Assembly: GCF_014303395.1 (NCBI RefSeq)
Contig: NZ_CP060298.1
Location: forward strand, 806,001 to 870,000
Origin: Nakamurella sp. PAMC28650
Lineage (GTDB): Bacteria > Actinomycetota > Actinomycetes > Mycobacteriales > Nakamurellaceae
Length of the DNA: 64,000 bases
Reading direction: 5' to 3'
Shown here: piece by piece, positions 1 through 64,000 of the stretch
Numbering within the stretch: position 1 is the stretch's first letter
How the letters are laid out: every line of letters starts with the position of its first letter
Translations under genes and position numbers: made by a program
Notes under the pieces: model-generated
What the model was told of the DNA's origin: nothing
The model's input: only the letters and a program-made list of their open reading frames with translations
Database searches by the model: none

Positions 1-134
1 AGGTGGGCACCGTCCGAGATGTCGACTTCGACCCGGCAGACGGCAGCATCCTCGGCATCCTCACCGACGACCAGCCAATCGACGGCAGCAGCTTGATCGG
101 GATCGGGTCGTACGCGGTAGTCGTCAAGATCTGA
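1..134 (+). CDS. C-terminal end of a PRC-barrel-like protein (5' partial)
   Basis: The reading frame is open from the left edge and stops at TGA 132-134. The visible 43 residues (GTVRDVDFDPADGSILGILT, then an SSLIGIGSYAVVV-like end) have the short beta-strand rhythm and the V-x-D-V-x-x-x-P-x-x-G-x-I-x-G pattern of PRC-barrel domains, which occur in photosynthetic reaction centre H subunits, RimM and many small actinobacterial proteins. The start and most of the protein lie outside the window, so its role cannot be given. It converges on the ureohydrolase gene that ends at 188. Confidence 0.5.
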   Translation, partial: VGTVRDVDFDPADGSILGILTDDQPIDGSSLIGIGSYAVVVKI

Positions 135-187
135 CCCCGGTGGACCTGTCGCGATCAGCGGGTCCGTGGGTCGTGGGTCAGCTCGAT

Positions 188-1363
188 TCAGCCGTCGGCC
201 GGATAGCGCAACGATGCCGGGTCCGGGCGGTAACCGGGTCGCGTGACATTGCCGCCGGCCCTTTCCCGCTTCTTGTAGGCCAGCCCGGCAAGGGCCTCCA
301 GTACCACCCGGTGGGCGTTGTTCACGGTGCTGTCGGCATGGTCGTAAGGCGGCGAGACCTCGACCACATCCATTGCCACCAATGGAGTCTCGAGCGCAAT
401 CGAGCGCACCGCTCTGAGTAGGTCGGCCGGGTTCATGCCGCCGGGTTCTGGCGTACCGGTGCCCGGTGCGAAACCAGGGTCCAGCACGTCGATGTCCACG
501 GACAGATACAGGGCGTCACAGCCGTCCCCCGCCCGCGCGATCGCATCCGCGATCACCGGCCGCACCCCGCGCTCCCATAGTTCATGCATCAGGTGCCAGG
601 TCATCTCGTTCTGCTGCATCCAGTCGAAGGTCTCCGGCGGCGGCCAGTAGCCGCGCAGGCCGACCTGGACGAAGTTCCTGCCGCGCACCGCACCCGACTC
701 GATCAGCCTGCGCATCGGAGTGCCATGCGAAGCGAGATTGCCCTCGATGATGTCTGCCGTGTCAGCGTGGGCGTCGAAGTGCAGCAGACCCAGCTTGCCC
801 CAGCCGAACTTTCGCGCCACCGCGGTGGCAGACGGCCAGGTGATCGAATGATCGCCGCCGATGACGATGGGCATGGCTCCGGCGACCAGTACGCCGGCGA
901 CCTTGCGCTCGATGTTGCGCAGGGACGGTGCCGTCCGTCCGTGCGGGCAATGAGCATCGCCGTGGTCGACCACGTCCAGCCAGTCGTACAGTTCGATACC
1001 AAGGTCCAGATGATAGGTGCCTGGGTCATATGCGGTGGAGCGCAGGTACTTCGGCCCGAACCGGGCGCCGGCCCGGTTGGTCGTGTTGATGTCAAACGGC
1101 GCCCCGACGATGACCACGTCCGGTCTTCGGGCCGCCAGCGCAGCGGTGGTGCCGACCCAGTCCCGATTGCCGAACGTCGGCAGACCGAGATTGTCGTTCT
1201 CGTCGACGTCGACCGCGGGCGTCGTGGATGGTTCCGTGACCTGTGGGGCCTGTGGGGCCGTCACCTCTCGATCCGGGTGCACCATGCCTTCGAATGCCCA
1301 GTCGGGCAGTCCGTAGGGCAGGTCGAGGGCCGGAAGCGGGTGATCGTGGCCGTGTTGGCTCAT
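188..1363 (-). CDS. speB: agmatinase / arginase-family ureohydrolase
   Basis: Mn-dependent ureohydrolase that probably hydrolyses agmatine or another guanidino compound to urea plus an amine, in the cytoplasm. All three metal-binding motifs are visible in the 391-residue product: GGDHS (about 169-173), FDAHADT (196-202) and SVDIDVLDP (288-296), giving the His and Asp ligands of a binuclear Mn centre. The ATG at 1363 is preferred over an upstream in-frame codon because homology begins shortly after it and a purine-rich AGAGGAA lies upstream, although about 11 nt away. The roughly 60-residue N-terminus before the core is longer than usual and rich in Pro, Asp and His. Substrate is not settled by sequence: agmatinase, guanidinobutyrase and proclavaminate amidinohydrolase share these motifs. 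Confidence 0.85.
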   Translation of the reverse strand: MSQHGHDHPLPALDLPYGLPDWAFEGMVHPDREVTAPQAPQVTEPSTTPAVDVDENDNLGLPTFGNRDWVGTTAALAARRPDVVIVGAPFDINTTNRAGARFGPKYLRSTAYDPGTYHLDLGIELYDWLDVVDHGDAHCPHGRTAPSLRNIERKVAGVLVAGAMPIVIGGDHSITWPSATAVARKFGWGKLGLLHFDAHADTADIIEGNLASHGTPMRRLIESGAVRGRNFVQVGLRGYWPPPETFDWMQQNEMTWHLMHELWERGVRPVIADAIARAGDGCDALYLSVDIDVLDPGFAPGTGTPEPGGMNPADLLRAVRSIALETPLVAMDVVEVSPPYDHADSTVNNAHRVVLEALAGLAYKKRERAGGNVTRPGYRPDPASLRYPADG

Positions 1364-1515
1364 GAACTTCAGCGATTCCTCTGCGGTCCGGGTCGAGGCA
1401 GTTGCTGGCCACTGAAACAGAAGGTCCAGCTGCTGGGCCCCGGTGTGCCACTGGTCGTGACGAGAGTTGGTGGGTAGGGCTGATCGACCTCTGGAGCAGA
1501 CGCCGTCGCGCCCGC

Positions 1516-2499
1516 CTACTTGCGGCCCGGACTCCAGTTCATGCCCCACCCGTACTGGCGGTCGAGCACCGACTGACCACCGTTGATGTACTTGACCTCG
1601 CGCTGCACGACCAGGTCACCGTTGTTGTTGATCAGCTGCGCCACCGCGCAGATCCGGGCGGCCTGATCGCTTGCGTCGAGGCGCACCTCGATCTGGGGAC
1701 CGTTGATCGGGCTCAGGGTGACGACGCCGTCGACGGCGGCCCAGTTCGGTGCGCCCTCGTAGATCATCGCGAAGATCAGGATCCGACGGAACCGACCGGG
1801 CTGATCCAGGTTGATCGACATGTTCTCGCCCGAGGTCACCGCGCCGGTACGGTCGTCGCCGTCCAGCTTGATCCACGGCGCACGGTCCAGCGATCCGAAC
1901 GAGTTGCCCAGGGCCTGCACGACCCCCTTCGACCCGTCCGAGAGCTCGTAGAGGCAACCGAGATCCAGATCGACACCGCCTGAACCGCCGGCGGCCTGAG
2001 CCGCCAACCGCTTGAAGAATCCACCGGCCTTCTGACCCGACGGTGCCGCCGCCGCGCCCTGCGACCAGTTGAGATTGACGCGGATGTTGCCACTGCTCCC
2101 ACCGGTCTTGGTCAAGGAGATCTGCGGGGCCGAAGCAGTGAGCGAGACCTTCTGCAACGACACACCTCCGGCCCGGCTGGGTGCCGGCACGGATGCAGTC
2201 GGTTGGTAGACGGGCGGGCCGGAAGGCGGCGGGTAGTTGGCCGGCGCACTTGGCGGCGGGTAACCGGCCGCCGAGGCCGGCGGCGGCCAGGCCGCCGTCG
2301 GCGCCGGATAGGCAGAAGGCGTCGGTGGAGCCGGCGGGCGAGGAGCCTGCGGCAGGGGGGCGGGCGCGGCGGCCGCCTCGTCCTCTTCCGGCGGCGTGTA
2401 CCAGGACGGCAACCCGGAACCATTCGCAGCCGGGACCGGGGGCGCAGCCGGAGCCGCAGCCGGGGGCGTTGGACGCTTGCGCGTGTAATCGATGGCCAT
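1516..2499 (-). CDS. TerD-domain protein with long Pro/Ala-rich N-terminal linker
   Basis: TerD-family protein (Ca-binding, tellurium and general stress proteins). The first 110 residues or so are a Pro-Ala-Tyr-rich low-complexity segment (repeated PPPSAP/YPPPS blocks), followed by a TerD beta-sandwich of about 200 residues that starts near VSLQKVSLTAS and contains the VDLDLGCLYEL and IYEGAPNWAAVDG segments typical of the family. Two ATGs lie next to each other; 2499 is chosen because AGGAG then stands 6 nt upstream instead of 3. It is followed at 210 bp by a second, compact TerD gene on the same strand, as is common in Ter clusters. The linker may tether the domain to a partner or to the envelope, but no membrane segment is seen. 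Confidence 0.85.
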   Translation of the reverse strand: MAIDYTRKRPTPPAAAPAAPPVPAANGSGLPSWYTPPEEDEAAAAPAPLPQAPRPPAPPTPSAYPAPTAAWPPPASAAGYPPPSAPANYPPPSGPPVYQPTASVPAPSRAGGVSLQKVSLTASAPQISLTKTGGSSGNIRVNLNWSQGAAAAPSGQKAGGFFKRLAAQAAGGSGGVDLDLGCLYELSDGSKGVVQALGNSFGSLDRAPWIKLDGDDRTGAVTSGENMSINLDQPGRFRRILIFAMIYEGAPNWAAVDGVVTLSPINGPQIEVRLDASDQAARICAVAQLINNNGDLVVQREVKYINGGQSVLDRQYGWGMNWSPGRK

Positions 2500-2712
2500 C
2501 ATGTGCTCCTGTGCTCACTTGTTCGAAAATCTTGTCTCGCGAGGTCGTCCCGCGAGGTCGTGGGCGATCGAACCCGGCGCGGCGGACACACGAGCCAGCA
2601 GTGAGACAAGGCCAGAAGCCGGGGGCCCGCCGGACTCCGGCACCACCGATCTATCCCCGACGGCAGGTCGGGACGGCGGTACCGGAGCAGCGTCAGGCAG
2701 AAAGGAGTCGGG

Positions 2713-3288
2713 TCAGACGTTGACGCCGAAGTCGCGTCCGATGCCGGCAAGACCACTGGCGTAGCCCTGACCGATGGCCCGGAACTTCCACTCCGCACCG
2801 TTGCGGTACAGCTCGCCGAAGACCATGGCGGTCTCGGTGGAGGCGTCCTCGGTGAGGTCGTAGCGGGCGAGCTCGACGCTGTCGGCCTGGTTGACGACGC
2901 GGATGAACGCGTTCCGGACCTGCCCGAACGACTGCTGGCGGCTGTCGCCCTCGTAGATGGAGACAGCGAACACGACCGAGAGGACGTTCGGTGGCACCGC
3001 CGACAGATCGACCTTGACCTGCTCGTCGTCACCGTCCCCGCCACCGGTCAGGTTGTCACCGAGGTGCTCGATGGACCCGTCGGGCGAGCGCAGGTTGTTG
3101 AAGAAGATGAAGTACTGGTCGGACACGACCTTGTGGTTCTCACCCAGAGCCAGCGCGCTGGCGTCCAGGTCGAAATCCGCGCCGGTGGTGGCACGGGCAT
3201 CCCAGCCCAGGCCAACCGTGACCGCCGTGAGATTCGGGGCAGCTTTCGTCAGCGAGACGTTGCCACCCTTGGTCAGGCTCACACCCAT
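2713..3288 (-). CDS. terD: TerD family stress/tellurium-resistance protein
   Basis: Compact 191-residue TerD protein, the usual length for the family. It opens with [15 protein letters not shown], the standard TerD N-terminus, and carries the paired acidic loops (GADFDLDAS near 36-44; [12 protein letters not shown] near 85-96) that coordinate Ca in characterised TerD proteins. A strong AGGAGG lies 9 nt before the ATG. It is upstream of, and co-directional with, the Pro-rich TerD paralogue and close to the Ter-associated ligase/lyase/phosphoribosyltransferase genes, so it is probably the binding component of the same stress system. No lipid anchor or signal peptide is visible. Confidence 0.93.
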
Positions 3289-3627
3289 TGCCGACTCCTC
3301 CTACTGTTGTGTCGCTCGGCAGCACGCACTCGGTGCTGCCCGCCGCTGCTTCCTGCTCCTCCAACGCGCACCAGGCCCGTCAGAGTTCCTTCAGGTCGAA
3401 CCTTGTTCTGCCGGATGTGCAGAATGACCGCACTCCTGCCAGCACGGAACGCTACACGCGCCAAGATCATCCGGCCCGGGGAAGCTGCAAATGGCGGCAG
3501 CGGTCCACGGTCGCAGGACTTTGCGCAGGTGATGCGCGAGGTGGGGGACCGTGTGGGGGTCCGGGTGGGGGAACGCCCGCGCCGATCGCACCGGTGGCGG
3601 CCCGGGTGATCGCCGTAGGATCGAACC
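3289..3627. other. divergent intergenic region between terD and the helical-protein gene
   Basis: This 339-bp gap separates two diverging genes and must hold both promoters. No convincing coding frame, repeat or hairpin was recognised in it. Confidence 0.6.
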
Positions 3628-4854
3628 ATGTCCAGGAACTGGTCGGGACGCCTCACCAGGCGGCCACAGGATCAAGCCGCACAGGCCGCGCAGGATGGTG
3701 CTGTCGCAGCGTTCCTCGACCTGGACAACCGTCAGTCCTACGTCAAGGACGCCATCGACGCGGCCGGCGAGAGTTCCGTCGCCGACTCGGCGATGCTGCG
3801 CGAATGGGCGCCCGTCGCAGAGCGGAGCTTCGAGGCCTCCTCCCACTACCTGGCCACGGCCGAGAGTCATTCACTACTGGACGCTGCGGACCGCCCCACC
3901 GGCGTCGACCCGGTAGCGGCCGTGGCCGCCTTCAGCCAGGTGCACCAGGCGCTGGCCGATGCCGCAGTCGCTGTGGACGCCTTCTACCGCAAGCACTCCG
4001 TCGAACTCGAGAAAGTCAGATCGCTGAGAGCTGCGACGCCGCAGATCTCGGCAGACGCTCGCGCCTCGGCGGTCAGGGCCGAAGCCGAACTGACCAAGGC
4101 CGAGGCCGAGGGGTTCGCCTACCCCAGCGTCATGACGGCCGCCGGCGAGCTGGTCGATGCGCTCTCCTCCCTCAAGACGGCCGAGACTGTCGGCTCGCCC
4201 CTGGAGATCCGCCACACCGCGGCGGCCGTCCATGCGGCCGCCGACGCGATCACGAGCAGGATTTCCGCAGCCCGGTCGCTGTCCTCGACGGTGCGCGGGT
4301 CGCTGAGCAGCGTGAAGACCAGGATCGAGGCGGTGACGACCCGGCTGGGAACGCTGCCGACGACCAAGTCGGCGCTCCTGCGCGAGTTCTCGGTGGACTG
4401 CTCCAAGGATCTCAACGGGGCCGACGACCGCGCCCGGAAGTCGCTCCAGGACGCCCGCGGTGAGTGGGCCGCTGCCGAGACCGCACTGCGGGCCGGGCAA
4501 CCGGAACCGGCTTCCCACCATCTGACCACCGCCCGCTCCCGGCTGTCCGCGGCCGAGCACGACGGTGATTCGCTCGGCGAACGACTGCGGATCCTGCGAG
4601 CCACCAGACAGGATCCCGTGGCAGCGGCCAAGACCACCCGTTTCAAGCTTCGCGACGCCCAATTGCTCGTCGTCGACCGGGGTCTGGTGCGCCAGTGGGG
4701 TTCGGTGCTCGACGCGCAGTCCGCACGGATCGATCGCGCGACCGCCGAATTGACCGGCACCCACCCCGACTACTGGTCCTACCTCCAGACGCTGCAATCG
4801 GTCGAGGCCTTCGTCAAGAACATCATCGACCGGGTCCGCGGCGAGGCCAGGTAG
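3628..4854 (+). CDS. helical protein of unknown function in the Ter cluster
   Basis: Product of 408 residues that I do not recognise. It is Ala-, Arg- and Glu-rich and predicted almost wholly alpha-helical with heptad-like stretches (for example around 145-170 and 270-330), with no signal peptide, membrane segment or catalytic motif. The ATG at 3628 has AGGA 7 nt upstream. It diverges from the terD pair and converges on the ATP-grasp gene with no spacer: its TAG ends at 4854 and the opposite TGA begins at 4855. Position inside a Ter module suggests a structural or scaffold part of that system, but this rests on context only. Confidence 0.75.
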   Translation: MSRNWSGRLTRRPQDQAAQAAQDGAVAAFLDLDNRQSYVKDAIDAAGESSVADSAMLREWAPVAERSFEASSHYLATAESHSLLDAADRPTGVDPVAAVAAFSQVHQALADAAVAVDAFYRKHSVELEKVRSLRAATPQISADARASAVRAEAELTKAEAEGFAYPSVMTAAGELVDALSSLKTAETVGSPLEIRHTAAAVHAAADAITSRISAARSLSSTVRGSLSSVKTRIEAVTTRLGTLPTTKSALLREFSVDCSKDLNGADDRARKSLQDARGEWAAAETALRAGQPEPASHHLTTARSRLSAAEHDGDSLGERLRILRATRQDPVAAAKTTRFKLRDAQLLVVDRGLVRQWGSVLDAQSARIDRATAELTGTHPDYWSYLQTLQSVEAFVKNIIDRVRGEAR

Positions 4855-5946
4855 TCAGTCGGCCGCGTGGCCGGTCGGTGTTGCGGCGGCAACCATGGCG
4901 TCGACCGGCGGTTCCGCCGGTTGCGTCAACGCGATGACCGACGAGACCGTGACGTATTCGGCGCCGAGCGTGGGACGCAGCCGACCCGGATCCTGACCGA
5001 GCGCAACCCGGACGGCCGCCCACGGCAGGTTCACCCCGGCCAGCGAGGTCTGATACAGACCACCGGACGGCCGAGAATTGATCTCCAGCAGCGCAGGTCG
5101 GTCGTCGAACGAGCGGAACTGCACGTTGACCAGACCGTCGAGATCGAAGTGCTGCACCAGCTCCGCCGCCAACCGGGGGAGCCTGGGATCCCCGCCGATC
5201 ACCCGCTGCCGACCATTCTTCGTCCGAGGAACTGCCACCAGCGTCCGTCCGCGCTGGGCGAGGACATCAACGCTGGTCTCCGGTCCCGAGAGGTACGGCA
5301 TCACCATCAGGGCCGGAATCTTGACGCCGGCCGCCTCCGCCCCGGCCAACGCACAGCGCACCGTGTCCAGTCCCACCAGGGGGCCGACCGGCCCGAGCAG
5401 GCCGGCCAGGTCCGGTCCCGTCCTGGACAGGAAACGCACACCGTCGGCGCCGACCCCGGACGTGGGTTTGAGGATGAGGGGCTCGCCGATGGTCCAGAGA
5501 TCTTCGAGATCCGCGATCGCCGCATCGAACTCACCGAGCGTGCTGGCCACCCGCCACGGCGGAACCAAGGCGCTGCCGGAGAGCGCCAGATAGGTCGATG
5601 CCTTGTCGGCAAGCACGTCGACAGCCGCTGCAGGAGGGCAGATCAGCGCCGTACCAATGATTTTGAAATCCGCGGCCCGGTGCGCGACCAGCGATTGGCC
5701 GGCGACCGGCAGCAACACGTCGATGTCGTGCCGCAGGCACAGGGCCAACATCTCATCGACGAAGTCCGGATCGGTGACGACCGGTTCACGGAGACGGTGA
5801 TCACTGGCAGCGAGCATCGGTGAGAATGGATCGACGTGCGAGGAGAACAACGTCACGGGGATGCCGTCTTCGTTGTGTCGCAACATGTTCAGCAGATGAA
5901 CCGTTGTTGCATAGTTCCGGTTGAGCCAGATTCGAACTGATTCCAC
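4855..5946 (-). CDS. ATP-grasp ligase of the Ter-associated biosynthetic module
   Basis: ATP-dependent carboxylate-amine/thiol ligase of the Ter-linked ATP-grasp family. Seen in the 363-residue product: the N-terminal pre-ATP domain (VRIWLNRNYATTVHLLNMLR), the ATP-binding strand and glycine loop ILKPTSGVGADG (158-169), MPYLSGPETSVDV (216-228), and the metal-binding EINSRPSGG (288-296). A GTG at 5946 is chosen because family homology starts there and GGGAG lies 5 nt upstream; the frame stays open to 6093 but that part has no match to the family. It is transcribed away from the lyase-phosphoribosyltransferase-HAD operon, sharing a 181-bp divergent control region. It probably joins an amino-acid-like or carboxylate building block to the metabolite made by the neighbours; the substrate is unknown. 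Confidence 0.85.
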   Translation of the reverse strand: MESVRIWLNRNYATTVHLLNMLRHNEDGIPVTLFSSHVDPFSPMLAASDHRLREPVVTDPDFVDEMLALCLRHDIDVLLPVAGQSLVAHRAADFKIIGTALICPPAAAVDVLADKASTYLALSGSALVPPWRVASTLGEFDAAIADLEDLWTIGEPLILKPTSGVGADGVRFLSRTGPDLAGLLGPVGPLVGLDTVRCALAGAEAAGVKIPALMVMPYLSGPETSVDVLAQRGRTLVAVPRTKNGRQRVIGGDPRLPRLAAELVQHFDLDGLVNVQFRSFDDRPALLEINSRPSGGLYQTSLAGVNLPWAAVRVALGQDPGRLRPTLGAEYVTVSSVIALTQPAEPPVDAMVAAATPTGHAAD

Positions 5947-6127
5947 CTGTACTCCCGGCGCCGGCTCCTGGATTTGTCCTCCCCAGTTTAAACGGCCTGA
6001 GAACACCTGCCGACGCGATGTTCGTCTCCTCTCCCACTGCTGTTCACACCGGGATGCATCGAACCGGGACGAAAGGTCGAGGAGGTGAGGCACACTGGTT
6101 GCCCTGACCGCTATCGAGAGGACATCA
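5947..6127. promoter_or_regulatory. divergent control region of the Ter biosynthetic genes
   Basis: This 181-bp region separates the leftward ATP-grasp gene from the rightward lyase operon and must carry both promoters. A relatively AT-rich patch occurs near 5985-5993 (CAGTTTAAACGG context). No clear -35/-10 pair or operator palindrome was found by eye. Confidence 0.45.
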
Positions 6128-7282
6128 GTGCGTCACTTCGACCACCTGGCGCAGGACCAGCGCGACGAGTTGTTCTCGGTGGGTCCGGGCGAGTTCGACC
6201 GTGACAGTTCCAGAACCGTGCTGGCCAATGCCCTCGGCGCGACCCTCTACGTCCCGGGGGTACGCGATGACCTCGTCAAGGCCATCAACAAGCGGGCGGC
6301 CGAGGGTGTTCGATCGGTCGTCATCGACCTGGAAGATGCCGTCGCGGACGACGACGTCGAACAAGCCCTGGTCAATGTGAACTGCGCACTGACCACGCTG
6401 AGCAGGTCTGAGCAGCAGACGCTGGTCTTCGTGAGAGTCCGTACACCTGAACATATCCACCAGGTCATCGATGGAATTGGTGACGCCGGTTCTGCGCTGA
6501 CCGGCTTCGTCCTGCCGAAGTTCTCGGCCTCGACGGGCGCCCGGTTTCTCGGCGAGATCCTCGCTGGATCCGAACGTCTCGGCTCCAGGCTCTTCGCGAT
6601 GCCCGTGCTGGAGACACCGGACGTCATCTACCGGGAGACCCGTGACGACGCGTTGTCGGCGATCCGTGATCTGCTCGGTCAGTACCGGGAGACCGTTCTG
6701 GCGGTCCGCTTCGGTGCGACGGACCTCTGCGGGCTGTATGGGATTCGACGTGACCGTGACCTCAGCATCTACCACGTCGGGGTGGTGGCGGAACTGATCT
6801 CCGAAGTGGTCAACCACCTCGGACGTGCGGACGGTACCGGCTACGCCATCAGCGGTCCCGTGTGGGAGTACTTCGCCGGGCACGAGCGGATGTTCCGTCC
6901 ACAGCTACGGGCTACGCCCTTCGAGACCCGCCACGCCAAGTCGTTCCGGCACCAGTTGGTGACCAACGACGTCGACGGACTGATCCGCGAGATCGTGCTG
7001 GACCGGGCGAACGGGTTGACCGGCAAGACCGTCATCCATCCCTCGCATGTCTCTGCGGTGCATGCACTCTCGGTCGTTCCACACGAGGAGTTCAGTGATG
7101 CCAGCGACATCCTGGAGTCCGCGGAGGCCGGTGTTCGTGCGTCCGGCTACCGGAACAAGATGAACGAGATGCGTCCCCATCGTCGGTGGGCGGAGCGGAT
7201 CCGTGACCGCGCCGAGGTTTTCGGCGTGGCCAATCCCGACGTCTCGCACGTCGAGATCCTGACCGCCCTGCTGGATCGGTGA
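6128..7282 (+). CDS. HpcH/HpaI-CitE-like TIM-barrel C-C bond lyase
   Basis: TIM-barrel lyase/aldolase of the citrate lyase beta/HpcH superfamily, in the branch linked to Ter systems. The 384-residue product shows LYVPGVRDDL (40-49), the metal-ligand motif VIDLEDAV (65-72), a substrate arginine segment FVRVR, the strand FAMPVLETPDV and AVRFGATDLCGLYG near 193-206. The Glu and Asp expected to bind Mg are present. Translation starts at GTG 6128 with GAGAGG 6 nt upstream. Its stop overlaps the start of the next gene (GTGA), so the two are coupled. It likely makes or cleaves a carbon-carbon bond in the precursor of the Ter metabolite. Confidence 0.87.
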   Translation: MRHFDHLAQDQRDELFSVGPGEFDRDSSRTVLANALGATLYVPGVRDDLVKAINKRAAEGVRSVVIDLEDAVADDDVEQALVNVNCALTTLSRSEQQTLVFVRVRTPEHIHQVIDGIGDAGSALTGFVLPKFSASTGARFLGEILAGSERLGSRLFAMPVLETPDVIYRETRDDALSAIRDLLGQYRETVLAVRFGATDLCGLYGIRRDRDLSIYHVGVVAELISEVVNHLGRADGTGYAISGPVWEYFAGHERMFRPQLRATPFETRHAKSFRHQLVTNDVDGLIREIVLDRANGLTGKTVIHPSHVSAVHALSVVPHEEFSDASDILESAEAGVRASGYRNKMNEMRPHRRWAERIRDRAEVFGVANPDVSHVEILTALLDR

Positions 7283-9888
7283 CCATGGCCGGATCGACCT
7301 CGCTCGGTACCTGGATGTCGGACCGATTCGGTGTCGTGCTGCGGACCACCTCCTCCCCCGTCGGACTGACCATCGAGGATCTGGTCGGTGTTGCGGCGCG
7401 CCGAAATCCACGCCGCGCTCATCTACTGGTGTCGACGGTGCTGGGCAAGCACATCCCCGTCGATCCCGAGGTGGTGACGGCAGTCGGCCGCTTGTTGGGT
7501 GAAATGGTCCGCGCGGCAATGGGATTTCCCGGGCAGAAGAGCGAGTGGGCCGAACCCGCGCGGGCGGCGATCCGGGAAGGTCGACCCGGGGCGCTGCTGG
7601 AGATGCTGGACCGCGAGTTGGACGCTCGTGCCCAGACCCCCGTCCTGGTGATCGGGTTCGCCGAGACCGCCACCGGCCTCGGTCATCTGGTCGCCGACCA
7701 ACTGCGGGCCGCCTGCTACCTGCATTCCACCCGACGACCGGTCGCCGGAGTGGAGATCGCAGGTCGATTCGAGGAGGGTCATTCGCACGCGACCAGCCAT
7801 CTCCTGCTTCCCGTGCCGAACACGCTGCTGGACGGGGCGGACCTGCTCGTGCTGGTCGACGACGAACTCTCCACCGGCCGCACCGCGATGGGGACCATCG
7901 AGCAGGCGCACGCCCGTCGGCCCCGGGGCCGATACGTGGTGGCGAGTCTGATCGACCTCCGCGATGCCGATGACGAGGCCGAGATGCGTTCCCTGGCAGA
8001 GCGTCTGGCCTGCCGGATCGACGTGGTGTCGTTGGTCCGTGGCTCGGTCGACCTCCCGGACGACCTGACCGCGACGGTGGCCGCCGAGATGGCCGGGTTG
8101 GACGCCGAACCGACCGGGCCGGTCGGACCCGGTGCGTCGGCCGGTGGGCTCGCCGGGCCCAAGGTGTCGGCGACCGTCGCCCTGGTCGAGATCGATTGGC
8201 CTGTAGATCTTCCCGACGGTGGTCGGCACGGATTTCTCGACGCAGACCGACTGCGATTCGATCGTGCCACAGGAAGGGCCGGAGAGATCCTGACCGAAGC
8301 TGTGGTACGCGCCCTGGAGGGTTCGGCGAGCCGCAAGGTCACGGTGGTGGGTACCGAGGAGTTGATGTATCTACCCCTGCGGCTGGCTCAGCAGTTGAGT
8401 CGTCATCGGCACCTCGAAGTGAGTTTCCAGTCGACCTCGCGCTCGCCGGTCCTGGCCGTGGACGACGCGGGGTATCCGGTCCGCCGTCATTTCCGCTTCG
8501 CCGACTCCGAGGGCGATCCCGACGTGCCGCGGTTCCTCTACAACGTGCACGCGCTGCACACCGATGATCGACCGTCGGATCTGGTGGTGCTGGTGACGGA
8601 TTCGGCCGCCGACTCCGCCGTGCTCCACGGCCCGTCCGGTCCGGTCGCCGCCCTGCGCTCCGCCGGCCTTGACGTGCTGCTGGCGATCATCGGGCCGGTC
8701 GACCCCGGTGCCCTGGCAACCGCCCGCACGGTCCGGCGCGTTCGACCGCCCCGGGGCCTGCCGGAGCCGCTGGTCGGGCCGGGGTTCGGGTCCTACGCTG
8801 CTGACGAGGTCAGGTGGCTGCTCACCGATCTCTCCGATCTGGACCTGGAGGGTGAGGTGGCCGATCGGGAGGCCGCGATCCAGGCCGGCACCGCGCACTA
8901 CGCCGAATCCCTGCCCGTGGAATTCCAGCCCGACCAGAATTATCAGGACCTTTTCGACGTGGTATTGGCCGATTCGGCGGAACGCTTGGCCACGGCCGTG
9001 GGTCTGGTGACGGAACTGGTGCTGGCGGAGCGTGGCCAGGACATCGTGCTTGCATCATTGGCTCGCGCCGGAACCCCGATCGGGATATTGATGCACCGCT
9101 GGGCTCTGTTCCGGCATGATCTGACGGTCCCGCACTATGCTCTGTCGATCGTCCGTGGCCGGGGAATTGATCCGGTGGCTCTGAGATACATTGCCGCACA
9201 TCATGATTCAAGCAAAGTGGTGTTCGTCGACGGATGGACGGGCAAGGGGGCGATCGCCAAAGAGCTGACGTCGGCGCTGGCAGCGGTGCGGCGCGACTAC
9301 GGGCTCGATTTCAACGACGACCTAGCGGTCTTGGCCGATCCTGGTCATTGCGTCCGGACGTTCGGTACTCGTGATGACTTTCTGATTGCCTCTGCGTGTT
9401 TGAATTCGACGGTGTCGGGATTGGTGTCGCGTACCGTTCTCAACGATGCCTATCTGGCGCCCGGACAATTCCACGGTGCGAAATTCTATTCCGAACTCGC
9501 CTCCGGTGACGTATCGAATGTGCTGCTGGACAGGGTCGCTGCAGCGTTTCCAGCGGTCGTGGACCGCGTGTCGATGGAGTTGCCGACGTTGGCGACGTGC
9601 GACCGCGAGCCGACCTTCGCCGGATGGCGCGCGATCGAGGCCATCGCGGCCGAGTACGGGATCGAGTCGGTGAACTTCGTCAAACCCGGTGTCGGAGAGA
9701 CTACCCGGGTGCTGCTGCGCCGGGTCCCCTGGCGAATTCTGGTCAAACAGGAGGGCAATCCGGATCACGAGCATCTGCGCCTGCTGGCCCAGCAGCGGGG
9801 GGTACCGGTCGAGGTTCGTCCTGACCTGCCGTACTCGTGCGTCGGACTGATCCGCCGCATGTCCACATCAGAACCAGGGGAAAGTTGA
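7279..9888 (+). CDS. fused double phosphoribosyltransferase (PRTase-TRSP + StiP-like PRTase-PELOTA)
   Basis: An 869-residue fusion combining enzymes of the Ter nucleoside-metabolite pathway. N-terminal half: a phosphoribosyltransferase with the PRPP loop LLVLVDDELSTGRTA (189-203) and a GFAETATGLGH segment (126-136), followed by a TRSP-type C-terminal domain to about residue 540. C-terminal half: a second phosphoribosyltransferase of the PRTase_1/StiP type (about 550-780, with VVFVDGWTGKGAIAKEL near 647-663) and a PELOTA-like RNA-binding end (about 790-865). The GTG at 7279 overlaps the upstream stop; an ATG at 7285 is an alternative. From memory the two halves are often separate genes in other Ter loci, so the single polypeptide is notable. 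It is followed 6 bp later by the HAD gene. Confidence 0.85.
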   Translation: MTMAGSTSLGTWMSDRFGVVLRTTSSPVGLTIEDLVGVAARRNPRRAHLLVSTVLGKHIPVDPEVVTAVGRLLGEMVRAAMGFPGQKSEWAEPARAAIREGRPGALLEMLDRELDARAQTPVLVIGFAETATGLGHLVADQLRAACYLHSTRRPVAGVEIAGRFEEGHSHATSHLLLPVPNTLLDGADLLVLVDDELSTGRTAMGTIEQAHARRPRGRYVVASLIDLRDADDEAEMRSLAERLACRIDVVSLVRGSVDLPDDLTATVAAEMAGLDAEPTGPVGPGASAGGLAGPKVSATVALVEIDWPVDLPDGGRHGFLDADRLRFDRATGRAGEILTEAVVRALEGSASRKVTVVGTEELMYLPLRLAQQLSRHRHLEVSFQSTSRSPVLAVDDAGYPVRRHFRFADSEGDPDVPRFLYNVHALHTDDRPSDLVVLVTDSAADSAVLHGPSGPVAALRSAGLDVLLAIIGPVDPGALATARTVRRVRPPRGLPEPLVGPGFGSYAADEVRWLLTDLSDLDLEGEVADREAAIQAGTAHYAESLPVEFQPDQNYQDLFDVVLADSAERLATAVGLVTELVLAERGQDIVLASLARAGTPIGILMHRWALFRHDLTVPHYALSIVRGRGIDPVALRYIAAHHDSSKVVFVDGWTGKGAIAKELTSALAAVRRDYGLDFNDDLAVLADPGHCVRTFGTRDDFLIASACLNSTVSGLVSRTVLNDAYLAPGQFHGAKFYSELASGDVSNVLLDRVAAAFPAVVDRVSMELPTLATCDREPTFAGWRAIEAIAAEYGIESVNFVKPGVGETTRVLLRRVPWRILVKQEGNPDHEHLRLLAQQRGVPVEVRPDLPYSCVGLIRRMSTSEPGES

Positions 9889-9894
9889 ACACCG

Positions 9895-10743
9895 ATGAGA
9901 CCTGATCAGGCCGAATCATCGAGCGGGGCGCCGACGATGATCGCCAGTGACCTGGATCGAACGCTCATCTACTCCCCCGGCGCACTGCAGCTATCGGCGG
10001 AGGACGACGATCCACCCCACCTGATCTCGGTCGAGATCCTGGATGGGCGTCCGAACTCGTTCATGACGATGGCGGCCGCCCGCCGTCTGGCCGAGTTGTC
10101 ACGGGTGGGCACGTTCGTGCCGACCACCACCCGGACGATGGCTCAGTACCATCGCGTCCGATTCCCAGGCGTGTCGCCGATGTACGCGATCACCAGCAAT
10201 GGCGGGAACATCCTTGTCGACGGGCAACCGGATGAGAACTGGCATCGATCCACCGCGTCTGCGATCGCCGCATGCGGCGCCACCCTCGCGGAGGTCAAAC
10301 AGGAGTTACGCGTCCGAAGTCAGGACGACTGGGCCATCAAGCGACGGGTCGGTGACGATCTGTTCTGCTACATCGTGGTCGATCTGCAGTACCTACCCGA
10401 TGACTTCATCGAGTCGTGGACGGCATGGTGCGCCGAACGCGACTGGCGTGTGTCGGTCCAGGGACGCAAGATCTATGCGATCCCGCTTCCCCTGTCGAAG
10501 GAAAGGGCGATGACCGCCGTGGCTCGCCGCCTCGGCGCCCACCGGGTGGTGGCCGCCGGAGACGGGGCGCTCGATGCCGGGTTCCTCTCCGCTGCCGACG
10601 CCGGCATCCGTCCACCTCATGGCGAGTTGGCGGCGGTCAACTGGCAGCATCCGACCGTTCGGGTCGCCGAACGCGTCGGCGTCCTGGCCGCGGACGACAT
10701 CACCGATTGGTTGGCCGACCAGCTTGGGTTGGGTTCGGACTGA
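9895..10743 (+). CDS. HAD-superfamily hydrolase of the Ter module
   Basis: HAD phosphatase of the Cof/sucrose-phosphatase-like branch, probably removing a phosphate from the pathway product. Motif I is SDLDRTLIY with nucleophile D19 and general acid D21; motif II T is in the FVPTTTRT segment; a conserved Lys lies in the LSKERAM segment; motif III is the Gly-Asp-Gly-Ala-Leu-Asp segment near 222-227. The 282-residue length is normal. A GGGGAAAG stands about 10 nt before the ATG at 9895; an internal ATG at 9937 is just ahead of motif I and cannot be excluded. It ends the three-gene rightward operon and converges on parB. Confidence 0.87.
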   Translation: MRPDQAESSSGAPTMIASDLDRTLIYSPGALQLSAEDDDPPHLISVEILDGRPNSFMTMAAARRLAELSRVGTFVPTTTRTMAQYHRVRFPGVSPMYAITSNGGNILVDGQPDENWHRSTASAIAACGATLAEVKQELRVRSQDDWAIKRRVGDDLFCYIVVDLQYLPDDFIESWTAWCAERDWRVSVQGRKIYAIPLPLSKERAMTAVARRLGAHRVVAAGDGALDAGFLSAADAGIRPPHGELAAVNWQHPTVRVAERVGVLAADDITDWLADQLGLGSD

Positions 10744-10922
10744 ACCGTCGCGAGATGTGAAGCAGCAGAGACGTTCTCGGCATTCTCGATGACATGTACC
10801 GCTGAGCTGAGCTGTCCAACGTCACCGTGACGTTACGGGCCTTGGTCCGCCCCAGGACGATGGAAGGTGCGGTTTCGCAAATCTTCGTTTCTGTCGCCGC
10901 TGAGCGGCGGGACACCCGGGTG

Positions 10923-11957
10923 CTAGGCCCGGTCAGCTCCGCCGTTCCGCCGCTTGTCCAAGGCGTCCGGTGCCATGATGGCAATGATTCGCTCGAGGTC
11001 GTCAACCGTGGCAAATTCCACGATGACGCGTCCCTTCTGGCGCCCCAGCTCGACTTTGACCCTGGTGTCGAACGTGTCCGAGAGAGCGTTCGCCAACTTG
11101 GCCAGTCCCGGCATGACGAGCTTCTTGGGCGTGGCCCGCTTCGGCTTGGCCGTCCGACCGGCCATCAGCACCACTGCCTCTTCGGTACCGCGGACGGAGA
11201 GACCTTCGGCCACCACCCGGGTGGCCAGCTCCTCCTGATCGTCGGGATCGTCCAACGAGAGCAGAGCGCGGGCATGGCCGGCCGACAGCACACCGGCTGC
11301 CACGCGCCGTTGTACCGGGACCGGCAGCTTCAAGAGGCGAATCGTATTGGAGATGACCGGTCGGCTGCGACCGATCTTCGACGCCAACTCCTCCTGGGTC
11401 ACGTCGAACTCCTGCAGGAGCTGCTGGTAGGCAGCAGCCTCCTCGAGCGGATTGAGGTTTGCGCGGTGGATGTTCTCCAGCAGCGCGTCCCGCAGTAGCT
11501 CGGCATCCTCGGTCTTGCGAATGATCGCCGGGATCGTCTTCAGGCCGATGCGCTGGGCGGCTCGCCAACGGCGCTCCCCCATGACGAGTTCGTAGCCGCT
11601 CGCCACCTGCCGCACCACGATCGGCTGCAGGAGTCCGAATTCACGGAGCGAATGTTCCAGCTCGTTCAACGCATCCTCGTCGAACACCGTCCTCGGGTTG
11701 CGGGGATTGGGTTTGATGGCGCCGATCGGCACCTCTTCGTACCGGGGTGCGTCAGGAGACAATTCCGCCTTCCGGTCGTCGGGTGCCGACGGGCCATCGT
11801 CGCCGACGGCCCTGCCTGTCGCGGCGGCGTCGGGATCGGGTTCATCGGGGCGCTTCGCGGCACCACCCATGAAGACGTCGGACACGACGGTGGTCTGCGG
11901 TCCGGTCGGAATGAGTGCGGCCAGGCCGCGGCCGAGGCCACCTTTGGGCTTGGTCAT
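10923..11957 (-). CDS. parB: chromosome-partitioning protein ParB
   Basis: CTP-dependent clamp that binds parS and spreads on DNA for chromosome segregation. The 344-residue product begins [17 protein letters not shown], the conserved N-terminal peptide that stimulates ParA. It contains the CTP-binding box GERRWRA (127-133), ENIHR (161-165; the second box is more often ENxQR), and the DNA-binding helix-turn-helix with [23 protein letters not shown] (188-210). The ATG at 11957 overlaps the parA stop as ATGA, indicating translational coupling. The frame is open further upstream but only as antisense shadow over parA. Four exact parS sites are present nearby. Confidence 0.97.
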
Positions 11958-12853
11958 GAAGGCTCCTTTGCGCCGCGTGCGGCGATCTCCCGTGCGGCAT
12001 CCAGATAGCTCATCGCCCCGCGCGAGCCGGGGTCGTACGTCATCACCGACTGACTGAAGCCGGGTGCCTCGGAGATCTTGACCGAGCGCGGTATCACCGA
12101 GGCCAGGACCTTGGGGCCGAAGTGATTGCGGACCTCGTTGGCGACCTGATCCGCGAGCTTCGTCCGGCCGTCGTACATGGTGAGCAGGATCGTGGACACG
12201 TCGAGGGTCGGGTTCAGGTGTTGCTTGACCAGATCGATGTTGCGGAGCAGTTGCCCTAGACCCTCGAGCGCGTAGTACTCGCACTGGATCGGGATCAGCA
12301 CCTCACGGGTGGCGACCATCGCGTTCACGGTCAACAAGCCGAGCGACGGTGGGCAGTCGATGAAGACGTAGTCGAACTCGGCCTCGACGCCGTCGATCGC
12401 CTTCTTCAGACGGGACTCGCGCTCGTCCATCGAGACCAGTTCGATCTCTGCGCCGGCAAGATCGATGGTGGCGGGGATGCACCCCAGACGAGGGGCATCC
12501 GGACAGGTCTGAATGGCCTCCGCAGCGGTGTACTCCCCGATCAGAACCTCGTAGATCGAGGGTGTTCCGGTCGTCCGTTCCACCCCCAGGGCGGTACTTG
12601 CGTTGCCTTGGGGGTCGAGATCGATGACCAGCACATGAAGACCGGCCAACGCCAGCGCCACTGCGATGTTGACGGTGGTGGTGGTCTTGCCGACTCCACC
12701 CTTCTGGTTGGCCACACTGAACACCCGGCGTTTGCGCGGCCTCGGCATGGTCAGTTCGCCGCTGCGAACCTTCACGGCCTGACGCGCTGCCCGCGCAATG
12801 GGCGTGTCGTCGATCTCCTCTGTTTCACGTGAAACATCGGTCTCGAAACCCAC
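11954..12853 (-). CDS. parA: chromosome-partitioning ATPase ParA
   Basis: Deviant-Walker ParA ATPase that forms the nucleoid gradient used to move ParB-parS complexes. The P-loop KGGVGKTTT (about 51-59), LDPQGNAS and DCPPSLG are all visible. The GTG at 12853 is chosen because AGGAGG sits 4 nt upstream; an in-frame ATG at 12913 has no good ribosome binding site, and the internal ATG at 12748 would drop the [12 protein letters not shown] segment that actinobacterial ParA proteins keep. Residues Val-Ser-Arg-Glu-Thr near the start are the translation of an embedded parS site. Forms a two-gene operon with parB. Confidence 0.95.
12821..12836. promoter_or_regulatory. parS site 1, inside the 5' end of parA
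   Basis: Perfect 16-bp palindrome TGTTTCACGTGAAACA, the canonical bacterial parS. It lies in codons 6-12 of parA and encodes Val-Ser-Arg-Glu-Thr, a feature shared with mycobacterial ParA. Confidence 0.97.
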
Positions 12854-13062
12854 TCGACCTCCTGGTGTGAGGGCCGCCGCGCGTCGGGATACCGACGGAA
12901 GCTCGCGACCCATCTCGTGGATCTTGCCCGTGAAGACACTACGCGAGATGAGTATGGCCTACCCGTGGTCAGGACCGGGGCGCCCATCCACATGGGCGAA
13001 CCTGTCCCGTGCAGCATGGAGGTGCGCGGTTGAAGAACGTCTGAGCCGGTCGGGTCTTGGCG

Positions 13063-13144
13063 GCTCAAGTCCTGCGGGGCTCAGGTCCTCCGGTGCTCAG
13101 GTCCTGCGGGGCTCAGGTCCTTCCGGGGGTCAAGTCCTGCAGGG
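13063..13144. repeat. five imperfect 16-17 bp tandem repeats
   Basis: Units beginning GCTCAGGTCCTGCGGG (or with AAGTCCT, GTCCTCC and GTCCTTC variants) start at 13063, 13079, 13095, 13111 and 13128. They lie in the gene-poor region downstream of the first parS site. No function is evident. Confidence 0.75.
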
Positions 13145-14340
13145 CGGCAGACCTGAGGCATGCGGCCCGGGCGGGTGTCGATCGCGGCAACCCCCGGTGG
13201 GGACTCAGGGATCCCTTGTCGGAACTCTTCGGGCTCCCTACTCGCGCCGAGGAACCAGGCGGGCTGCCGGATCCCGTCGTGCGGTGCTACCAGCGCGCCA
13301 CCGAGACGTCCGGGGTCACTGCTACCCGTGGCGCCCTGCCGGGCGCTTAGTTCCTGATTCGAAGTGCTCCGCTGCTGTAGGTCCAAGCGTGCTGCGGCCC
13401 CCACTGCTGCTCTCACGGTCCGTGCGGGGCCACTCGTTCCGGAAGTGGAAGCTCTACATTGCCCTCGATCGCGCGACTGACGGTGCTCGTTGCGCGGGGC
13501 GTCGCCTACACGCAGACGGGCGGGTGAACCCAGTAGGTCGGTGGGTGGGCCCGCACCCAGGCACGGGTGGCTGTCATCACGCCGTCCCCTGCTCATCGCA
13601 GCAGCCCAGTCAATGCTCTCGTTGTCCGCGGGGACCAGCCGACGGAGTCCTGTAACGGCGCCCCCGCCGGTGGTTGGGGAAGGTCGGATCGTTGTCGGTG
13701 TCCGTTCAGGTCCTGAGGTCGGTCGAAGCCTCGCCATCGCCCGGCCATTGGCGTGGCTACCCGCGCGGTTCGGAGCCCATGGCGAGTCTCGATGGCGGTG
13801 TCTGGCCCGGCACATGGGTAGACATCGTTCTTGGCAACGGCCTGGGCCGCCGGCTCGTCCGGCAGTGTCGGCTTGAACGCGGAATCCCAACCGTCATCAC
13901 CCAGGATCGGGATCACCACTGGCCCGCGCAGAGCCACTCCGTGACTCTGCCTGAGCAGACCAACCCGCCGGCCCCTGGGCCAGTGATCGCGGTTTTCGCC
14001 GGCAAGACGGTCTTCGTGCCCGCGGCCGGACTGGACCACGATTGCGGTGCCCGCCCTTCCGCGAAGTGCCCCACTCATTGGGTCTACTAGTGGACCACCA
14101 CTTCCGTCATCTCCCGCGAGAGGTTTTCCTACTTGCAGGTCCTCCCCGGTCTACGCCCGAAGGGGTGTTGCGTCATCCCGTCGGGGCCCGGGTGGGTTCA
14201 TTTGGGAGGTCGACCCAGGAAGGACCTTGTCGCTCCGGGACCACTCAGAGCTCGCCGGATCCCGCCGCCGGCGACGGCTCGATCCAGATCGTCTCGTTGA
14301 GTTCCGTCCGCACGGGGCCTCTCACCGGCAGGATGGGCCA

Positions 14341-14356
14341 TGTTTCACGTGAAACA
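14341..14356. promoter_or_regulatory. parS site 2
   Basis: Exact TGTTTCACGTGAAACA palindrome in non-coding DNA between parA and rsmG. Confidence 0.97.
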
Positions 14357-14731
14357 TGGCCCTCCGGCACGAGCGGATCCTGATCGACCATCGCACGGCC
14401 TGACGTGGTCTTCGCGTCCCCGACCAACAACTTCGATGGTGACGATATGCAAGCTTTGGAGCGGACGTGATCCGCTGGCCGGGTCCATTTCGACGTCCGA
14501 CGCTGCTCGAGGCTGAGTCGCAATGCGGTGCCCGCCGCCAACCGTGCGGCGCATCGTGGGAGGTGCACCCTGTGACCCGAGCGGGTTCGGGTCCTGGTCG
14601 CCAGGGTTGGGGCTGCTGGTCGCGTGCTCGGACACGGACCGTTCCAGTTTCCTGGTCAGTTGCATACGACCTACGGTCGGGTGGGGCCAGGTTCATGTAC
14701 ATCAGCACTTACCCTTGGCCGCCGGTACCCA

Positions 14732-14747
14732 TGTTTCACGTGAAACA
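14732..14747. promoter_or_regulatory. parS site 3
   Basis: Exact TGTTTCACGTGAAACA palindrome, 391 bp from site 2. Confidence 0.97.
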
Positions 14748-15085
14748 TCGGCGGGGGCGTCACCTCAGATCGCACAGTTTGTGGGTGCGCTCCGAGCACG
14801 GGCCCGGCTCCGCCGCCTGCGAGACACAGGACCCGCGCCTCGGCGTAGGTACGGCAAGATGGAGTCCGCCATCGGTGTGCGGAACCGCCAGGGAGGCTTC
14901 ACCACGAACCCCGCTCAGGCGCCGTGGTCACGGGTGGTCAAGATCCAGGTTCACCCCCTGGCTGCAGCGAGCAGGTGCACTTGTTCTGTTCAAACAGGAT
15001 GTCGACACCGGATGGTCCGCCGCCTAAGTCCCGGCAGGCCATCGATGCGCAGAACCAGATCAGTAGACGTGCTGCCCGAACCCGA

Positions 15086-15101
15086 TGTTTCACGTGAAAC
15101 A
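15086..15101. promoter_or_regulatory. parS site 4
   Basis: Exact TGTTTCACGTGAAACA palindrome, 354 bp from site 3. No further exact copy was seen elsewhere in the window. Confidence 0.97.
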
Positions 15102-16391
15102 GCTCGGAAGGGAGATCCTCCATCTCCGAGCTACTGCCCGTGAGTCTGACCAAGAGCCGCGCCGAGTGCCGGTCGGCTGGTCCCCCAGGCCTGCCATCAT
15201 CCACCATTGACAAGCTTCATCAATCGCTGCACTCGGCGCGCGCCGACTCGATTCTGGTTGGCCAACGGGCACCGCTTTGCGCAGCGCGTCTGAACCACGA
15301 ACACCCGTCCCGGGCCACCGTCGACGATCTCGTGGGGCGTCGTGGGTCCTCCAGCGGAGACCACTCTTACCTCGCTGATCGGACCAAACGAAAGCCGAAC
15401 GAAAGCCTCGGACAACCCAGGGCAGGACCTGACCCGTGGCCGATCGGGCAGTCCGCGTCGATACTGCTGTGCACATGATGGTGGCCGACCACGCCCGCTC
15501 CGCCGCCGACTGAATCTGGCCCCGCAACGTCCGTCGATCCCGCCCGACCGATGGCGAGCGGGCCAGATGATTCACGGACAATGGACACACGTGACACACG
15601 TGGGCGGCGATCCACCACCGATACGATTCAATCCACACAATGCCGGGGTACCGGTTGATGGTGAAATCACACCCCTCCCCCGCACAGACCCATCAGTCGG
15701 CTTTGCCAGGAAATCACCTTGGCCGGGAAATCACCGTGCCCATTCACCACCCGCGAATTTCGACGAACTCACCGTCAGCCCCAGGACACTTCCGCGGCTC
15801 ACCGCATCATCGGCCGAATCCCACATCAGACCGAACCCACGTCAGAGAACCGCGTCCGGACGCATCTTCCGACCTGGCGGCTACACATCAGAGAAATCGC
15901 CACGTTCACCCGCCGCCGAACATCGGCGGAATCGGGTACTGGCCGATGAATAGTTCGACGTGGCGCGAACTGGCCCACACGACTGCGGGGGAGTGCCCCC
16001 ACGCCGCACCGACCGCTCCGAGGCGATTCACATCGTCCATGTAGCGATGTGCGCACCAGTGGACGTTCGTCGCGATCGTCTTCCCCAACCATCCATGGAG
16101 GGACAACGAGTACCATCGGCGAACCGCGGATGGAAACGTCACGGTGACAATTCGAGGCCCGGCCTCATCCTCGCTCAGCAGGCACCTCCCAGCCGTCCTC
16201 CAGGACCGCACTCGGGCACGATCAGCGCCAGGCGGATCTCATGGCGCGCCGGCCCATCCGCGCCTTGACTGCACTTGGGAATTTACAGGCGGAGGATGCT
16301 GAATGCAGATCGCAAATACCAACGAGCTAATGGCCCCACTCCGACCATGGTGACAATCGCACGATCACCCGACGGATCAGCGGCGACCGGA

Positions 16392-17192
16392 TCAGCGACG
16401 ACCAGGGGGCCGATCAGCTCGTCCTCGAGTCCTACCTACATTCGTATCCGCCCCGGATTTCGCGACCGCGATCCGACGGCCGCGAATCACGACGGTGGCC
16501 GGATCGACGAACTCACCACCGACCGTCACCACCTCCAGGTCTACGACTCCGGAATTCGCCACTGCCACACCATCACGGAGGATCTCGTCCGGTGCGCTGG
16601 AACCCTTGAGGCCCAACAGTTCTCCACCAATCCGAAGCAGAGGCGCCGACCATGCCGCCAATTTCTCCAATGGCGCCACCGCCCGTGAGGTAACTACATC
16701 AGCATCACCGCACTCGCCGATGACCTGCTCGGCCCGACCTCGAACCACACGACAATTCGTCAGGCCCAGGTCCGACACCACCTGCTGAAGAAATACAATT
16801 CGCCGCTCCAGCGGCTCGACGAGAACAAACTCGCAATCTGCGCGAGCAATGGCAAGGGGGATACCCGGCAAACCGGCCCCGGAGCCGATATCGAGCACCC
16901 GACAGCCTGATGTCAGCAAAGTCCCTACGACCGCCGAATTGAGAACGTGGCGACTCCACAGGCGACCCGTCTCACGCGGGCCGATCAGGCCGCGCACAAC
17001 CCCGTCGACGGCCAGGCTCGCCACATACCGGCGAGCGAGTCCCACTCGATCTGCGAATACCGACTGCGCCGACACCGGTTCGATCTCGACCCCGGCCGGA
17101 TCCAAGCCGGGCTCCGCACGGTCATCACGCGCGACACCGCTCCGCGTGCTGCTATTCGGCCCAGATGCCGGGCCGACATCACCATCGGTCAT
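16392..17192 (-). CDS. rsmG: 16S rRNA (guanine-527-N7) methyltransferase RsmG
   Basis: SAM-dependent methyltransferase that modifies G527 of 16S rRNA; its loss gives low-level streptomycin resistance in many bacteria. The SAM-binding VLDIGSGAGLPGIPLAIAR and acidic-loop FVLVEPLERR are clear, as is the upstream RLWSRHVLNSAVV segment. The ATG at 17192 has GGAG 8 nt upstream; a GTG at 17201 is also possible. The first 45 residues or so and the last 20 (Arg/Gly-rich) are outside the conserved domain. It follows jag in the conserved leftward origin set, but the downstream parAB pair is about 3.5 kb away rather than adjacent. Confidence 0.95.
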   Translation of the reverse strand: MTDGDVGPASGPNSSTRSGVARDDRAEPGLDPAGVEIEPVSAQSVFADRVGLARRYVASLAVDGVVRGLIGPRETGRLWSRHVLNSAVVGTLLTSGCRVLDIGSGAGLPGIPLAIARADCEFVLVEPLERRIVFLQQVVSDLGLTNCRVVRGRAEQVIGECGDADVVTSRAVAPLEKLAAWSAPLLRIGGELLGLKGSSAPDEILRDGVAVANSGVVDLEVVTVGGEFVDPATVVIRGRRIAVAKSGADTNVGRTRGRADRPPGRR

Positions 17193-17362
17193 TCGGGCCA
17201 CTCCATTCCACCGTCAGGTCTGGGCGTCACACGGCCGACCGGAAGCAATTCACCTGCCGGGTCACCACTTCCACCACGAAGCTCTGGCCCGACGAACATT
17301 GCCGACGACAGGGGCCCCACCCGTCGAACGCCCGGCGCAGGCACACCGATCGCCGTGCCCCG

Positions 17363-17947
17363 TCAGGAGGCGGGGCTGATCACCACTCGACGCCGCGGTT
17401 CTTCGCCCTCGCTCGACGATTCCACGCCCGACACGGTGGCCACGGCATCGTGCACGACCTTGCGCTCGAACGGGTTCATCGCAGGCATCTTGAAGGCCTC
17501 ACCGCTGTCGCGTACCTCTTCCGCCGTCGACGTGCCGAGGTCGGTCAGCTCCGTGCGGCGACGAGCCCGGTAGCCGGCCACGTCGAGCATCAGCCGCGAC
17601 CGTTGACCGGTCTCGGCCGTCGCGGCCAACCTGGTGAGCTCTTGGAGCGCATCGAGTACCTCGCCGCGCTCCCCGACCAGCTTGTCGACATCGCCGTCAC
17701 CGATGATCGAGACGACCGCACGCTCGCCCTCGACGTCCAGGTCGATGTCGCCGTCGAAGTCCAGGATGTCCAGCAGACGCTCGAGGTAGTCACCGGCCGC
17801 GTCGCCCTCGGCGACCAGCAGCTCGTGCTTGCCCAGGCGCTTCCCGTTGTCCTCGCCCGCAACATTCTGGGCGTCACCAGCATCGATGTCAGCATCCTGG
17901 CTGATCGGCTCGACGATCTCGTCGGCGATGGTCGTGTTCTCGGTCAT
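17363..17947 (-). CDS. jag: Jag/KhpB RNA-binding protein (KH and R3H domains)
   Basis: Cytoplasmic RNA-binding protein encoded next to yidC in most Gram-positive bacteria. A divergent KH domain occupies about 60-130 (with VSIIGDGDVDKLVGERGEVL), and an R3H domain follows (FKMPAMNPFERKVVHDAV near 160-178). The N-terminal 45 residues are acidic and variable. The ATG at 17947 has AGAGG 7 nt upstream, and an upstream in-frame start at 17980 is not supported. It has 194 residues, a usual length for actinobacterial members. Confidence 0.92.
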   Translation of the reverse strand: MTENTTIADEIVEPISQDADIDAGDAQNVAGEDNGKRLGKHELLVAEGDAAGDYLERLLDILDFDGDIDLDVEGERAVVSIIGDGDVDKLVGERGEVLDALQELTRLAATAETGQRSRLMLDVAGYRARRRTELTDLGTSTAEEVRDSGEAFKMPAMNPFERKVVHDAVATVSGVESSSEGEEPRRRVVISPAS

Positions 17948-18055
17948 GGACTTACCTCTTCCGTTCGCATACAGGTTCATGTTCGAGCGCCGCGCATTTC
18001 GCAGGTCGGGGGGATACCGGCACGAATGGCGATGCCGCTCGTCGACCGTGGAGAA

Positions 18056-19342
18056 CTACCGCTGACCCGGCTTCCTCTTCTTGGCGTTGGACGGAGCGGA
18101 TCGGGGCTTCGGCTTCGCAGCCCCGGCCCCGGCGACCGAGCCGGCCGCCAGATCGGGGGCACTGCCACCACTGGTCGTACCGACACCGTTGGTCGTACCG
18201 ATACCGTTCGTCGATGGGTTGCCGTTCGACGAGGCGACGCCGTTCTTCGTCAATGAAGGAGGTGCGCCCGCTCCGCTGCGCACTCTCGACGAACCGTCGT
18301 CGGGGCCGTTCCCCGAGCGATTTCCAGGCTTGGAGGACGGTTGGACGACGCTGCGCTTCGCACCGGCAGCGGGTCGCGCACCAGCGGCGGGCTTCGCGCC
18401 GACCGCCGGCTTGGCACCGACCGCCGGCTTGGTCACCGGACGAGCACCCGGCGCGGGCTTGGAGAACTTCGCAGCTTCTCTGGCCTCCTCGACGACCATC
18501 GACTCGGCAAGCAGCTTCTTGTCCTGGATCCGGTGGGCGAAGTACAGCTGGCCGAAAGTCCAGGTGTTGTTGGAGAGCCAGTAGAACAGGATGGCAAGCG
18601 GGAAGAACGGACCACCGATGACGACGAACAACGGAAAGACGTACTGCATGAGCTTGTTCATGATCGCGGCCTGCGGAACCGCCTCGTTGTCGCCCTGCAT
18701 CTGCTTCTGGCGTGCAACGGACCGGCGGCTGGTGAGGAACGTGGCGATACCGGCCAGGATGGTCAGCGGGATACCGACCGCGATCACGGTGGAACGAATG
18801 CCGTCGAGACCGTCGGGTCCGAGGCCGATCTGCTTCGCGGTGCTGACCAGGGGCTGGGTCATGTAGGACGACAGCGGTGCTCCACCAAACAACTTCGCAT
18901 GGACGAAGGAGGACACGTCCGACGCGCCGAAGAAGTAGTTCTCCTGCTGATTGGGCTTGAAGGATCGCAACACGTGGAACAGGCCGATGAAGACCGGAGC
19001 CTGGATCAACGCGGGCAGGCAGCCGCCCAGCGGGTTGACTCCGGCTTCCTTGTTGAACTTCTGCATCTCCTCGGCGAGGCGGGTGCGGTCATCCTTGTAC
19101 TTCTCCCGGAGCTTCTTGAGCTCGGGCGCGACGGCCTGCATCTTCATCTGCGAGTTCATCTGCCCCATGAAGGGCTTGAAGAGAAGACTTCGCAGGGTGA
19201 AGACGAGGAAGATGACCGACAGCACCCAGGCCCACGGGTTGCCGTCACCCAGCACCTGTCCGAAGATCTTGTGCCACACCCACATGATCCCGGAGACCGG
19301 GTAGTAGATGTAGTCGAGGGAGAAGAAGTCAAAACTCTTCAC
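18056..19342 (-). CDS. yidC: membrane protein insertase YidC
   Basis: YidC/Oxa1 insertase that helps integrate and fold inner-membrane proteins. The 428-residue product has the conserved core with membrane segments near 15-35, 38-58, 108-128, 180-205 and 230-262, including NPLGGCLPALIQAPVFIGLF. The cytoplasmic tail from about 300 on is low-complexity (repeats of KPAVGAKPAAGARP, then Gly/Ser/Asn-rich) and ends in a strongly basic KKRKPGQR, typical of actinobacterial YidC and likely ribosome-contacting. The GTG start at 19342 overlaps the yidD stop (GTGA) and has GGAG 9 nt upstream. Confidence 0.96.
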   Translation of the reverse strand: MKSFDFFSLDYIYYPVSGIMWVWHKIFGQVLGDGNPWAWVLSVIFLVFTLRSLLFKPFMGQMNSQMKMQAVAPELKKLREKYKDDRTRLAEEMQKFNKEAGVNPLGGCLPALIQAPVFIGLFHVLRSFKPNQQENYFFGASDVSSFVHAKLFGGAPLSSYMTQPLVSTAKQIGLGPDGLDGIRSTVIAVGIPLTILAGIATFLTSRRSVARQKQMQGDNEAVPQAAIMNKLMQYVFPLFVVIGGPFFPLAILFYWLSNNTWTFGQLYFAHRIQDKKLLAESMVVEEAREAAKFSKPAPGARPVTKPAVGAKPAVGAKPAAGARPAAGAKRSVVQPSSKPGNRSGNGPDDGSSRVRSGAGAPPSLTKNGVASSNGNPSTNGIGTTNGVGTTSGGSAPDLAAGSVAGAGAAKPKPRSAPSNAKKRKPGQR

Positions 19343-19755
19343 GCGGCATTGCTCCGGGGGGTCGGCGGTTCGGCTGCTGCCGACCGCGCATCTGTGGTCA
19401 GAAGGACGGGCAGCCCCGCCTCTTCCTGTCTCCTGCTGGAAGAGTCGATGGATCGCTCAGCATTCATCTGGCGATCCGACACGGGATTCACAGTCACTGA
19501 ACTTTCAGAACGACCGTGGCGTTCCCGAGCGGGCGGAACCGGGTCGTACCCGCCGCGGTGCCATGGGTGACAGCGGCTGATCCGACGGACCGACACCCAG
19601 CTTCCCCTCACGGCACCGTGCTGAAGCAACGCATCGACGGCGTAGGCGCTACAACTGGGCTCGTAACGGCAGGTGGCCGGCAGGGCTGGAGAGACGAACC
19701 GCCGGTAGAAGCGGATCGGAGCGAGCAACGCCCGGGTCGCGAACGAAGTCGTCAT
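19339..19755 (-). CDS. yidD: membrane protein insertion efficiency factor YidD
   Basis: Small membrane-associated factor linked to YidC function. The family core is complete: a basic N-terminal helix (LLAPIRFYRRFVSPALP), then CRYEPSCSAYAVDALLQHG and RISRCHPWHRGGYDPVP with the three conserved Cys. The protein runs to 138 residues, about 60 more than a minimal YidD; the tail is Ser/Glu/Arg-rich and not conserved. It overlaps rnpA by ATGA upstream and yidC by GTGA downstream, so four genes are translationally linked. Confidence 0.93.
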   Translation of the reverse strand: MTTSFATRALLAPIRFYRRFVSPALPATCRYEPSCSAYAVDALLQHGAVRGSWVSVRRISRCHPWHRGGYDPVPPARERHGRSESSVTVNPVSDRQMNAERSIDSSSRRQEEAGLPVLLTTDARSAAAEPPTPRSNAA

Positions 19756-20150
19756 GCCGGATCTCCCTTCAGTGGCGTCGGCGAGGCTGGCGCCCTCCCG
19801 GCCCCGGTACCCAATTTTCGCACTGCCGCGCGCAACCCGGACTCCAGATCGCCACCGAGTTCGGTGCTGGAGGCGGAAGCCGCCGAAGGGAGGGCACGGA
19901 CGACCACGGCCGTCCCGGGAGCCAGCGCACTCAGTTGTTCGCGAACGAGCGGCCGAAGACGACGGGTGACGCGGTGACGGACCACCGAGTTCCCCACTTT
20001 GGCAGAAACGACAAATCCGGCGCGGGGTGGCACGTCCTGACCTGTGGACAGGACGTGGACCACCAAACGCCGGGTGCCGGCACGACGGCCGGCCCGCACG
20101 ACCGACGCGAAGTCAGCTGCAGAGCGTAGTCGCGCACCCATGGGCAGCAC
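19752..20150 (-). CDS. rnpA: ribonuclease P protein component
   Basis: Protein subunit of RNase P, which matures tRNA 5' ends with its catalytic RNA. The RNR-type motif SVVRHRVTRRLRPLVRE is present near 55-71, preceded by the conserved ADFASVVRAGRR and AGFVVSAKVGN segments. The start is taken as GTG at 20150 because Val/Met-Leu-Pro is the usual actinobacterial N-terminus, though an ATG exists at 20141. It lies 28 bp after rpmH. Confidence 0.95.
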   Translation of the reverse strand: MLPMGARLRSAADFASVVRAGRRAGTRRLVVHVLSTGQDVPPRAGFVVSAKVGNSVVRHRVTRRLRPLVREQLSALAPGTAVVVRALPSAASASSTELGGDLESGLRAAVRKLGTGAGRAPASPTPLKGDPA

Positions 20151-20178
20151 CTACGCGGCAGTGCGGTCGAAGTCGATG

Positions 20179-20316
20179 TCAGGCCGAAATCTTGTCGCGG
20201 CCCTTGCCGCGGCGGGCCGACAGGATCGCGCGGCCGGCACGGGTCCGCATACGCAGGCGGAAACCGTGGACCTTCGCGCGGCGACGGTTGTTGGGCTGGA
20301 AGGTGCGCTTGCTCAA
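20179..20316 (-). CDS. rpmH: 50S ribosomal protein L34
   Basis: A 45-residue product with the standard L34 sequence [20 protein letters not shown], then [18 protein letters not shown]. It starts at TTG 20316, with GGAGAG 6 nt upstream; no ATG or GTG is available at the family start. It is the first gene of the leftward operon rpmH-rnpA-yidD-yidC-jag-rsmG. Confidence 0.96.
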
Positions 20317-20841
20317 GGTGATCTCTCCAAGGTTCGAACTGCGGGACTACGTGCTCCGCCGGTGGACGTCATGCCGTCGACCTGCCGTTGTTCGGCCGGT
20401 TCGCACACGAACAGCTCGGACCGGTGGGATGTCCCATCGGCCGCGACGCCGTTCATCACCAGGACAAACCGCTTCAGGCCATGGTTCACACGGCATGCAG
20501 CCCCCGGCACCGTACGGGTCTGAACCCAGGGTAGAGACAGAAGGTCGTAGGGGTCAAACCCGGCGGTCCCAGACTTTCGCGACACGCCGATCGAAATACT
20601 TGCCTGGACCGGGCACCTTGTGGGATCGACCGATGTGTTGTTAGCTTTCCCCGGCCACGGCCCGCAGAATCGGACCGCCACCCGTACGTGATCCCAACGC
20701 CCAAGCTGCTCGGCTGTTGACCGACTGCTGCCGACGTCGTAGACCGCTGTGTGATAGGTGTCGACCGACAGTTGTCCACACCCGGTGGACAACTCTGTGG
20801 ATGGACGACGACGGCACGGCAGGAACGGGAGGGATTTCTCA
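20317..20841. promoter_or_regulatory. rpmH-dnaA divergent region with dnaA control elements
   Basis: This 525-bp divergent gap holds the promoters for rpmH and dnaA. A possible dnaA promoter is TTGACC at 20717-20722, 17 bp, then TAGACC at 20740-20745. Just downstream lie one exact DnaA box TTGTCCACA (20772-20780) and an opposite-facing copy GGTGGACAA (20784-20792) with one mismatch, a likely autoregulatory site. The -10 match is weak, so the promoter itself is tentative. The remainder has no recognised feature. Confidence 0.5.
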
Positions 20842-22386
20842 GTGGCGGACGATCCTGCCGACCTACAGGCCGTGTGGCAGCAGGTGGTGGCGGATCTTTC
20901 CTCCTCACTTTCCTCCCACCAGCGCGCTTGGCTGGCCATCACCGATCTCGTCGGCCTGATCGGCACGACCGCGTTGATCGCAGCCCCGTCGGGTTTCGCC
21001 AGGGACACCATCGAGCGGACACTTCGCGAGCCGATCACCGCCGCGCTGTCTGCGCGCATGCAGCTCCCGATCAGTCTGGCCGTGACCGTCAGCGAGAGTG
21101 CCGCTGCATCGCCGGGCCCCGAGCTGGCTGGTCTGGAGTCGGGGGACGGCATCGCCGGCCCGATGACAGCGGGCAGCGCGCTCGGTCATGTGAACGGTGG
21201 GATCAACGGCGCCGTCAACGGCGCGTCCACAGCGTCGAAGGACACCGACGACGACGACTACGTCGACGAGGAGGCCGACGCCCTTGCGACGGTCACCGAG
21301 ATCTGGCCGACCTACGCGGTGCGCCGCGACACGGCACCGGCCAGCTCTGCACAGACGCGGTTGAACGACAAGTACCACTTCGAGACGTTCGTCATCGGCT
21401 CGTCCAACCGCTTCTCGCACGCGGCCGCTGTTGCGGTGGCCGAGGCGCCGGCGGTCGCCTACAACCCGCTCTTCATCTGGGGCGACTCCGGCCTGGGCAA
21501 GACCCACCTGCTGCACGGGATCGGGCACTACGCCCAGCGGCTCTTCCCCGGCATCCGCGTGCGGTACGTCTCCAGCGAGGAGTTCACCAACGATTTCATC
21601 AACTCGCTCCGCGACGACCGGAAGGTGGCCTTCCAGCGCCGCTACCGCGACGTCGACGTGCTGCTGGTGGACGACATCCAGTTCCTGGAGGGCAAAGAGG
21701 GCACCCAGGAGGAGTTCTTCCACACCTTCAACACCCTCTACAACGCCAACAAGCAGATCGTCATCTCCTCTGACCGGGCCCCCAAACGGCTGGAAACCCT
21801 GGAGGACCGACTGCGGACGCGCTTCGAGTGGGGCCTGACCACCGATATCCAGCCGCCGGAACTGGAAACGCGCATCGCGATCCTTCGCAAGAAGGCCTCG
21901 CTGGACGGCCTGAACGCTCCTGACGACGTCATGGAGTTCATCGCCAGCCGGATCGAGCGCAACATCCGTGAGCTCGAGGGCGCACTGATCCGTGTGACGG
22001 CGTTCGCGTCGCTCAACAAGCAGCCCGTGGACCTGTCGCTCGCGCAGATCGTGCTCCGGGACCTGATCAGGGACTCGGTGTCCAACGACATCGACGCCGC
22101 GACGATCATGGCGGTCACGGCTGAGTACTTCAACGTGACCCTCGACGAACTCTGCGGGCAGTCCAAGACGAGGGCGATCGCCTCGGCACGGCAGATGGCC
22201 ATGTACCTGTGCCGTGAGCTCACCGACCTGACGCTGCCGAAGATCGGCACCACCTTCGGCGGCCGCGACCATACGACCGTCATGCACGCGGCCAAGAAGA
22301 TACGCACCGAGATCGCCGAACGACGCCAGACCTACGACCACGTCCAGGAGCTCTCGGCCCGCATCCGCGACCGTTCGCGTCGCTGA
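20842..22386 (+). CDS. dnaA: chromosomal replication initiator DnaA
   Basis: AAA+ initiator that binds DnaA boxes and melts the origin. In the 514-residue product: domain I ([16 protein letters not shown]) at the N-terminus, an acidic Asp/Glu-rich domain II linker (about 110-160), Walker [10 protein letters not shown] (214-222), Walker [12 protein letters not shown] (about 271-281), and the DnaA signature with [14 protein letters not shown] (about 470-483) in domain IV. The GTG at 20842 with GGGAGG 8 nt upstream is preferred over an upstream in-frame GTG at 20758, which overlaps the DnaA boxes. Confidence 0.98.
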
Positions 22387-23467
22387 CCCTCCCGCCGTCG
22401 GGACGTCCCGGCCTGCGACCGACTGGTCGCACATCATGCAGACGCGCAGTCCGGCATGCGACTTCCAGACGCGCCACCGCCTGCTGTGCGACCCGCCGAC
22501 GTGCGTCGCCCGACGGACGCCCTGTCGGCACGTCGCCGGGCGACGCACGCCCTGCCGGCACGTCGCCGGGCGACGCACGCCCTGCCGGCGCGCCACCGGC
22601 CGACTCACGACCTGCCGGCACGCCGCCGGCCGACGATCCACCGGCCGACCCCCGTCTGCCACGGCAGGGGGTCCCGTCCGGCCGTGGTCACCGTGGTCGT
22701 CGGACCCTGGTGGCCTCTCGCCGCCCTCAGAGGAACGTGGCGCGACTCCTTTGCACAAAGGGGACCGACCACCGACTGCTGTGCCTTCGATTTCACTCGC
22801 GGCACGGACGCCGGTGGGACACAAACGGGCCGGATGCTCTGCGCCCGATGACGCCACGCCGGGAGCGCCACGCCGGGAGACGAACTAATTTGGCGTTCTT
22901 CCGACCATGCACATCGTGTGCACAACTCTGTGGATGAAGGGGGATCAAACGGGGACAACTCCAGCCCGGTCCGATCGGTCCCCAATGCCGGAGGTTGTCC
23001 ACCGTGGCCGTGCATGGGTCCGTCCCCACCTCGCCACGCCGTGCCCCCTGCGTCGATCAGGCTCCGTCCACACCATCCACAGTGCTTACTGTTACTACTG
23101 TTTTTCTCTTCTGGAGAGAAGCACTTCAAGGTTGAGTGTGTGCATCGCCCGGAACGACCCGTCGGCCGGAACCACCCTGGGGTGACGCGGGCCCCGAGTT
23201 GGCCGTACGGTTGCACTCCCCGGAGCAGAACAAGCCACCGATACCCGAAGACCAGCGCAGCCAGTCCGACCAACGTCAACACACCACCCGTTCGCACACC
23301 ACGCACCTCCCCCAGGCCTCGGATCTTCGTCACCACATTCGAGTACCTACCACCGACAGTCAGCCTGACCTGCACAGACCTACTCGAAGACCGTCGGCCA
23401 CGACGTCCATCACCAGCCCTGCGCGGCCTATCAGCCGCATTTGACCAAGGTCCATTTCGGAGGATCG
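22387..23467. other. probable oriC (dnaA-dnaN intergenic region)
   Basis: The 1081-bp gap is the expected origin position. DnaA-box-like 9-mers by eye: TGTGCACAA 22917-22925 and TTGTCCACC 22995-23003 (one mismatch each to TTGTCCACA or its complement); TGTGGATGA 22929-22937, CGGGGACAA 22950-22958 and CCGTCCACA 23064-23072 (two mismatches each). The AT-richest stretch, 23086-23115, contains TTACTGTTACTACTGTTTTT and may be the unwinding element. A 30-bp tandem repeat occupies the dnaA-proximal part. Open frames here show no protein features. Confidence 0.8.
22501..22620. repeat. four 30-bp tandem repeats in the origin region
   Basis: Units start at 22501, 22531, 22561 and 22591, with a fifth degenerate one to about 22650. 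The second and third differ at one base; the first and fourth are more diverged. Each unit holds GTCGCCGGGCGAC, itself a near-palindrome, and CCCTGCCGGC. Direct contiguity without spacers rules out a CRISPR array. Confidence 0.85.
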
Positions 23468-24592
23468 ATGAAGTTCCGCGTCGCCCGCGAAGATCTCGCT
23501 GACGCAGTCGCCTGGGTAGCCAAGTCGCTGCCCAGTCGCCCGCCGGTGCCAGTGCTCGGCGGAATCCTGCTCGAGGTCGACGGTTCGATCCTGGTCGTCG
23601 CCGGATTCGACTACGAGGTCTCCACCAGGGCCGAGGTGTCCGTGGACGCCGATTCCGCCGGTCGGGTGCTCGTGTCCGGACGTCTTCTGGCCGAGATCAC
23701 CAGGGCGCTTCCTTCGGGCAAGCCGGTGGAGATCCAGACCGACGGGTCCCGCGTCGTGATCACCGGAGGGTCGGCCCGGTTCACGCTGCCGACGATGCCG
23801 GTCGAGGACTACCCGCCGCTGCCGGCGATGCCGGCGGCCTCGGGCAAGGTGAATGCCGCGGCCTTCGCCGAAGCCGTCGTCCAGACAGCCGTCGCCGCCG
23901 GGCGCGACGACACGCTGCCGATGCTGACCGGTGTGCGGGTCGAGATCGAGGGGGAGAAGCTGACCCTCGCCGCAACCGACCGCTTCCGTCTGGCGGTGCG
24001 GGAGCTGTCCTGGACCCCGGATGCACCGGACATGTCCACCTCGGTGCTCGTGCCGGCGCGGACGCTGGCCGATGCCGCCAAGAGTCTTGGTGGTTCCAAC
24101 GAGGTGATCGTCGGCCTGGGCGACGGATTGCTCGGACTGCAGGCCGGCGGCCGCCGCACCACCGTCCGTCTGCTGGACGTCGAATTCGTGAAGTACCGCT
24201 CGTTGCTGCCCAGCGAGCACACCACGACGGTTGACGTGCCGGTCGGCGAACTGGGTGAGGCGATCAAGCGCGTTGCCCTGGTCACCGACCGTGGCCATCA
24301 CCTGCGGATGCAGGTCACCGACGGCGTGCTGACCCTTACGGCGGGCGGCGATGACGAGGGGCGCGCCGAGGAGGAACTCGGCGTGGAGGCCGATGGAGCC
24401 GAACTGCTGATCGCGTTCAACCCCTCCTATCTGCTGGACGGTCTCGGGGTGCTGCATTCGGACACCGTGCGCCTGGCCTTCACCACGCCTTCGCGGCCGG
24501 CGCTGCTTCTTCCGCTGATCACCAAGGACGAGGAGCACACGGTCGACCCGGCCTACCGCTACCTGGTGATGCCGGCCCGTCTCCCGGGCTGA
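23468..24592 (+). CDS. dnaN: DNA polymerase III beta sliding clamp
   Basis: Ring-shaped processivity clamp for DNA polymerase III. The 374-residue product shows three tandem clamp domains beginning [21 protein letters not shown] and ending [12 protein letters not shown], the usual C-terminus. The ATG at 23468 is preceded by GGAGG 4 nt away; the frame is open upstream to 23441 without support. It is separated from recF by 232 bp, which contains a palindromic element. Confidence 0.97.
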
Positions 24593-24619
24593 TGCCATGC
24601 GCGGGGCCGACTCTGGGTG

Positions 24620-24699
24620 GCGTGGATCAACTTCCCAGGCATGGACGAAAATGACGACTCCTGTCACTCTCGTCCCAAATCGAGCATGTTGATCCATGC
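24620..24699. repeat. palindromic dispersed element, copy A (shortened)
   Basis: Begins GCGTGGATCAACTTCCCAGG and ends ATGTTGATCCATGC. It aligns with the reverse complement of the copy at 26589-26687 over its full length but lacks about 20 bp inside the second arm. It is located between dnaN and recF. Confidence 0.8.
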
Positions 24700-24824
24700 A
24701 GGGCCGGGACAAACGGGTGCGGACCCAGCGCTCGCCGAACCAACGAGCACCGACGCCCCAGACACAGACCTGGCGGATGCGGATCGGGGAAAAGTGCTGA
24801 TCCCGGTGGGCAGGGGCTGAGACG

Positions 24825-25955
24825 ATGTACGTCCGTCATCTGTCCCTCGTCGACTTCCGTTCCTGGCCGACCGCCGAGTGGCCGCTCACGCCCGGTGCCA
24901 ACGTCCTGATCGGCCGCAACGGAGCGGGCAAGACCAACCTGGTCGAGGCGCTGGGCTACCTGGCCACACTGTCGTCGCACCGTGTCGCCTCCGATGCACC
25001 GTTGATCGCCCGCGGCGCCGAGCGGGGCATCATCCGGGCGGCCGTCGTGTCGGCCGGCCGCGAATTGATGCTTGAGGTGGAGATCACCGCAGGCAGGGCC
25101 AACCGGGCCCGGATCAACCGCGCCCCGGTGACCAGGGCCAGGGACATCCTCGGTGTCTTGCGCACGGTGCTCTTCGCTCCGGAGGATCTTGCCCTGGTGC
25201 GGGGTGACCCGTCCGAGCGACGCAAGTTTCTGGATGACGTCCTGATCATGCGGACCCCGCGGCTCGCGGGGGTGAAATCGGACTACGACCGGGTCCTGAA
25301 GCAGCGCAGCGCACTGTTGAAATCGGCCGGGCCGCGCCGCCGGACCCCCGGGGCCGACCTGTCCACCCTGGACGTCTGGGACGAGCACCTGGCCGCGGCC
25401 GGTGCAGCGCTGCTGCTGGCCAGGCTGGACCTGGTCGCCGAGATCAACCCCCACGTGGTGGCCGCCTACGCCGACATCGCGCCCGCGTCGGCCGCCATCG
25501 ATCTGGTGTACCGCTCGTCGTTGGGCGACGCGCTGCCCGCTGCCGGACGGACCGAATCGGATCTGCGGGCGGCCCTGCTGGAGGAGATGACGAAACTTCG
25601 GCAGCAGGAATTGGAACGCGGCGTCTGCCTGGTCGGTCCGCACCGTGACGACCTGGAACTCAGACTGGGGGAGGGGCCGGCCAAAGGCTATGCGTCGCAT
25701 GGTGAGTCGTGGTCGTTGGCACTCGCGCTGAAGCTCGGCGCCTTCTCCCTGCTGCGGTCGGACGGCGTCGACCCCGTGTTGGTACTCGACGACGTGTTCG
25801 CCGAGCTCGACACGTCGCGGCGTGACAGGCTGACGGAGTTGGTGGCCGACGCCGACCAGGTGCTCATCACCGCAGCGGTTCTCGGCGATGTTCCGCCCGC
25901 GTTGGCCGGTAGTCGTCATCTCGTGATCGACGGCAGGATCGAGGCGGTGGCATGA
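24825..25955 (+). CDS. recF: DNA replication and repair protein RecF
   Basis: SMC-like ATPase that helps load RecA at single-strand gaps. The P-loop [14 protein letters not shown] (30-43), signature region [13 protein letters not shown] and Walker [13 protein letters not shown] are all intact in the 376-residue product. The ATG at 24825 follows the purine-rich AGGGG by 8 nt. Its stop overlaps the next gene start (ATGA). Confidence 0.96.
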
Positions 25956-26524
25956 CGGACGACGTCAGCTCTGGTACGTCGGGCAAGAAGACAGGGTCGG
26001 AGCGGCGCGGGGCCGACCTGGCCCGTGACGCGCTCGCGGCGGCCCGTGAACAGAGTGCCGCGCGCCGGAAGGCAGCGGCCCGCAATGCCGACGCCAATCC
26101 GAAGGGTCGCCGATCCGGTTCTGCCGCATCGCTCCAGCGACGACGTTGGTCCGGATCTGGACCGGATTCCCGCGATCCAGCGCCGCTGGGCGCCACTTTG
26201 AAGCGCTGGATCGGGGACGCCGGAGCCGGTGCCGACCTGACGAAGGCCACCGTGCTGGGACGGTGGAAGGAGATCGCCGGGCCCAAGATCGCCGACCACT
26301 GCGAACCGATCTCGCTGATCGACGGCGAGCTCGTCCTGCGAGCCGAGTCAACCGCCTGGGCCACCCAGCTGCGTGGTCTCGCTCCGCAGATCGTCGCGAA
26401 GATCAACAAGGAGGTCGGACACGGTTCCGTCCTCCGGATCCGCGCCCTGGGTCCGTCAGGTCCGTCCTGGAGGTTCGGGCCACGTCATGTTTCCGGTCGG
26501 GGACCCCGCGACACCTATGGCTGA
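25952..26524 (+). CDS. dciA: DciA-family (DUF721) replicative helicase loader/operator
   Basis: DciA-type protein, which in bacteria without DnaC/DnaI acts with the replicative helicase DnaB. The 190-residue product has a basic, Ala/Arg-rich disordered N-terminal half and a DUF721 domain in the second half ([20 protein letters not shown], then [18 protein letters not shown]). The ATGA overlap with recF and position before gyrB are the standard actinobacterial arrangement. Confidence 0.9.
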
Positions 26525-28927
<2,403 letters not shown>

Positions 28928-28939
28928 ACGACGTGGGGG

Positions 28940-28968
28940 CCCAAGGGTTCTCACCGAGAACCTGTGGG
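28940..28968. terminator. stem-loop in the gyrB-gyrA gap
   Basis: GGTTCTC and GAGAACC pair around the loop ACC, extended by CCCA/TGGG after a 2-nt internal mismatch. No T-run follows, so it may be a weak terminator, an attenuator or an RNA-processing site between gyrB and gyrA. Confidence 0.4.
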
Positions 28969-29010
28969 CTGACCTCGTGGTGCCCGGTTCTGCCGATCAA
29001 GCCCGCCCGT

Positions 29011-29041
29011 TTGTGCACAGTGTTCATCCACATGTGGACAC
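29011..29041. promoter_or_regulatory. two DnaA-box-like sites upstream of gyrA
   Basis: TTGTGCACA (29011-29019) and TGTGGACAC (29033-29041) each differ at one base from the consensus box or its complement. The second overlaps the palindrome TCCACATGTGGA. They lie about 50-80 bp before the gyrA start. Confidence 0.4.
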
Positions 29042-29089
29042 AGCCATCACCCGTTCGGGTGATCTGAAAGATTTGGAAGGTCCTTACAC

Positions 29090-31716
<2,627 letters not shown>

Positions 31717-31720
<4 letters not shown>

Positions 31721-32274
31721 CCACTCCGCGCGCAACACCTGCGGGTGCCCAGGTCTCACCGAGCGCAGTGGCGCCGGTGCGGCCGGCGGGTGCCATTCCG
31801 GCGGGACCCGTCGGGTCGAACGGTGGGAGCGCGATTCCCTCGGCTGCCTCGGACCGCGGCACCTCCACCAGCTCGGCCCCTCGACGGGCGAAGGGGCAGC
31901 GTCGTCCGCCTCGCCTGGCATCGCTGCAGCTCAAGCGGGTGGATCCGTGGACCGTCCTGAAGATCAGCCTGATCGTCGCGATCGTGATGTTCTTCGTCTG
32001 GATGATCGCCATCGGTGTGCTGTACCTGTCGCTGGGATCGTTGAACGTCTGGACCAAGATCAACTCCACCTACGAGACGTTGGTGACGCCGGACAGCGGG
32101 ACCGGGACGACCGGCCCGCTGGTGACACCGTCCGGCGTCTTCATCGTCGCGGGCGTCATCGGCGCGATCAACATCGTCCTGTTCACCGCCCTGTCCACGA
32201 TTGCCGCGTTCGTCTACAACGCGGCCGCCGGGATGTCGGGCGGGGTCGAGATCACCTTGGGCGAGCGCGACTGA
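31717..32274 (+). CDS. DUF3566 family membrane protein
   Basis: Actinobacterial membrane protein usually encoded after gyrA. It has a Pro/Ala/Ser-rich cytoplasmic N-terminus of about 60 residues, a basic stretch ([12 protein letters not shown]), and two predicted membrane segments at about 82-104 and 138-168 connected by an extracytoplasmic loop. The 185-residue product starts at GTG 31717, overlapping the gyrA stop. Function is unknown in the family; context suggests constitutive co-transcription with gyrase. Confidence 0.85.
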
Positions 32275-32341
32275 GTCCCTGGTTCCCCCGCGATCCCAGG
32301 GAGGCATTACCCATCTGTCACGGGCTGCGCGTGGACTGTCG

Positions 32342-34748
32342 TCATGAGCACATTCGAGCGTCACCGCGTCCGGGCAGCCGGCTAGAGGATGCCCTTCGCA
32401 TGTTGGTCGGTGCGGTCTTCAGGCCGAGCAGTCTTGACGCCAGTGCGGCCGCGTCCCCTGGTGGGATCGGTTCGTCAGTGGCGGACATGGCGGGGTCGCG
32501 CAGGGATGGGATGACGGGTCGATCCCCTCGTCGTCGCAGTTCAGCGGCGGTGGCCAGCAGTGCTCCACGTTCGGGAGCATCGGGATAGGCGAGCGCGGTG
32601 ATCTCCAGGCACAGGGCCAGCGGATGCTCGTACGTCAGCGCCTTGGCCGCCTGCAGCGCGGCCGACAACCGGTCGGCGGCCTCGCCTGCACGTCCCGCCC
32701 GCAGCAGGGCCAGGGCGAGCAGACACCGAATGAGCGGTAGTTCCCGCTCGACGCCCATCGCGGTGGCCTGGGCGTCGGCGGTCCGGCCGTAGCCGATCGC
32801 CTGATCGACGTTGCCGTCCGCGAGCGAGATGCCGGTGGCAGCGGACAGGAGGACCACCCGTGCGATCCGCCTGCCGTCCGGATGCAGGAGCAAACCCTCG
32901 GCCAGCAGTTCCCTGGCCCGGGTCTGGGCACCGACCTGCCAGCAGATCATCACGGCCGTCGGGAGGGCGGAGGCCAGTTGCTCGGGGGAGGCATGCAGAC
33001 GGCAGGACTCCAGGGCGGCCAACGCGAAGCCGGCCGCCGCCGGATCACCGCGCTCGGCCAGCACTGAACCGACACCCATCGCAGTGCCGACGTACAGGTT
33101 CTTCTCCCCGAGGCGCTCGGCGATCTCCACCGACTCCCTGACGTACTCCACCGCATCCCGGCCGCGGTCGAGGTCGTCCGCGATCCCGCCGCAGCACAGC
33201 AGCTTCGGCCGGTTGGAGCAGCCCGTAGCTGTAGTGGAGAACCGCTGTGAGCTGATCACCGGGGGTGTCGGCCAGCTCGTCGAGCAGGTCGGCGGGGGAC
33301 ATCACCGTCAGTTGAGCTGCGACCAGTTCCAGGGCCAGCGGCAGCCCGGCGCAGCGTTGGCAGAGGGTGGCGATCAGCGGTGTGGTGGTCGCGTCCAGCA
33401 GGAGGCTGCCGCCGGCCTCGTGCACCCGCTGGATGACGAGCTGCACCTGCTGGTTGGTGATCGGATCCTGTTGGTTGGTGATCGGAGGCAGGGCGTCGAG
33501 ATGGAGGACCCGTTCGCCGTCCAGACCGAGGGCGGATCGGCTGGTGGCAAGGATCGTCAGGCTCGGGCAGCCACCGAGCAGGGCCGTGACCAGCGACGCG
33601 ACTCCATCGGTGGTCCGCTCACAGCCGTCCAGGACGAGCAACGCCGTCCCGAGCGGGGCCAGGTGGTCGGTGATCGCTGCGGTCGGATCGGCGTCCGCGA
33701 CCGTCAGGCCCAGCTGCTGCGCGACCTCGCCGGCGACCAGTTCGTCGTCAGCGGCGGTCAGCGAGATCCACAGCGCCTGACGGGGCCGCGCCACCCGGAG
33801 AGCAAGGCGGGACTTGCCGATACCACCGCGCCCGGTCAGCGTCAGGAGGCCGTGGTCGTTGATCGCGTTCTCGAGCCGGCGTCGCTCGTCCTGACGGCCG
33901 ACGAACGCCCCGGTGGCGACCGGGAGCCGCGGCCCGGAGGACGGTGCGTCGGTGCGCAGCGCCTTGAGGTAGACCGCCACGGTATCCGTGCTGGGATCGA
34001 TGCCGAGCTGCTCGGCCAGCACCGTCCGGCACCGCTCGTACGCCTGGACGGCCCCGGCGCGATCACCGGCCCGGTCGAGGGCGCTGATCAGGGTGCGATG
34101 CGCCCGCTCGTCCAGTGGGCGCTGTTCCAGCAGTTCACGGGCTGCGGCGAGAGCCCGGTGGTGATCGTCGGTGGCGCCGGCCGCGGTGACGATCACCTCG
34201 ATCGCCCGTGCGCGCAGTTGGTCGATGGCATCGCGGTGGGGCCGCAGCCACTCTGCGTCCTCCTGGGGGAGGAGTTCGTCTGCGCGGAGCGCCGCCGCCG
34301 GCTGGGCGAGGGTGAGGGACGTGACCGGATCCTGGCTGCTCTCGGCCCTGGTCAGCGCGGCTTCGGCGGTTCTGATGTCGGTCTGCGCACCGCGCGCCAA
34401 TGCGTAGCCGGCCGGCTCGGTGGTGATGAGGCGCTGATCGCCGAGTCCGATCGGGACGAGCGCGGTGCGCAGGGCGCGGATCACGCCGCGGAGCGCGGGC
34501 TGCCAGGTGGGTGGGGGATCAGTGGCCCAGATGATTGAGGCCAGACGCTCCGCTGGAATCGGATGGTCGGCCAGGGCCAGTGCGACGAGCGCTACCCGGG
34601 CGCGGCGGCCTCCCAGTGCGAGACCGCTGACCTTGGGAGGTGCGCTCGTGTCGGGGGCGTCGTCGTCGCGGTGGGGGCGGGCGCCGTCGTCCTCGGGCCG
34701 GGCAACATCGCCCCAGACCGCAACGGCACCCAGCACGTCGACTCGCAC
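32342..34748 (-). pseudogene. broken SARP/AfsR-like regulator (BTAD + NB-ARC + TPR), internally deleted
   Basis: The 5' frame (34748 to about 33200) encodes an OmpR-like winged-helix region, a bacterial transcriptional activation domain (about 120-260) and an NB-ARC ATPase with GRGGIGKSRLALRV and TALLVLDG, running to YSYGLLQPAEAAVLRR. There the frame becomes meaningless, while a TPR-like region (GRDAVEYVRESVEIAERLGE onwards) continues in another frame to 32342. The expected winged-helix and first TPR repeats between the two parts are missing, so a deletion with frame change is inferred rather than a simple sequencing slip. It sits between DUF3566 and tRNA-Ile, which are usually close in actinobacteria. 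Confidence 0.75.
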
Positions 34749-34909
34749 CGCCGAAGTGTAGGAGCACTAAATGTCTGCTGGTCGTACGGTGCGGGCTGAA
34801 CTGCGATTTTGGCCGGTGTTGGGCCTTACGGTAGTCTTTGTGCTCGCGGCGCCCATCGGAAACCGGGACTTCCTGGAAACACCGAGCTGGCGCCGTGAGT
34901 GATGTGTGA

Positions 34910-34983
34910 GGGCCTGTAGCTCAGGCGGTTAGAGCGCTTCCCTGATAAGGAAGAGGTCGGAGGTTCAAGTCCTCCCAGGCCCA
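34910..34983 (+). tRNA. tRNA-Ile (GAU)
   Basis: A 74-nt cloverleaf with acceptor GGGCCTG/CAGGCCC, D-arm TAGCTCAGGCGGTTAGAGC, anticodon loop CTGATAA (GAT) and T-arm GGTTCAAGTCC. CCA is not encoded. Confidence 0.97.
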
Positions 34984-35048
34984 CTGCAGTACCTCTCCGC
35001 TTGTTCCGCGGAGTCGACGAGGGCTCCACAACTGGAAGGACGGCGCCG

Positions 35049-35168
35049 ATGAAGAAGCTCCTGCTCCTGATCGCTCTGGCCGGAGGCGCGATGGCTCTGG
35101 TCAAGAAGCGTCGTGACGCCGCTGCTGCCGAGGCCGCCCTCTGGGACGAAGCCACCGGCGCGAAGTAG
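35049..35168 (+). CDS. DLW-39 family micro-protein
   Basis: A 39-residue product with one hydrophobic N-terminal helix (KKLLLLIALAGGAMALV), a basic KKRR stop-transfer patch and a C-terminus AALWDEATGAK that matches the D/A-L-W-x-E-A-T pattern of actinobacterial DLW-39 proteins. GGAAGG lies 9 nt upstream of the ATG. The location between tRNA-Ile and tRNA-Ala near gyrA agrees with where this family is found. Probably a single-pass membrane peptide; its role is unknown. Confidence 0.85.
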   Translation: MKKLLLLIALAGGAMALVKKRRDAAAAEAALWDEATGAK

Positions 35169-35292
35169 AAGTTTTCCAGGCCCGGCTCGTTCCACCCGGT
35201 GGAGCGTGGTCGGGCTTTCGGCTTGGCCCGGTCGGTGGGTCGAGCCGCCTGATTTTCCGCCTCGGTGGCTTCCAGTCGCAGGGGTGGGGTCG

Positions 35293-35365
35293 GGGGACGT
35301 AGCTCAATTGGCAGAGCACCGCCTTTGCAAGGCGGGGGTTGAGAGTTCGATTCTCTTCGTCTCCA
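35293..35365 (+). tRNA. tRNA-Ala (UGC)
   Basis: A 73-nt cloverleaf with acceptor GGGGACG/CGTCTCC, D-arm TAGCTCAATTGGCAGAGC, anticodon loop CTTTGCAAG (TGC) and T-arm AGAGTTCGATTCTCT. Confidence 0.97.
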
Positions 35366-35547
35366 CTAGTATTTCCGCTGATCAGCCGGGGTGTGGTTGA
35401 TCTTGTACCGGCCCGATCGGCTGCCGTGGCCACTTCCATCTCCACCATCTGCGGTAATGCGTCGTGATTCAAGCTTGTCGACGCGGTAGGTCATACCAAA
35501 TCCAAAGACTCTAAACGACTCTAGAAGGCCACGGCCATCGTCGACGC

Positions 35548-35829
35548 ATGGTCAACCCCTTCCATGCCGGCTTCGGAGTCAGTCCACCGTTGCTGGTCGG
35601 TCGCGAGGCGGTCCTGGGGGACTTCGTCGAGGCACTCGAAGACGGTCCCGGCTCCTCTGGTCGTGCCTCGCTATACACCGGCGCCCGAGGTGCGGGCAAG
35701 ACCGTCATGCTCAATGCGGTCGAGGACCGCGCCGCCAGCTGGGATGGCTGGTGGTCAGCGAGACCGCCACCCGCGGCTTCATCGATCGGATGACCCAACA
35801 GCACCTGCCCAGGGCTCCCGCGTGAGTTC
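35548..35829 (+). pseudogene. N-terminal remnant of an AAA ATPase
   Basis: Starts MVNPFHAGFGVSPPLLVGRE and has a clear P-loop GARGAGKTVMLNAVEDRA (about 46-63), as in the archaeal-type ATPases of actinobacteria. Near 35750 the frame shifts: the expected continuation LVVSETATRGFIDRMTQQHL is present one base out of phase, and everything beyond 35830 is lost. The rest of the gap to 36124 shows no gene I can support. Confidence 0.65.
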
Positions 35830-36124
35830 GACGTCAGTCGCGTGTCGTCCGATGACGCGTGGGATTGCCTGCCGGTTGCGATCGCCATGCGTCAGCCGGC
35901 CGCGAGCGAATCAAGCAGGTCCACGGTCGGTGCGAAGAACACACTGCCGGTCAGCGGCGAGAAGTCGCGGCGGGTGGGGCCCGGCATTAGGGGTCGTTGG
36001 TCACTACGCACTGGTGCACCTGGTCCTTGGGGTGCACTGTTGATCGGAGGACCCTGACCGTTTCAGGCGCATAGGACACTTTCAAGCAATACGCACGGGC
36101 GACGCACCAGGTGAGGACGTGGGA

Positions 36125-37744
36125 ATGCCCGAACCTGTTCGGCAGCCTCCGCCACCCGGCGACGGCGCTTCATCACTGGGTAGGGCGGCGTTGGCCCAAC
36201 TGGTGACAAAGGCATCGGACGGTCTGTGCATCATCGATGCACAGCGGCATTTCGTCTACGCCAATCCGGCTGCCTGCCACATGCTCGACCGTCCGCTGCA
36301 CGAGCTCCGCGGCACAGATTTTCTGGCCGGTATCCCGGAATCCGAGCGGGAAACTGCGAAGGTGCGCTACACCGCTCAGCTCGACGGCATGGCCGACTCC
36401 TATTCTGGTCAGATCCGCACCTCCGACGGCACCGTCCGCGAGATCGTCTACTCCAACTTCGCGATGACCATCGACGAAAAGCCGCACGGTATCGCTATGT
36501 TCCGTGACGTGACCGCACCACGGGGGGCCGCTCGGACCGCGGCGGTATTGGCCCAGACCGCAGCGCAGCTGGTCGGCACGGCCACCACTCATGAGATCCT
36601 GGCCGGCATCGCTCGGCACGCTTACGAGGGGACCCGCGCGGTGCATGCCGGCATCGCAGTGATGGGAGCAGATCACCGGTTGGCTTTTGGGGGCTTCTGC
36701 GGCCACAACGGATCATATTTCGGAACTGGCTGCCCCGGTTGGGCGTCGCTGGCCGAACGCCCTCCGCAGGACATGGTCGCCGCGATGACCGCCGGCACGA
36801 TCACGACCGGCAGTGTGCCCGGAAAGGCCATTGTGCTGCCCGATGCCCGGGCTGTCTGGCAGGGCGACCCTGTGATGGCCGAGGTCGCGGCCGTCACGGG
36901 CGATGGCTGGCAGGTGGCGGTCTGCCTGCCGCTGGCCTGGGCGAATCGGGTCATCGGGCTGCTCGGGGTCTGCTTGCCGGCCGGGGTGGCCGGGCCGAGC
37001 GAAGCGGAGCTGGCGTTCTGCACTGCCTTGGCCGACCAGGCGGCGGTGGCGGTGATCAACGCCCGGCTGACGGCTGAGGCCGGTCGGGCGGCAGCCACCC
37101 TCGAGCGCACGCGGCTGGCACGCGATCTGCACGACTCGGTCAGCCAGGCCCTTTTTTCCATGACGATGCACGCCCGGGCCGCCGAACTGACCCTGGCCAG
37201 GATCGATGCTGTCGGCACCGAAGAGCTGACGCAATCCATTGCCGACCTGGCCGACCTGGCCCGTGGCTCGCTGGCCCAGATGAGGGCGCTGATATTCGAG
37301 TTACGTCCGGAATCCATGGGTGAGGAGGGGTTGATCGGTGCGCTGCACCTGAAGGCGGCTGCGCTGGCGGCCGGTGAGCAGACGCCGATCAGGGTGACCG
37401 GCCCGGACCAACTCCCGGAACGGGACCGTGCCACCGAGGAGCAGTTGTACCGGATCGCGTCCGAGGCGCTCTACAACGTGATTCAGCACGCTGGTGCCGC
37501 TTGCGCCTTCGTGGACGTCACGATCGACCAGAGGGCCCGCCGGGTCACGGTCACGGTCACCGACGACGGAGTCGGATTCGACCCGGCAACCGCCGGTGGT
37601 CAGGGGTCTGGTCTGGTCACCATGGCGAACTGCGCCGAGGCCATCGGCGCCGACCTCGAAATCACCAGCGGGTGTGGATCCGGAACGGTCGTCGCAGTCA
37701 GCATGGCCTTGGCCGACATCGCGGCCCGGTCGCCGGGAGCCTGA
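36125..37744 (+). CDS. PAS-GAF sensor histidine kinase (NarL-type partner class), copy 1
   Basis: Soluble two-component sensor with no membrane segment. Order: PAS (about 30-130; DGLCIIDAQRHFVYANPAA), GAF (about 150-320), HisKA_3 dimerisation domain with phospho-acceptor His336 in ARDLHDSVSQALF, and a HATPase_c domain (ASEALYNVIQHA; TDDGVGFDP). The ATG at 36125 is preferred since GAGG is 8 nt upstream; GTG 36119 would leave only 2 nt. It is followed by a close paralogue, 1 nt after its stop. The PAS-GAF order suggests sensing of a diffusible ligand or gas, but no heme or Cys signature is certain. Confidence 0.88.
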   Translation: MPEPVRQPPPPGDGASSLGRAALAQLVTKASDGLCIIDAQRHFVYANPAACHMLDRPLHELRGTDFLAGIPESERETAKVRYTAQLDGMADSYSGQIRTSDGTVREIVYSNFAMTIDEKPHGIAMFRDVTAPRGAARTAAVLAQTAAQLVGTATTHEILAGIARHAYEGTRAVHAGIAVMGADHRLAFGGFCGHNGSYFGTGCPGWASLAERPPQDMVAAMTAGTITTGSVPGKAIVLPDARAVWQGDPVMAEVAAVTGDGWQVAVCLPLAWANRVIGLLGVCLPAGVAGPSEAELAFCTALADQAAVAVINARLTAEAGRAAATLERTRLARDLHDSVSQALFSMTMHARAAELTLARIDAVGTEELTQSIADLADLARGSLAQMRALIFELRPESMGEEGLIGALHLKAAALAAGEQTPIRVTGPDQLPERDRATEEQLYRIASEALYNVIQHAGAACAFVDVTIDQRARRVTVTVTDDGVGFDPATAGGQGSGLVTMANCAEAIGADLEITSGCGSGTVVAVSMALADIAARSPGA

Positions 37745-37745
37745 C

Positions 37746-39341
37746 GTGGCTGCCCACGAGGACATCACAGAGCCGGATTCGCCCTTTGCCGATGCCGCCC
37801 GCTCGGGTCTGACCACGCTCGCCGGTGTGGTGGACGGTGCCAAGGACGGTATCGCGGTCATCGACGCAGACCGGCGAGTGCTGTATGCGAACCCGTGGGC
37901 CTGTCAGATGTTGGGCCGTTCCCTTGGTCAGCTGCGCGGGACAGATGTGCTGGACAGCTTCCCGACTCGGGAACACGCCGCGATCCTGGGCCGAGTCGCC
38001 GCGCCACGCTCTGACCGAGCCAATACCTTCACGGGTGTCCTGCTCGGCGCTGACGGCACCGAGCGGGAGATTGTCTGCTCTACTTTCACGATCGAGGTGG
38101 AAGCCCGCGCTTGCGATGTCGTCGTTTTCTCGGATCTCACCGACCCCCGGTCCGCGGCTCGGACCGCAGCGGCGCTGGCCCAGACACCCGCTCTGCTGAC
38201 CGGCACCGCATCCACCGCCGACATCTTGACTCGTATCGCGCGCAACGCCGTCGAGGGCACCCGGGCATTGGCCTGCGGGATTTCTGTGATGGACGAGGAA
38301 CATCGGGTGACTACCAGGGGCGGGTTTGCCCTGGCTGACCCGAACTACGGGAAGGCGAGCCCGGTCTGGGCTCCACTGAGTGACGCCCCTTTCGAACACC
38401 TGGTCAAGGCGATGACGGCCGGCGCGATCGTGTTCGGCGAGGTCCCTGTCCCGCCCGTCGTCGTTTCTGACGCGCGGGCCCGCTGGCAGGCCATTCCGGT
38501 CATGCGGGACTTCGCCTCATCTTTGGTCCGGTTTGACTGGCAGGCGGCGATTATCGTGCCCCTGTCCTGGCAGAACAGAACTTTTGGCCTGGTCACCGTG
38601 TTTCTACCCGCGGGTCTGAACCGTCCAGATGAAGCGGAGCTGGCCTTCTACACCGCCCTGGCCGATCAGGCTGCCGTCGCTGTGATGAACGCAAGGTTGG
38701 TCGAGCAAGCCGGTCGGGTGGCGGCCGGGCAGGAGCGTGGCCGGTTAGCCCGTGACCTCCACGACTCGGTGAGTCAGGGGCTGTTTGCCATGACGATGCA
38801 AGCGCGCGCCTCACAACTGTCGATGGCCAGGATCGGGCTGGGCCACGACACTGCATTGGGGAGATCGATCGGTCAGCTCGCTGAGCTGACCGACGGGGCT
38901 CTGGCCGAGATGCGGGCGCTGATCTTCGAGCTTCGGCCGGGCGCGTTGGCCGAAGAGGGACTCATCGGGGCACTGCGGAAGCAAGGCGCTGCACTCGCGG
39001 CACGCGATGCCCTCACCATCGCCGTTCATGGCCCGGCGGAACGGTTGCAGCTTGATCCGGCGGTCGAAGAGCACCTGTACCGGATCGTGTCCGAGGCCCT
39101 GCACAACGTGGCCAAACATGCCCAGGCCCAGTGCGCGGCCGTCAATGTGACCCTGACCGCGGGGCTGCTCCGTGTGACGGTCCGCGACGACGGCGACGGT
39201 TTCGATCCTGAGGTCAGGCTGGTGGGACATCTAGGACTATCAAACATGTGTCAGCGCGCGGAGGCCATCGGTGCACGGTTCGCCGTCACGAGTGCACCTG
39301 GTCGCGGAACCACGGTGACGCTCTCCATCGCGTACCCCTGA
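37746..39341 (+). CDS. PAS-GAF sensor histidine kinase, copy 2
   Basis: Tandem paralogue of the preceding kinase with the same PAS-GAF-HisKA_3-HATPase order in 531 residues. Phospho-acceptor His339 lies in RDLHDSVSQGLFAMTMQARA and the N-box in SEALHNVAKHAQA. The GTG at 37746 has GGGAG 6 nt upstream and begins 1 nt after the copy 1 stop. An overlapping open frame extends upstream, but only as an out-of-phase reading of copy 1. No full-length LuxR-type regulator follows; the only receiver nearby is the degenerate one at 39834. Confidence 0.88.
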   Translation: MAAHEDITEPDSPFADAARSGLTTLAGVVDGAKDGIAVIDADRRVLYANPWACQMLGRSLGQLRGTDVLDSFPTREHAAILGRVAAPRSDRANTFTGVLLGADGTEREIVCSTFTIEVEARACDVVVFSDLTDPRSAARTAAALAQTPALLTGTASTADILTRIARNAVEGTRALACGISVMDEEHRVTTRGGFALADPNYGKASPVWAPLSDAPFEHLVKAMTAGAIVFGEVPVPPVVVSDARARWQAIPVMRDFASSLVRFDWQAAIIVPLSWQNRTFGLVTVFLPAGLNRPDEAELAFYTALADQAAVAVMNARLVEQAGRVAAGQERGRLARDLHDSVSQGLFAMTMQARASQLSMARIGLGHDTALGRSIGQLAELTDGALAEMRALIFELRPGALAEEGLIGALRKQGAALAARDALTIAVHGPAERLQLDPAVEEHLYRIVSEALHNVAKHAQAQCAAVNVTLTAGLLRVTVRDDGDGFDPEVRLVGHLGLSNMCQRAEAIGARFAVTSAPGRGTTVTLSIAYP

Positions 39342-39833
39342 TCCCCTGTCACGACGGGTCAGGCACAAAATTGCCGCCCGTCCCGGAGTGCTCCGCCTCC
39401 TTCGTCAACCCGGCGGGTACGCCATGCCGAAGCAGCAGACCGGTCGCGGCCGCAACGCTGGTGGACAGAGCGGCCGACCACCAGGATGCGGTGACGCTAC
39501 CGTGCACATCGGCCGACAAGATGACGGCCGGCATGGTGGTTCTTCCGACCAGGAATGCCGCCGCAGACATGGCGGCGATGGTGTTCAGCATCGCTATCTC
39601 GACCGATCCGCAGACCTGCTGCGCCGTGTCCACGGTCGCCGAGGAGATATTCGCGTCGTCGCTGCGAACGCCCAGGGTGGTCATCCATCCCGGCACTCCT
39701 GGCCAGATGACGTACACGCAGACCGGCATCGGACCCGTGCGCCGATCCGTACCCGGGGTGACGATGAGACGGTGACAGGTGATCCGGCTCAGACGACCGG
39801 CTCCGATGCTCATCGAATTCCTCTACGGCGGGG
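39342..39833. other. gap between kinase copy 2 and the receiver-like gene
   Basis: About 490 bp with open frames on both strands but nothing recognised. The leftward frame 39349-39813 contains an Ala-rich hydrophobic stretch (MLNTIAAMSAAAFLVGRTT) that might be a membrane-protein remnant; the support is too weak to call it a gene. Confidence 0.4.
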
Positions 39834-40226
39834 GTGATCCGGGTGCCAGCGTCACAGCTCATCCGTGTGCTGGTGGTCGAAGAAGATGCGCGTGTGCAGG
39901 GCGCTATCACCGCGACCATCGCTCTCGAGACCGACCTCATATTGGTCGGTGCGTATGCAGACACGGCCAACGCACTAGCAGCCGCCGCCCTGTCGCGACC
40001 CGCCGTGGCCCTGGTCAATGTGCCACGCCTTGAGAAGGAACTCGGCCTGGACCTGATCCGAGCACTCAGCTTGACGTCGTCATGTGCGGTAGTGGCGATG
40101 AGCGCACGTGGCGGGCTTCGCCGAGCGGCACTGGATGCCGGGGCCGTTGCCTTCGTGCAGAAATCCGGAGACATCGATGCCATGCTCGCCGCAGTGCGAC
40201 ACGCCGGTGGGCAAGCTCGGCGCTGA
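39834..40226 (+). CDS. stand-alone receiver-like protein lacking the phospho-acceptor Asp
   Basis: 130 residues folding as a response-regulator receiver: LIRVLVVEEDARVQ with the acidic Glu16-Glu17-Asp18 cluster, the Ser in VVAMSARGG, and Lys110 in AVAFVQKSG. The position of the phosphorylated Asp is Asn62 (PAVALVNVPR). No LuxR-type helix-turn-helix follows, so it is either a truncated NarL-type regulator that has decayed or a pseudo-receiver used as a protein-binding module. It sits downstream of two HisKA_3 kinases. The GTG start has no strong ribosome binding site. Confidence 0.65.
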   Translation: MIRVPASQLIRVLVVEEDARVQGAITATIALETDLILVGAYADTANALAAAALSRPAVALVNVPRLEKELGLDLIRALSLTSSCAVVAMSARGGLRRAALDAGAVAFVQKSGDIDAMLAAVRHAGGQARR

Positions 40227-40719
40227 GCCATCTCATGGCCGCCCCACAGAGAAGGATTCTCGGGGTGGCACCGATGGCCGACCAGACCCAGTCATTTGGC
40301 CAGCTCGTCCCATGACTTCGACTGATGTGTCCCACCGGCCCACGGTCCATCCTCGGAACCAACACCCTGGATGAGCCGGGGACCCAATGGCTGCAGCGGT
40401 TATCTATTCGAAGGAGACGATCCATCGGCCCGGTCCGGTACGGGACCTGTCCATGTCCCCGATCAACCACCTTGCGCAATCCGAAGGATCTCAACCTGAA
40501 CGCTTCGGACGCTCGACCGGCGCATTCAGGAATCCAGACGCAAGCGGAGAGCGACTGCTGGGATACCCCGGACACTGATCGCTGCCGCTCACCGGTCAAA
40601 CCCACTGGCTGTGAGGGAGGATTCATCCCTCTCTGATCGGTCGATAGCTCCGCGCGCTTTGACCTTGGCTGGCTCTTGTCTGCGCACTGGAAAATACGAC
40701 AACGACTGGAGATCTGGAA
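40227..40719. other. gene-free stretch
   Basis: About 490 bp in which I see no supported coding frame, repeat or regulatory palindrome. Confidence 0.45.
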
Positions 40720-41045
40720 ATGGAAACCGTATGCGATGCATTCTTCGATGTTCTGCGCAAGTTGAATCTCCACGACGTTCGGCAACCCGGGATCGGTCGA
40801 AGAACCCGGTTGAGAGATTTTCCGGATGATTTCCGCGACGTCCCGGGTTTGCAGGAGGCAACGGTCATCGCGACGGCTGACGGGCATGCCCGGTCGACGG
40901 GCCGGCGGGCGTTGGCTCAGGTTCATACGGCGGCAGGGCTCGGCAACGCCATGGGGAACATTGCCAGTGCCTGGCACAACCGTGCGCCGTTGATCGTGCC
41001 GGCGGGGCAACAGACTCGTGAGATGCTGCTGCCAGCTGGGGGCCG
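40720..41045 (+). pseudogene. N-terminal remnant of a benzoylformate decarboxylase-like ThDP enzyme
   Basis: The frame from ATG 40720 reads METVCDAFFDVLRKL, then, one frame over, TTFGNPGS (the conserved ThDP-enzyme FGNPG turn), then again in the first frame LRDFPDDFRDVPGLQEATV, HTAAGLGNAMGNIASAWHN and PAGQQTREML. This matches about the first 100 residues of MdlC-type decarboxylases with compensating frameshifts, and ends abruptly near 41045. GGAG 8 nt before the ATG is still present. Confidence 0.65.
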
Positions 41046-41161
41046 CAGATATCGAGAAGCTCGTTGGCGATCACCGACTCTGGACCGATGTGCCAAAGGG
41101 ACCGGTACCTCAGGATGAAATGGCACCAAACCTCAGTTCCAACCACGTCAGGGAGTCGGTC

Positions 41162-41677
41162 ATGTCCGTTCTAGCCGAAGCGATGATCGTCAACGCGGTC
41201 GTTCTGTTCGCCGTCCTTCAGGCCGATCTGGGTCAACGCCGGAAAATAGGCACGTTCCGGCTGTTCCGGCCGCTGATTCTCGCGGCCTTGATCGTTCCAG
41301 TGTTCATGACCGCGCTGACCGGACAGGGCAGGCCCCTCAAACTTGAAGTAGGCGGAGTTTTCGTCGGCCTGATCGCCGCCTCGTTGATGGGGGTGTATCG
41401 CGACCCGCAGACCGCCCGCCCGGTCAGTCGGGCCGGCGCCGGGTACGCCACCGTCTGGGTCGTGATCATCGGCGCACGGGCCGCCTTTTCCTTCGGCTCC
41501 CACCACTGGTTCGGCGCCTCGCTGGCCCGCTGGCTGATGCACCACCAGGTCAGCGCCGACGACATCACCAACACCCTGGTACTCATGGCGGTCGCCATGG
41601 TCCTGACCCGCACCGTCGCCATGGCCACCCGCGCTGCGACGTTGCCTCTGCCGGTGCGGCTCGCCGTCCGTGTGTGA
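41162..41677 (+). CDS. small multi-spanning membrane protein of unknown function
   Basis: A 171-residue product with four or five hydrophobic segments (about 5-21, 35-55, 62-78, 92-112, 132-152), a basic loop after the first segment, and no signal peptide cleavage site. It vaguely resembles CcdC/DUF1453-like membrane proteins, but I cannot assign it. The ATG at 41162 has GGGAG 6 nt upstream. It precedes the GlxA-type regulator by 39 bp and could be co-transcribed with it. Confidence 0.65.
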   Translation: MSVLAEAMIVNAVVLFAVLQADLGQRRKIGTFRLFRPLILAALIVPVFMTALTGQGRPLKLEVGGVFVGLIAASLMGVYRDPQTARPVSRAGAGYATVWVVIIGARAAFSFGSHHWFGASLARWLMHHQVSADDITNTLVLMAVAMVLTRTVAMATRAATLPLPVRLAVRV

Positions 41678-41716
41678 CTTTGCGCCGCGGTCGACGAGCA
41701 CGGCCGGTACGCAGAC

Positions 41717-42700
41717 GTGAGCCCCGCTGGCCACCACCCGGCCCGCCGGGTGGTGTTCATCGTGTTCGACGGAGCCAAGATGCTGGACGTCACGGGCCCG
41801 GCCGAAGTGTTCGCCGAAGCCAATCTTGCCGGCGCCAACTACGAAATCAGCTACGTGTCCCCCACAGGGCAGCCGGCGATGACCTCGGTCGGGATTCGGC
41901 TGCCGGTCAACGGGCCCCCTCAACCGTTCACCGACGTGGACACCGTCATCGTTTCCGGCGGAGAGGTACTGATCAGCCGTCCGGTCTCCGGTGACCTCGT
42001 GGAGACGGTTGCCCTGCTGGCGCCCCGGGCCCGGCGAGTGGTGTCCATCTGCACCGGATCCTTCGCCCTGGCTGCGGCCGGCTTGCTGGACGGTCGGCGG
42101 GCCACGACCCATTGGCGGTACGCCGCACTACTGGCCCGCATCCACCCGCAGGTGTGTGTTCAGCCTGATGCGCTGTTTGTTCAGGATGGTCAGATCTTCA
42201 CCTCCGCCGGAATTTCGGCCGGCATGGATCTCGCGCTTGCCCTGGTCGAGCAGGACCACGGCGTGGACCTGGCCCGCACGGTGGCACGTAACATGGTGAT
42301 GTTCATGCAACGACCCGGTGGGCAGTCACAGTTCTCTGCTCCGCTTCAGCATCGGCCGCCTCAGACCGCCTCTCTCCGTGGCCTTGTGGAGCTGATTTCC
42401 GCCGAGCCTGCGCTCGAACACACGACGATCAGCCTGGCCGGCCGGATCGGGGTCAGCACGCGACAGCTGGCCAGAATGTTCGCCACGGAACTGGACACCA
42501 CCCCGGCCAAATACGTGGGGCAGATCCGCTTGGACCACGCCAAAGCCCTCCTGGACGCCGGCCACACGGTGGTCAGCGCTGCGCAGTCGTCCGGATTCGG
42601 CAGTGCCGAGACGATGCGGCGCGTCTTCATTGCGCGCCTGGGCACACCGCCCAGCCACTACCGCGGCCGTTTCGCTGGCCGGGACGTCGATCACGATTGA
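41717..42700 (+). CDS. GlxA-type AraC family transcriptional regulator (DJ-1/PfpI + HTH)
   Basis: Regulator with an N-terminal DJ-1/PfpI-like domain (about 10-190, including the nucleophile-elbow-like SICTGSFALAAAGLL with Cys112, followed by ATTHW) and a C-terminal AraC DNA-binding domain (about 225-315: ISLAGRIGVSTRQLARMF, and AQSSGFGSAETMRRVF). The 327-residue length is standard. It probably senses a small metabolite through the first domain; its targets are not apparent, though the neighbouring membrane-protein gene is a candidate. Confidence 0.9.
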   Translation: MSPAGHHPARRVVFIVFDGAKMLDVTGPAEVFAEANLAGANYEISYVSPTGQPAMTSVGIRLPVNGPPQPFTDVDTVIVSGGEVLISRPVSGDLVETVALLAPRARRVVSICTGSFALAAAGLLDGRRATTHWRYAALLARIHPQVCVQPDALFVQDGQIFTSAGISAGMDLALALVEQDHGVDLARTVARNMVMFMQRPGGQSQFSAPLQHRPPQTASLRGLVELISAEPALEHTTISLAGRIGVSTRQLARMFATELDTTPAKYVGQIRLDHAKALLDAGHTVVSAAQSSGFGSAETMRRVFIARLGTPPSHYRGRFAGRDVDHD

Positions 42701-42781
42701 TGTTCCAGAATCCGTCAGGTGCATCAGTGCGCACGGATCGGGAGTCAGATGTCCTGCCTTGCGGCGGCTATCCGGCGGCGG

Positions 42782-43420
42782 CTATTCGGTCCAGGCGTTG
42801 TTCTGGATGATGGTGACGAAGTTGGCCCGGGTGAAGGTCGGGTCGAAGTGGGCCAGTACGTCGTCGTTCATAGTGCCGAACGTGGTGTCGGGCCGGTCGA
42901 CCATGCCGTCGTGGAACGCCGTGAGGACCCGGTTCTTGAAGTCCGGCCGGGGGTGCACGGCGACCACTTCAGCGCGCTGCTGTTCTGTGATCTGGTCGAG
43001 GTCCAGGCCCAGGACATCAGCCTCGACCCCGAGGGTGACTACGGCGACCTCCGGTGACAGGTGCAACGGAATCTCCGGAGTTGTGTGCAGGGCGATTGCC
43101 AGCCAGACATCGCGGGCCTGTTGCTCGGTTCGGCCGTGATCGCGCAGGAATCGGTAGGCGACATCGGCCCCGTCGATCTCGAACCGCTGGTCCTGGCGCC
43201 GGTATTGCTGCGTGAGGCCGAGGTCATGGAACAGGCCGCCCACGTAGGCAAGTTCCGGGTCGACGTCCAGGCCACGCGCGGCTGCCTTCAATGAGCCGAA
43301 CAGGAACACCCGCCGGGAGTGGTGAAACAGGTTGTCGTCGGCGAACTTCCGGAGAATCGTGGTCGCTTCGCGGACGAGGTCGGTGTCGGGAATTTCGCTT
43401 CCGGCGATGATCTCTGGCAT
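42782..43420 (-). CDS. HD-domain metal-dependent phosphohydrolase-like protein
   Basis: 212 residues with an HD fold: His34 in LFHHSRRVF, the His65-Asp66 pair in GGLFHDLGLT, a further conserved His in ALHTTPEIP, and a later Asp. It most resembles the small cytosolic HD proteins related to cyanamide hydratase-type enzymes, but the substrate is unknown. The ATG at 43420 has AAGGAG 5 nt upstream; a longer frame to 43708 is really the end of a disrupted vapC. It is co-directional with the TetR-VapB gene. Confidence 0.85.
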   Translation of the reverse strand: MPEIIAGSEIPDTDLVREATTILRKFADDNLFHHSRRVFLFGSLKAAARGLDVDPELAYVGGLFHDLGLTQQYRRQDQRFEIDGADVAYRFLRDHGRTEQQARDVWLAIALHTTPEIPLHLSPEVAVVTLGVEADVLGLDLDQITEQQRAEVVAVHPRPDFKNRVLTAFHDGMVDRPDTTFGTMNDDVLAHFDPTFTRANFVTIIQNNAWTE

Positions 43421-43559
43421 GTGAGCTCCTTGGACTGGTGAAGTGGAATGCTTCAAGTCTTCGGCGCGGCGCCGGGGTTGCCCACTGCGAGACCTGCCTA
43501 TTTGCCCACAGTTCCAGACACTGGGGACGGGTGACCTTTGGTGCAGTGCACACGCCGTG

Positions 43560-43708
43560 AAGGCCTCCATTGCGTTGCAGCGGCAATCACCGGTTCGGTG
43601 ACGGCGAGCGGGCCGTCGTCGGTGATGAGCTGGGTGAGTCTGAGATCGACGGCGCTTCCCGTGGCCCGGTCGAACTCGACCCAGGGCCGATGTGTCGGCA
43701 AGTGTCAC
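43560..43708 (-). pseudogene. vapC toxin remnant (PIN domain, frameshifted and truncated)
   Basis: A GTG at 43708 overlaps the stop of the TetR-VapB gene (GTGA), as vapC normally overlaps vapB. It reads MTLADTSA and, after one extra base, WVEFDRATGSAVDLRLTQLI and DDGPLAVTEPV, the opening of a VapC PIN domain including its first catalytic Asp. Homology stops at about 43560, so the remaining acidic residues and the domain core are gone. No intact toxin is seen nearby. Confidence 0.75.
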
Positions 43709-44652
43709 GCGGCGGGCCCAGTTTCGGCGGGCAGGCCGTCGAGGGCGTGGGCGCCGCGCATGTCCGAGGCCTCATCGCGCGTCATGGGCTGTCCGGCCAG
43801 GTGACGTAGCGCGAGGTCAACCGCCTCGGTCCTGGTGTGAATGCCGTAGCGGTCCATCACCGTCCGCACGTAGTAGTCGTCGATCTCGATATTCGTCCGC
43901 GACCTGGTCTTACACCCGCGGCTCGAGTCATCAGGCTCGCCCCTCTCCGAATGGCCCATTTCGGCCTGTCGACGTAGCCCGTCCAGCAGCAGGTCCAGCC
44001 CCGCACGGAACTGTTCAGCGTCTTCATGATGCTCGAACTCATCGAGAATCGTGTTCAGGTAGGGGTATTGGGTCGGATCCAGTGCGCGCCACTGTGACGT
44101 GACCCGTTGCATGTACTGGTCGCGGTTCAGCTTGCCGCTGAGCACTTCCTCCGGCAGTTCCTGGCCCATGTCGGCGGCCAGTCCGACGACGAAACCGACC
44201 ATCGCGGACGTCGCGTGGAAGGTCTGTCGCGGGGTCAGGTGCAGCCGCATCACCTGCCCACCGATCCGCTCGTACAACCGGAGCGAGTTGGGTTGAAAGC
44301 CGGTGTTGCGCAGAAAATAGCTGCCCAGCCAGGGCCTTTGGATGGCGGCGTCGTACAGGGCGACGCCGATGCTGCGGAGCGCCTCGAGCGGGTCGTCCAG
44401 AGTCACGAACTTCTCGGTGTCCGCCAGCACCGTTGCCATGACATGGTCGGCAGCCCGGTCGAGCAGTTCGTCCTTGTTCTGCACGTACCAGTAGATGCTG
44501 GCGACACCACCGCCGAGCCGGGCGGCCAGCGCCCGGAACGTCAGGGCGGCTTCCCCCGCTTCGTCCAGCAATCCGACCGCCTCGGTCAGCACGGCTTCCA
44601 TCGAGTGCGAGGCGCGGCGACGGGGGGTGTGCGTGGCGGGATCTGAGTTCAC
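43705..44652 (-). CDS. TetR-family repressor fused to a VapB antitoxin
   Basis: Residues 1-230 form a TetR regulator: N-terminal helix-turn-helix with LTFRALAARLGGGVASIYWYVQNK (38-60) and a TetR_C-type ligand domain. After a polar linker (232-249), residues 250-312 (SRTNIEIDDYYVRTVMDRYG, then TRTEAVDLALRHLAGQPMTR) match a nearly whole VapB antitoxin, whose normal start would be M-S-R-T-N-I-E-I-D. The gene diverges from an MFS pump across three operator palindromes, so it presumably represses both genes. The fusion has no intact vapC partner; the VapB part may be a passenger or add a dimer interface. Confidence 0.85.
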   Translation of the reverse strand: MNSDPATHTPRRRASHSMEAVLTEAVGLLDEAGEAALTFRALAARLGGGVASIYWYVQNKDELLDRAADHVMATVLADTEKFVTLDDPLEALRSIGVALYDAAIQRPWLGSYFLRNTGFQPNSLRLYERIGGQVMRLHLTPRQTFHATSAMVGFVVGLAADMGQELPEEVLSGKLNRDQYMQRVTSQWRALDPTQYPYLNTILDEFEHHEDAEQFRAGLDLLLDGLRRQAEMGHSERGEPDDSSRGCKTRSRTNIEIDDYYVRTVMDRYGIHTRTEAVDLALRHLAGQPMTRDEASDMRGAHALDGLPAETGPAA

Positions 44653-44662
44653 CCCTGCACTA

Positions 44663-44717
44663 TATCGAACGGCGTTCTATATTCGAACCGTGTTCGGTTA
44701 TCGAACACCGTTCGATA
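44663..44717. promoter_or_regulatory. three phased operator palindromes between tetR and the MFS gene
   Basis: Three 19-bp palindromes spaced exactly 18 bp apart: 44663-44681 (TATCGAAC-GGC-GTTCTATA, one mismatched pair), 44681-44699 (ATTCGAAC-CGT-GTTCGGTT, two mismatched pairs) and 44699-44717 (TATCGAAC-ACC-GTTCGATA, perfect). They fill the space between the two divergent starts at 44652 and 44730. This is the expected binding array of the adjacent TetR repressor. Confidence 0.85.
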
Positions 44718-44729
44718 GGGGAGACATCC

Positions 44730-46256
44730 ATGACCACATCACCAGCCCCGGCCCCGGTCACCGCACAGACCGATGCCCTCGCACCCGCCGAACCGCCGTC
44801 GACCGCCTCCGGTTCCCGCACCTACCTCTCCCTGCGCGCCGCCTGGATCCCGCTCGCGGCCCTGTGCCTGGCCTTCTTCGTCGAGATGGTCGACAACACC
44901 CTGTTGACCATCGCGCTACCGACCATCGGGCGAGATCTGCACGGCAGCACCACCTCTCTGCAGTGGATCACCGGTGCGTACTCGCTGACCTTCGGCGGAT
45001 TGCTCTTGACGGCCGGATCGATCGCCGACCGATTCGGGCGGCGACGCGTCCTGCAGGTCGGCCTGGGCGCCTTCGGCCTCATGAGTCTGGCCGTGCTGAT
45101 GGTCAGCAGTACCGGCGAACTGATCGCCCTTCGTGCCGGCTTGGGTATCGCCGCCGCCGCGATGGCACCGATCACCAACTCGCTGGTCTTCCGCCTGTTC
45201 GACGCCCAAGCCCTGCGGATGCGGGCGATGACGGTGATGATCGTCGTCGGCATGAGCGGCTTCGTCCTCGGGCCGCTGATCGGTGGCACCGCCCTGGCCC
45301 ACGTCGGTTGGCAGTGGCTGCTACTGGCCAATGCACCGATCGCGATCATCGCGTTCGTCGGTGTTCGGTTCGGCGTAGCCAAAGACCGCACGGAAGACCT
45401 CACCGCCGACGTCCTGGACATCCCCGGAGCCGCGTTGACCATCCTGGGGATCGGCCTGGCCTGCTACACGCTGACCAGCGGCGTCGAGCACGGGTGGCTC
45501 TCCGTGTCGACCCTGCTGGCTGCGGCTGGTGCCGCCGCCGCCGTCGCGGGCTTCATCTGGCGTGAGCGGCGCACTGCGTTCCCCATGCTGGACCTGCAAC
45601 TGTTCCGCAACCGCACCGTTCGCGGCGCGACGCTTGCCCAGCTCGGCAGCTCCCTGGCGATGGCCGGCGTGATGTTCAGCCTGATCCTGCACTTCCAGTA
45701 CGCCTATGGCTGGAGTCCGATCCGAGCCGGTCTGGCCAATCTGCCGATCATCGTCACCATGCTTGCCGTCGGCCCGCTCACCGAACAACTGGTCGCAAGG
45801 CTCGGGCGACGGCTGGCCTGCCTCATCGGAGCCATGGGCCTCACCGTCGGGTTGGGCTGGCTCGCCTGGGCCGTCGACCACGGGTACACCGCGATCGCGC
45901 TGGGCATGGTGATCCTGACGATCGGACTGCGGACCGTCATGACGATCTGCGCCGTCGGACTGGTCGACGCTATGCCCAGCAACCGCACGTCGCTGGGCGC
46001 CGCCCTCAACGACGCTGCCCAGGAAGTCGGAACGAGCATCGGTATCGCCCTCCTCGGCACCGTCATGGCCGCGCTGGTGGTGACCGTCCTTCCGATCGGG
46101 GCCTGGAGCCCCGCTCTGGTCAGCTCCTACTTCCACGGCGAACGCGTCGCCTACCTGGTCCTCACCGTGCTCGTCGGAGTGGCGGCAGTGCTCGGCGCGC
46201 TCACCCTGGACGACTCGCGCACGGTCGACGAACACCCCGGGGAGCAAGCAGTGTGA
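44730..46256 (+). CDS. MFS drug-efflux transporter (DHA2/14-TM type)
   Basis: A 508-residue major facilitator with about 14 predicted membrane helices, motif A GSIADRFGRRRVLQVG after the second helix and the motif-C-like GMSGFVLGPLIGG in the fifth. It is likely a proton-coupled exporter of hydrophobic drugs, in the EmrB/QacA group. The ATG at 44730 has GGGGAG 6 nt upstream. It is transcribed divergently from its presumed repressor, with the operators directly upstream. Confidence 0.9.
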   Translation: MTTSPAPAPVTAQTDALAPAEPPSTASGSRTYLSLRAAWIPLAALCLAFFVEMVDNTLLTIALPTIGRDLHGSTTSLQWITGAYSLTFGGLLLTAGSIADRFGRRRVLQVGLGAFGLMSLAVLMVSSTGELIALRAGLGIAAAAMAPITNSLVFRLFDAQALRMRAMTVMIVVGMSGFVLGPLIGGTALAHVGWQWLLLANAPIAIIAFVGVRFGVAKDRTEDLTADVLDIPGAALTILGIGLACYTLTSGVEHGWLSVSTLLAAAGAAAAVAGFIWRERRTAFPMLDLQLFRNRTVRGATLAQLGSSLAMAGVMFSLILHFQYAYGWSPIRAGLANLPIIVTMLAVGPLTEQLVARLGRRLACLIGAMGLTVGLGWLAWAVDHGYTAIALGMVILTIGLRTVMTICAVGLVDAMPSNRTSLGAALNDAAQEVGTSIGIALLGTVMAALVVTVLPIGAWSPALVSSYFHGERVAYLVLTVLVGVAAVLGALTLDDSRTVDEHPGEQAV

Positions 46257-46390
46257 TGTCATCCACCAGCGGCGCCCACTGGTTGCCGACTGGCAGCGCT
46301 GGGCGTCGCCCCCGTCCGTGTCTCCGCTCGAGCGGCGTGCCCACCTTGCGTCGAGGGCGGATCCCGCGTTGCCAGCGGGATCCATGCTGG

Positions 46391-47623
46391 TCAAACGGAC
46401 CCCAGCTGGTCGCGTCGGCGGGTCAGGTAGGCGATCTCGGCAGTGTTGGCGGCCAGGTCGATGGCCTTGTCGTAGGCGGCGCGGGAGTCCTGACTTCGGC
46501 CCGACCTGCGCAGCAGGTCGGCGCGGGTCGCCTGATAGGCGTGGTACCCGGCCAGCTGGTGATCGAGGCGATCGACGACGGCCAGTCCCACTGCGGGGCC
46601 GTCGAGCTCGGCGACCGCGATCGCCCGGTTGAGGGCGACGACCGGCGAGTGGTCGAGGCGGACGAGTTGGTCGTAGAGGGCGACGACCTGGGACCAGTCC
46701 GTGTCACCGACGTCGTGGGCGAAGGTGTGCACCGCATTGATCGCGGCCAGGATCTGGTAGCGGCCCGGAGCCACCCCGGCAGCCAGGCGCTCGCGCACCA
46801 GCTGATGGCCCTCGGCGATCAGCTCCGCGTCCCAGGCTGCTCGGTCCTGCTCGTCGAGGGTGACCAGTTCGCCGCCGGACGACACGCGGGCGCTGCGGCG
46901 GGCTTCGATCAGGAGCATCAGAGCCAGCAACCCGACCACTTCGCCGTCCTGCGGCAGCAGGGTGCGGATCAGCCGAGTCAGCCTGACCGCGCCCCCGGTC
47001 AGCTCGTGACGGACCGGATCGGTATCGGCGCCGGTGGCGAGGTAGCCCTCGTTGAAGACCAGGAACAAGACGGTCAGGACGCCCGAGATGCGTCGCGGGA
47101 GATCCTCCGCGGACGGCACCCGATAGGGGATGCGCGCCGCTTTGATCTTCGCCTTGGCTCGGGTGATGCGTTGCGCCACGGTGCTTTCCGGCAGGAGGAA
47201 GGCCCGAGCGATCTCGCGCATCGTCAGGCCCGCGACCAGCCGCAACGTCAGTGCCACCCGGGTTTCCATCGCCAGTGCCGGATGACAACAGGTGAAGATC
47301 AGCCGGAGTTGGTCGTCGTCGATGGCGCCGACCGGCGCGGGTGGCTCGTCGTCGTAGACCATCTGAGCCTCCTGGTACTTGTCGTCGCGCTTGTTCTCGC
47401 GCCGGATCCGGTCGATGGCCCTGTGATTGGCGGTCGTGGTCAACCACGCACCGGGGTTGGGCGGTACGCCGTCCGTCGGCCACCTCGCGACGGCCGTGGC
47501 GAAGGCCTCGGCGGTCGCCTCTTCGGCGACGTCGAGGTCATGGAAGCGCCGGGTGAGGGCGGCGACCACCCGGGACCACTGCTCGTGGTGCGCCCGGGTG
47601 ATCGCCTCCTGCACCTGGATCAC
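46391..47623 (-). CDS. ECF42-type RNA polymerase sigma factor
   Basis: A 410-residue extracytoplasmic-function sigma factor with sigma-2 (RRFHDLDVAEEATAEAFATA, then PGAWLTTTANHRAIDRIRRE) and sigma-4 regions (TMREIARAFLLPESTVAQRI), plus the TPR-like C-terminal extension of about 200 residues that defines ECF42. Its start overlaps the DGPF-protein gene (GTGA), the hallmark partner arrangement of this group. Genes of this group normally act without a classical anti-sigma factor, the extension being thought to control activity. Confidence 0.92.
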   Translation of the reverse strand: MIQVQEAITRAHHEQWSRVVAALTRRFHDLDVAEEATAEAFATAVARWPTDGVPPNPGAWLTTTANHRAIDRIRRENKRDDKYQEAQMVYDDEPPAPVGAIDDDQLRLIFTCCHPALAMETRVALTLRLVAGLTMREIARAFLLPESTVAQRITRAKAKIKAARIPYRVPSAEDLPRRISGVLTVLFLVFNEGYLATGADTDPVRHELTGGAVRLTRLIRTLLPQDGEVVGLLALMLLIEARRSARVSSGGELVTLDEQDRAAWDAELIAEGHQLVRERLAAGVAPGRYQILAAINAVHTFAHDVGDTDWSQVVALYDQLVRLDHSPVVALNRAIAVAELDGPAVGLAVVDRLDHQLAGYHAYQATRADLLRRSGRSQDSRAAYDKAIDLAANTAEIAYLTRRRDQLGSV

Positions 47624-47970
47624 TGGAACGGTCGGACCTCGACCTTGCCCTGGCAGGCTTTCGAGCCTTGCGCGGCGAGTGCCAGCGCTTGGTCGAGGTC
47701 GGTTGCCTCGATGATCCAGAAGCCGCCGAGGTACTCCTTGGACTCCAGGTACGGCCCGTCGGTGAGGAGCGGGCCCTCGCCCCGGCCGTCGACGACGGTC
47801 GCGGTGGACGCCGAGGCAAGGCCGTTGGCGAAGACGAAATGGCCTTCAGCCTGCAGTCTCTCGTTGAAGGCACCGGTGTCGGCCATGGCCTTGGCCATGG
47901 TCTCCCGGTCGGGATAGTTGCCGAGCTCGGTCAGCTCGGCGGCTCCGTAGACGGACAGCAGGTACTGCAT
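47620..47970 (-). CDS. YCII-related DGPF-domain protein
   Basis: A 116-residue YCII/DGPF-fold protein: MQYLLSVYG start, the conserved TDGPYLESKEYLGGFWIIEA with the D-G-P-Y/F motif near 70-73, and a C-terminal KVEVRPFQ strand. The fold is a small ferredoxin-like barrel often encoded with ECF42 sigma factors, and it is co-transcribed with one here. The biochemical role is unknown. AGGAG is 10 nt upstream of the ATG. Confidence 0.9.
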   Translation of the reverse strand: MQYLLSVYGAAELTELGNYPDRETMAKAMADTGAFNERLQAEGHFVFANGLASASTATVVDGRGEGPLLTDGPYLESKEYLGGFWIIEATDLDQALALAAQGSKACQGKVEVRPFQ

Positions 47971-48201
47971 CTTGGATCATCTCCTGTCGTTCGGCGGCGA
48001 CCCTTGATGGGTGGCCCTCATCCTTGCAACGAACGGCTCCTGCCCGATCCGACACCCCATCCCAGCCTTCTTCGAAGACTTTTGGTGGGACGTCAGAAAT
48101 ATGCGCCGGCAGCCCCAGGATCTCCCGGCGAAGCGAAGCGAAGCGGCGCGGCGATCAGGTTCGGACGTCCGACGTCGTCGCTCCTCGTGCCCTGGGCAGC
48201 A

Positions 48202-48332
48202 AACGGGCCGAGCTTGACCTCGGCGCGGATCCGAACGTCAGGAATGCAAAGGGTCGCACGCCGCTGACGATGGCGAGCAGTGCGCGATTCGAAGCGACCA
48301 TTGCGTTGCTGTCCGCGGCCGGAGCCCACTGA
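48202..48332 (+). pseudogene. ankyrin-repeat remnant
   Basis: The frame ending at TGA 48330-48332 encodes LDLGADPNVRNAKGRTPLTM and then ASSARFEATIALLSAAGAH, about one and a half ankyrin repeats. It has no start, no upstream domain and no other repeats, so it is a fragment. The rest of the 47971-48384 gap has nothing I recognise. Confidence 0.5.
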
Positions 48333-48384
48333 ATGCTCTCGCCGTCGAGGGAGGCTACGGGGGCGAGGAGTCGCCGGCGCGTCG

Positions 48385-50268
48385 TCAACGACGACGGCCC
48401 TTGTCGCCGCCCCCGGACGAGCGCGTCGACGTGCCGCGCCAGGCCGTGGGGATCACCGTCATCATCGCGATGACGACGGTCGAAACGGCCAGGGCGCACG
48501 TGACCGGTAGGTCGAACACAGGCAACGGAACGCCCAGCATGTCCTGCCCGACACCGACGAGCGCGGGCAGGACAGCGACCAACCCGATGGTCAGGGCGGT
48601 CACGATGATGAACGCGGTCTCGATGGCCACCATGCTCATCACCTGCACTCGAGTTGCTCCGATGCGCTTCAGGAGCACGAACTCCTGTCGTCTTCCCGCC
48701 GTCGCCATCGTGAGGGAGTTGGCCGCTGCGATGGCGATGAACCCGAGGAGCGCCAGTAGTAGCACCAGCGACAGTTGTTGCTGCCCTCCCGTGCTCCGAG
48801 TTGCTGCCCGTGCGTAGCCCGCGCCGTCCATCACCGTCAGTCCCATTGCGGAAAGTGTCTTGTACGCAGTAGGTTTCGAGAACACGGTGGTGTCGATGAA
48901 GACGGCATCGAACGCCGCCGCGCGCGGCCCGAGCCCAGCCCGCGCTGCTCCCATGAGGTAACCGCCGAAGCCGAGACCGCGTTCGTAGACGGCGACGATC
49001 TTCGCGGCCATCGCCTGATCTCCGGCCAGGCGCACGTCGATGGTGTCGCCCACCCCTTTGCCGGTGAACAGGAGACTGGAACGACTCACGGCGATCGTGC
49101 CCGGGAGGTCGAGGTCGCGGAGCGATCCCGAGCTCACCGCTGGGTCGAACAGCGGCCGCCCGGAGCTGATCGTGGTGATCGATGCCTGCTCCCAACCCAT
49201 CTCGGGACTGGTGCGGACGGCGCCGGAAACATGCCCTTCTGCGGTGATCGCCGTGACACCCGGGATGGCGGTGATTGCGGCGGCCTGGGCAGAAGTCACC
49301 CCGGACGGCGACTGGACGACCAGATCTGCGCTGACCCCGGCGCGGAGTTCGCCGGCAGTAGCGCTCACGACGGCCCTGTTCACTCCTGACTGGACTGATC
49401 CGAGCGCAACCAGAAGGGCAAGGGGAATGATCACGGAGCTCAAACGGCGGGAGAAGCCCCGGTTGTTGGCGAATGCCAGTACTCGTCCGGCGCCGGCGGA
49501 ACTGCCCATCAACGCCAGCCCGCCTGTCGCGGCCCGACGGATGAGTGCTGGACCTGCGAGTGCGGCCGCGATGATCAGGAGAATCGCGGACGTGGCCCCG
49601 GTGGCACTGCCGATGATTCCGGGCAGGACAAAGGGCGTGGTGGCGGCGAGCAGGCCCGCGACGGCAAGACCGGCAGCGGTCCGGAGCCGTCCGCGGGAAG
49701 TCGTCGGCGAGTCGACGATGCTGTCCCGCACGGCCACCGTCGGGCTGACGCGCAGGATGCCGCGGGCTGCTGCGAGGGCGGCGAGAAGCGCAGTCGGCAC
49801 CAGCACGAGCAGGGTGGCCCCGATCGAGATCGGCGAGAACGGCAGGACGAATCCCTCTGGCAGCCCGACACTGGATCGGAGCAGGGGCAACAGGAGTGGC
49901 GCGACGAGGACGCCGACGGCGACGCCGATCGGAGCGGCGACCAGAAGGATGGCCAGGGCCTCGGCGGTGACCACTCCTCGCACCTGACGTGCCGTCGCGC
50001 CGATCGCCCGGAGCAGTGCAAACTCCCTGCGGCGCTGACGAGGTGCGCCGGAGAAGACGCCGGCGACGATGAACACCGAGATCATCACGACGATCCCGGC
50101 AAAGGACCCGGCGAGACCCACTACCAGGGCCAGCTTCTCGTTGTGGACACCGGCGTCGAGCCATTCTCCGGTCGCCATGAGGAGCGCTCCGGCGAGGGCG
50201 ACGATCAGGGCGGTGCCCATGAGGCTGCTGCGGTTGACCACGAACACCGAGCGAAGTGCTGCGTTCAT
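48385..50268 (-). CDS. ABC transporter permease, FtsX/MacB-like
   Basis: A 627-residue permease with membrane helices near 20-40, 60-85, 120-150, 170-190, 220-250 and, after an extracytoplasmic domain of about 250 residues (about 285-510), three more in the last 120 residues. Two FtsX-type segments (EFALLRAIGATARQVRG and EFVLLKRIGATRVQVMS) mark the duplicated core. Such systems export peptides or lipids, or respond to cell-envelope drugs. The ATG at 50268 is chosen; a TTG at 50274 overlaps the ATPase stop. The gene order ATPase-permease next to a two-component system suggests a self-regulated export unit. Confidence 0.88.
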   Translation of the reverse strand: MNAALRSVFVVNRSSLMGTALIVALAGALLMATGEWLDAGVHNEKLALVVGLAGSFAGIVVMISVFIVAGVFSGAPRQRRREFALLRAIGATARQVRGVVTAEALAILLVAAPIGVAVGVLVAPLLLPLLRSSVGLPEGFVLPFSPISIGATLLVLVPTALLAALAAARGILRVSPTVAVRDSIVDSPTTSRGRLRTAAGLAVAGLLAATTPFVLPGIIGSATGATSAILLIIAAALAGPALIRRAATGGLALMGSSAGAGRVLAFANNRGFSRRLSSVIIPLALLVALGSVQSGVNRAVVSATAGELRAGVSADLVVQSPSGVTSAQAAAITAIPGVTAITAEGHVSGAVRTSPEMGWEQASITTISSGRPLFDPAVSSGSLRDLDLPGTIAVSRSSLLFTGKGVGDTIDVRLAGDQAMAAKIVAVYERGLGFGGYLMGAARAGLGPRAAAFDAVFIDTTVFSKPTAYKTLSAMGLTVMDGAGYARAATRSTGGQQQLSLVLLLALLGFIAIAAANSLTMATAGRRQEFVLLKRIGATRVQVMSMVAIETAFIIVTALTIGLVAVLPALVGVGQDMLGVPLPVFDLPVTCALAVSTVVIAMMTVIPTAWRGTSTRSSGGGDKGRRR

Positions 50269-50270
50269 GG

Positions 50271-51029
50271 TCAACGTCCCAATTCGATGAGGCGGGCGGA
50301 GATGGCCTCGACGGTCGGGCCTCTCAGCTCGCCCCGGAATCGACCGTCGGCTAGGAACAACACCCGATCGGTGAACGCGGCGGCCCGCGGATCATGCGTC
50401 ACCATGACGACTGTCTGCCCGAGATCCTGCACCGCGCTGCGGAACAACCGGAGGATCTGGTCTGCGGTGGCCGCGTCGAGCGCACCGGTCGGCTCGTCCG
50501 CAAAGATGACATCCGGGCCGGCGACGAGTGCCCGGGCGATCGCCACCCGCTGAGCCTGTCCTCCCGACAGTTCGCCGGGAAGTCGGTCGGCAAGGCCGGT
50601 GAGTCCGACAGACACGAGGACATCGCGCATCCGGTGCTCGTCGAGTCGGAGACCCGCGAGGGTGATCGGCAACTCGATGTTCTCGCTGACCGTGAGATGG
50701 CTGATCAGGTTGAAGCCCTGGAAGACGAAGCCGACGTGTTCGCGTCGGAACCGGGTGAGCGTGTCCGCGGACATCCCGCTCAGCTCGACGCCGCCGACGA
50801 CGACCCGACCCCGGGTCGGCAGGTCGAGGCCGGACGCGCAGTGGAGGAACGTCGACTTGCCTGATCCGGACGGACCCATCACCGTGGTGAAGGATCCGGG
50901 CTCGATCGAGAGAGTGACGGCATCCAGGGCGGACACGGTGTTCGGACCGTCCGGATAGGTCTTGGTCACCTGCTCGAGGTGGACGGCCGCACTGGTGAGT
51001 TGGTGGGAGAGGACGGAGAGGCGGGGCAT
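50271..51029 (-). CDS. ABC transporter ATP-binding protein (LolD/MacB-like)
   Basis: 252 residues with Walker A GPSGSGKSTFLHCASGLD (about 52-69), signature GELSGGQAQRVAIARAL and Walker B VIFADEPTGALDAATAD, with the H-loop His in MVTHDPRAAAF. It energises the FtsX-type permease encoded immediately downstream. AAGGAG stands 6 nt before the ATG at 51029. Confidence 0.95.
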   Translation of the reverse strand: MPRLSVLSHQLTSAAVHLEQVTKTYPDGPNTVSALDAVTLSIEPGSFTTVMGPSGSGKSTFLHCASGLDLPTRGRVVVGGVELSGMSADTLTRFRREHVGFVFQGFNLISHLTVSENIELPITLAGLRLDEHRMRDVLVSVGLTGLADRLPGELSGGQAQRVAIARALVAGPDVIFADEPTGALDAATADQILRLFRSAVQDLGQTVVMVTHDPRAAAFTDRVLFLADGRFRGELRGPTVEAISARLIELGR

Positions 51030-51173
51030 GACGTGCTCCTTGCGTGAAGGGCTGGAACACCCTCAACGCTATGAAGTCGCGACACGAGATCCCAGACCCA
51101 GAGGGAGGAACCTGCGTTCTTGCACCTTTGGATGCAGGCGCCTGCTCGATCGGTCGTCCAGTTGAGCTCTCGT

Positions 51174-51851
51174 TCAGTCGCCCGTCGCACCGGGGACGTT
51201 GACGATCCGGTTCTGATAGGCCCAGACCACCGCCTGGAGGCGCGATCGGACCCCGAGCTTCGGGAGCATCCGGGCCAGGTGCGACTTGACCGTCGACACC
51301 TCGACGACGAGCGCGGCCGCGATCTCCTCGTTCGACATTCCCTCGGCGAGAAGCAGAAGCACCTCACGCTCCCGCGCCGTCAGCAGGCCGTCCGCGCGGG
51401 CTCCGGTGACGGGTTGCAGTCGACGCCGATCGACGAACTCACGGAGGACGCGGCGCGTCAGGGCCTGGTCGAGGGTGCCGTTGCCGGCAGCGACCTGGCG
51501 GACCGCACGGATGATGACGTCCGGATCCGCGTCCTTGAGGAGAAACCCGGCCGCGCCCGCCTCGAGCGCACCGAAGACGTAGTCGTCGAGGTCGAACGTC
51601 GTCAACATGAGAACGGGAATCGGTGGATCAGTGTCCGTGCCGGAGAGAGCGCGGGCGACCTCGATCCCGTCCATTCCGGGCATCCGGATGTCCAGGCAGG
51701 CGACGTCCGGGCGCAGGGTTCTCGCCAGAGCGAGTGCTTCCGTGCCGTCCGAGGCGATGCCCACCACCTCGATGTCCGGCTCGGACCCCAACAACGCGGC
51801 AAGACCGGCCCGCACCAGAGCCTGGTCGTCGGCGATGAGCACCCGGATCAT
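51174..51851 (-). CDS. NarL/LuxR-family response regulator
   Basis: 225 residues: receiver with Asp8-Asp9 and phospho-acceptor Asp54 in DVACLDIRMPGMDG, and a C-terminal LuxR helix-turn-helix (LTAREREVLLLLAEGMSNEE, then VSTVKSHLARML). Its ATG overlaps the upstream kinase stop (ATGA). It probably activates the adjacent ABC exporter operon, which starts 145 bp downstream on the same strand; this is inference from position. Confidence 0.93.
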   Translation of the reverse strand: MIRVLIADDQALVRAGLAALLGSEPDIEVVGIASDGTEALALARTLRPDVACLDIRMPGMDGIEVARALSGTDTDPPIPVLMLTTFDLDDYVFGALEAGAAGFLLKDADPDVIIRAVRQVAAGNGTLDQALTRRVLREFVDRRRLQPVTGARADGLLTAREREVLLLLAEGMSNEEIAAALVVEVSTVKSHLARMLPKLGVRSRLQAVVWAYQNRIVNVPGATGD

Positions 51852-53155
51852 GTGGTGCCCACGACGTCGGCGACATCTGGGGTACTGACGGGGCGGATCC
51901 TGGAAGACCGGCCGGCGGACTCCCTCGACTCTCTCGGCACGGAGGCGCGGACCTGCCAGCCGCCGTCGGCTGTAGGGCCGAAACGCAGATTGGCGCCGAC
52001 CAGCTCGGCACGTTCCCGCATGCCCACGAGCCCGAATCCGCCGGCCGAGGAACGAGTGCCTGCCACGCTCGGTGAAGAGTTCGTCACGGTGACCACCACG
52101 AACCGGTCGTCGCGGTCGTCGATCTCGACGACACGGGCTGCCCCGGGTGCATGGGTGACGGCATTCGTCAGAGCCTCCTGGATCGTCCGGTAGAGGGCCA
52201 GCTGCGCAAGCGGCCCGATGCCTTGGCCCAGCTCGCGGCCGTCGGCGGTGCGAACGTCGAGTGCGATCGGCCCCTGCTCGTCAGCGCGCTCGACGAGTTC
52301 CGGCACCGCCGCAAGGGTCTGGACGGATCGCTCGCCCTCGCTGTCGTCGCGGAGCAGACCGACGAGGCGCCGCAGGTCGTCCAGTACGGCGGTGCTCTGG
52401 GCGCGGACCTGTTGCACGCCCCGATGAGCCTCCTTCGGGGCGGTATCGATCTGTCGGTCGACGACGGCCGCCATCAGTGCGATACCCGAGAGGTGGTGTG
52501 CCGCGATGTCGTGCAACTCCCGCGCCATCGCTGTCCGTTCTCGTGACACCGCGGCCTGGACCTGTGCGTCCCGTTGCTCCGTTCTCGCCAGCTGCTCGTC
52601 GTGGCGGGCCTCGCGCACCTCGTTCCTCGACCGCACCAGCAGGCCGAGGACCGCCGGAATGGCGATGACTGCGAGCGCTTGGACCATCGCCCCGATGACG
52701 GCTCCGCCCGGTTTCAGCGCCTCGCCCCCGATGCCATTGACCGTCTGCCCCAGGGCAACGAGGATTCCGGCCGACACCAGGGCCGAGGCGAGCCGTGCCA
52801 GGGGTACCCCCACGACCGCGCGGAAGACCAGGACCAGGACGGTAGCGCTCGAGATACCGTAGGCCGCACCGGGTGTTGACCAGGACATCGCGAACGCGAG
52901 GGTCGCCGCACCGATCATCGACAGTCTCGGAGTGCGGCCCGCGCATGTCAGCAGGACGCCCTGGGCCAGGAGCCCGAGGAGGAACAGCCACCAGCGCACG
53001 CTTCCCGGTGACACCGCGATGAGCGTGGCCGCCCCGGGATCGCCGGCCGTCAGCGCGGGGAGCGTCAGGAATACTGCGAGGGACAGGACAGTGCACAGGA
53101 CGCCGACCACGATGTCGGCGACAGGGGGCCGTCGGTGGGTTTTCATGGCGGCCAT
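51848..53155 (-). CDS. membrane sensor histidine kinase (HisKA_3)
   Basis: A 435-residue sensor with five or six N-terminal membrane helices within residues 12-175 and almost no extracytoplasmic domain, then HisKA_3 with His215 in MARELHDIAAHHL and a HATPase_c domain (IQEALTNAVTHA). It belongs to the NarL-partner kinases often paired with ABC exporters, where the transporter or the membrane is sensed. The ATG at 53155 or 53146 could be used. Forms an operon with the response regulator. Confidence 0.9.
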   Translation of the reverse strand: MAAMKTHRRPPVADIVVGVLCTVLSLAVFLTLPALTAGDPGAATLIAVSPGSVRWWLFLLGLLAQGVLLTCAGRTPRLSMIGAATLAFAMSWSTPGAAYGISSATVLVLVFRAVVGVPLARLASALVSAGILVALGQTVNGIGGEALKPGGAVIGAMVQALAVIAIPAVLGLLVRSRNEVREARHDEQLARTEQRDAQVQAAVSRERTAMARELHDIAAHHLSGIALMAAVVDRQIDTAPKEAHRGVQQVRAQSTAVLDDLRRLVGLLRDDSEGERSVQTLAAVPELVERADEQGPIALDVRTADGRELGQGIGPLAQLALYRTIQEALTNAVTHAPGAARVVEIDDRDDRFVVVTVTNSSPSVAGTRSSAGGFGLVGMRERAELVGANLRFGPTADGGWQVRASVPRESRESAGRSSRIRPVSTPDVADVVGTT

Positions 53156-53183
53156 GTCCTGAGTCTACGATTCGATTGCTGCG

Positions 53184-53715
53184 CTACCGCGAGTCGAAGT
53201 ATTCGCGATAGATCTGTCGTCCGTGGACGCCCGCCGTACGAAATCCGGACTGGAAGCTTTCCACCATCGCGGTGGGTCCGCACATGAAGACCGATGATGC
53301 CGTCGTGTCCCCGCCGACCGCGGTCAGCACCTTCTCGGTGGTGAGCCTTCCGTCGACCTGGCGCTTCGGATCCGGAGCGAGCGATTTGAGCCAACTCAGG
53401 AATGGGGCCACGCCGGCGCCGCCGGCGATCCAGCCGACGTGCAATCGCCCAGCGCCTTGACGGTCCGTCCGTGCTCTCGGGATAGATCATCGCGAACTAC
53501 CCCGGCACGGAATCCAAGGTGCGTCCCAACGGTTTCAGCGATATCTCGACGATGTCGTGGTCCACCTCGCGCACGGTCGTCACCTGATGGTCGTGCAGGG
53601 ATACGAAGAAGCGCGCAAGAAACTCGCGATAGACGAAGAAGGCGAGTTTGAGGTAGGCGGCCATTTCCATGTGCTTGTGCAGCCCACTGCCGGCGATGGT
53701 GTGCCGCCATTCGGC
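53184..53715 (-). pseudogene. remnant of a ferric-reductase-like FAD/NAD(P)H oxidoreductase
   Basis: Fragments in three frames: KHMEMAAYLKLAFFVYREFL and VTTVREVDHDIVEISLKPLG, then an in-frame TAG (53497-53499) where Gln is expected before FAMIYPESTDG; a jump to VKALGDCTS; and finally GWIAGGAGVAPFLSWLKSLA with the NAD-binding CGPTAMVESF near the end. Internal parts are missing and at least one nonsense and two frame changes are present, so the gene is dead. It abuts the sigma-factor remnant. Confidence 0.75.
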
Positions 53716-53722
53716 GCTCGAC

Positions 53723-53932
53723 CGGCCGCGCCCGGTCCAACAGGAAGTTCTTCTCCCGGCGGTTCCGGGCCAGTGCAGCAGCGCGCTCGAATGCTGTCAG
53801 GGCCTCGGCCGTCCGTCCCAGCTTGGCCAGGAGGTCGCCCCGGACGCTGGGCAGTTGGTGGTGCCCGCGCAATCCGGGCAGGTCGGCGAGTTCGTCGACG
53901 AGCCCCAGCGCAACCTGTGGGCCGTGGGCCAT
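53723..53932 (-). pseudogene. C-terminal remnant of a second ECF42-like sigma factor
   Basis: About 70 residues (ALGLVDELADLPGLRGHHQL, then VRGDLLAKLGRTAEALTAFE and RAAALARNRREKNFLLDRA) match the last TPR-like segment of ECF42 sigma factors and parallel residues about 330-395 of the intact gene at 46391. No sigma-2 or sigma-4 region is present. It lies between the aminopeptidase gene and the oxidoreductase remnant. Confidence 0.65.
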
Positions 53933-53973
53933 GCTGTGCGACGGCGCGGTTCGGCATACGGCGGCCGAGGTGC

Positions 53974-54822
53974 TCAGTTCCGCCGGCGCGTCGCAGAGTT
54001 CGGCGTCGGCAGGGTGAGGACCTCGACTCCGTCAGCGGTGATCGCGATCGTGTGCTCACTGTGCGCAGTACGGCAGCCTGTCGCACTTCGCAGCGTCCAG
54101 CCATCGGCGTCGGTGATCAGTTCAGCGGTATCCGCCATCACCCACGGCTCCAGTGCCAGCAGCAGCCCGGGGCGCAGCTTGTATCCGCGGCCGGGCCGTC
54201 CGGTGTTCGAGATGTGCGGGTCCTGGTGCATCGTCGATCCGACGCCGTGACCGCCGAACTCGGTGTTGACCGGATACCCCGCCTCGCTGAGGACCGAGCC
54301 GATGGCGTGGGAGATGTCGCCGATGCGAGCTTCGGGGCCGGCGGCGGCGATCCCGGCGTGCAGCGCGCGTTCGGTGGCGCTGATCATCGCGGCGCTCTGG
54401 CCGTTGTCACCGGGTCTCGGGTTGCCGACGACGAAGCTGATCGCCGAGTCTGCAACCACTCCTCGGGTGGAGACGGCGAGGTCCAGTGACAGCAGATCAC
54501 CGTCGGCAAGCGTGTAGTCGTAGGGCATTCCGTGCAGCACCGCGTCGTTGACGGACGTGCAGATGTAGTGGCCGAACGGCCCGCGTCCGAAGGACGGCGC
54601 TTAGTCCACGTAGCAGGACAACGCTCCGGCCTCGACGATCATGGTCCGGGCCCACCGGTCGATGTCCAGGAGATTCGTGCCGACCGTGCTGCGGCTCCTC
54701 AGCGCCTGCAGGATGTCGGCGACCAGGGTGCCCGCCTCCCTCGCGTGGGGCAGTGCGGTGGGGCTGAGGATCGCGATCATGCGTGCGGCTTCTTCCTCGT
54801 GACCAATAACTATCCCGGTCAT
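53974..54822 (-). pseudogene. map: type I methionine aminopeptidase split by an in-frame stop
   Basis: The frame encodes a complete type I methionine aminopeptidase of 283 codons, except that TAA at 54601-54603 follows AGALSCYVD, where Tyr is expected before APSFGRGPFGHYICTSVND. Downstream the enzyme is intact, with the metal ligands in LSLDLAVS and DSAISFVVG, the His in EFGGHGVGSTMHQDP, and Glu in LALEPWV. One base change (TAC to TAA) explains it. The 5' part alone would give a useless 73-residue peptide. It could be a real nonsense allele or a sequencing error; another map gene presumably exists elsewhere. Confidence 0.8.
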
Positions 54823-54848
54823 GTTATACCGGTACTATCATCGGCATC

Positions 54849-55151
54849 ATGGTCAGATTGCCTCTCACCCCCGCCGAGGTCGAACGCGGGGAGCGCCTCG
54901 GCGCTCTCCTGCGTCGAGCCCGAAGGGAGCGCTCGATGCTCGATGTCGCGTTGGAGGCCGGTGTCTCGCCGGAGACCCTCCGCAAGATCGAGACCGGTCG
55001 GGTCGCCACCCCGGCGTTCCCGACCATCGCGGCGATCGCCGACGTCCTCGGTCTCTCCCTCGACTTGGTGTGGGCCGAGGTCAACCAGCCTGACGGTGGG
55101 GCCAAACCCACCAGATCAGGTCGCAAGGCACGTGAACGGCTGGCCTCGTAG
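54849..55151 (+). CDS. XRE-family helix-turn-helix regulator
   Basis: A 100-residue DNA-binding protein with a Cro/C1-type helix-turn-helix (LGALLRRARRERSMLDVALE, AGVSPETLRKIETGR, then FPTIAAIADVLGLSLD) covering about residues 14-78 and a short basic tail. It diverges from the aminopeptidase gene with only 26 bp between starts, so it may regulate that promoter. The intervening DNA has a direct repeat (TATCCCGGTCAT and TATCATCGGCAT). Confidence 0.85.
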   Translation: MVRLPLTPAEVERGERLGALLRRARRERSMLDVALEAGVSPETLRKIETGRVATPAFPTIAAIADVLGLSLDLVWAEVNQPDGGAKPTRSGRKARERLAS

Positions 55152-55379
55152 GATTCGAGCCCGCTCCGCTCGTGTTCAGAACGGGGCGACGCCGGACCGG
55201 TCGATGAAGGTACCGGTCGGTCCCTGGCCACCGCGGGTCCTGTACACCGCCGCCGAGGGATCCGAGGCTGCGGACAAGCTCGACTTCCTGCGCGTCACCG
55301 CAGTCAACGCCGTCACCGCCGCGGCATCGACGCCCGCCGGATCGAGCTGACGGGTCCAGTTCGGCAGACGCCGCGCCGG

Positions 55380-56261
55380 TCAGGGCTGGATGTTCTCCAG
55401 GTCCTCCAGCAGGCTGAGGTGCGTGGGCTGCCAGCCGAGCGCCTCGCGGGTGCGGGCACTGGAGGAGGGCTGGTCCATCGCGAAGATTGCCCCCAGCGGG
55501 CCGAAGTTCGCCTCCGGCACCGACTCGACCGGCAGACCCAGTCGGCGGCCGATGACGGTTGCGATGTCGCGGACCGCGTCACCCTCGTCGCCGACGGCAT
55601 GCCACGCGGTCCCGGCCGGCGCGGACTCCAGAGCCAGGCGGAACAGGACGGCCGCGTCGAGTGCGTGCACCGCCGGCCAGCGTTGGGTGCCGTCACCCGG
55701 GTAGCCCGACACCCCGGTCTGGCGCGCGATCTGCGTCAGCAGGCCGGCGAACCCGCCGTCGCCCTCGTTGTGGACGGTGCGCGGCAGGCGAATCGCCGCG
55801 CTGCGGACCCCGCGCGAGGCCAGAGCAAGGATGGCCGTGACGGTGCGTCCACGACCACCGACCGGCCCGTCGGTCGGTACCGCGTCGGCCTCGGTGGAGG
55901 TACGGCCCGGTACCCACGGCGTCCCCGAGACGGTGATCAGAGGGCGGTCGCTGCCGACGAGTTCCTCGCCCAGGGCCAGGAGGGCGGCGGTCTCCTCGGC
56001 CACCGAACGGGCCACGGCGGCGGCACTGCTGAAGTCGTTGCTGAAGGCGAGGTGGATCACGCCGTCCGCCCGGGCGGCGCCGCCGCGCAGGACGTCGAGG
56101 TCGGCGATACCTCCGCGGATGGTTTCGGCGCCGGCAGCCTCGGCGGCGCGTGCGGAGGCATCGGAGCGGGCGAGGGCGAGGACGGTGTGGGCGTGGCCGA
56201 GGAGCTCGGCCACGACGGCGGAGCCGATCAAGCCGGTGCCACCGGTGATGAAGACGCGCAT
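55380..56261 (-). CDS. NAD(P)-dependent epimerase/dehydratase-like SDR
   Basis: A 293-residue extended/atypical short-chain dehydrogenase with N-terminal MRVFITGGTGLIGSAVV binding NAD(P), and segments VIHLAFSN and SRGVRSAAIRLPRTVH. The classic YxxxK is not obvious, so it is closer to reductases of the YeeZ/NmrA type than to sugar epimerases. The ATG at 56261 has GGAGAG 4 nt upstream. It is divergent from a TetR gene and has the TetR-type palindrome immediately before it, so it is probably derepressed by that regulator's ligand. Confidence 0.85.
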   Translation of the reverse strand: MRVFITGGTGLIGSAVVAELLGHAHTVLALARSDASARAAEAAGAETIRGGIADLDVLRGGAARADGVIHLAFSNDFSSAAAVARSVAEETAALLALGEELVGSDRPLITVSGTPWVPGRTSTEADAVPTDGPVGGRGRTVTAILALASRGVRSAAIRLPRTVHNEGDGGFAGLLTQIARQTGVSGYPGDGTQRWPAVHALDAAVLFRLALESAPAGTAWHAVGDEGDAVRDIATVIGRRLGLPVESVPEANFGPLGAIFAMDQPSSSARTREALGWQPTHLSLLEDLENIQP

Positions 56262-56276
56262 TGGACTCTCCAAAAA

Positions 56277-56333
56277 GTGATGGGACTAGGGTCCCATCAC
56301 TGTAGCAGAGTGACGGTACACAAGTCCCATCAC
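56277..56333. promoter_or_regulatory. operator: perfect 24-bp palindrome plus a half-site
   Basis: GTGATGGGAC (56277-56286) and GTCCCATCAC (56291-56300) are exact inverted repeats around TAGG. The half-site GTCCCATCAC recurs at 56324-56333, just 13 bp before the TetR start. This is the likely binding site of the adjacent TetR protein and would control both divergent genes. Confidence 0.85.
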
Positions 56334-56346
56334 CTACACTCGACTC

Positions 56347-56925
56347 ATGACGAGATGGGAACCCGGTGCGCGCGAGCGACTGGTGCTGGCTGCCGTCGAC
56401 CTGTTCACCGAGCAGGGGTACGACGCCACGACGGTCGCGCAGATCGCAGAGCGGGCCGGCGTCACCAAGAGCACCTTCTTCCGTCACTTCGCCGACAAGC
56501 GCGAGTTGCTGGTGGCAGGCCAGGACACGCTGGGCCAGCTACTGGCCGATGGCATCGCCGAGGCACCTGGTGATGCGAGTCCGCTCGAGGCCGTGGCGGC
56601 CGGTCTGGAGCGCGCATCCAGCGCGATGGGCCCGACGAACCGGGACCTCGGCCCACGGCTGAAGGCAGCCGTTGCGGCCAGCGCCGAACTCCAGGAACGG
56701 GACGCCCTGAAGAGCGTCGGCCTCGCGGCTGCGATGACCACTGCCCTGGTGGCCCGCGGGGTGCCAGACCCGGCCGCGCACCTTGCCGGTGAGCTGGGTG
56801 TCCTGGCGTTCAAGCGCGGCTACGCCGAGTGGTCCGAGGGTGATCGTGACGCCGACGACCAGCTCGCGCCGTACGCGCTGGCGGCCCTGGCCGAACTGCG
56901 GGCGGCGTCCATCTCGCTGGGCTGA
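56347..56925 (+). CDS. TetR-family repressor
   Basis: 192 residues with an N-terminal helix-turn-helix (LFTEQGYDATTVAQIAERAG, then VTKSTFFRHFADKRELL) and a C-terminal ligand-binding region. It is encoded back-to-back with the SDR gene, with a shared operator; probably autoregulated. The ligand cannot be inferred. Confidence 0.92.
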   Translation: MTRWEPGARERLVLAAVDLFTEQGYDATTVAQIAERAGVTKSTFFRHFADKRELLVAGQDTLGQLLADGIAEAPGDASPLEAVAAGLERASSAMGPTNRDLGPRLKAAVAASAELQERDALKSVGLAAAMTTALVARGVPDPAAHLAGELGVLAFKRGYAEWSEGDRDADDQLAPYALAALAELRAASISLG

Positions 56926-57029
56926 GACCGGCGCAGCGCATGGACGTCTCGACCCCAGCCGTATCCCGGCCGTCGCGCGGGCCATCGTGGCCGGACCGGC
57001 GATCACCACTGGGCGGGGTGCACAAAAGC

Positions 57030-57343
57030 CGCCGCCGGTCGGTGCCGGCCACGGGCAACCGGACCTCGCCCACGTCGACGATGGGACCGGTCAGGAAATC
57101 CTCAGGTGCTCGGCCGAGCCAGCGGAGCATGAACAGCGCGTGCTGGCACGAGATCGCCTTCCGTCGGGAAAGTCTCATGATCGCTCCGCCGCACAACGGA
57201 TGATCCGTCCGCTGCGCGTTGAGCTCCGAGGACTGCAACCACAGCTCGGCTGCGAGGGGGAACCAATCCAGCCTCTGATCCCGACGTTTCGCGTCGAGGG
57301 CGTCGAAGAGCCCGATGCAGTCGAACACCGGCAGGACCCGCAT
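57030..57343 (-). pseudogene. remnant of a helix-turn-helix protein
   Basis: From ATG 57343 the frame reads MRVLPVFDCIGLFDALDAKR, LDWFPLAAELWLQSSELNAQ, CGGAIMRLSRRKAISCQHAL and LGRAPEDFLTGPIVDVGEVR. This looks like the first of two Cro-like domains found in some actinobacterial regulators. Beyond about 57030 the frame continues only into low-complexity antisense of the TetR gene, so the second half is missing. It lies in the 56926-57381 gap. Confidence 0.45.
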
Positions 57344-57381
57344 GTCCGGGAGCACAAACCCGGAGCCGGCCTCCGACCGCG

Positions 57382-58059
57382 TCAACCGATCAGATCCTCG
57401 ACCTCGGCGCGGTAGAGCAGGCCCGGGTCGATGTTCGTGGCCTGGAGATGGCCGTCTAGTTCGAGGCTCATGATGCCGTGGAGGCGGGTCCAGCATGTCA
57501 CGCCCAGACGGAGCGTCTCCGGCGGTAGAGCCGGATCGGTGGAGCGGCGGTGCCAGGCCTCGAGCTGGGCGGCCAGTGCCGGGGTGACCGCCCGTCCGCT
57601 GGATCCGGGGTGGGGCGACAGGCTGCCGAGCGCGTCAAGGAACACGTTCATGCTCCGCTGCGAGGCCAGGACGATCTCGTCCGAGGCGAGGCGGCCGGAG
57701 TCCAGCCGGGTGGAGAAGACCAGTCGGTAGCAGTGCGGTTGACCCAGCGCCCAGGCTCGGTAGGCGGCGGCCACGGCGTGGACGCGCGCCGGGCCGGACC
57801 TGTGGCGCCTGGCGGTCGCCGCCTCCAACGACCGGGCGAGATCCTCGTAGGCCTGCACGACCAGAGCGGCGAGAAGATCGTCGCGACCGGCGAAGTAGCG
57901 GTACAGCGCGGCTCCGGATACGGCCATCTCCTTTGCGATTGCGTTCAGCGACAGTGCTTCTGCGCCGCCGTCGGCGATCTGACGCAAACCGATCGTCATG
58001 ATCTCCGCCCGCGTCTGCTCCCGGTACAGCTCCCGCCGGCTCAACGTCTGTGCGCCCAT
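57382..58059 (-). CDS. TetR/AcrR-family repressor
   Basis: 225 residues; helix-turn-helix with LSLNAIAKEMAVSGAALYRYFAGRDDLLAALV (about 36-68) and a WHG-type C-terminal domain (AYRAWALGQPHCYRLVFSTR), a class common for drug- or antiseptic-sensing regulators. Diverges from an MFS exporter operon and probably represses it. Confidence 0.92.
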   Translation of the reverse strand: MGAQTLSRRELYREQTRAEIMTIGLRQIADGGAEALSLNAIAKEMAVSGAALYRYFAGRDDLLAALVVQAYEDLARSLEAATARRHRSGPARVHAVAAAYRAWALGQPHCYRLVFSTRLDSGRLASDEIVLASQRSMNVFLDALGSLSPHPGSSGRAVTPALAAQLEAWHRRSTDPALPPETLRLGVTCWTRLHGIMSLELDGHLQATNIDPGLLYRAEVEDLIG

Positions 58060-58081
58060 TCGATGTCCTCTCGATTGCTCC

Positions 58082-58144
58082 TTGACACGATGCTACCGCA
58101 TGCTGCTAAGTTAGAGCATGTAACTACGCGAGAGTGAGTAACTA
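58082..58144. promoter_or_regulatory. MFS operon control region with repeated operator-like sites
   Basis: TTGACA at 58082-58087 is a good -35 and TAAGTT at 58107-58112 a possible -10, 19 bp away. An inverted repeat AGTTA-N7-TAACT (58109-58125) overlaps it, and GTAACTA recurs at 58120-58126 and 58138-58144, 18 bp apart. These are plausible sites for the TetR protein that starts at 58059. Confidence 0.45.
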
Positions 58145-58185
58145 AGAGATCCACCCTCGATCCACCCCAGCAGAACGGAATCGAC

Positions 58186-59631
58186 ATGACCACTACTGCA
58201 GCAGCCGCCACCCTGACGAGCATGGACCGGCCGCCGGACCCGCGCCGGTGGAAGGCGCTCGCCCTGCTGGCCACCGCGGAGTTCATGGTGGTGCTCGACG
58301 CCTCCATCGTGAACATCGCGCTACCGGACATCGGGAATGGTCTGCACCTGGCCGCGGCCCACCTGGCCTGGATCATCACCGCCTACGTCGTCGCCTTCGG
58401 AGCGCTGCTGCCGCTCGGTGGTCGCCTGGCCGACCTGCTCGGACGCCGGATGGTGTTCACCGCGGGCATCGGGTTGTTCTCGGCCGCATCGGTGGCGGCC
58501 GGAATCGCATCCAACGGCGCCGTCCTGATCGGGGCGCGGGCACTGCAGGGGATCGGCGCCGCACTGCTGGCCCCCGCCGCACTGTCATTGGTGACCAGCA
58601 CCTTTCAAGAAGGCAGGGAGCGCACCAGGGCCCTGAGCATCTGGGGTGCGGTCGCCGCCGGCGGCGCCGCGGCCGGTGTCCTGTTCGGTGGCCTGCTCAC
58701 CGGCGGCCTGGGCTGGCGTTCGGTCTTCCTGATCAACGTGCCGATCGGGGTCGCCGTCATCTCAGTTGTTCGACGGGTGGTATCCGAAAGCCGGGCAGAG
58801 CGCACGGGACACCTGGGTGTCGCAGACTTCGACCTGCTCGGTGCGGCCAGCGTCACCGGCGGACTGGTCGCCATCGTGGTGGGCCTCTCGCAGGCCACGA
58901 CTCGGGGCTGGACCTCACCGGCGACCCTAGGGCTGCTCGTCGCGGGGGTCGCGCTGCTGACGATCTTCGTTGGCCTGCAGGCCTCCGGCAGCCACCCCCT
59001 GATCCCGCTGCGCCTGCTGAAGCTGCGGACCGTCGCAGCAGGCAACGCGGTCATGTTGCTCACCGGCATCGCCATGCTCGGCCTGTTCTACTTCCTGTCG
59101 CTCTACGAGCAGATCGTGCTCGGGTACGGACCGATCACCGCCGGGCTCTCCCAGCTGCCGTTGGCCCTCGCGCTGATCCTGGCGGCCGGAATGGCTGCAC
59201 CGTTGATCGCACGATTGTCCGACCGCGTCGTGCTGACCGCCGGCCTCCTCGGTCTGGCCGCCGGACTGACCTGGTTCGGTACTGCACCGGCGCACGGTAG
59301 CTTCCTGGTCGACATTATCGGCCCTTCAGTACTTGTCGGCATCGGGCTGGGAATGGCGTTCGTACCGATCACCAGCATCGCGGTCGCCGGTGTGCCCGCC
59401 CGGGATGCCGGCGTCGCGGGCGGACTGGTCAACACCAGCCAGCAGATCGGCGGCGCACTGGGACTGGCCGCACTGGCCACCCTGGCCAACTCCCGCACCC
59501 ATTCCGCCGCGGCCACCCACACCGCGCTGTCTGCGGTGAACTCCGGTTACTCCTCGGCCTTCCTCGCCGCCGCCGCCGTCGCGGGCGTCGCGTCGCTCGT
59601 CGCCGTCACCGCCGTCGGCCGCCACCACTGA
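58186..59631 (+). CDS. MFS transporter (EmrB/QacA type)
   Basis: A 481-residue facilitator with about 14 hydrophobic helices. It has a D1-like motif in helix 1 (MVVLDASIVNIALPDIG), motif A GGRLADLLGRRMVF after helix 2, and a Gly-rich motif C (GGAAAGVLFGGLL). Likely a proton-driven multidrug exporter controlled by the divergent TetR. First gene of a three-gene operon with a small membrane protein and an NmrA-type reductase. Confidence 0.9.
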   Translation: MTTTAAAATLTSMDRPPDPRRWKALALLATAEFMVVLDASIVNIALPDIGNGLHLAAAHLAWIITAYVVAFGALLPLGGRLADLLGRRMVFTAGIGLFSAASVAAGIASNGAVLIGARALQGIGAALLAPAALSLVTSTFQEGRERTRALSIWGAVAAGGAAAGVLFGGLLTGGLGWRSVFLINVPIGVAVISVVRRVVSESRAERTGHLGVADFDLLGAASVTGGLVAIVVGLSQATTRGWTSPATLGLLVAGVALLTIFVGLQASGSHPLIPLRLLKLRTVAAGNAVMLLTGIAMLGLFYFLSLYEQIVLGYGPITAGLSQLPLALALILAAGMAAPLIARLSDRVVLTAGLLGLAAGLTWFGTAPAHGSFLVDIIGPSVLVGIGLGMAFVPITSIAVAGVPARDAGVAGGLVNTSQQIGGALGLAALATLANSRTHSAAATHTALSAVNSGYSSAFLAAAAVAGVASLVAVTAVGRHH

Positions 59632-59702
59632 CCCGCAGAAGGTCTCGCCCCCGCACACCCCCGAAGCAGCCCACCGAAATCCCACCCGAACGGAGCTCCA
59701 CC

Positions 59703-60047
59703 ATGACCACCTCCTCCTCACCAGCCACCGTCACCGCTCGCCGCATCCCGCGCTACTTCCTGATCTCGGCCTGGTCCATCCCGGTCCTGGTCGTCGGCCA
59801 GTTCGCGATGCTCGCCATCATCCCGGTGGTGCTCGTCCTGGCGGGATCGCTGCGCGATGCGCGCCTGCGGACCGTCCGCCGGTGGGCCATCGCCCTGGGC
59901 GTCGTCTACGCGACGCCACTGGCCATCTGGCTGATCCGGCCGGACGGCGCCAAGAGCGTGTCGAAGGACATCAATCCGATTCTCGTGGCGCTGATCGCGA
60001 TGGCCGCCGCCATCGTGCTGGTCCGTACCCACCGTCGGAAGATCTAG
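59703..60047 (+). CDS. small membrane protein in the MFS operon
   Basis: A 114-residue protein with three predicted membrane helices (about 20-46, 60-77, 90-107), basic loops and no catalytic motif. It lies 71 bp after the exporter and 88 bp before the reductase on the same strand. Not recognised as a known family. Confidence 0.65.
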   Translation: MTTSSSPATVTARRIPRYFLISAWSIPVLVVGQFAMLAIIPVVLVLAGSLRDARLRTVRRWAIALGVVYATPLAIWLIRPDGAKSVSKDINPILVALIAMAAAIVLVRTHRRKI

Positions 60048-60135
60048 TTCCCCCAGGCCTTCTCGCCACGAGCTCTCCCACCAGCCCTGTGCACCACGCA
60101 CTGCCACCCGACCCCAGACCCGAAGGAGCACCACC

Positions 60136-61008
60136 ATGAACGACACGACCAACCCGATCCTGGTCACCGGCGCGACCGGCAGCACCGGTTCCGCCATCGT
60201 GAAGAGCCTGACCGACCGCGGTGTCCCGGTCCGCGTCATGGTGCGCAAACCCCCTGCAGCAGGCGCTTTCCCATCCGGTACGGAGACGGTGCTCGCCGAC
60301 TTCGACGACCAGGGGTCGCTGGCCGCGGCGTTGACCGGAGTACGCCGCGCGTACCTGGTGACGCCCTCGTCCGAGCGGGCACAGGAACAGCAGGACCGCT
60401 TCGCCGACCAGGCCGCCGCATCCGGCGTGGAGCGGCTGGTCGTCCTGTCGCAGCTCGGCTCCGCATCGAACTCGCCCGTGCGGTTCCTGCGTTATCACGC
60501 CGCCGTGGAGCAGCACATCCGTGACATCGGCGTCGACTACACCTTTCTCCGGCCGAACCTGTTCTTCCAGGGCTTCCTGGCGTTCGCCGGGCTCATCGCC
60601 GGGCAGAGCATGTTCTTCGCGCCGATCGGCACCTCGGCGATCAGCGCCATCGACGTCCGCGACATCGCCTCGGTCGCCGCGGCCGCTCTCGTCGAAGACG
60701 GGCACCACCGGACCACCTACACCCTGACGGGGCCGGCCGCGATCACCCACGACGAGATCGCCGAAGCGTTCAGCACAGCATTGGGCCGCACCATCACCTT
60801 CTCCGACGCACCGCCGGAGCAGTTCGGCGCGGCACTGCAGGGGATCCTGCCGTCCTGGCAGATCGACGGCACGTTGGAGGACTACGCCCACTACCGCCGC
60901 GGCGAGGCGGCCGACGTGTCCACCGCGGTCATCGACGTCACCGGCACGCCGCCCAGGGACATCGCGCAATTCTGCCGTGACTACGCAGAGAGCTTCCGCG
61001 CCCGTTGA
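60136..61008 (+). CDS. NmrA-like NAD(P)H-binding oxidoreductase
   Basis: 290 residues with the Rossmann motif LVTGATGSTGSAIVKSL (about 9-25), the NmrA-type SGVERLVVLSQLGS and TFLRPNLFFQGFL, and DVRDIASVAAAAL. It is similar to quinone reductases of the QOR2/YtfG kind or to redox sensors. Together with the exporter it may help handle a toxic quinone-like compound; this is inferred from position only. Confidence 0.85.
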   Translation: MNDTTNPILVTGATGSTGSAIVKSLTDRGVPVRVMVRKPPAAGAFPSGTETVLADFDDQGSLAAALTGVRRAYLVTPSSERAQEQQDRFADQAAASGVERLVVLSQLGSASNSPVRFLRYHAAVEQHIRDIGVDYTFLRPNLFFQGFLAFAGLIAGQSMFFAPIGTSAISAIDVRDIASVAAAALVEDGHHRTTYTLTGPAAITHDEIAEAFSTALGRTITFSDAPPEQFGAALQGILPSWQIDGTLEDYAHYRRGEAADVSTAVIDVTGTPPRDIAQFCRDYAESFRAR

Positions 61009-61016
61009 GCTGGGGA

Positions 61017-61784
61017 TCAGGTGCCCGTCGGGGAAGCGCCCGGTGCTCCCGGATGGTGGGACATCTCGGCCTCCCGGCTCCGTGCCTGTCCCTCCTTCTT
61101 CGCTCTCGCCGAGAGCACCGCGGTGATGGCCATGGCGAGGACGAACGCGACGATCGGCAGGATCTGGTCGTAGTTGTATCCGGTGCTGAAAGGAGTCGCG
61201 GCGATGATGGCCGCAGTGACGCCGGCCTGGAGGAGGAAGATCGAAGCCCAGGCGATCGAGATCAGGTAGAGGGAGCGGCGGAACCCCGCGTAGGCCATCC
61301 ACATCTTGTCGAACACGGCCATGCCTTCGCGGGTGCCGTCGGTGCCGTAGCGCTGGGCGAAGTAGAACAGCACCGGTCGGGGTGCGAACAGGCAGGACAG
61401 GCCGAAGATCAGCTCGATCGCCGCGGTCACCCCGCAGTCTTTGTACAGCAGCACTTTCGGGGCCGTCGACCCGGCGATGGCCACCAGGGCCGAGAGCACC
61501 GTGAACGCGAAGATCGCCGCAGAGGCGCCGCTGAACTTCCGGGCCCGGATCCACACCACCCCAGCCCCGACGATCGGTGCGACGCTCCCGGCGAGGTACG
61601 CGCCGACGTCGCTGCCGCCGCTGTTCTTCACCACCCGGAACACCGCGATCGCCCCGCCCACTTCCAGCACCGTCACAGCGACGTTGAACACCATGCCCTT
61701 CCGCGCGGGATGGGCCGCCATCTCCCGCTCGATTTCCTCCCGTTGTGCCACTGCCACAGCCGGAGTCGTACCTGCCTCGTGCAT
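61017..61784 (-). CDS. VC0807-like six-helix membrane protein
   Basis: A 255-residue integral membrane protein with about six helices, including FNVAVTVLEVGGAIAVF, AGSVAPIVGAGVVWIRARKF and a cytoplasmic basic C-terminus. The pattern of a VGAGVVWIRARKFSGAS loop followed by RPVLFYFAQRYG resembles the VC0807/intracellular septation-like family. The ATG at 61784 has AAGGAA 6 nt upstream; a longer frame upstream lacks support. It converges on the reductase gene with 8 bp between stops. Confidence 0.7.
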   Translation of the reverse strand: MHEAGTTPAVAVAQREEIEREMAAHPARKGMVFNVAVTVLEVGGAIAVFRVVKNSGGSDVGAYLAGSVAPIVGAGVVWIRARKFSGASAAIFAFTVLSALVAIAGSTAPKVLLYKDCGVTAAIELIFGLSCLFAPRPVLFYFAQRYGTDGTREGMAVFDKMWMAYAGFRRSLYLISIAWASIFLLQAGVTAAIIAATPFSTGYNYDQILPIVAFVLAMAITAVLSARAKKEGQARSREAEMSHHPGAPGASPTGT

Positions 61785-62130
61785 CAGGAGTTCCTTTCGC
61801 TCGGTGGGGGCCCAGATCCGCCGCCGCCCGCCGTTGCAGACGAATCGCGGTCCCGTGGCACCCTCGTTGCCATCCGACCGACCCGCGCAGAACACCCCCG
61901 GCGCGGACCCGTCACGAAGAGCATCGCAGCAACCGGCCCGCACTCCCCATGACATCTCTCACGGGTTCGGCAGCGGATCTGACGCCCAGCTCCGACTCGA
62001 CATCCGAACACGAAAGAATTCGCCGGATCAGCCAGATCGAGGATTCGACACGCGGGTGTCCCGCGCCCTGCCATGATCTGGGGAGACCGCGGACACCCGT
62101 GGCCGGACCCGATGTCGAGGGAGTGCTCAC
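61785..62130. other. divergent gap before ridA
   Basis: 346 bp between two diverging genes that must include both promoters. No repeat, hairpin or additional gene was recognised. Confidence 0.5.
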
Positions 62131-62538
62131 ATGGTCGACCCACGTCGGTCCGTCACGAGCGACCTGGCCCCGGCCGCGCTCGGGCCGTACAGCCAGGCGA
62201 TCGTCGCCAGCGGATTCGTGTTCTGCTCCGGCACCGCCGGTATCGACCCGGCAACCGGGGTCGCCCCGGACGACATCGCCGAACAGACCGAGCAGGCCCT
62301 GCGCAATCTCGGGGCGATCCTCGAGGCGGCCGGATCCTCGATGAAGAATCTGGTGAAGACGACGATCTTCTACGCCTCGGTCGAGGACTTCTCGATCATC
62401 AACGAGGTGTACGCGCGGTACATGCCCGATCCGCCCCCGGCCCGCTCTGCGCCGGCGAACGTCCAACTGCCACGCGGGCTGAAGATCTCCATCGAGGCGA
62501 TTGCGGTGCTGCCACCGGCGACGAACTCCCTTCCCTGA
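62131..62538 (+). CDS. RidA/YjgF-family enamine/imine deaminase
   Basis: A 135-residue RidA-like protein. The conserved Arg105 (in PPPARSAPANVQLPRG) and Glu122 (in ISIEAIAVLP) that define the substrate pocket are present, as are the N-terminal GPYSQAIVASGFVFCSGTAG and the NLGAILEAAGSSMKNLVKTT segment. It probably hydrolyses reactive 2-aminoacrylate or a related imine. GGGAG is 7 nt before the ATG. Confidence 0.93.
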   Translation: MVDPRRSVTSDLAPAALGPYSQAIVASGFVFCSGTAGIDPATGVAPDDIAEQTEQALRNLGAILEAAGSSMKNLVKTTIFYASVEDFSIINEVYARYMPDPPPARSAPANVQLPRGLKISIEAIAVLPPATNSLP

Positions 62539-62574
62539 CGGCCGGCGGGTCGGGAGCCCGTCGGCCGGATGCCG

Positions 62575-62617
62575 AACACCCGTCCTCGGGTCCGGAGTGG
62601 ACCCGAGGACGGGTGTT
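62575..62617. terminator. strong bidirectional hairpin after ridA
   Basis: Perfect 19-bp arms (62575-62593 and 62599-62617) around the loop GGAGT; the left arm starts AACACCCGTCCTC. It stands between two convergent stop codons (62538 and 62651). There is no long T-run, as often in high-GC genomes. Confidence 0.85.
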
Positions 62618-62650
62618 GGGTGCTGACGGGTGGGACAAACCTCGGGGGGG

Positions 62651-64000
62651 TCAGCCGATCTGGTAGGTGTACGGCAGGCTGACCAGCTCGTCCCCGGTTG
62701 TGGTGAAGAAGTCGAACGTGTCGATGTAGACGTGTCCGGTGACCACAGTGCCCTTGGATCCGGACGGCGTGACAGCGAGCATGATCGTTCCGGTCGCACC
62801 AGGGGCCAACGTGAGCGGAACCGGTGCCGCGTCGGCCTTCGAGGCCAACGCACTCGACACCGTTCCGCCCGAGCCGGACGTGGCAGCGAACTTCCGCTGC
62901 CCGGTCCCGATCATCGCTGCGATGGCCGGATTGGTCGCGGTGTCGACACCCTGGAGCCACACATCACCCGTCGAGGACATCACGGCCGGATCGAAGAGCT
63001 GGCCGTGCGCCACTGCCGCCACCGACGCGGTACCCGGAGTCGAGGCTCCGGCGAACGGCCCGGTCTGACCGATGTCGGTGATCCACAGCCCGGGCGAGAC
63101 CTGGGCGGCATCGACCTGGACCTTTGCGCCGTTGCCCTGCGCCGCCGAGTAGACGTCCGGTTCGCCGGAGCTGTAGAACACGTCCATGTTGACCGGCTGG
63201 TCCGCCGATGTGGCGAACGTGGCCTGGGTGGTGTCCGTCGGGACCAACCAGAGCGGGTTGACCGTCGAGGCCTGGGGCAGTGCGAAGGTGCTGTTGCCCG
63301 ACAGCTCGGCCAGCGGGATGTCCCCGGTCTTCTTCGATCTCGCGTCGGCGAAGTACGTCTGCGGTACCGCGCTGGTGTTCTTCACCCGCACCTTGACCGA
63401 GACGCTCTTCCCGGCAGCGAGCACGGTGCCAGCGCTGTTCGGGAGTCCGGGCGCGGACACCCTGACCGAGTTGTAGTTCACCTTGACCGTGAAGTGCTGC
63501 TGCAATTCGAACCCGCTGACGGGGTTGGCCGTCACCAGCGTGAAGATCCACCGTCCTGGCATCGGGCTCCGGCGGTCGATCTGGAAACCGGCGGCGTTCG
63601 GTGTACCGGCAGTGGCGGCCGCGTTCGTCTTGTACGAGTACACCTGACCGTCCGGGGCCGTCAGCAGGCCGAAGACCGTGTCGTTGGGGTCGGAGTCCAG
63701 AGTGACCCCGAGGCCGAGATCCTTCTGGCCGCCGGGCACGTCGAGGTAGTAGATGTTGCTCTGGGCGGGTAGCACCCCTCGCCCGTTGCCGCCGGTGATC
63801 ACGCCCTTGAAGGTGGTGGATCCGGTCGGGATGACGGTGCGTACGGTGAGCGGCACCGAACTGGTCAGACCCAACGCCGTGCTGAGCTGGACCGACGCGC
63901 TGAAGTCACCCGGTTGCGCACCGAGCGGTACCTTCACGTTCACGGTCCTGCTGGCTCCGGGGGCCAGGGTGACCCTGGACGGGCTGACGGAGCCGTAGGT
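62651..64000 (-). CDS. C-terminal part of a large secreted protein, probably an S8 (subtilisin-like) peptidase (5' partial)
   Basis: The frame is open from the right edge to TGA at 62651, giving 449 residues of a beta-rich, Ser/Thr/Val/Gly-rich protein. There are several segments resembling the Ig-like C-terminal domains that follow the catalytic domain in actinobacterial subtilisins (TLAPGASRTVNVKVP, FVTGHV-like strands, TDIGQTGPFAG, SPSGSKGTVVTGHVYID). No catalytic motif is in view because the N-terminus lies outside. It is likely extracellular. A different type of adhesive or cell-surface protein is possible. Confidence 0.55.
   Translation of the reverse strand, partial: TYGSVSPSRVTLAPGASRTVNVKVPLGAQPGDFSASVQLSTALGLTSSVPLTVRTVIPTGSTTFKGVITGGNGRGVLPAQSNIYYLDVPGGQKDLGLGVTLDSDPNDTVFGLLTAPDGQVYSYKTNAAATAGTPNAAGFQIDRRSPMPGRWIFTLVTANPVSGFELQQHFTVKVNYNSVRVSAPGLPNSAGTVLAAGKSVSVKVRVKNTSAVPQTYFADARSKKTGDIPLAELSGNSTFALPQASTVNPLWLVPTDTTQATFATSADQPVNMDVFYSSGEPDVYSAAQGNGAKVQVDAAQVSPGLWITDIGQTGPFAGASTPGTASVAAVAHGQLFDPAVMSSTGDVWLQGVDTATNPAIAAMIGTGQRKFAATSGSGGTVSSALASKADAAPVPLTLAPGATGTIMLAVTPSGSKGTVVTGHVYIDTFDFFTTTGDELVSLPYTYQIG

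Follow-up and report, generated by a model that had tools for sequence, protein, structure and literature searches.

The 869-residue protein encoded in the window (the whole stretch of 64,000 nucleotides analysed, from Nakamurella sp. PAMC28650) is probably a bifunctional enzyme of the known Ter-linked pathway, with the two phosphoribosyltransferases (PRTases) of that pathway as its halves in one complex. The fusion itself is an ordinary variant: among related bacteria the joined form was about as common as the separate genes, and it apparently arose on several occasions. What it mainly suggests is that both enzymes work as a pair.

The coding sequence consists of a single open frame of 869 codons with no internal stop. 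The domains named in the sequence-only reading were all recovered by Pfam in this one protein, namely PRTase_2 (residues 35-255, 224.7 bits), TRSP (313-448, 105.7 bits), StiP (504-753, 333.4 bits) and PELOTA_1 (781-859, 121.7 bits), far above the cut-offs of these families (25-29 bits). The motifs VDDELSTGRT, TSRSP and FVDGWTGKGAI were read in the protein. The PRPP loop VDDELSTGRT lies in the PRTase_2 half. Of the 52 fused rows, 50 have an adequate first half, and 49 of these keep its pattern VDDE..TG.T. The StiP half carries a variant loop, VDGWTGKG, in which VDGW provides just a single acidic residue where two are usual, and FVDGWTGKGAI was kept in 50 of the 52 fused rows. The sequence search for a solved homologue returned a single row at chance level (E 0.29). 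The fusion was not mentioned in the accessible text of the literature searched (including PMC8115787, PMC7159879 and PMC4633105), a coverage outside which Anantharaman, Iyer and Aravind 2012 lies, and no activity of the fused protein or of the neighbouring pathway proteins was described in the literature found.

Table 1. Features of the fused locus and its surroundings (positions in the window)
Feature	Position	Strand	Basis
TerA-like protein	1516..2502	-	E 8e-51 to K. pneumoniae record L087; gene order
TerD	2713..3288	-	PF02342, 279.5 bits
408-aa protein, perhaps coiled coil	3628..4854	+	no family match
ATP-grasp (ATPgrasp_Ter)	4855..6093	-	PF15632, 131 bits; divergent from lyase
C-C bond lyase (CitE/HpcH-like TIM barrel)	6128..7282	+	C-C_Bond_Lyase PF15617, 395 bits
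Fused PRTase_2-TRSP-StiP-PELOTA_1 protein	7279..9888	+	869 aa; one open frame, Pfam domains, motifs
HAD-type phosphatase (predicted)	9895..10743	+	sub-threshold profile, motifs, homology to plasmid-locus HAD
ParB, open frame; true start probably further in	10923..12284	-	label by eye
ParA, open frame	11954..12913	-	label by eye
Four exact parS sites	12821, 14341, 14732, 15086 (span 12821..15101)		pattern match

The proposed link to the Ter-associated pathway was borne out, with the domains of the module and a TerD neighbour present (Table 1), and the same is true of the ATP-grasp and the CitE/HpcH-like lyase beside the fused gene. The neighbourhood survey covered the 87 of 110 tree rows that had enough flank, including three plasmid loci (L089 fell just outside). 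The stop codon of the lyase gene overlaps the start of the fused gene by 4 nt (GTGA), and a lyase was matched in 84 of the 87 loci; two lyase residue patterns were each confined to a minority of 99 relatives (31 and 4). Two TerD genes had been named originally, one of which stood (TerD was matched in 83 of the 87 loci). The other remained without a Pfam match up to E 5 and is assigned as TerA-like, because its match to the K. pneumoniae record falls at the gene-order place of the TerA of that record. The HAD phosphatase neighbour also held, on a weak profile match. The protein had no Pfam match at E<=0.001 (Hydrolase_3 at E 0.061), and GDGxxD was found in only 34 of 107 aligned relatives. On the other side, it carries DLDRT and GDGALD, which we take to be HAD motifs, DxDxT was found in 106 of the 107 relatives, a sub-threshold TIGR01484 match (E 2.7e-4) was obtained, and the protein is homologous to the HAD protein whose gene separates PRTase_2 from StiP in plasmid loci of Pseudomonas and Klebsiella. 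An HAD match was detected near StiP in 85 of the 87 loci.

Strong ATPgrasp_Ter matches, defined here by a 90-bit line because scores left a gap from 94.8 down to 64.3 bits, were present anywhere in the genome in 21 of the 67 StiP-bearing genomes of the order, and in 32 when the 59-64 bit class was added. At the cut-off of the family itself, 48 of 71 genomes scored positive, but so did 12 of the 14 controls. An ATP-grasp of the window type adjoined the PRTases in 7 of the 87 loci. The ATP-grasp appears to be an optional and not a constant member of the pathway in this order, and the survey suggests a smaller conserved core of lyase, PRTase_2-TRSP, StiP-PELOTA and HAD. The 408-aa protein, without a match in Pfam (E 0.001), PADLOC or PHROGs (E 0.01), was matched by tblastn in 28 of the 87 Ter-linked loci. 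Membership in an anti-phage defence system was rejected, as none of the seven proteins given to the PADLOC defence models had a match at E 0.01; four proteins were likewise without a PHROG match at E 0.01.

The adjacency to parAB pointed out in the sequence-only reading was confirmed as far as two open frames that we take from their translations to be ParB and ParA, adjoined by four exact parS matches against a mean of 0.00 in 100 shuffles. The genes dnaA, dnaN, recF, gyrB and gyrA, as we recognised them by eye in the translations, presumably occupy positions 20758-31720; a scan with a DnaA-box pattern gave 0 matches.

The fused protein had been regarded as special, and the genome count did not agree with this. 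StiP was found in 67 of the 298 genomes sampled from the order of the window, which comprised 32 fused, 33 split and two that were not callable (G033, with a frame change within StiP, and G178, with a contig lacking the first half). The 32 include three genomes seen on partial contigs alone (L073, L079 and L103), and L073 was called fused in one search, while another with a stricter E-value returned no first half for it. These numbers lead us to reject a rare or unique fusion: fused and split forms are about equally common, and the fused one, not being rare, is no discovery in itself. A stop codon or frameshift between the halves in related strains, named beforehand, like a common fused form, as an observation that would speak against the reading, was indeed found: of 13 genomes in the genus that carry StiP, five were fused, the window included, and eight (L089, L090, L092, L094, L096-L099) had split pairs, the halves of which are separated by a stop and in most cases also by a shift of frame. 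The nearest relative (L088) is fused, with 63% and 80% identity across the two halves. An assembly error joining two real genes is hardly credible for the window, since the fusion occurs in 32 of the 67 genomes, L088 among them, and the frame is intact in all 52 fused rows of the tree. In favor of such an error is the frequency of split pairs in the genus (8 of 13).

The PRTase_2-TRSP and StiP-PELOTA units were adjacent in 65 of the 65 judgeable genomes among the 67, and also in one Rhizobium locus. In the two gammaproteobacterial loci examined (Pseudomonas and Klebsiella plasmids) the HAD gene sits between the units, indicating that the function needs no direct fusion. The fused/split counts cover actinomycetes and three plasmid loci, the latter being those examined among 40 matches listed of 2567 matching plasmid records. 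An RTGA stop-start overlap was found in 50 of the 55 actinomycete split pairs (4 nt, although one pair could as well be read as overlapping by 1 nt) and in six of the eight split pairs of the genus (absent from L089 and L097). With such an overlap a small indel suffices for joining, and the split genes, as they usually overlap, are probably translationally coupled. According to the accessible part of PMC10666635, overlapping unidirectional gene pairs often encode the subunits of heteromeric complexes.

The tree of 110 StiP halves contained 15 changes between the fused and split forms, at least six of which were forced by starred branches. Shuffling of the labels gave a mean of about 37 changes with 0 of 500 shuffles as low as 15, a clustering to which near-copies add. 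When the changes were counted as irreversible gains from split to fused, 15, 12, 8 and 6 were obtained with no branches collapsed and with branches below 80, 90 and 95 support collapsed, respectively. All three plasmid loci of the outgroup have the split form, and rooting the tree as fused would cost 23 losses. The tree is a quick one with SH-aLRT support alone and a warning on long end-branches; the long-branch fused rows L026, L015, L095 and L141 are of unsure place, and L026, L095 and L141 were counted as single gains. Seven exact duplicates and a 49-aa stub (L103) were left out, as were L001, L050, L073, L076, L079, L102 and L106, which ran into contig ends, had a frame change or lacked the first half. 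Changes between the split and the fused form thus occurred repeatedly, and most of them would have been fusions rather than splits.

It is quite conceivable, though we consider it the lesser possibility, that the fusion has no functional meaning, with one indel joining an overlapping pair, flexible linkers being neutral and the two PRTases acting separately on different substrates. The frequent RTGA overlap and the coexistence of both forms within one genus would fit this reading, as would the linkers, whose lengths between alignment ends span 24-127 aa across 38 fused rows; this variation also argues against one rigid active site common to both halves. The clustering of the labels on the tree, near-copies contributing, speaks against it together with the constant adjacency of the units in the order and their adjacency in one Rhizobium locus, and the units stay near each other, with the HAD gene between, even in the two gammaproteobacterial loci.

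The predicted fold of the first half was APRT-like (7y94_B, Z 11.2, rmsd 3.1, 176 aligned), which together with its PRPP loop places this half among the type I phosphoribosyltransferases. For the model of StiP-PELOTA, the top row of VIA was CriT of Bcs3 (8a0m_D, Z 10.4, rmsd 4.1, 203 aligned), with PyrR and HGPRT tied at Z 10.3 and below; a row at Z 11.3 (8a0c_A) was set aside for its rmsd of 21.9. Foldseek gave weak results for the StiP half, the best E-value being that of IscS (prob 0.77, TM 0.22), an unrelated fold taken as a chance match. The pTM was 0.63 for the fused protein against 0.89 for StiP-PELOTA alone, so no fixed mutual arrangement of the halves is predicted. The one strong row in a viral fold search was an Acinetobacter phage protein.

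As this predicted fold is equally near the O-ribosylating CriT and the base PRTases, the StiP product may be a ribofuranoside. We regard it as unlikely that StiP, paired with HAD, belongs with the CriT/gPRT O-ribosyltransferases and not with the base PRTases, and that the pathway yields a ribofuranoside and not a nucleoside. The top position of CriT favors this assignment, and the pair of a PRTase and an HAD protein, common near StiP, is a known recipe for PRPP-derived O-ribofuranosyl transfer in the accessible parts of PMC10299916 and PMC11127046. The ties with PyrR and HGPRT and the weak Foldseek result stand against it, and a step of the nucleotide type would equally call for an HAD phosphatase. 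More improbable still is a PRPP-driven double ribosylation, in which PRTase_2 would add ribose-5-phosphate to one acceptor, StiP-PELOTA would transfer ribose to oxygen in the manner of CriT, its C-terminal 'PELOTA RNA-binding' segment having a role in the enzyme instead of with RNA, HAD would trim the phosphate, and the TerD signal would be a ribofuranoside, not a nucleoside.

In the preferred reading of a bifunctional enzyme, the protein would have arisen by fusion of the neighbouring PRTase_2-TRSP and StiP-PELOTA genes. The two halves, each with a PRPP-type loop, would most likely act sequentially or on one another's product in a single complex. PRPP, the presumed substrate of both, would be used for adding ribose-5-phosphate to an acceptor that the C-C lyase helps to make, and the HAD protein would then take off a phosphate to give a nucleoside-like or ribofuranosyl metabolite, in this putative order of steps. 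The partners of the split form would be physically paired, and perhaps the two Ter-pathway PRTases generally share one complex. The earlier idea that fusion fixes the stoichiometry of the PRTase units follows trivially, and fusion as a guide to the pathway order was not borne out. Taken with the overlap in the split pairs, the repeated joining gives good comparative support to the view that both PRTases of the pathway belong together, and the fused proteins offer single-chain versions handy for its reconstitution.

A Ter-linked biosynthetic module was reportedly described by Anantharaman, Iyer and Aravind in 2012. The window shares with it PRTase_2-TRSP, StiP-PELOTA, the C-C lyase, ATPgrasp_Ter and HAD beside TerD and TerA, but has the two PRTase units in one chain and its TerC, paired with a TerD, about 700 kb from the fused locus. 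In the accessible text of PMC8115787, the 2012 proposal is cited as predicting a nucleoside-like metabolite, and the module is also cited in that of PMC4633105. The HAD gene follows StiP in the window, whereas in the plasmid loci of Pseudomonas and Klebsiella it lies between the PRTases. CriT of Bcs3, from the H. influenzae b capsule, and the glycan PRTases may share the PRTase fold predicted for StiP, with base PRTases tied in Z, and have an HAD phosphatase partner as well; CriT has D680 and E818, acidic residues set apart from each other, for the ribose, and the window locus differs in having no capsule polymer context. With APRT and OPRT (adenine and orotate phosphoribosyltransferases) the protein shares the VDDE..TG.T loop and the APRT-like fold of its PRTase_2 half, to which the TRSP domain and the StiP-PELOTA half are extra. 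Further close counterparts are the split pairs of the genus, which have the same domains, domain order and flanking lyase and HAD genes, and differ by the stop and frame change between the halves.

The gene at the centre of the Ter-linked block, in a 5.63-Mb genome of one contig, was a single frame of 869 codons, in which the Pfam profile search located PRTase_2, TRSP, StiP and PELOTA_1 in this order. The fused two-PRTase protein was real and had been well described in the sequence-only reading, the coordinates and family names of which were correct apart from one label, as sequence search assigned the second of its "two TerD genes" as TerA-like. The upstream lyase gene and the fused gene shared four bases (GTGA), and the HAD gene started 6 bases past the stop of the fused gene. 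ATPgrasp_Ter, TerD and the TerA-like gene were encoded on the opposite strand.

Features of the block, its surroundings and related loci (window positions unless a record or contig is named)
Feature	Position	Strand	Remark
408-aa protein	3628-4854	+	between TerD and ATP-grasp; perhaps coiled coil
Fused gene	7279-9888	+	869 codons
Exact parS sites	12821-15101		four
parA to rsmG-like gene	12913-16392		~3.5 kb; three exact parS sites, no gene recognised
Presumed rsmG-like gene	16392-17201	-	labelled by eye
TerC next to another TerD	G000:C1:1519995-1521560		window's genome, ~700 kb from StiP
Small PRTase_2, StiP, HAD-like cluster	L085, 7173-10429		Rhizobium sp. Pop5 plasmid
StiP-PELOTA-like	KU935715, 209145-210203		Acinetobacter phage vB_AbaM_ME3 (234.9 kb)

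The fused form, for which the same reading had asked for a count of genomes, is not unusual among StiP carriers. The StiP search of 298 genomes in the order found 67 carriers, and the form read from the DNA of each was fused in 32, split into separate PRTase_2-TRSP and StiP-PELOTA genes in 33 and without a call in two. StiP was present in 13 of the 17 genomes listed for the genus (window counted), with five fused (the window, L088, L091, L093 and L095) and eight split. The wider genome collection gave 53 relatives (28 fused, 24 split, one without a call), a ratio that is not a fair sample because the search was seeded with the window's own protein; the fused ones came from Nocardia, Cellulomonas, Streptomyces, Blastococcus and others. 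Of 296 genomes searched in the phylum, 14 had PRTase_2 above the cut-off and 12 of these had it above 200 bits, where 11 matches lay in open frames of at least 863 residues and one in 620 residues, belonging to a split pair (G067). The finding is real and ordinary in kind.

On a tree built from 110 StiP halves, 52 of them fused and 58 split, 15 changes of form were required, an exact number that is soft because the tree was made quickly, had no support values other than SH-aLRT and came with warnings of long end branches, including the fused rows L026, L015, L095 and L141. Shuffled labels required approximately 37, and none of 500 shuffles was as low; the supported branches by themselves forced at least six. 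The outgroup, three plasmid loci of Rhizobium, Pseudomonas and Klebsiella, was entirely split, and a fused root required 23 losses when compared with 15 gains from a split root. Collapsing branches below 80, 90 and 95 left minimum gains of 12, 8 and 6, respectively. In 50 of 55 actinomycete split pairs, the first gene's stop overlapped the second gene's start as RTGA (4 nt), a 1-nt overlap being equally possible as the start in one of them. The second gene was offset in frame by 2 in 54 of the 58 split rows but by 0 in all 52 fused rows, and the linker between alignment ends was 24-127 residues in 38 fused rows. Re-splitting of fused genes into the exact RTGA overlap would be much less likely. 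The simplest reading, in which we infer the direction, is that the coupled pair was ancestral and was joined several times by small indels.

Of the rows holding the first half well enough (50 of 52 fused, 55 of 58 split), 49 fused and 46 split ones had an intact PRTase_2 loop VDDE..TG.T. The sole fused exception, L015, had A for G, while the nine split exceptions had S for T (eight) or I for V (one) with DDE kept in all. Six split rows close on the tree (L109, L111, L112, L113, L116 and L119) carried TSG, not STG, in the PRTase_2 PRPP loop. The StiP loop FVDGWTGKGAI was kept whole by 50 of the 52 fused rows and by 56 of the 58 split rows. As nearly all fused rows had intact loops, fusion was not accompanied by decay of either site.

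In the 87 tree rows with flanks of 4 kb or more upstream and 1.5 kb or more downstream (three being plasmid loci), matches near StiP were found for lyase in 84, HAD in 85, TerD in 83 and the TerA-like gene in 46, and the window-type ATP-grasp stood beside the PRTases in seven. A strong ATPgrasp_Ter match (at least 90 bits, a line we set) was present anywhere in the genome in only 21 of the 67 StiP genomes of the order, six of these within 5 kb of StiP; ATP-grasp is therefore optional here, unless a distant type substitutes. The 408-aa protein had no family match in Pfam (E 0.001), PADLOC or PHROGs (E 0.01), and a looser search gave one chance-level row. It was matched by tblastn in 28 of these 87 loci, in many cases with its place between TerD and lyase, which makes it a candidate for a Ter-associated component not yet characterised, provided that the matches do not reflect coiled-coil composition.

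The location beside parAB, also pointed out from sequence, was real and accompanied by parS sites. In the stretches read, the block adjoined parB in five of 13 StiP genomes of the genus (the window, L088, L089, L091 and L093); part of the genus shares this site, which is no property of the system. A TerC match next to TerD, distant in the window's genome, lay within approximately 8 kb of StiP in nine other genus genomes. The 17.5 kb read of the Rhizobium plasmid had no match to the window's lyase, ATP-grasp or TerD. The protein of phage vB_AbaM_ME3 showed 30.5% identity to residues 503-859, and the search of this phage gave no match to the PRTase_2-TRSP half; phage record MT836648 (15.4 kb) held a closer StiP-PELOTA-like protein (40.3%).

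The fused protein is best read as a bifunctional two-PRTase enzyme, the separate parts of which act elsewhere as a coupled pair. That both halves use PRPP and pair physically is an inference, as is the product. The fusion offers comparative evidence that the two PRTases pair, and single-chain enzymes are handy material for testing the pathway.

In the plasmid loci of Pseudomonas and Klebsiella, a HAD gene separates the two PRTase genes, and the window HAD was homologous to it in both (blastp E 5e-9 and 1e-7); the other Pseudomonas HAD gave only E 0.39. The actinomycete gene order thus differs from that of these two gammaproteobacterial loci, so that direct fusion was possible. In fold prediction, the first half matched adenine PRTases (7y94_B, Z 11.2, rmsd 3.1, 176 aligned). 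StiP-PELOTA modelled alone (pLDDT 87.5, pTM 0.89) was weak in Foldseek on its own, and the top VIA row was Bcs3 (8a0m_D, Z 10.4, rmsd 4.1, 203 aligned, chain 637-972), tied with PyrR (4p81_B, Z 10.3, rmsd 3.2, 144 aligned) and HGPRT. This Bcs3 stretch falls inside the CriT domain by the numbering in PMC10299916, and PRTase and HAD pairing, as for CriT, is reported for other glycans too in PMC11127046. The modelled likeness of StiP to CriT with its HAD is a lead to the chemistry rather than a sign of family membership.
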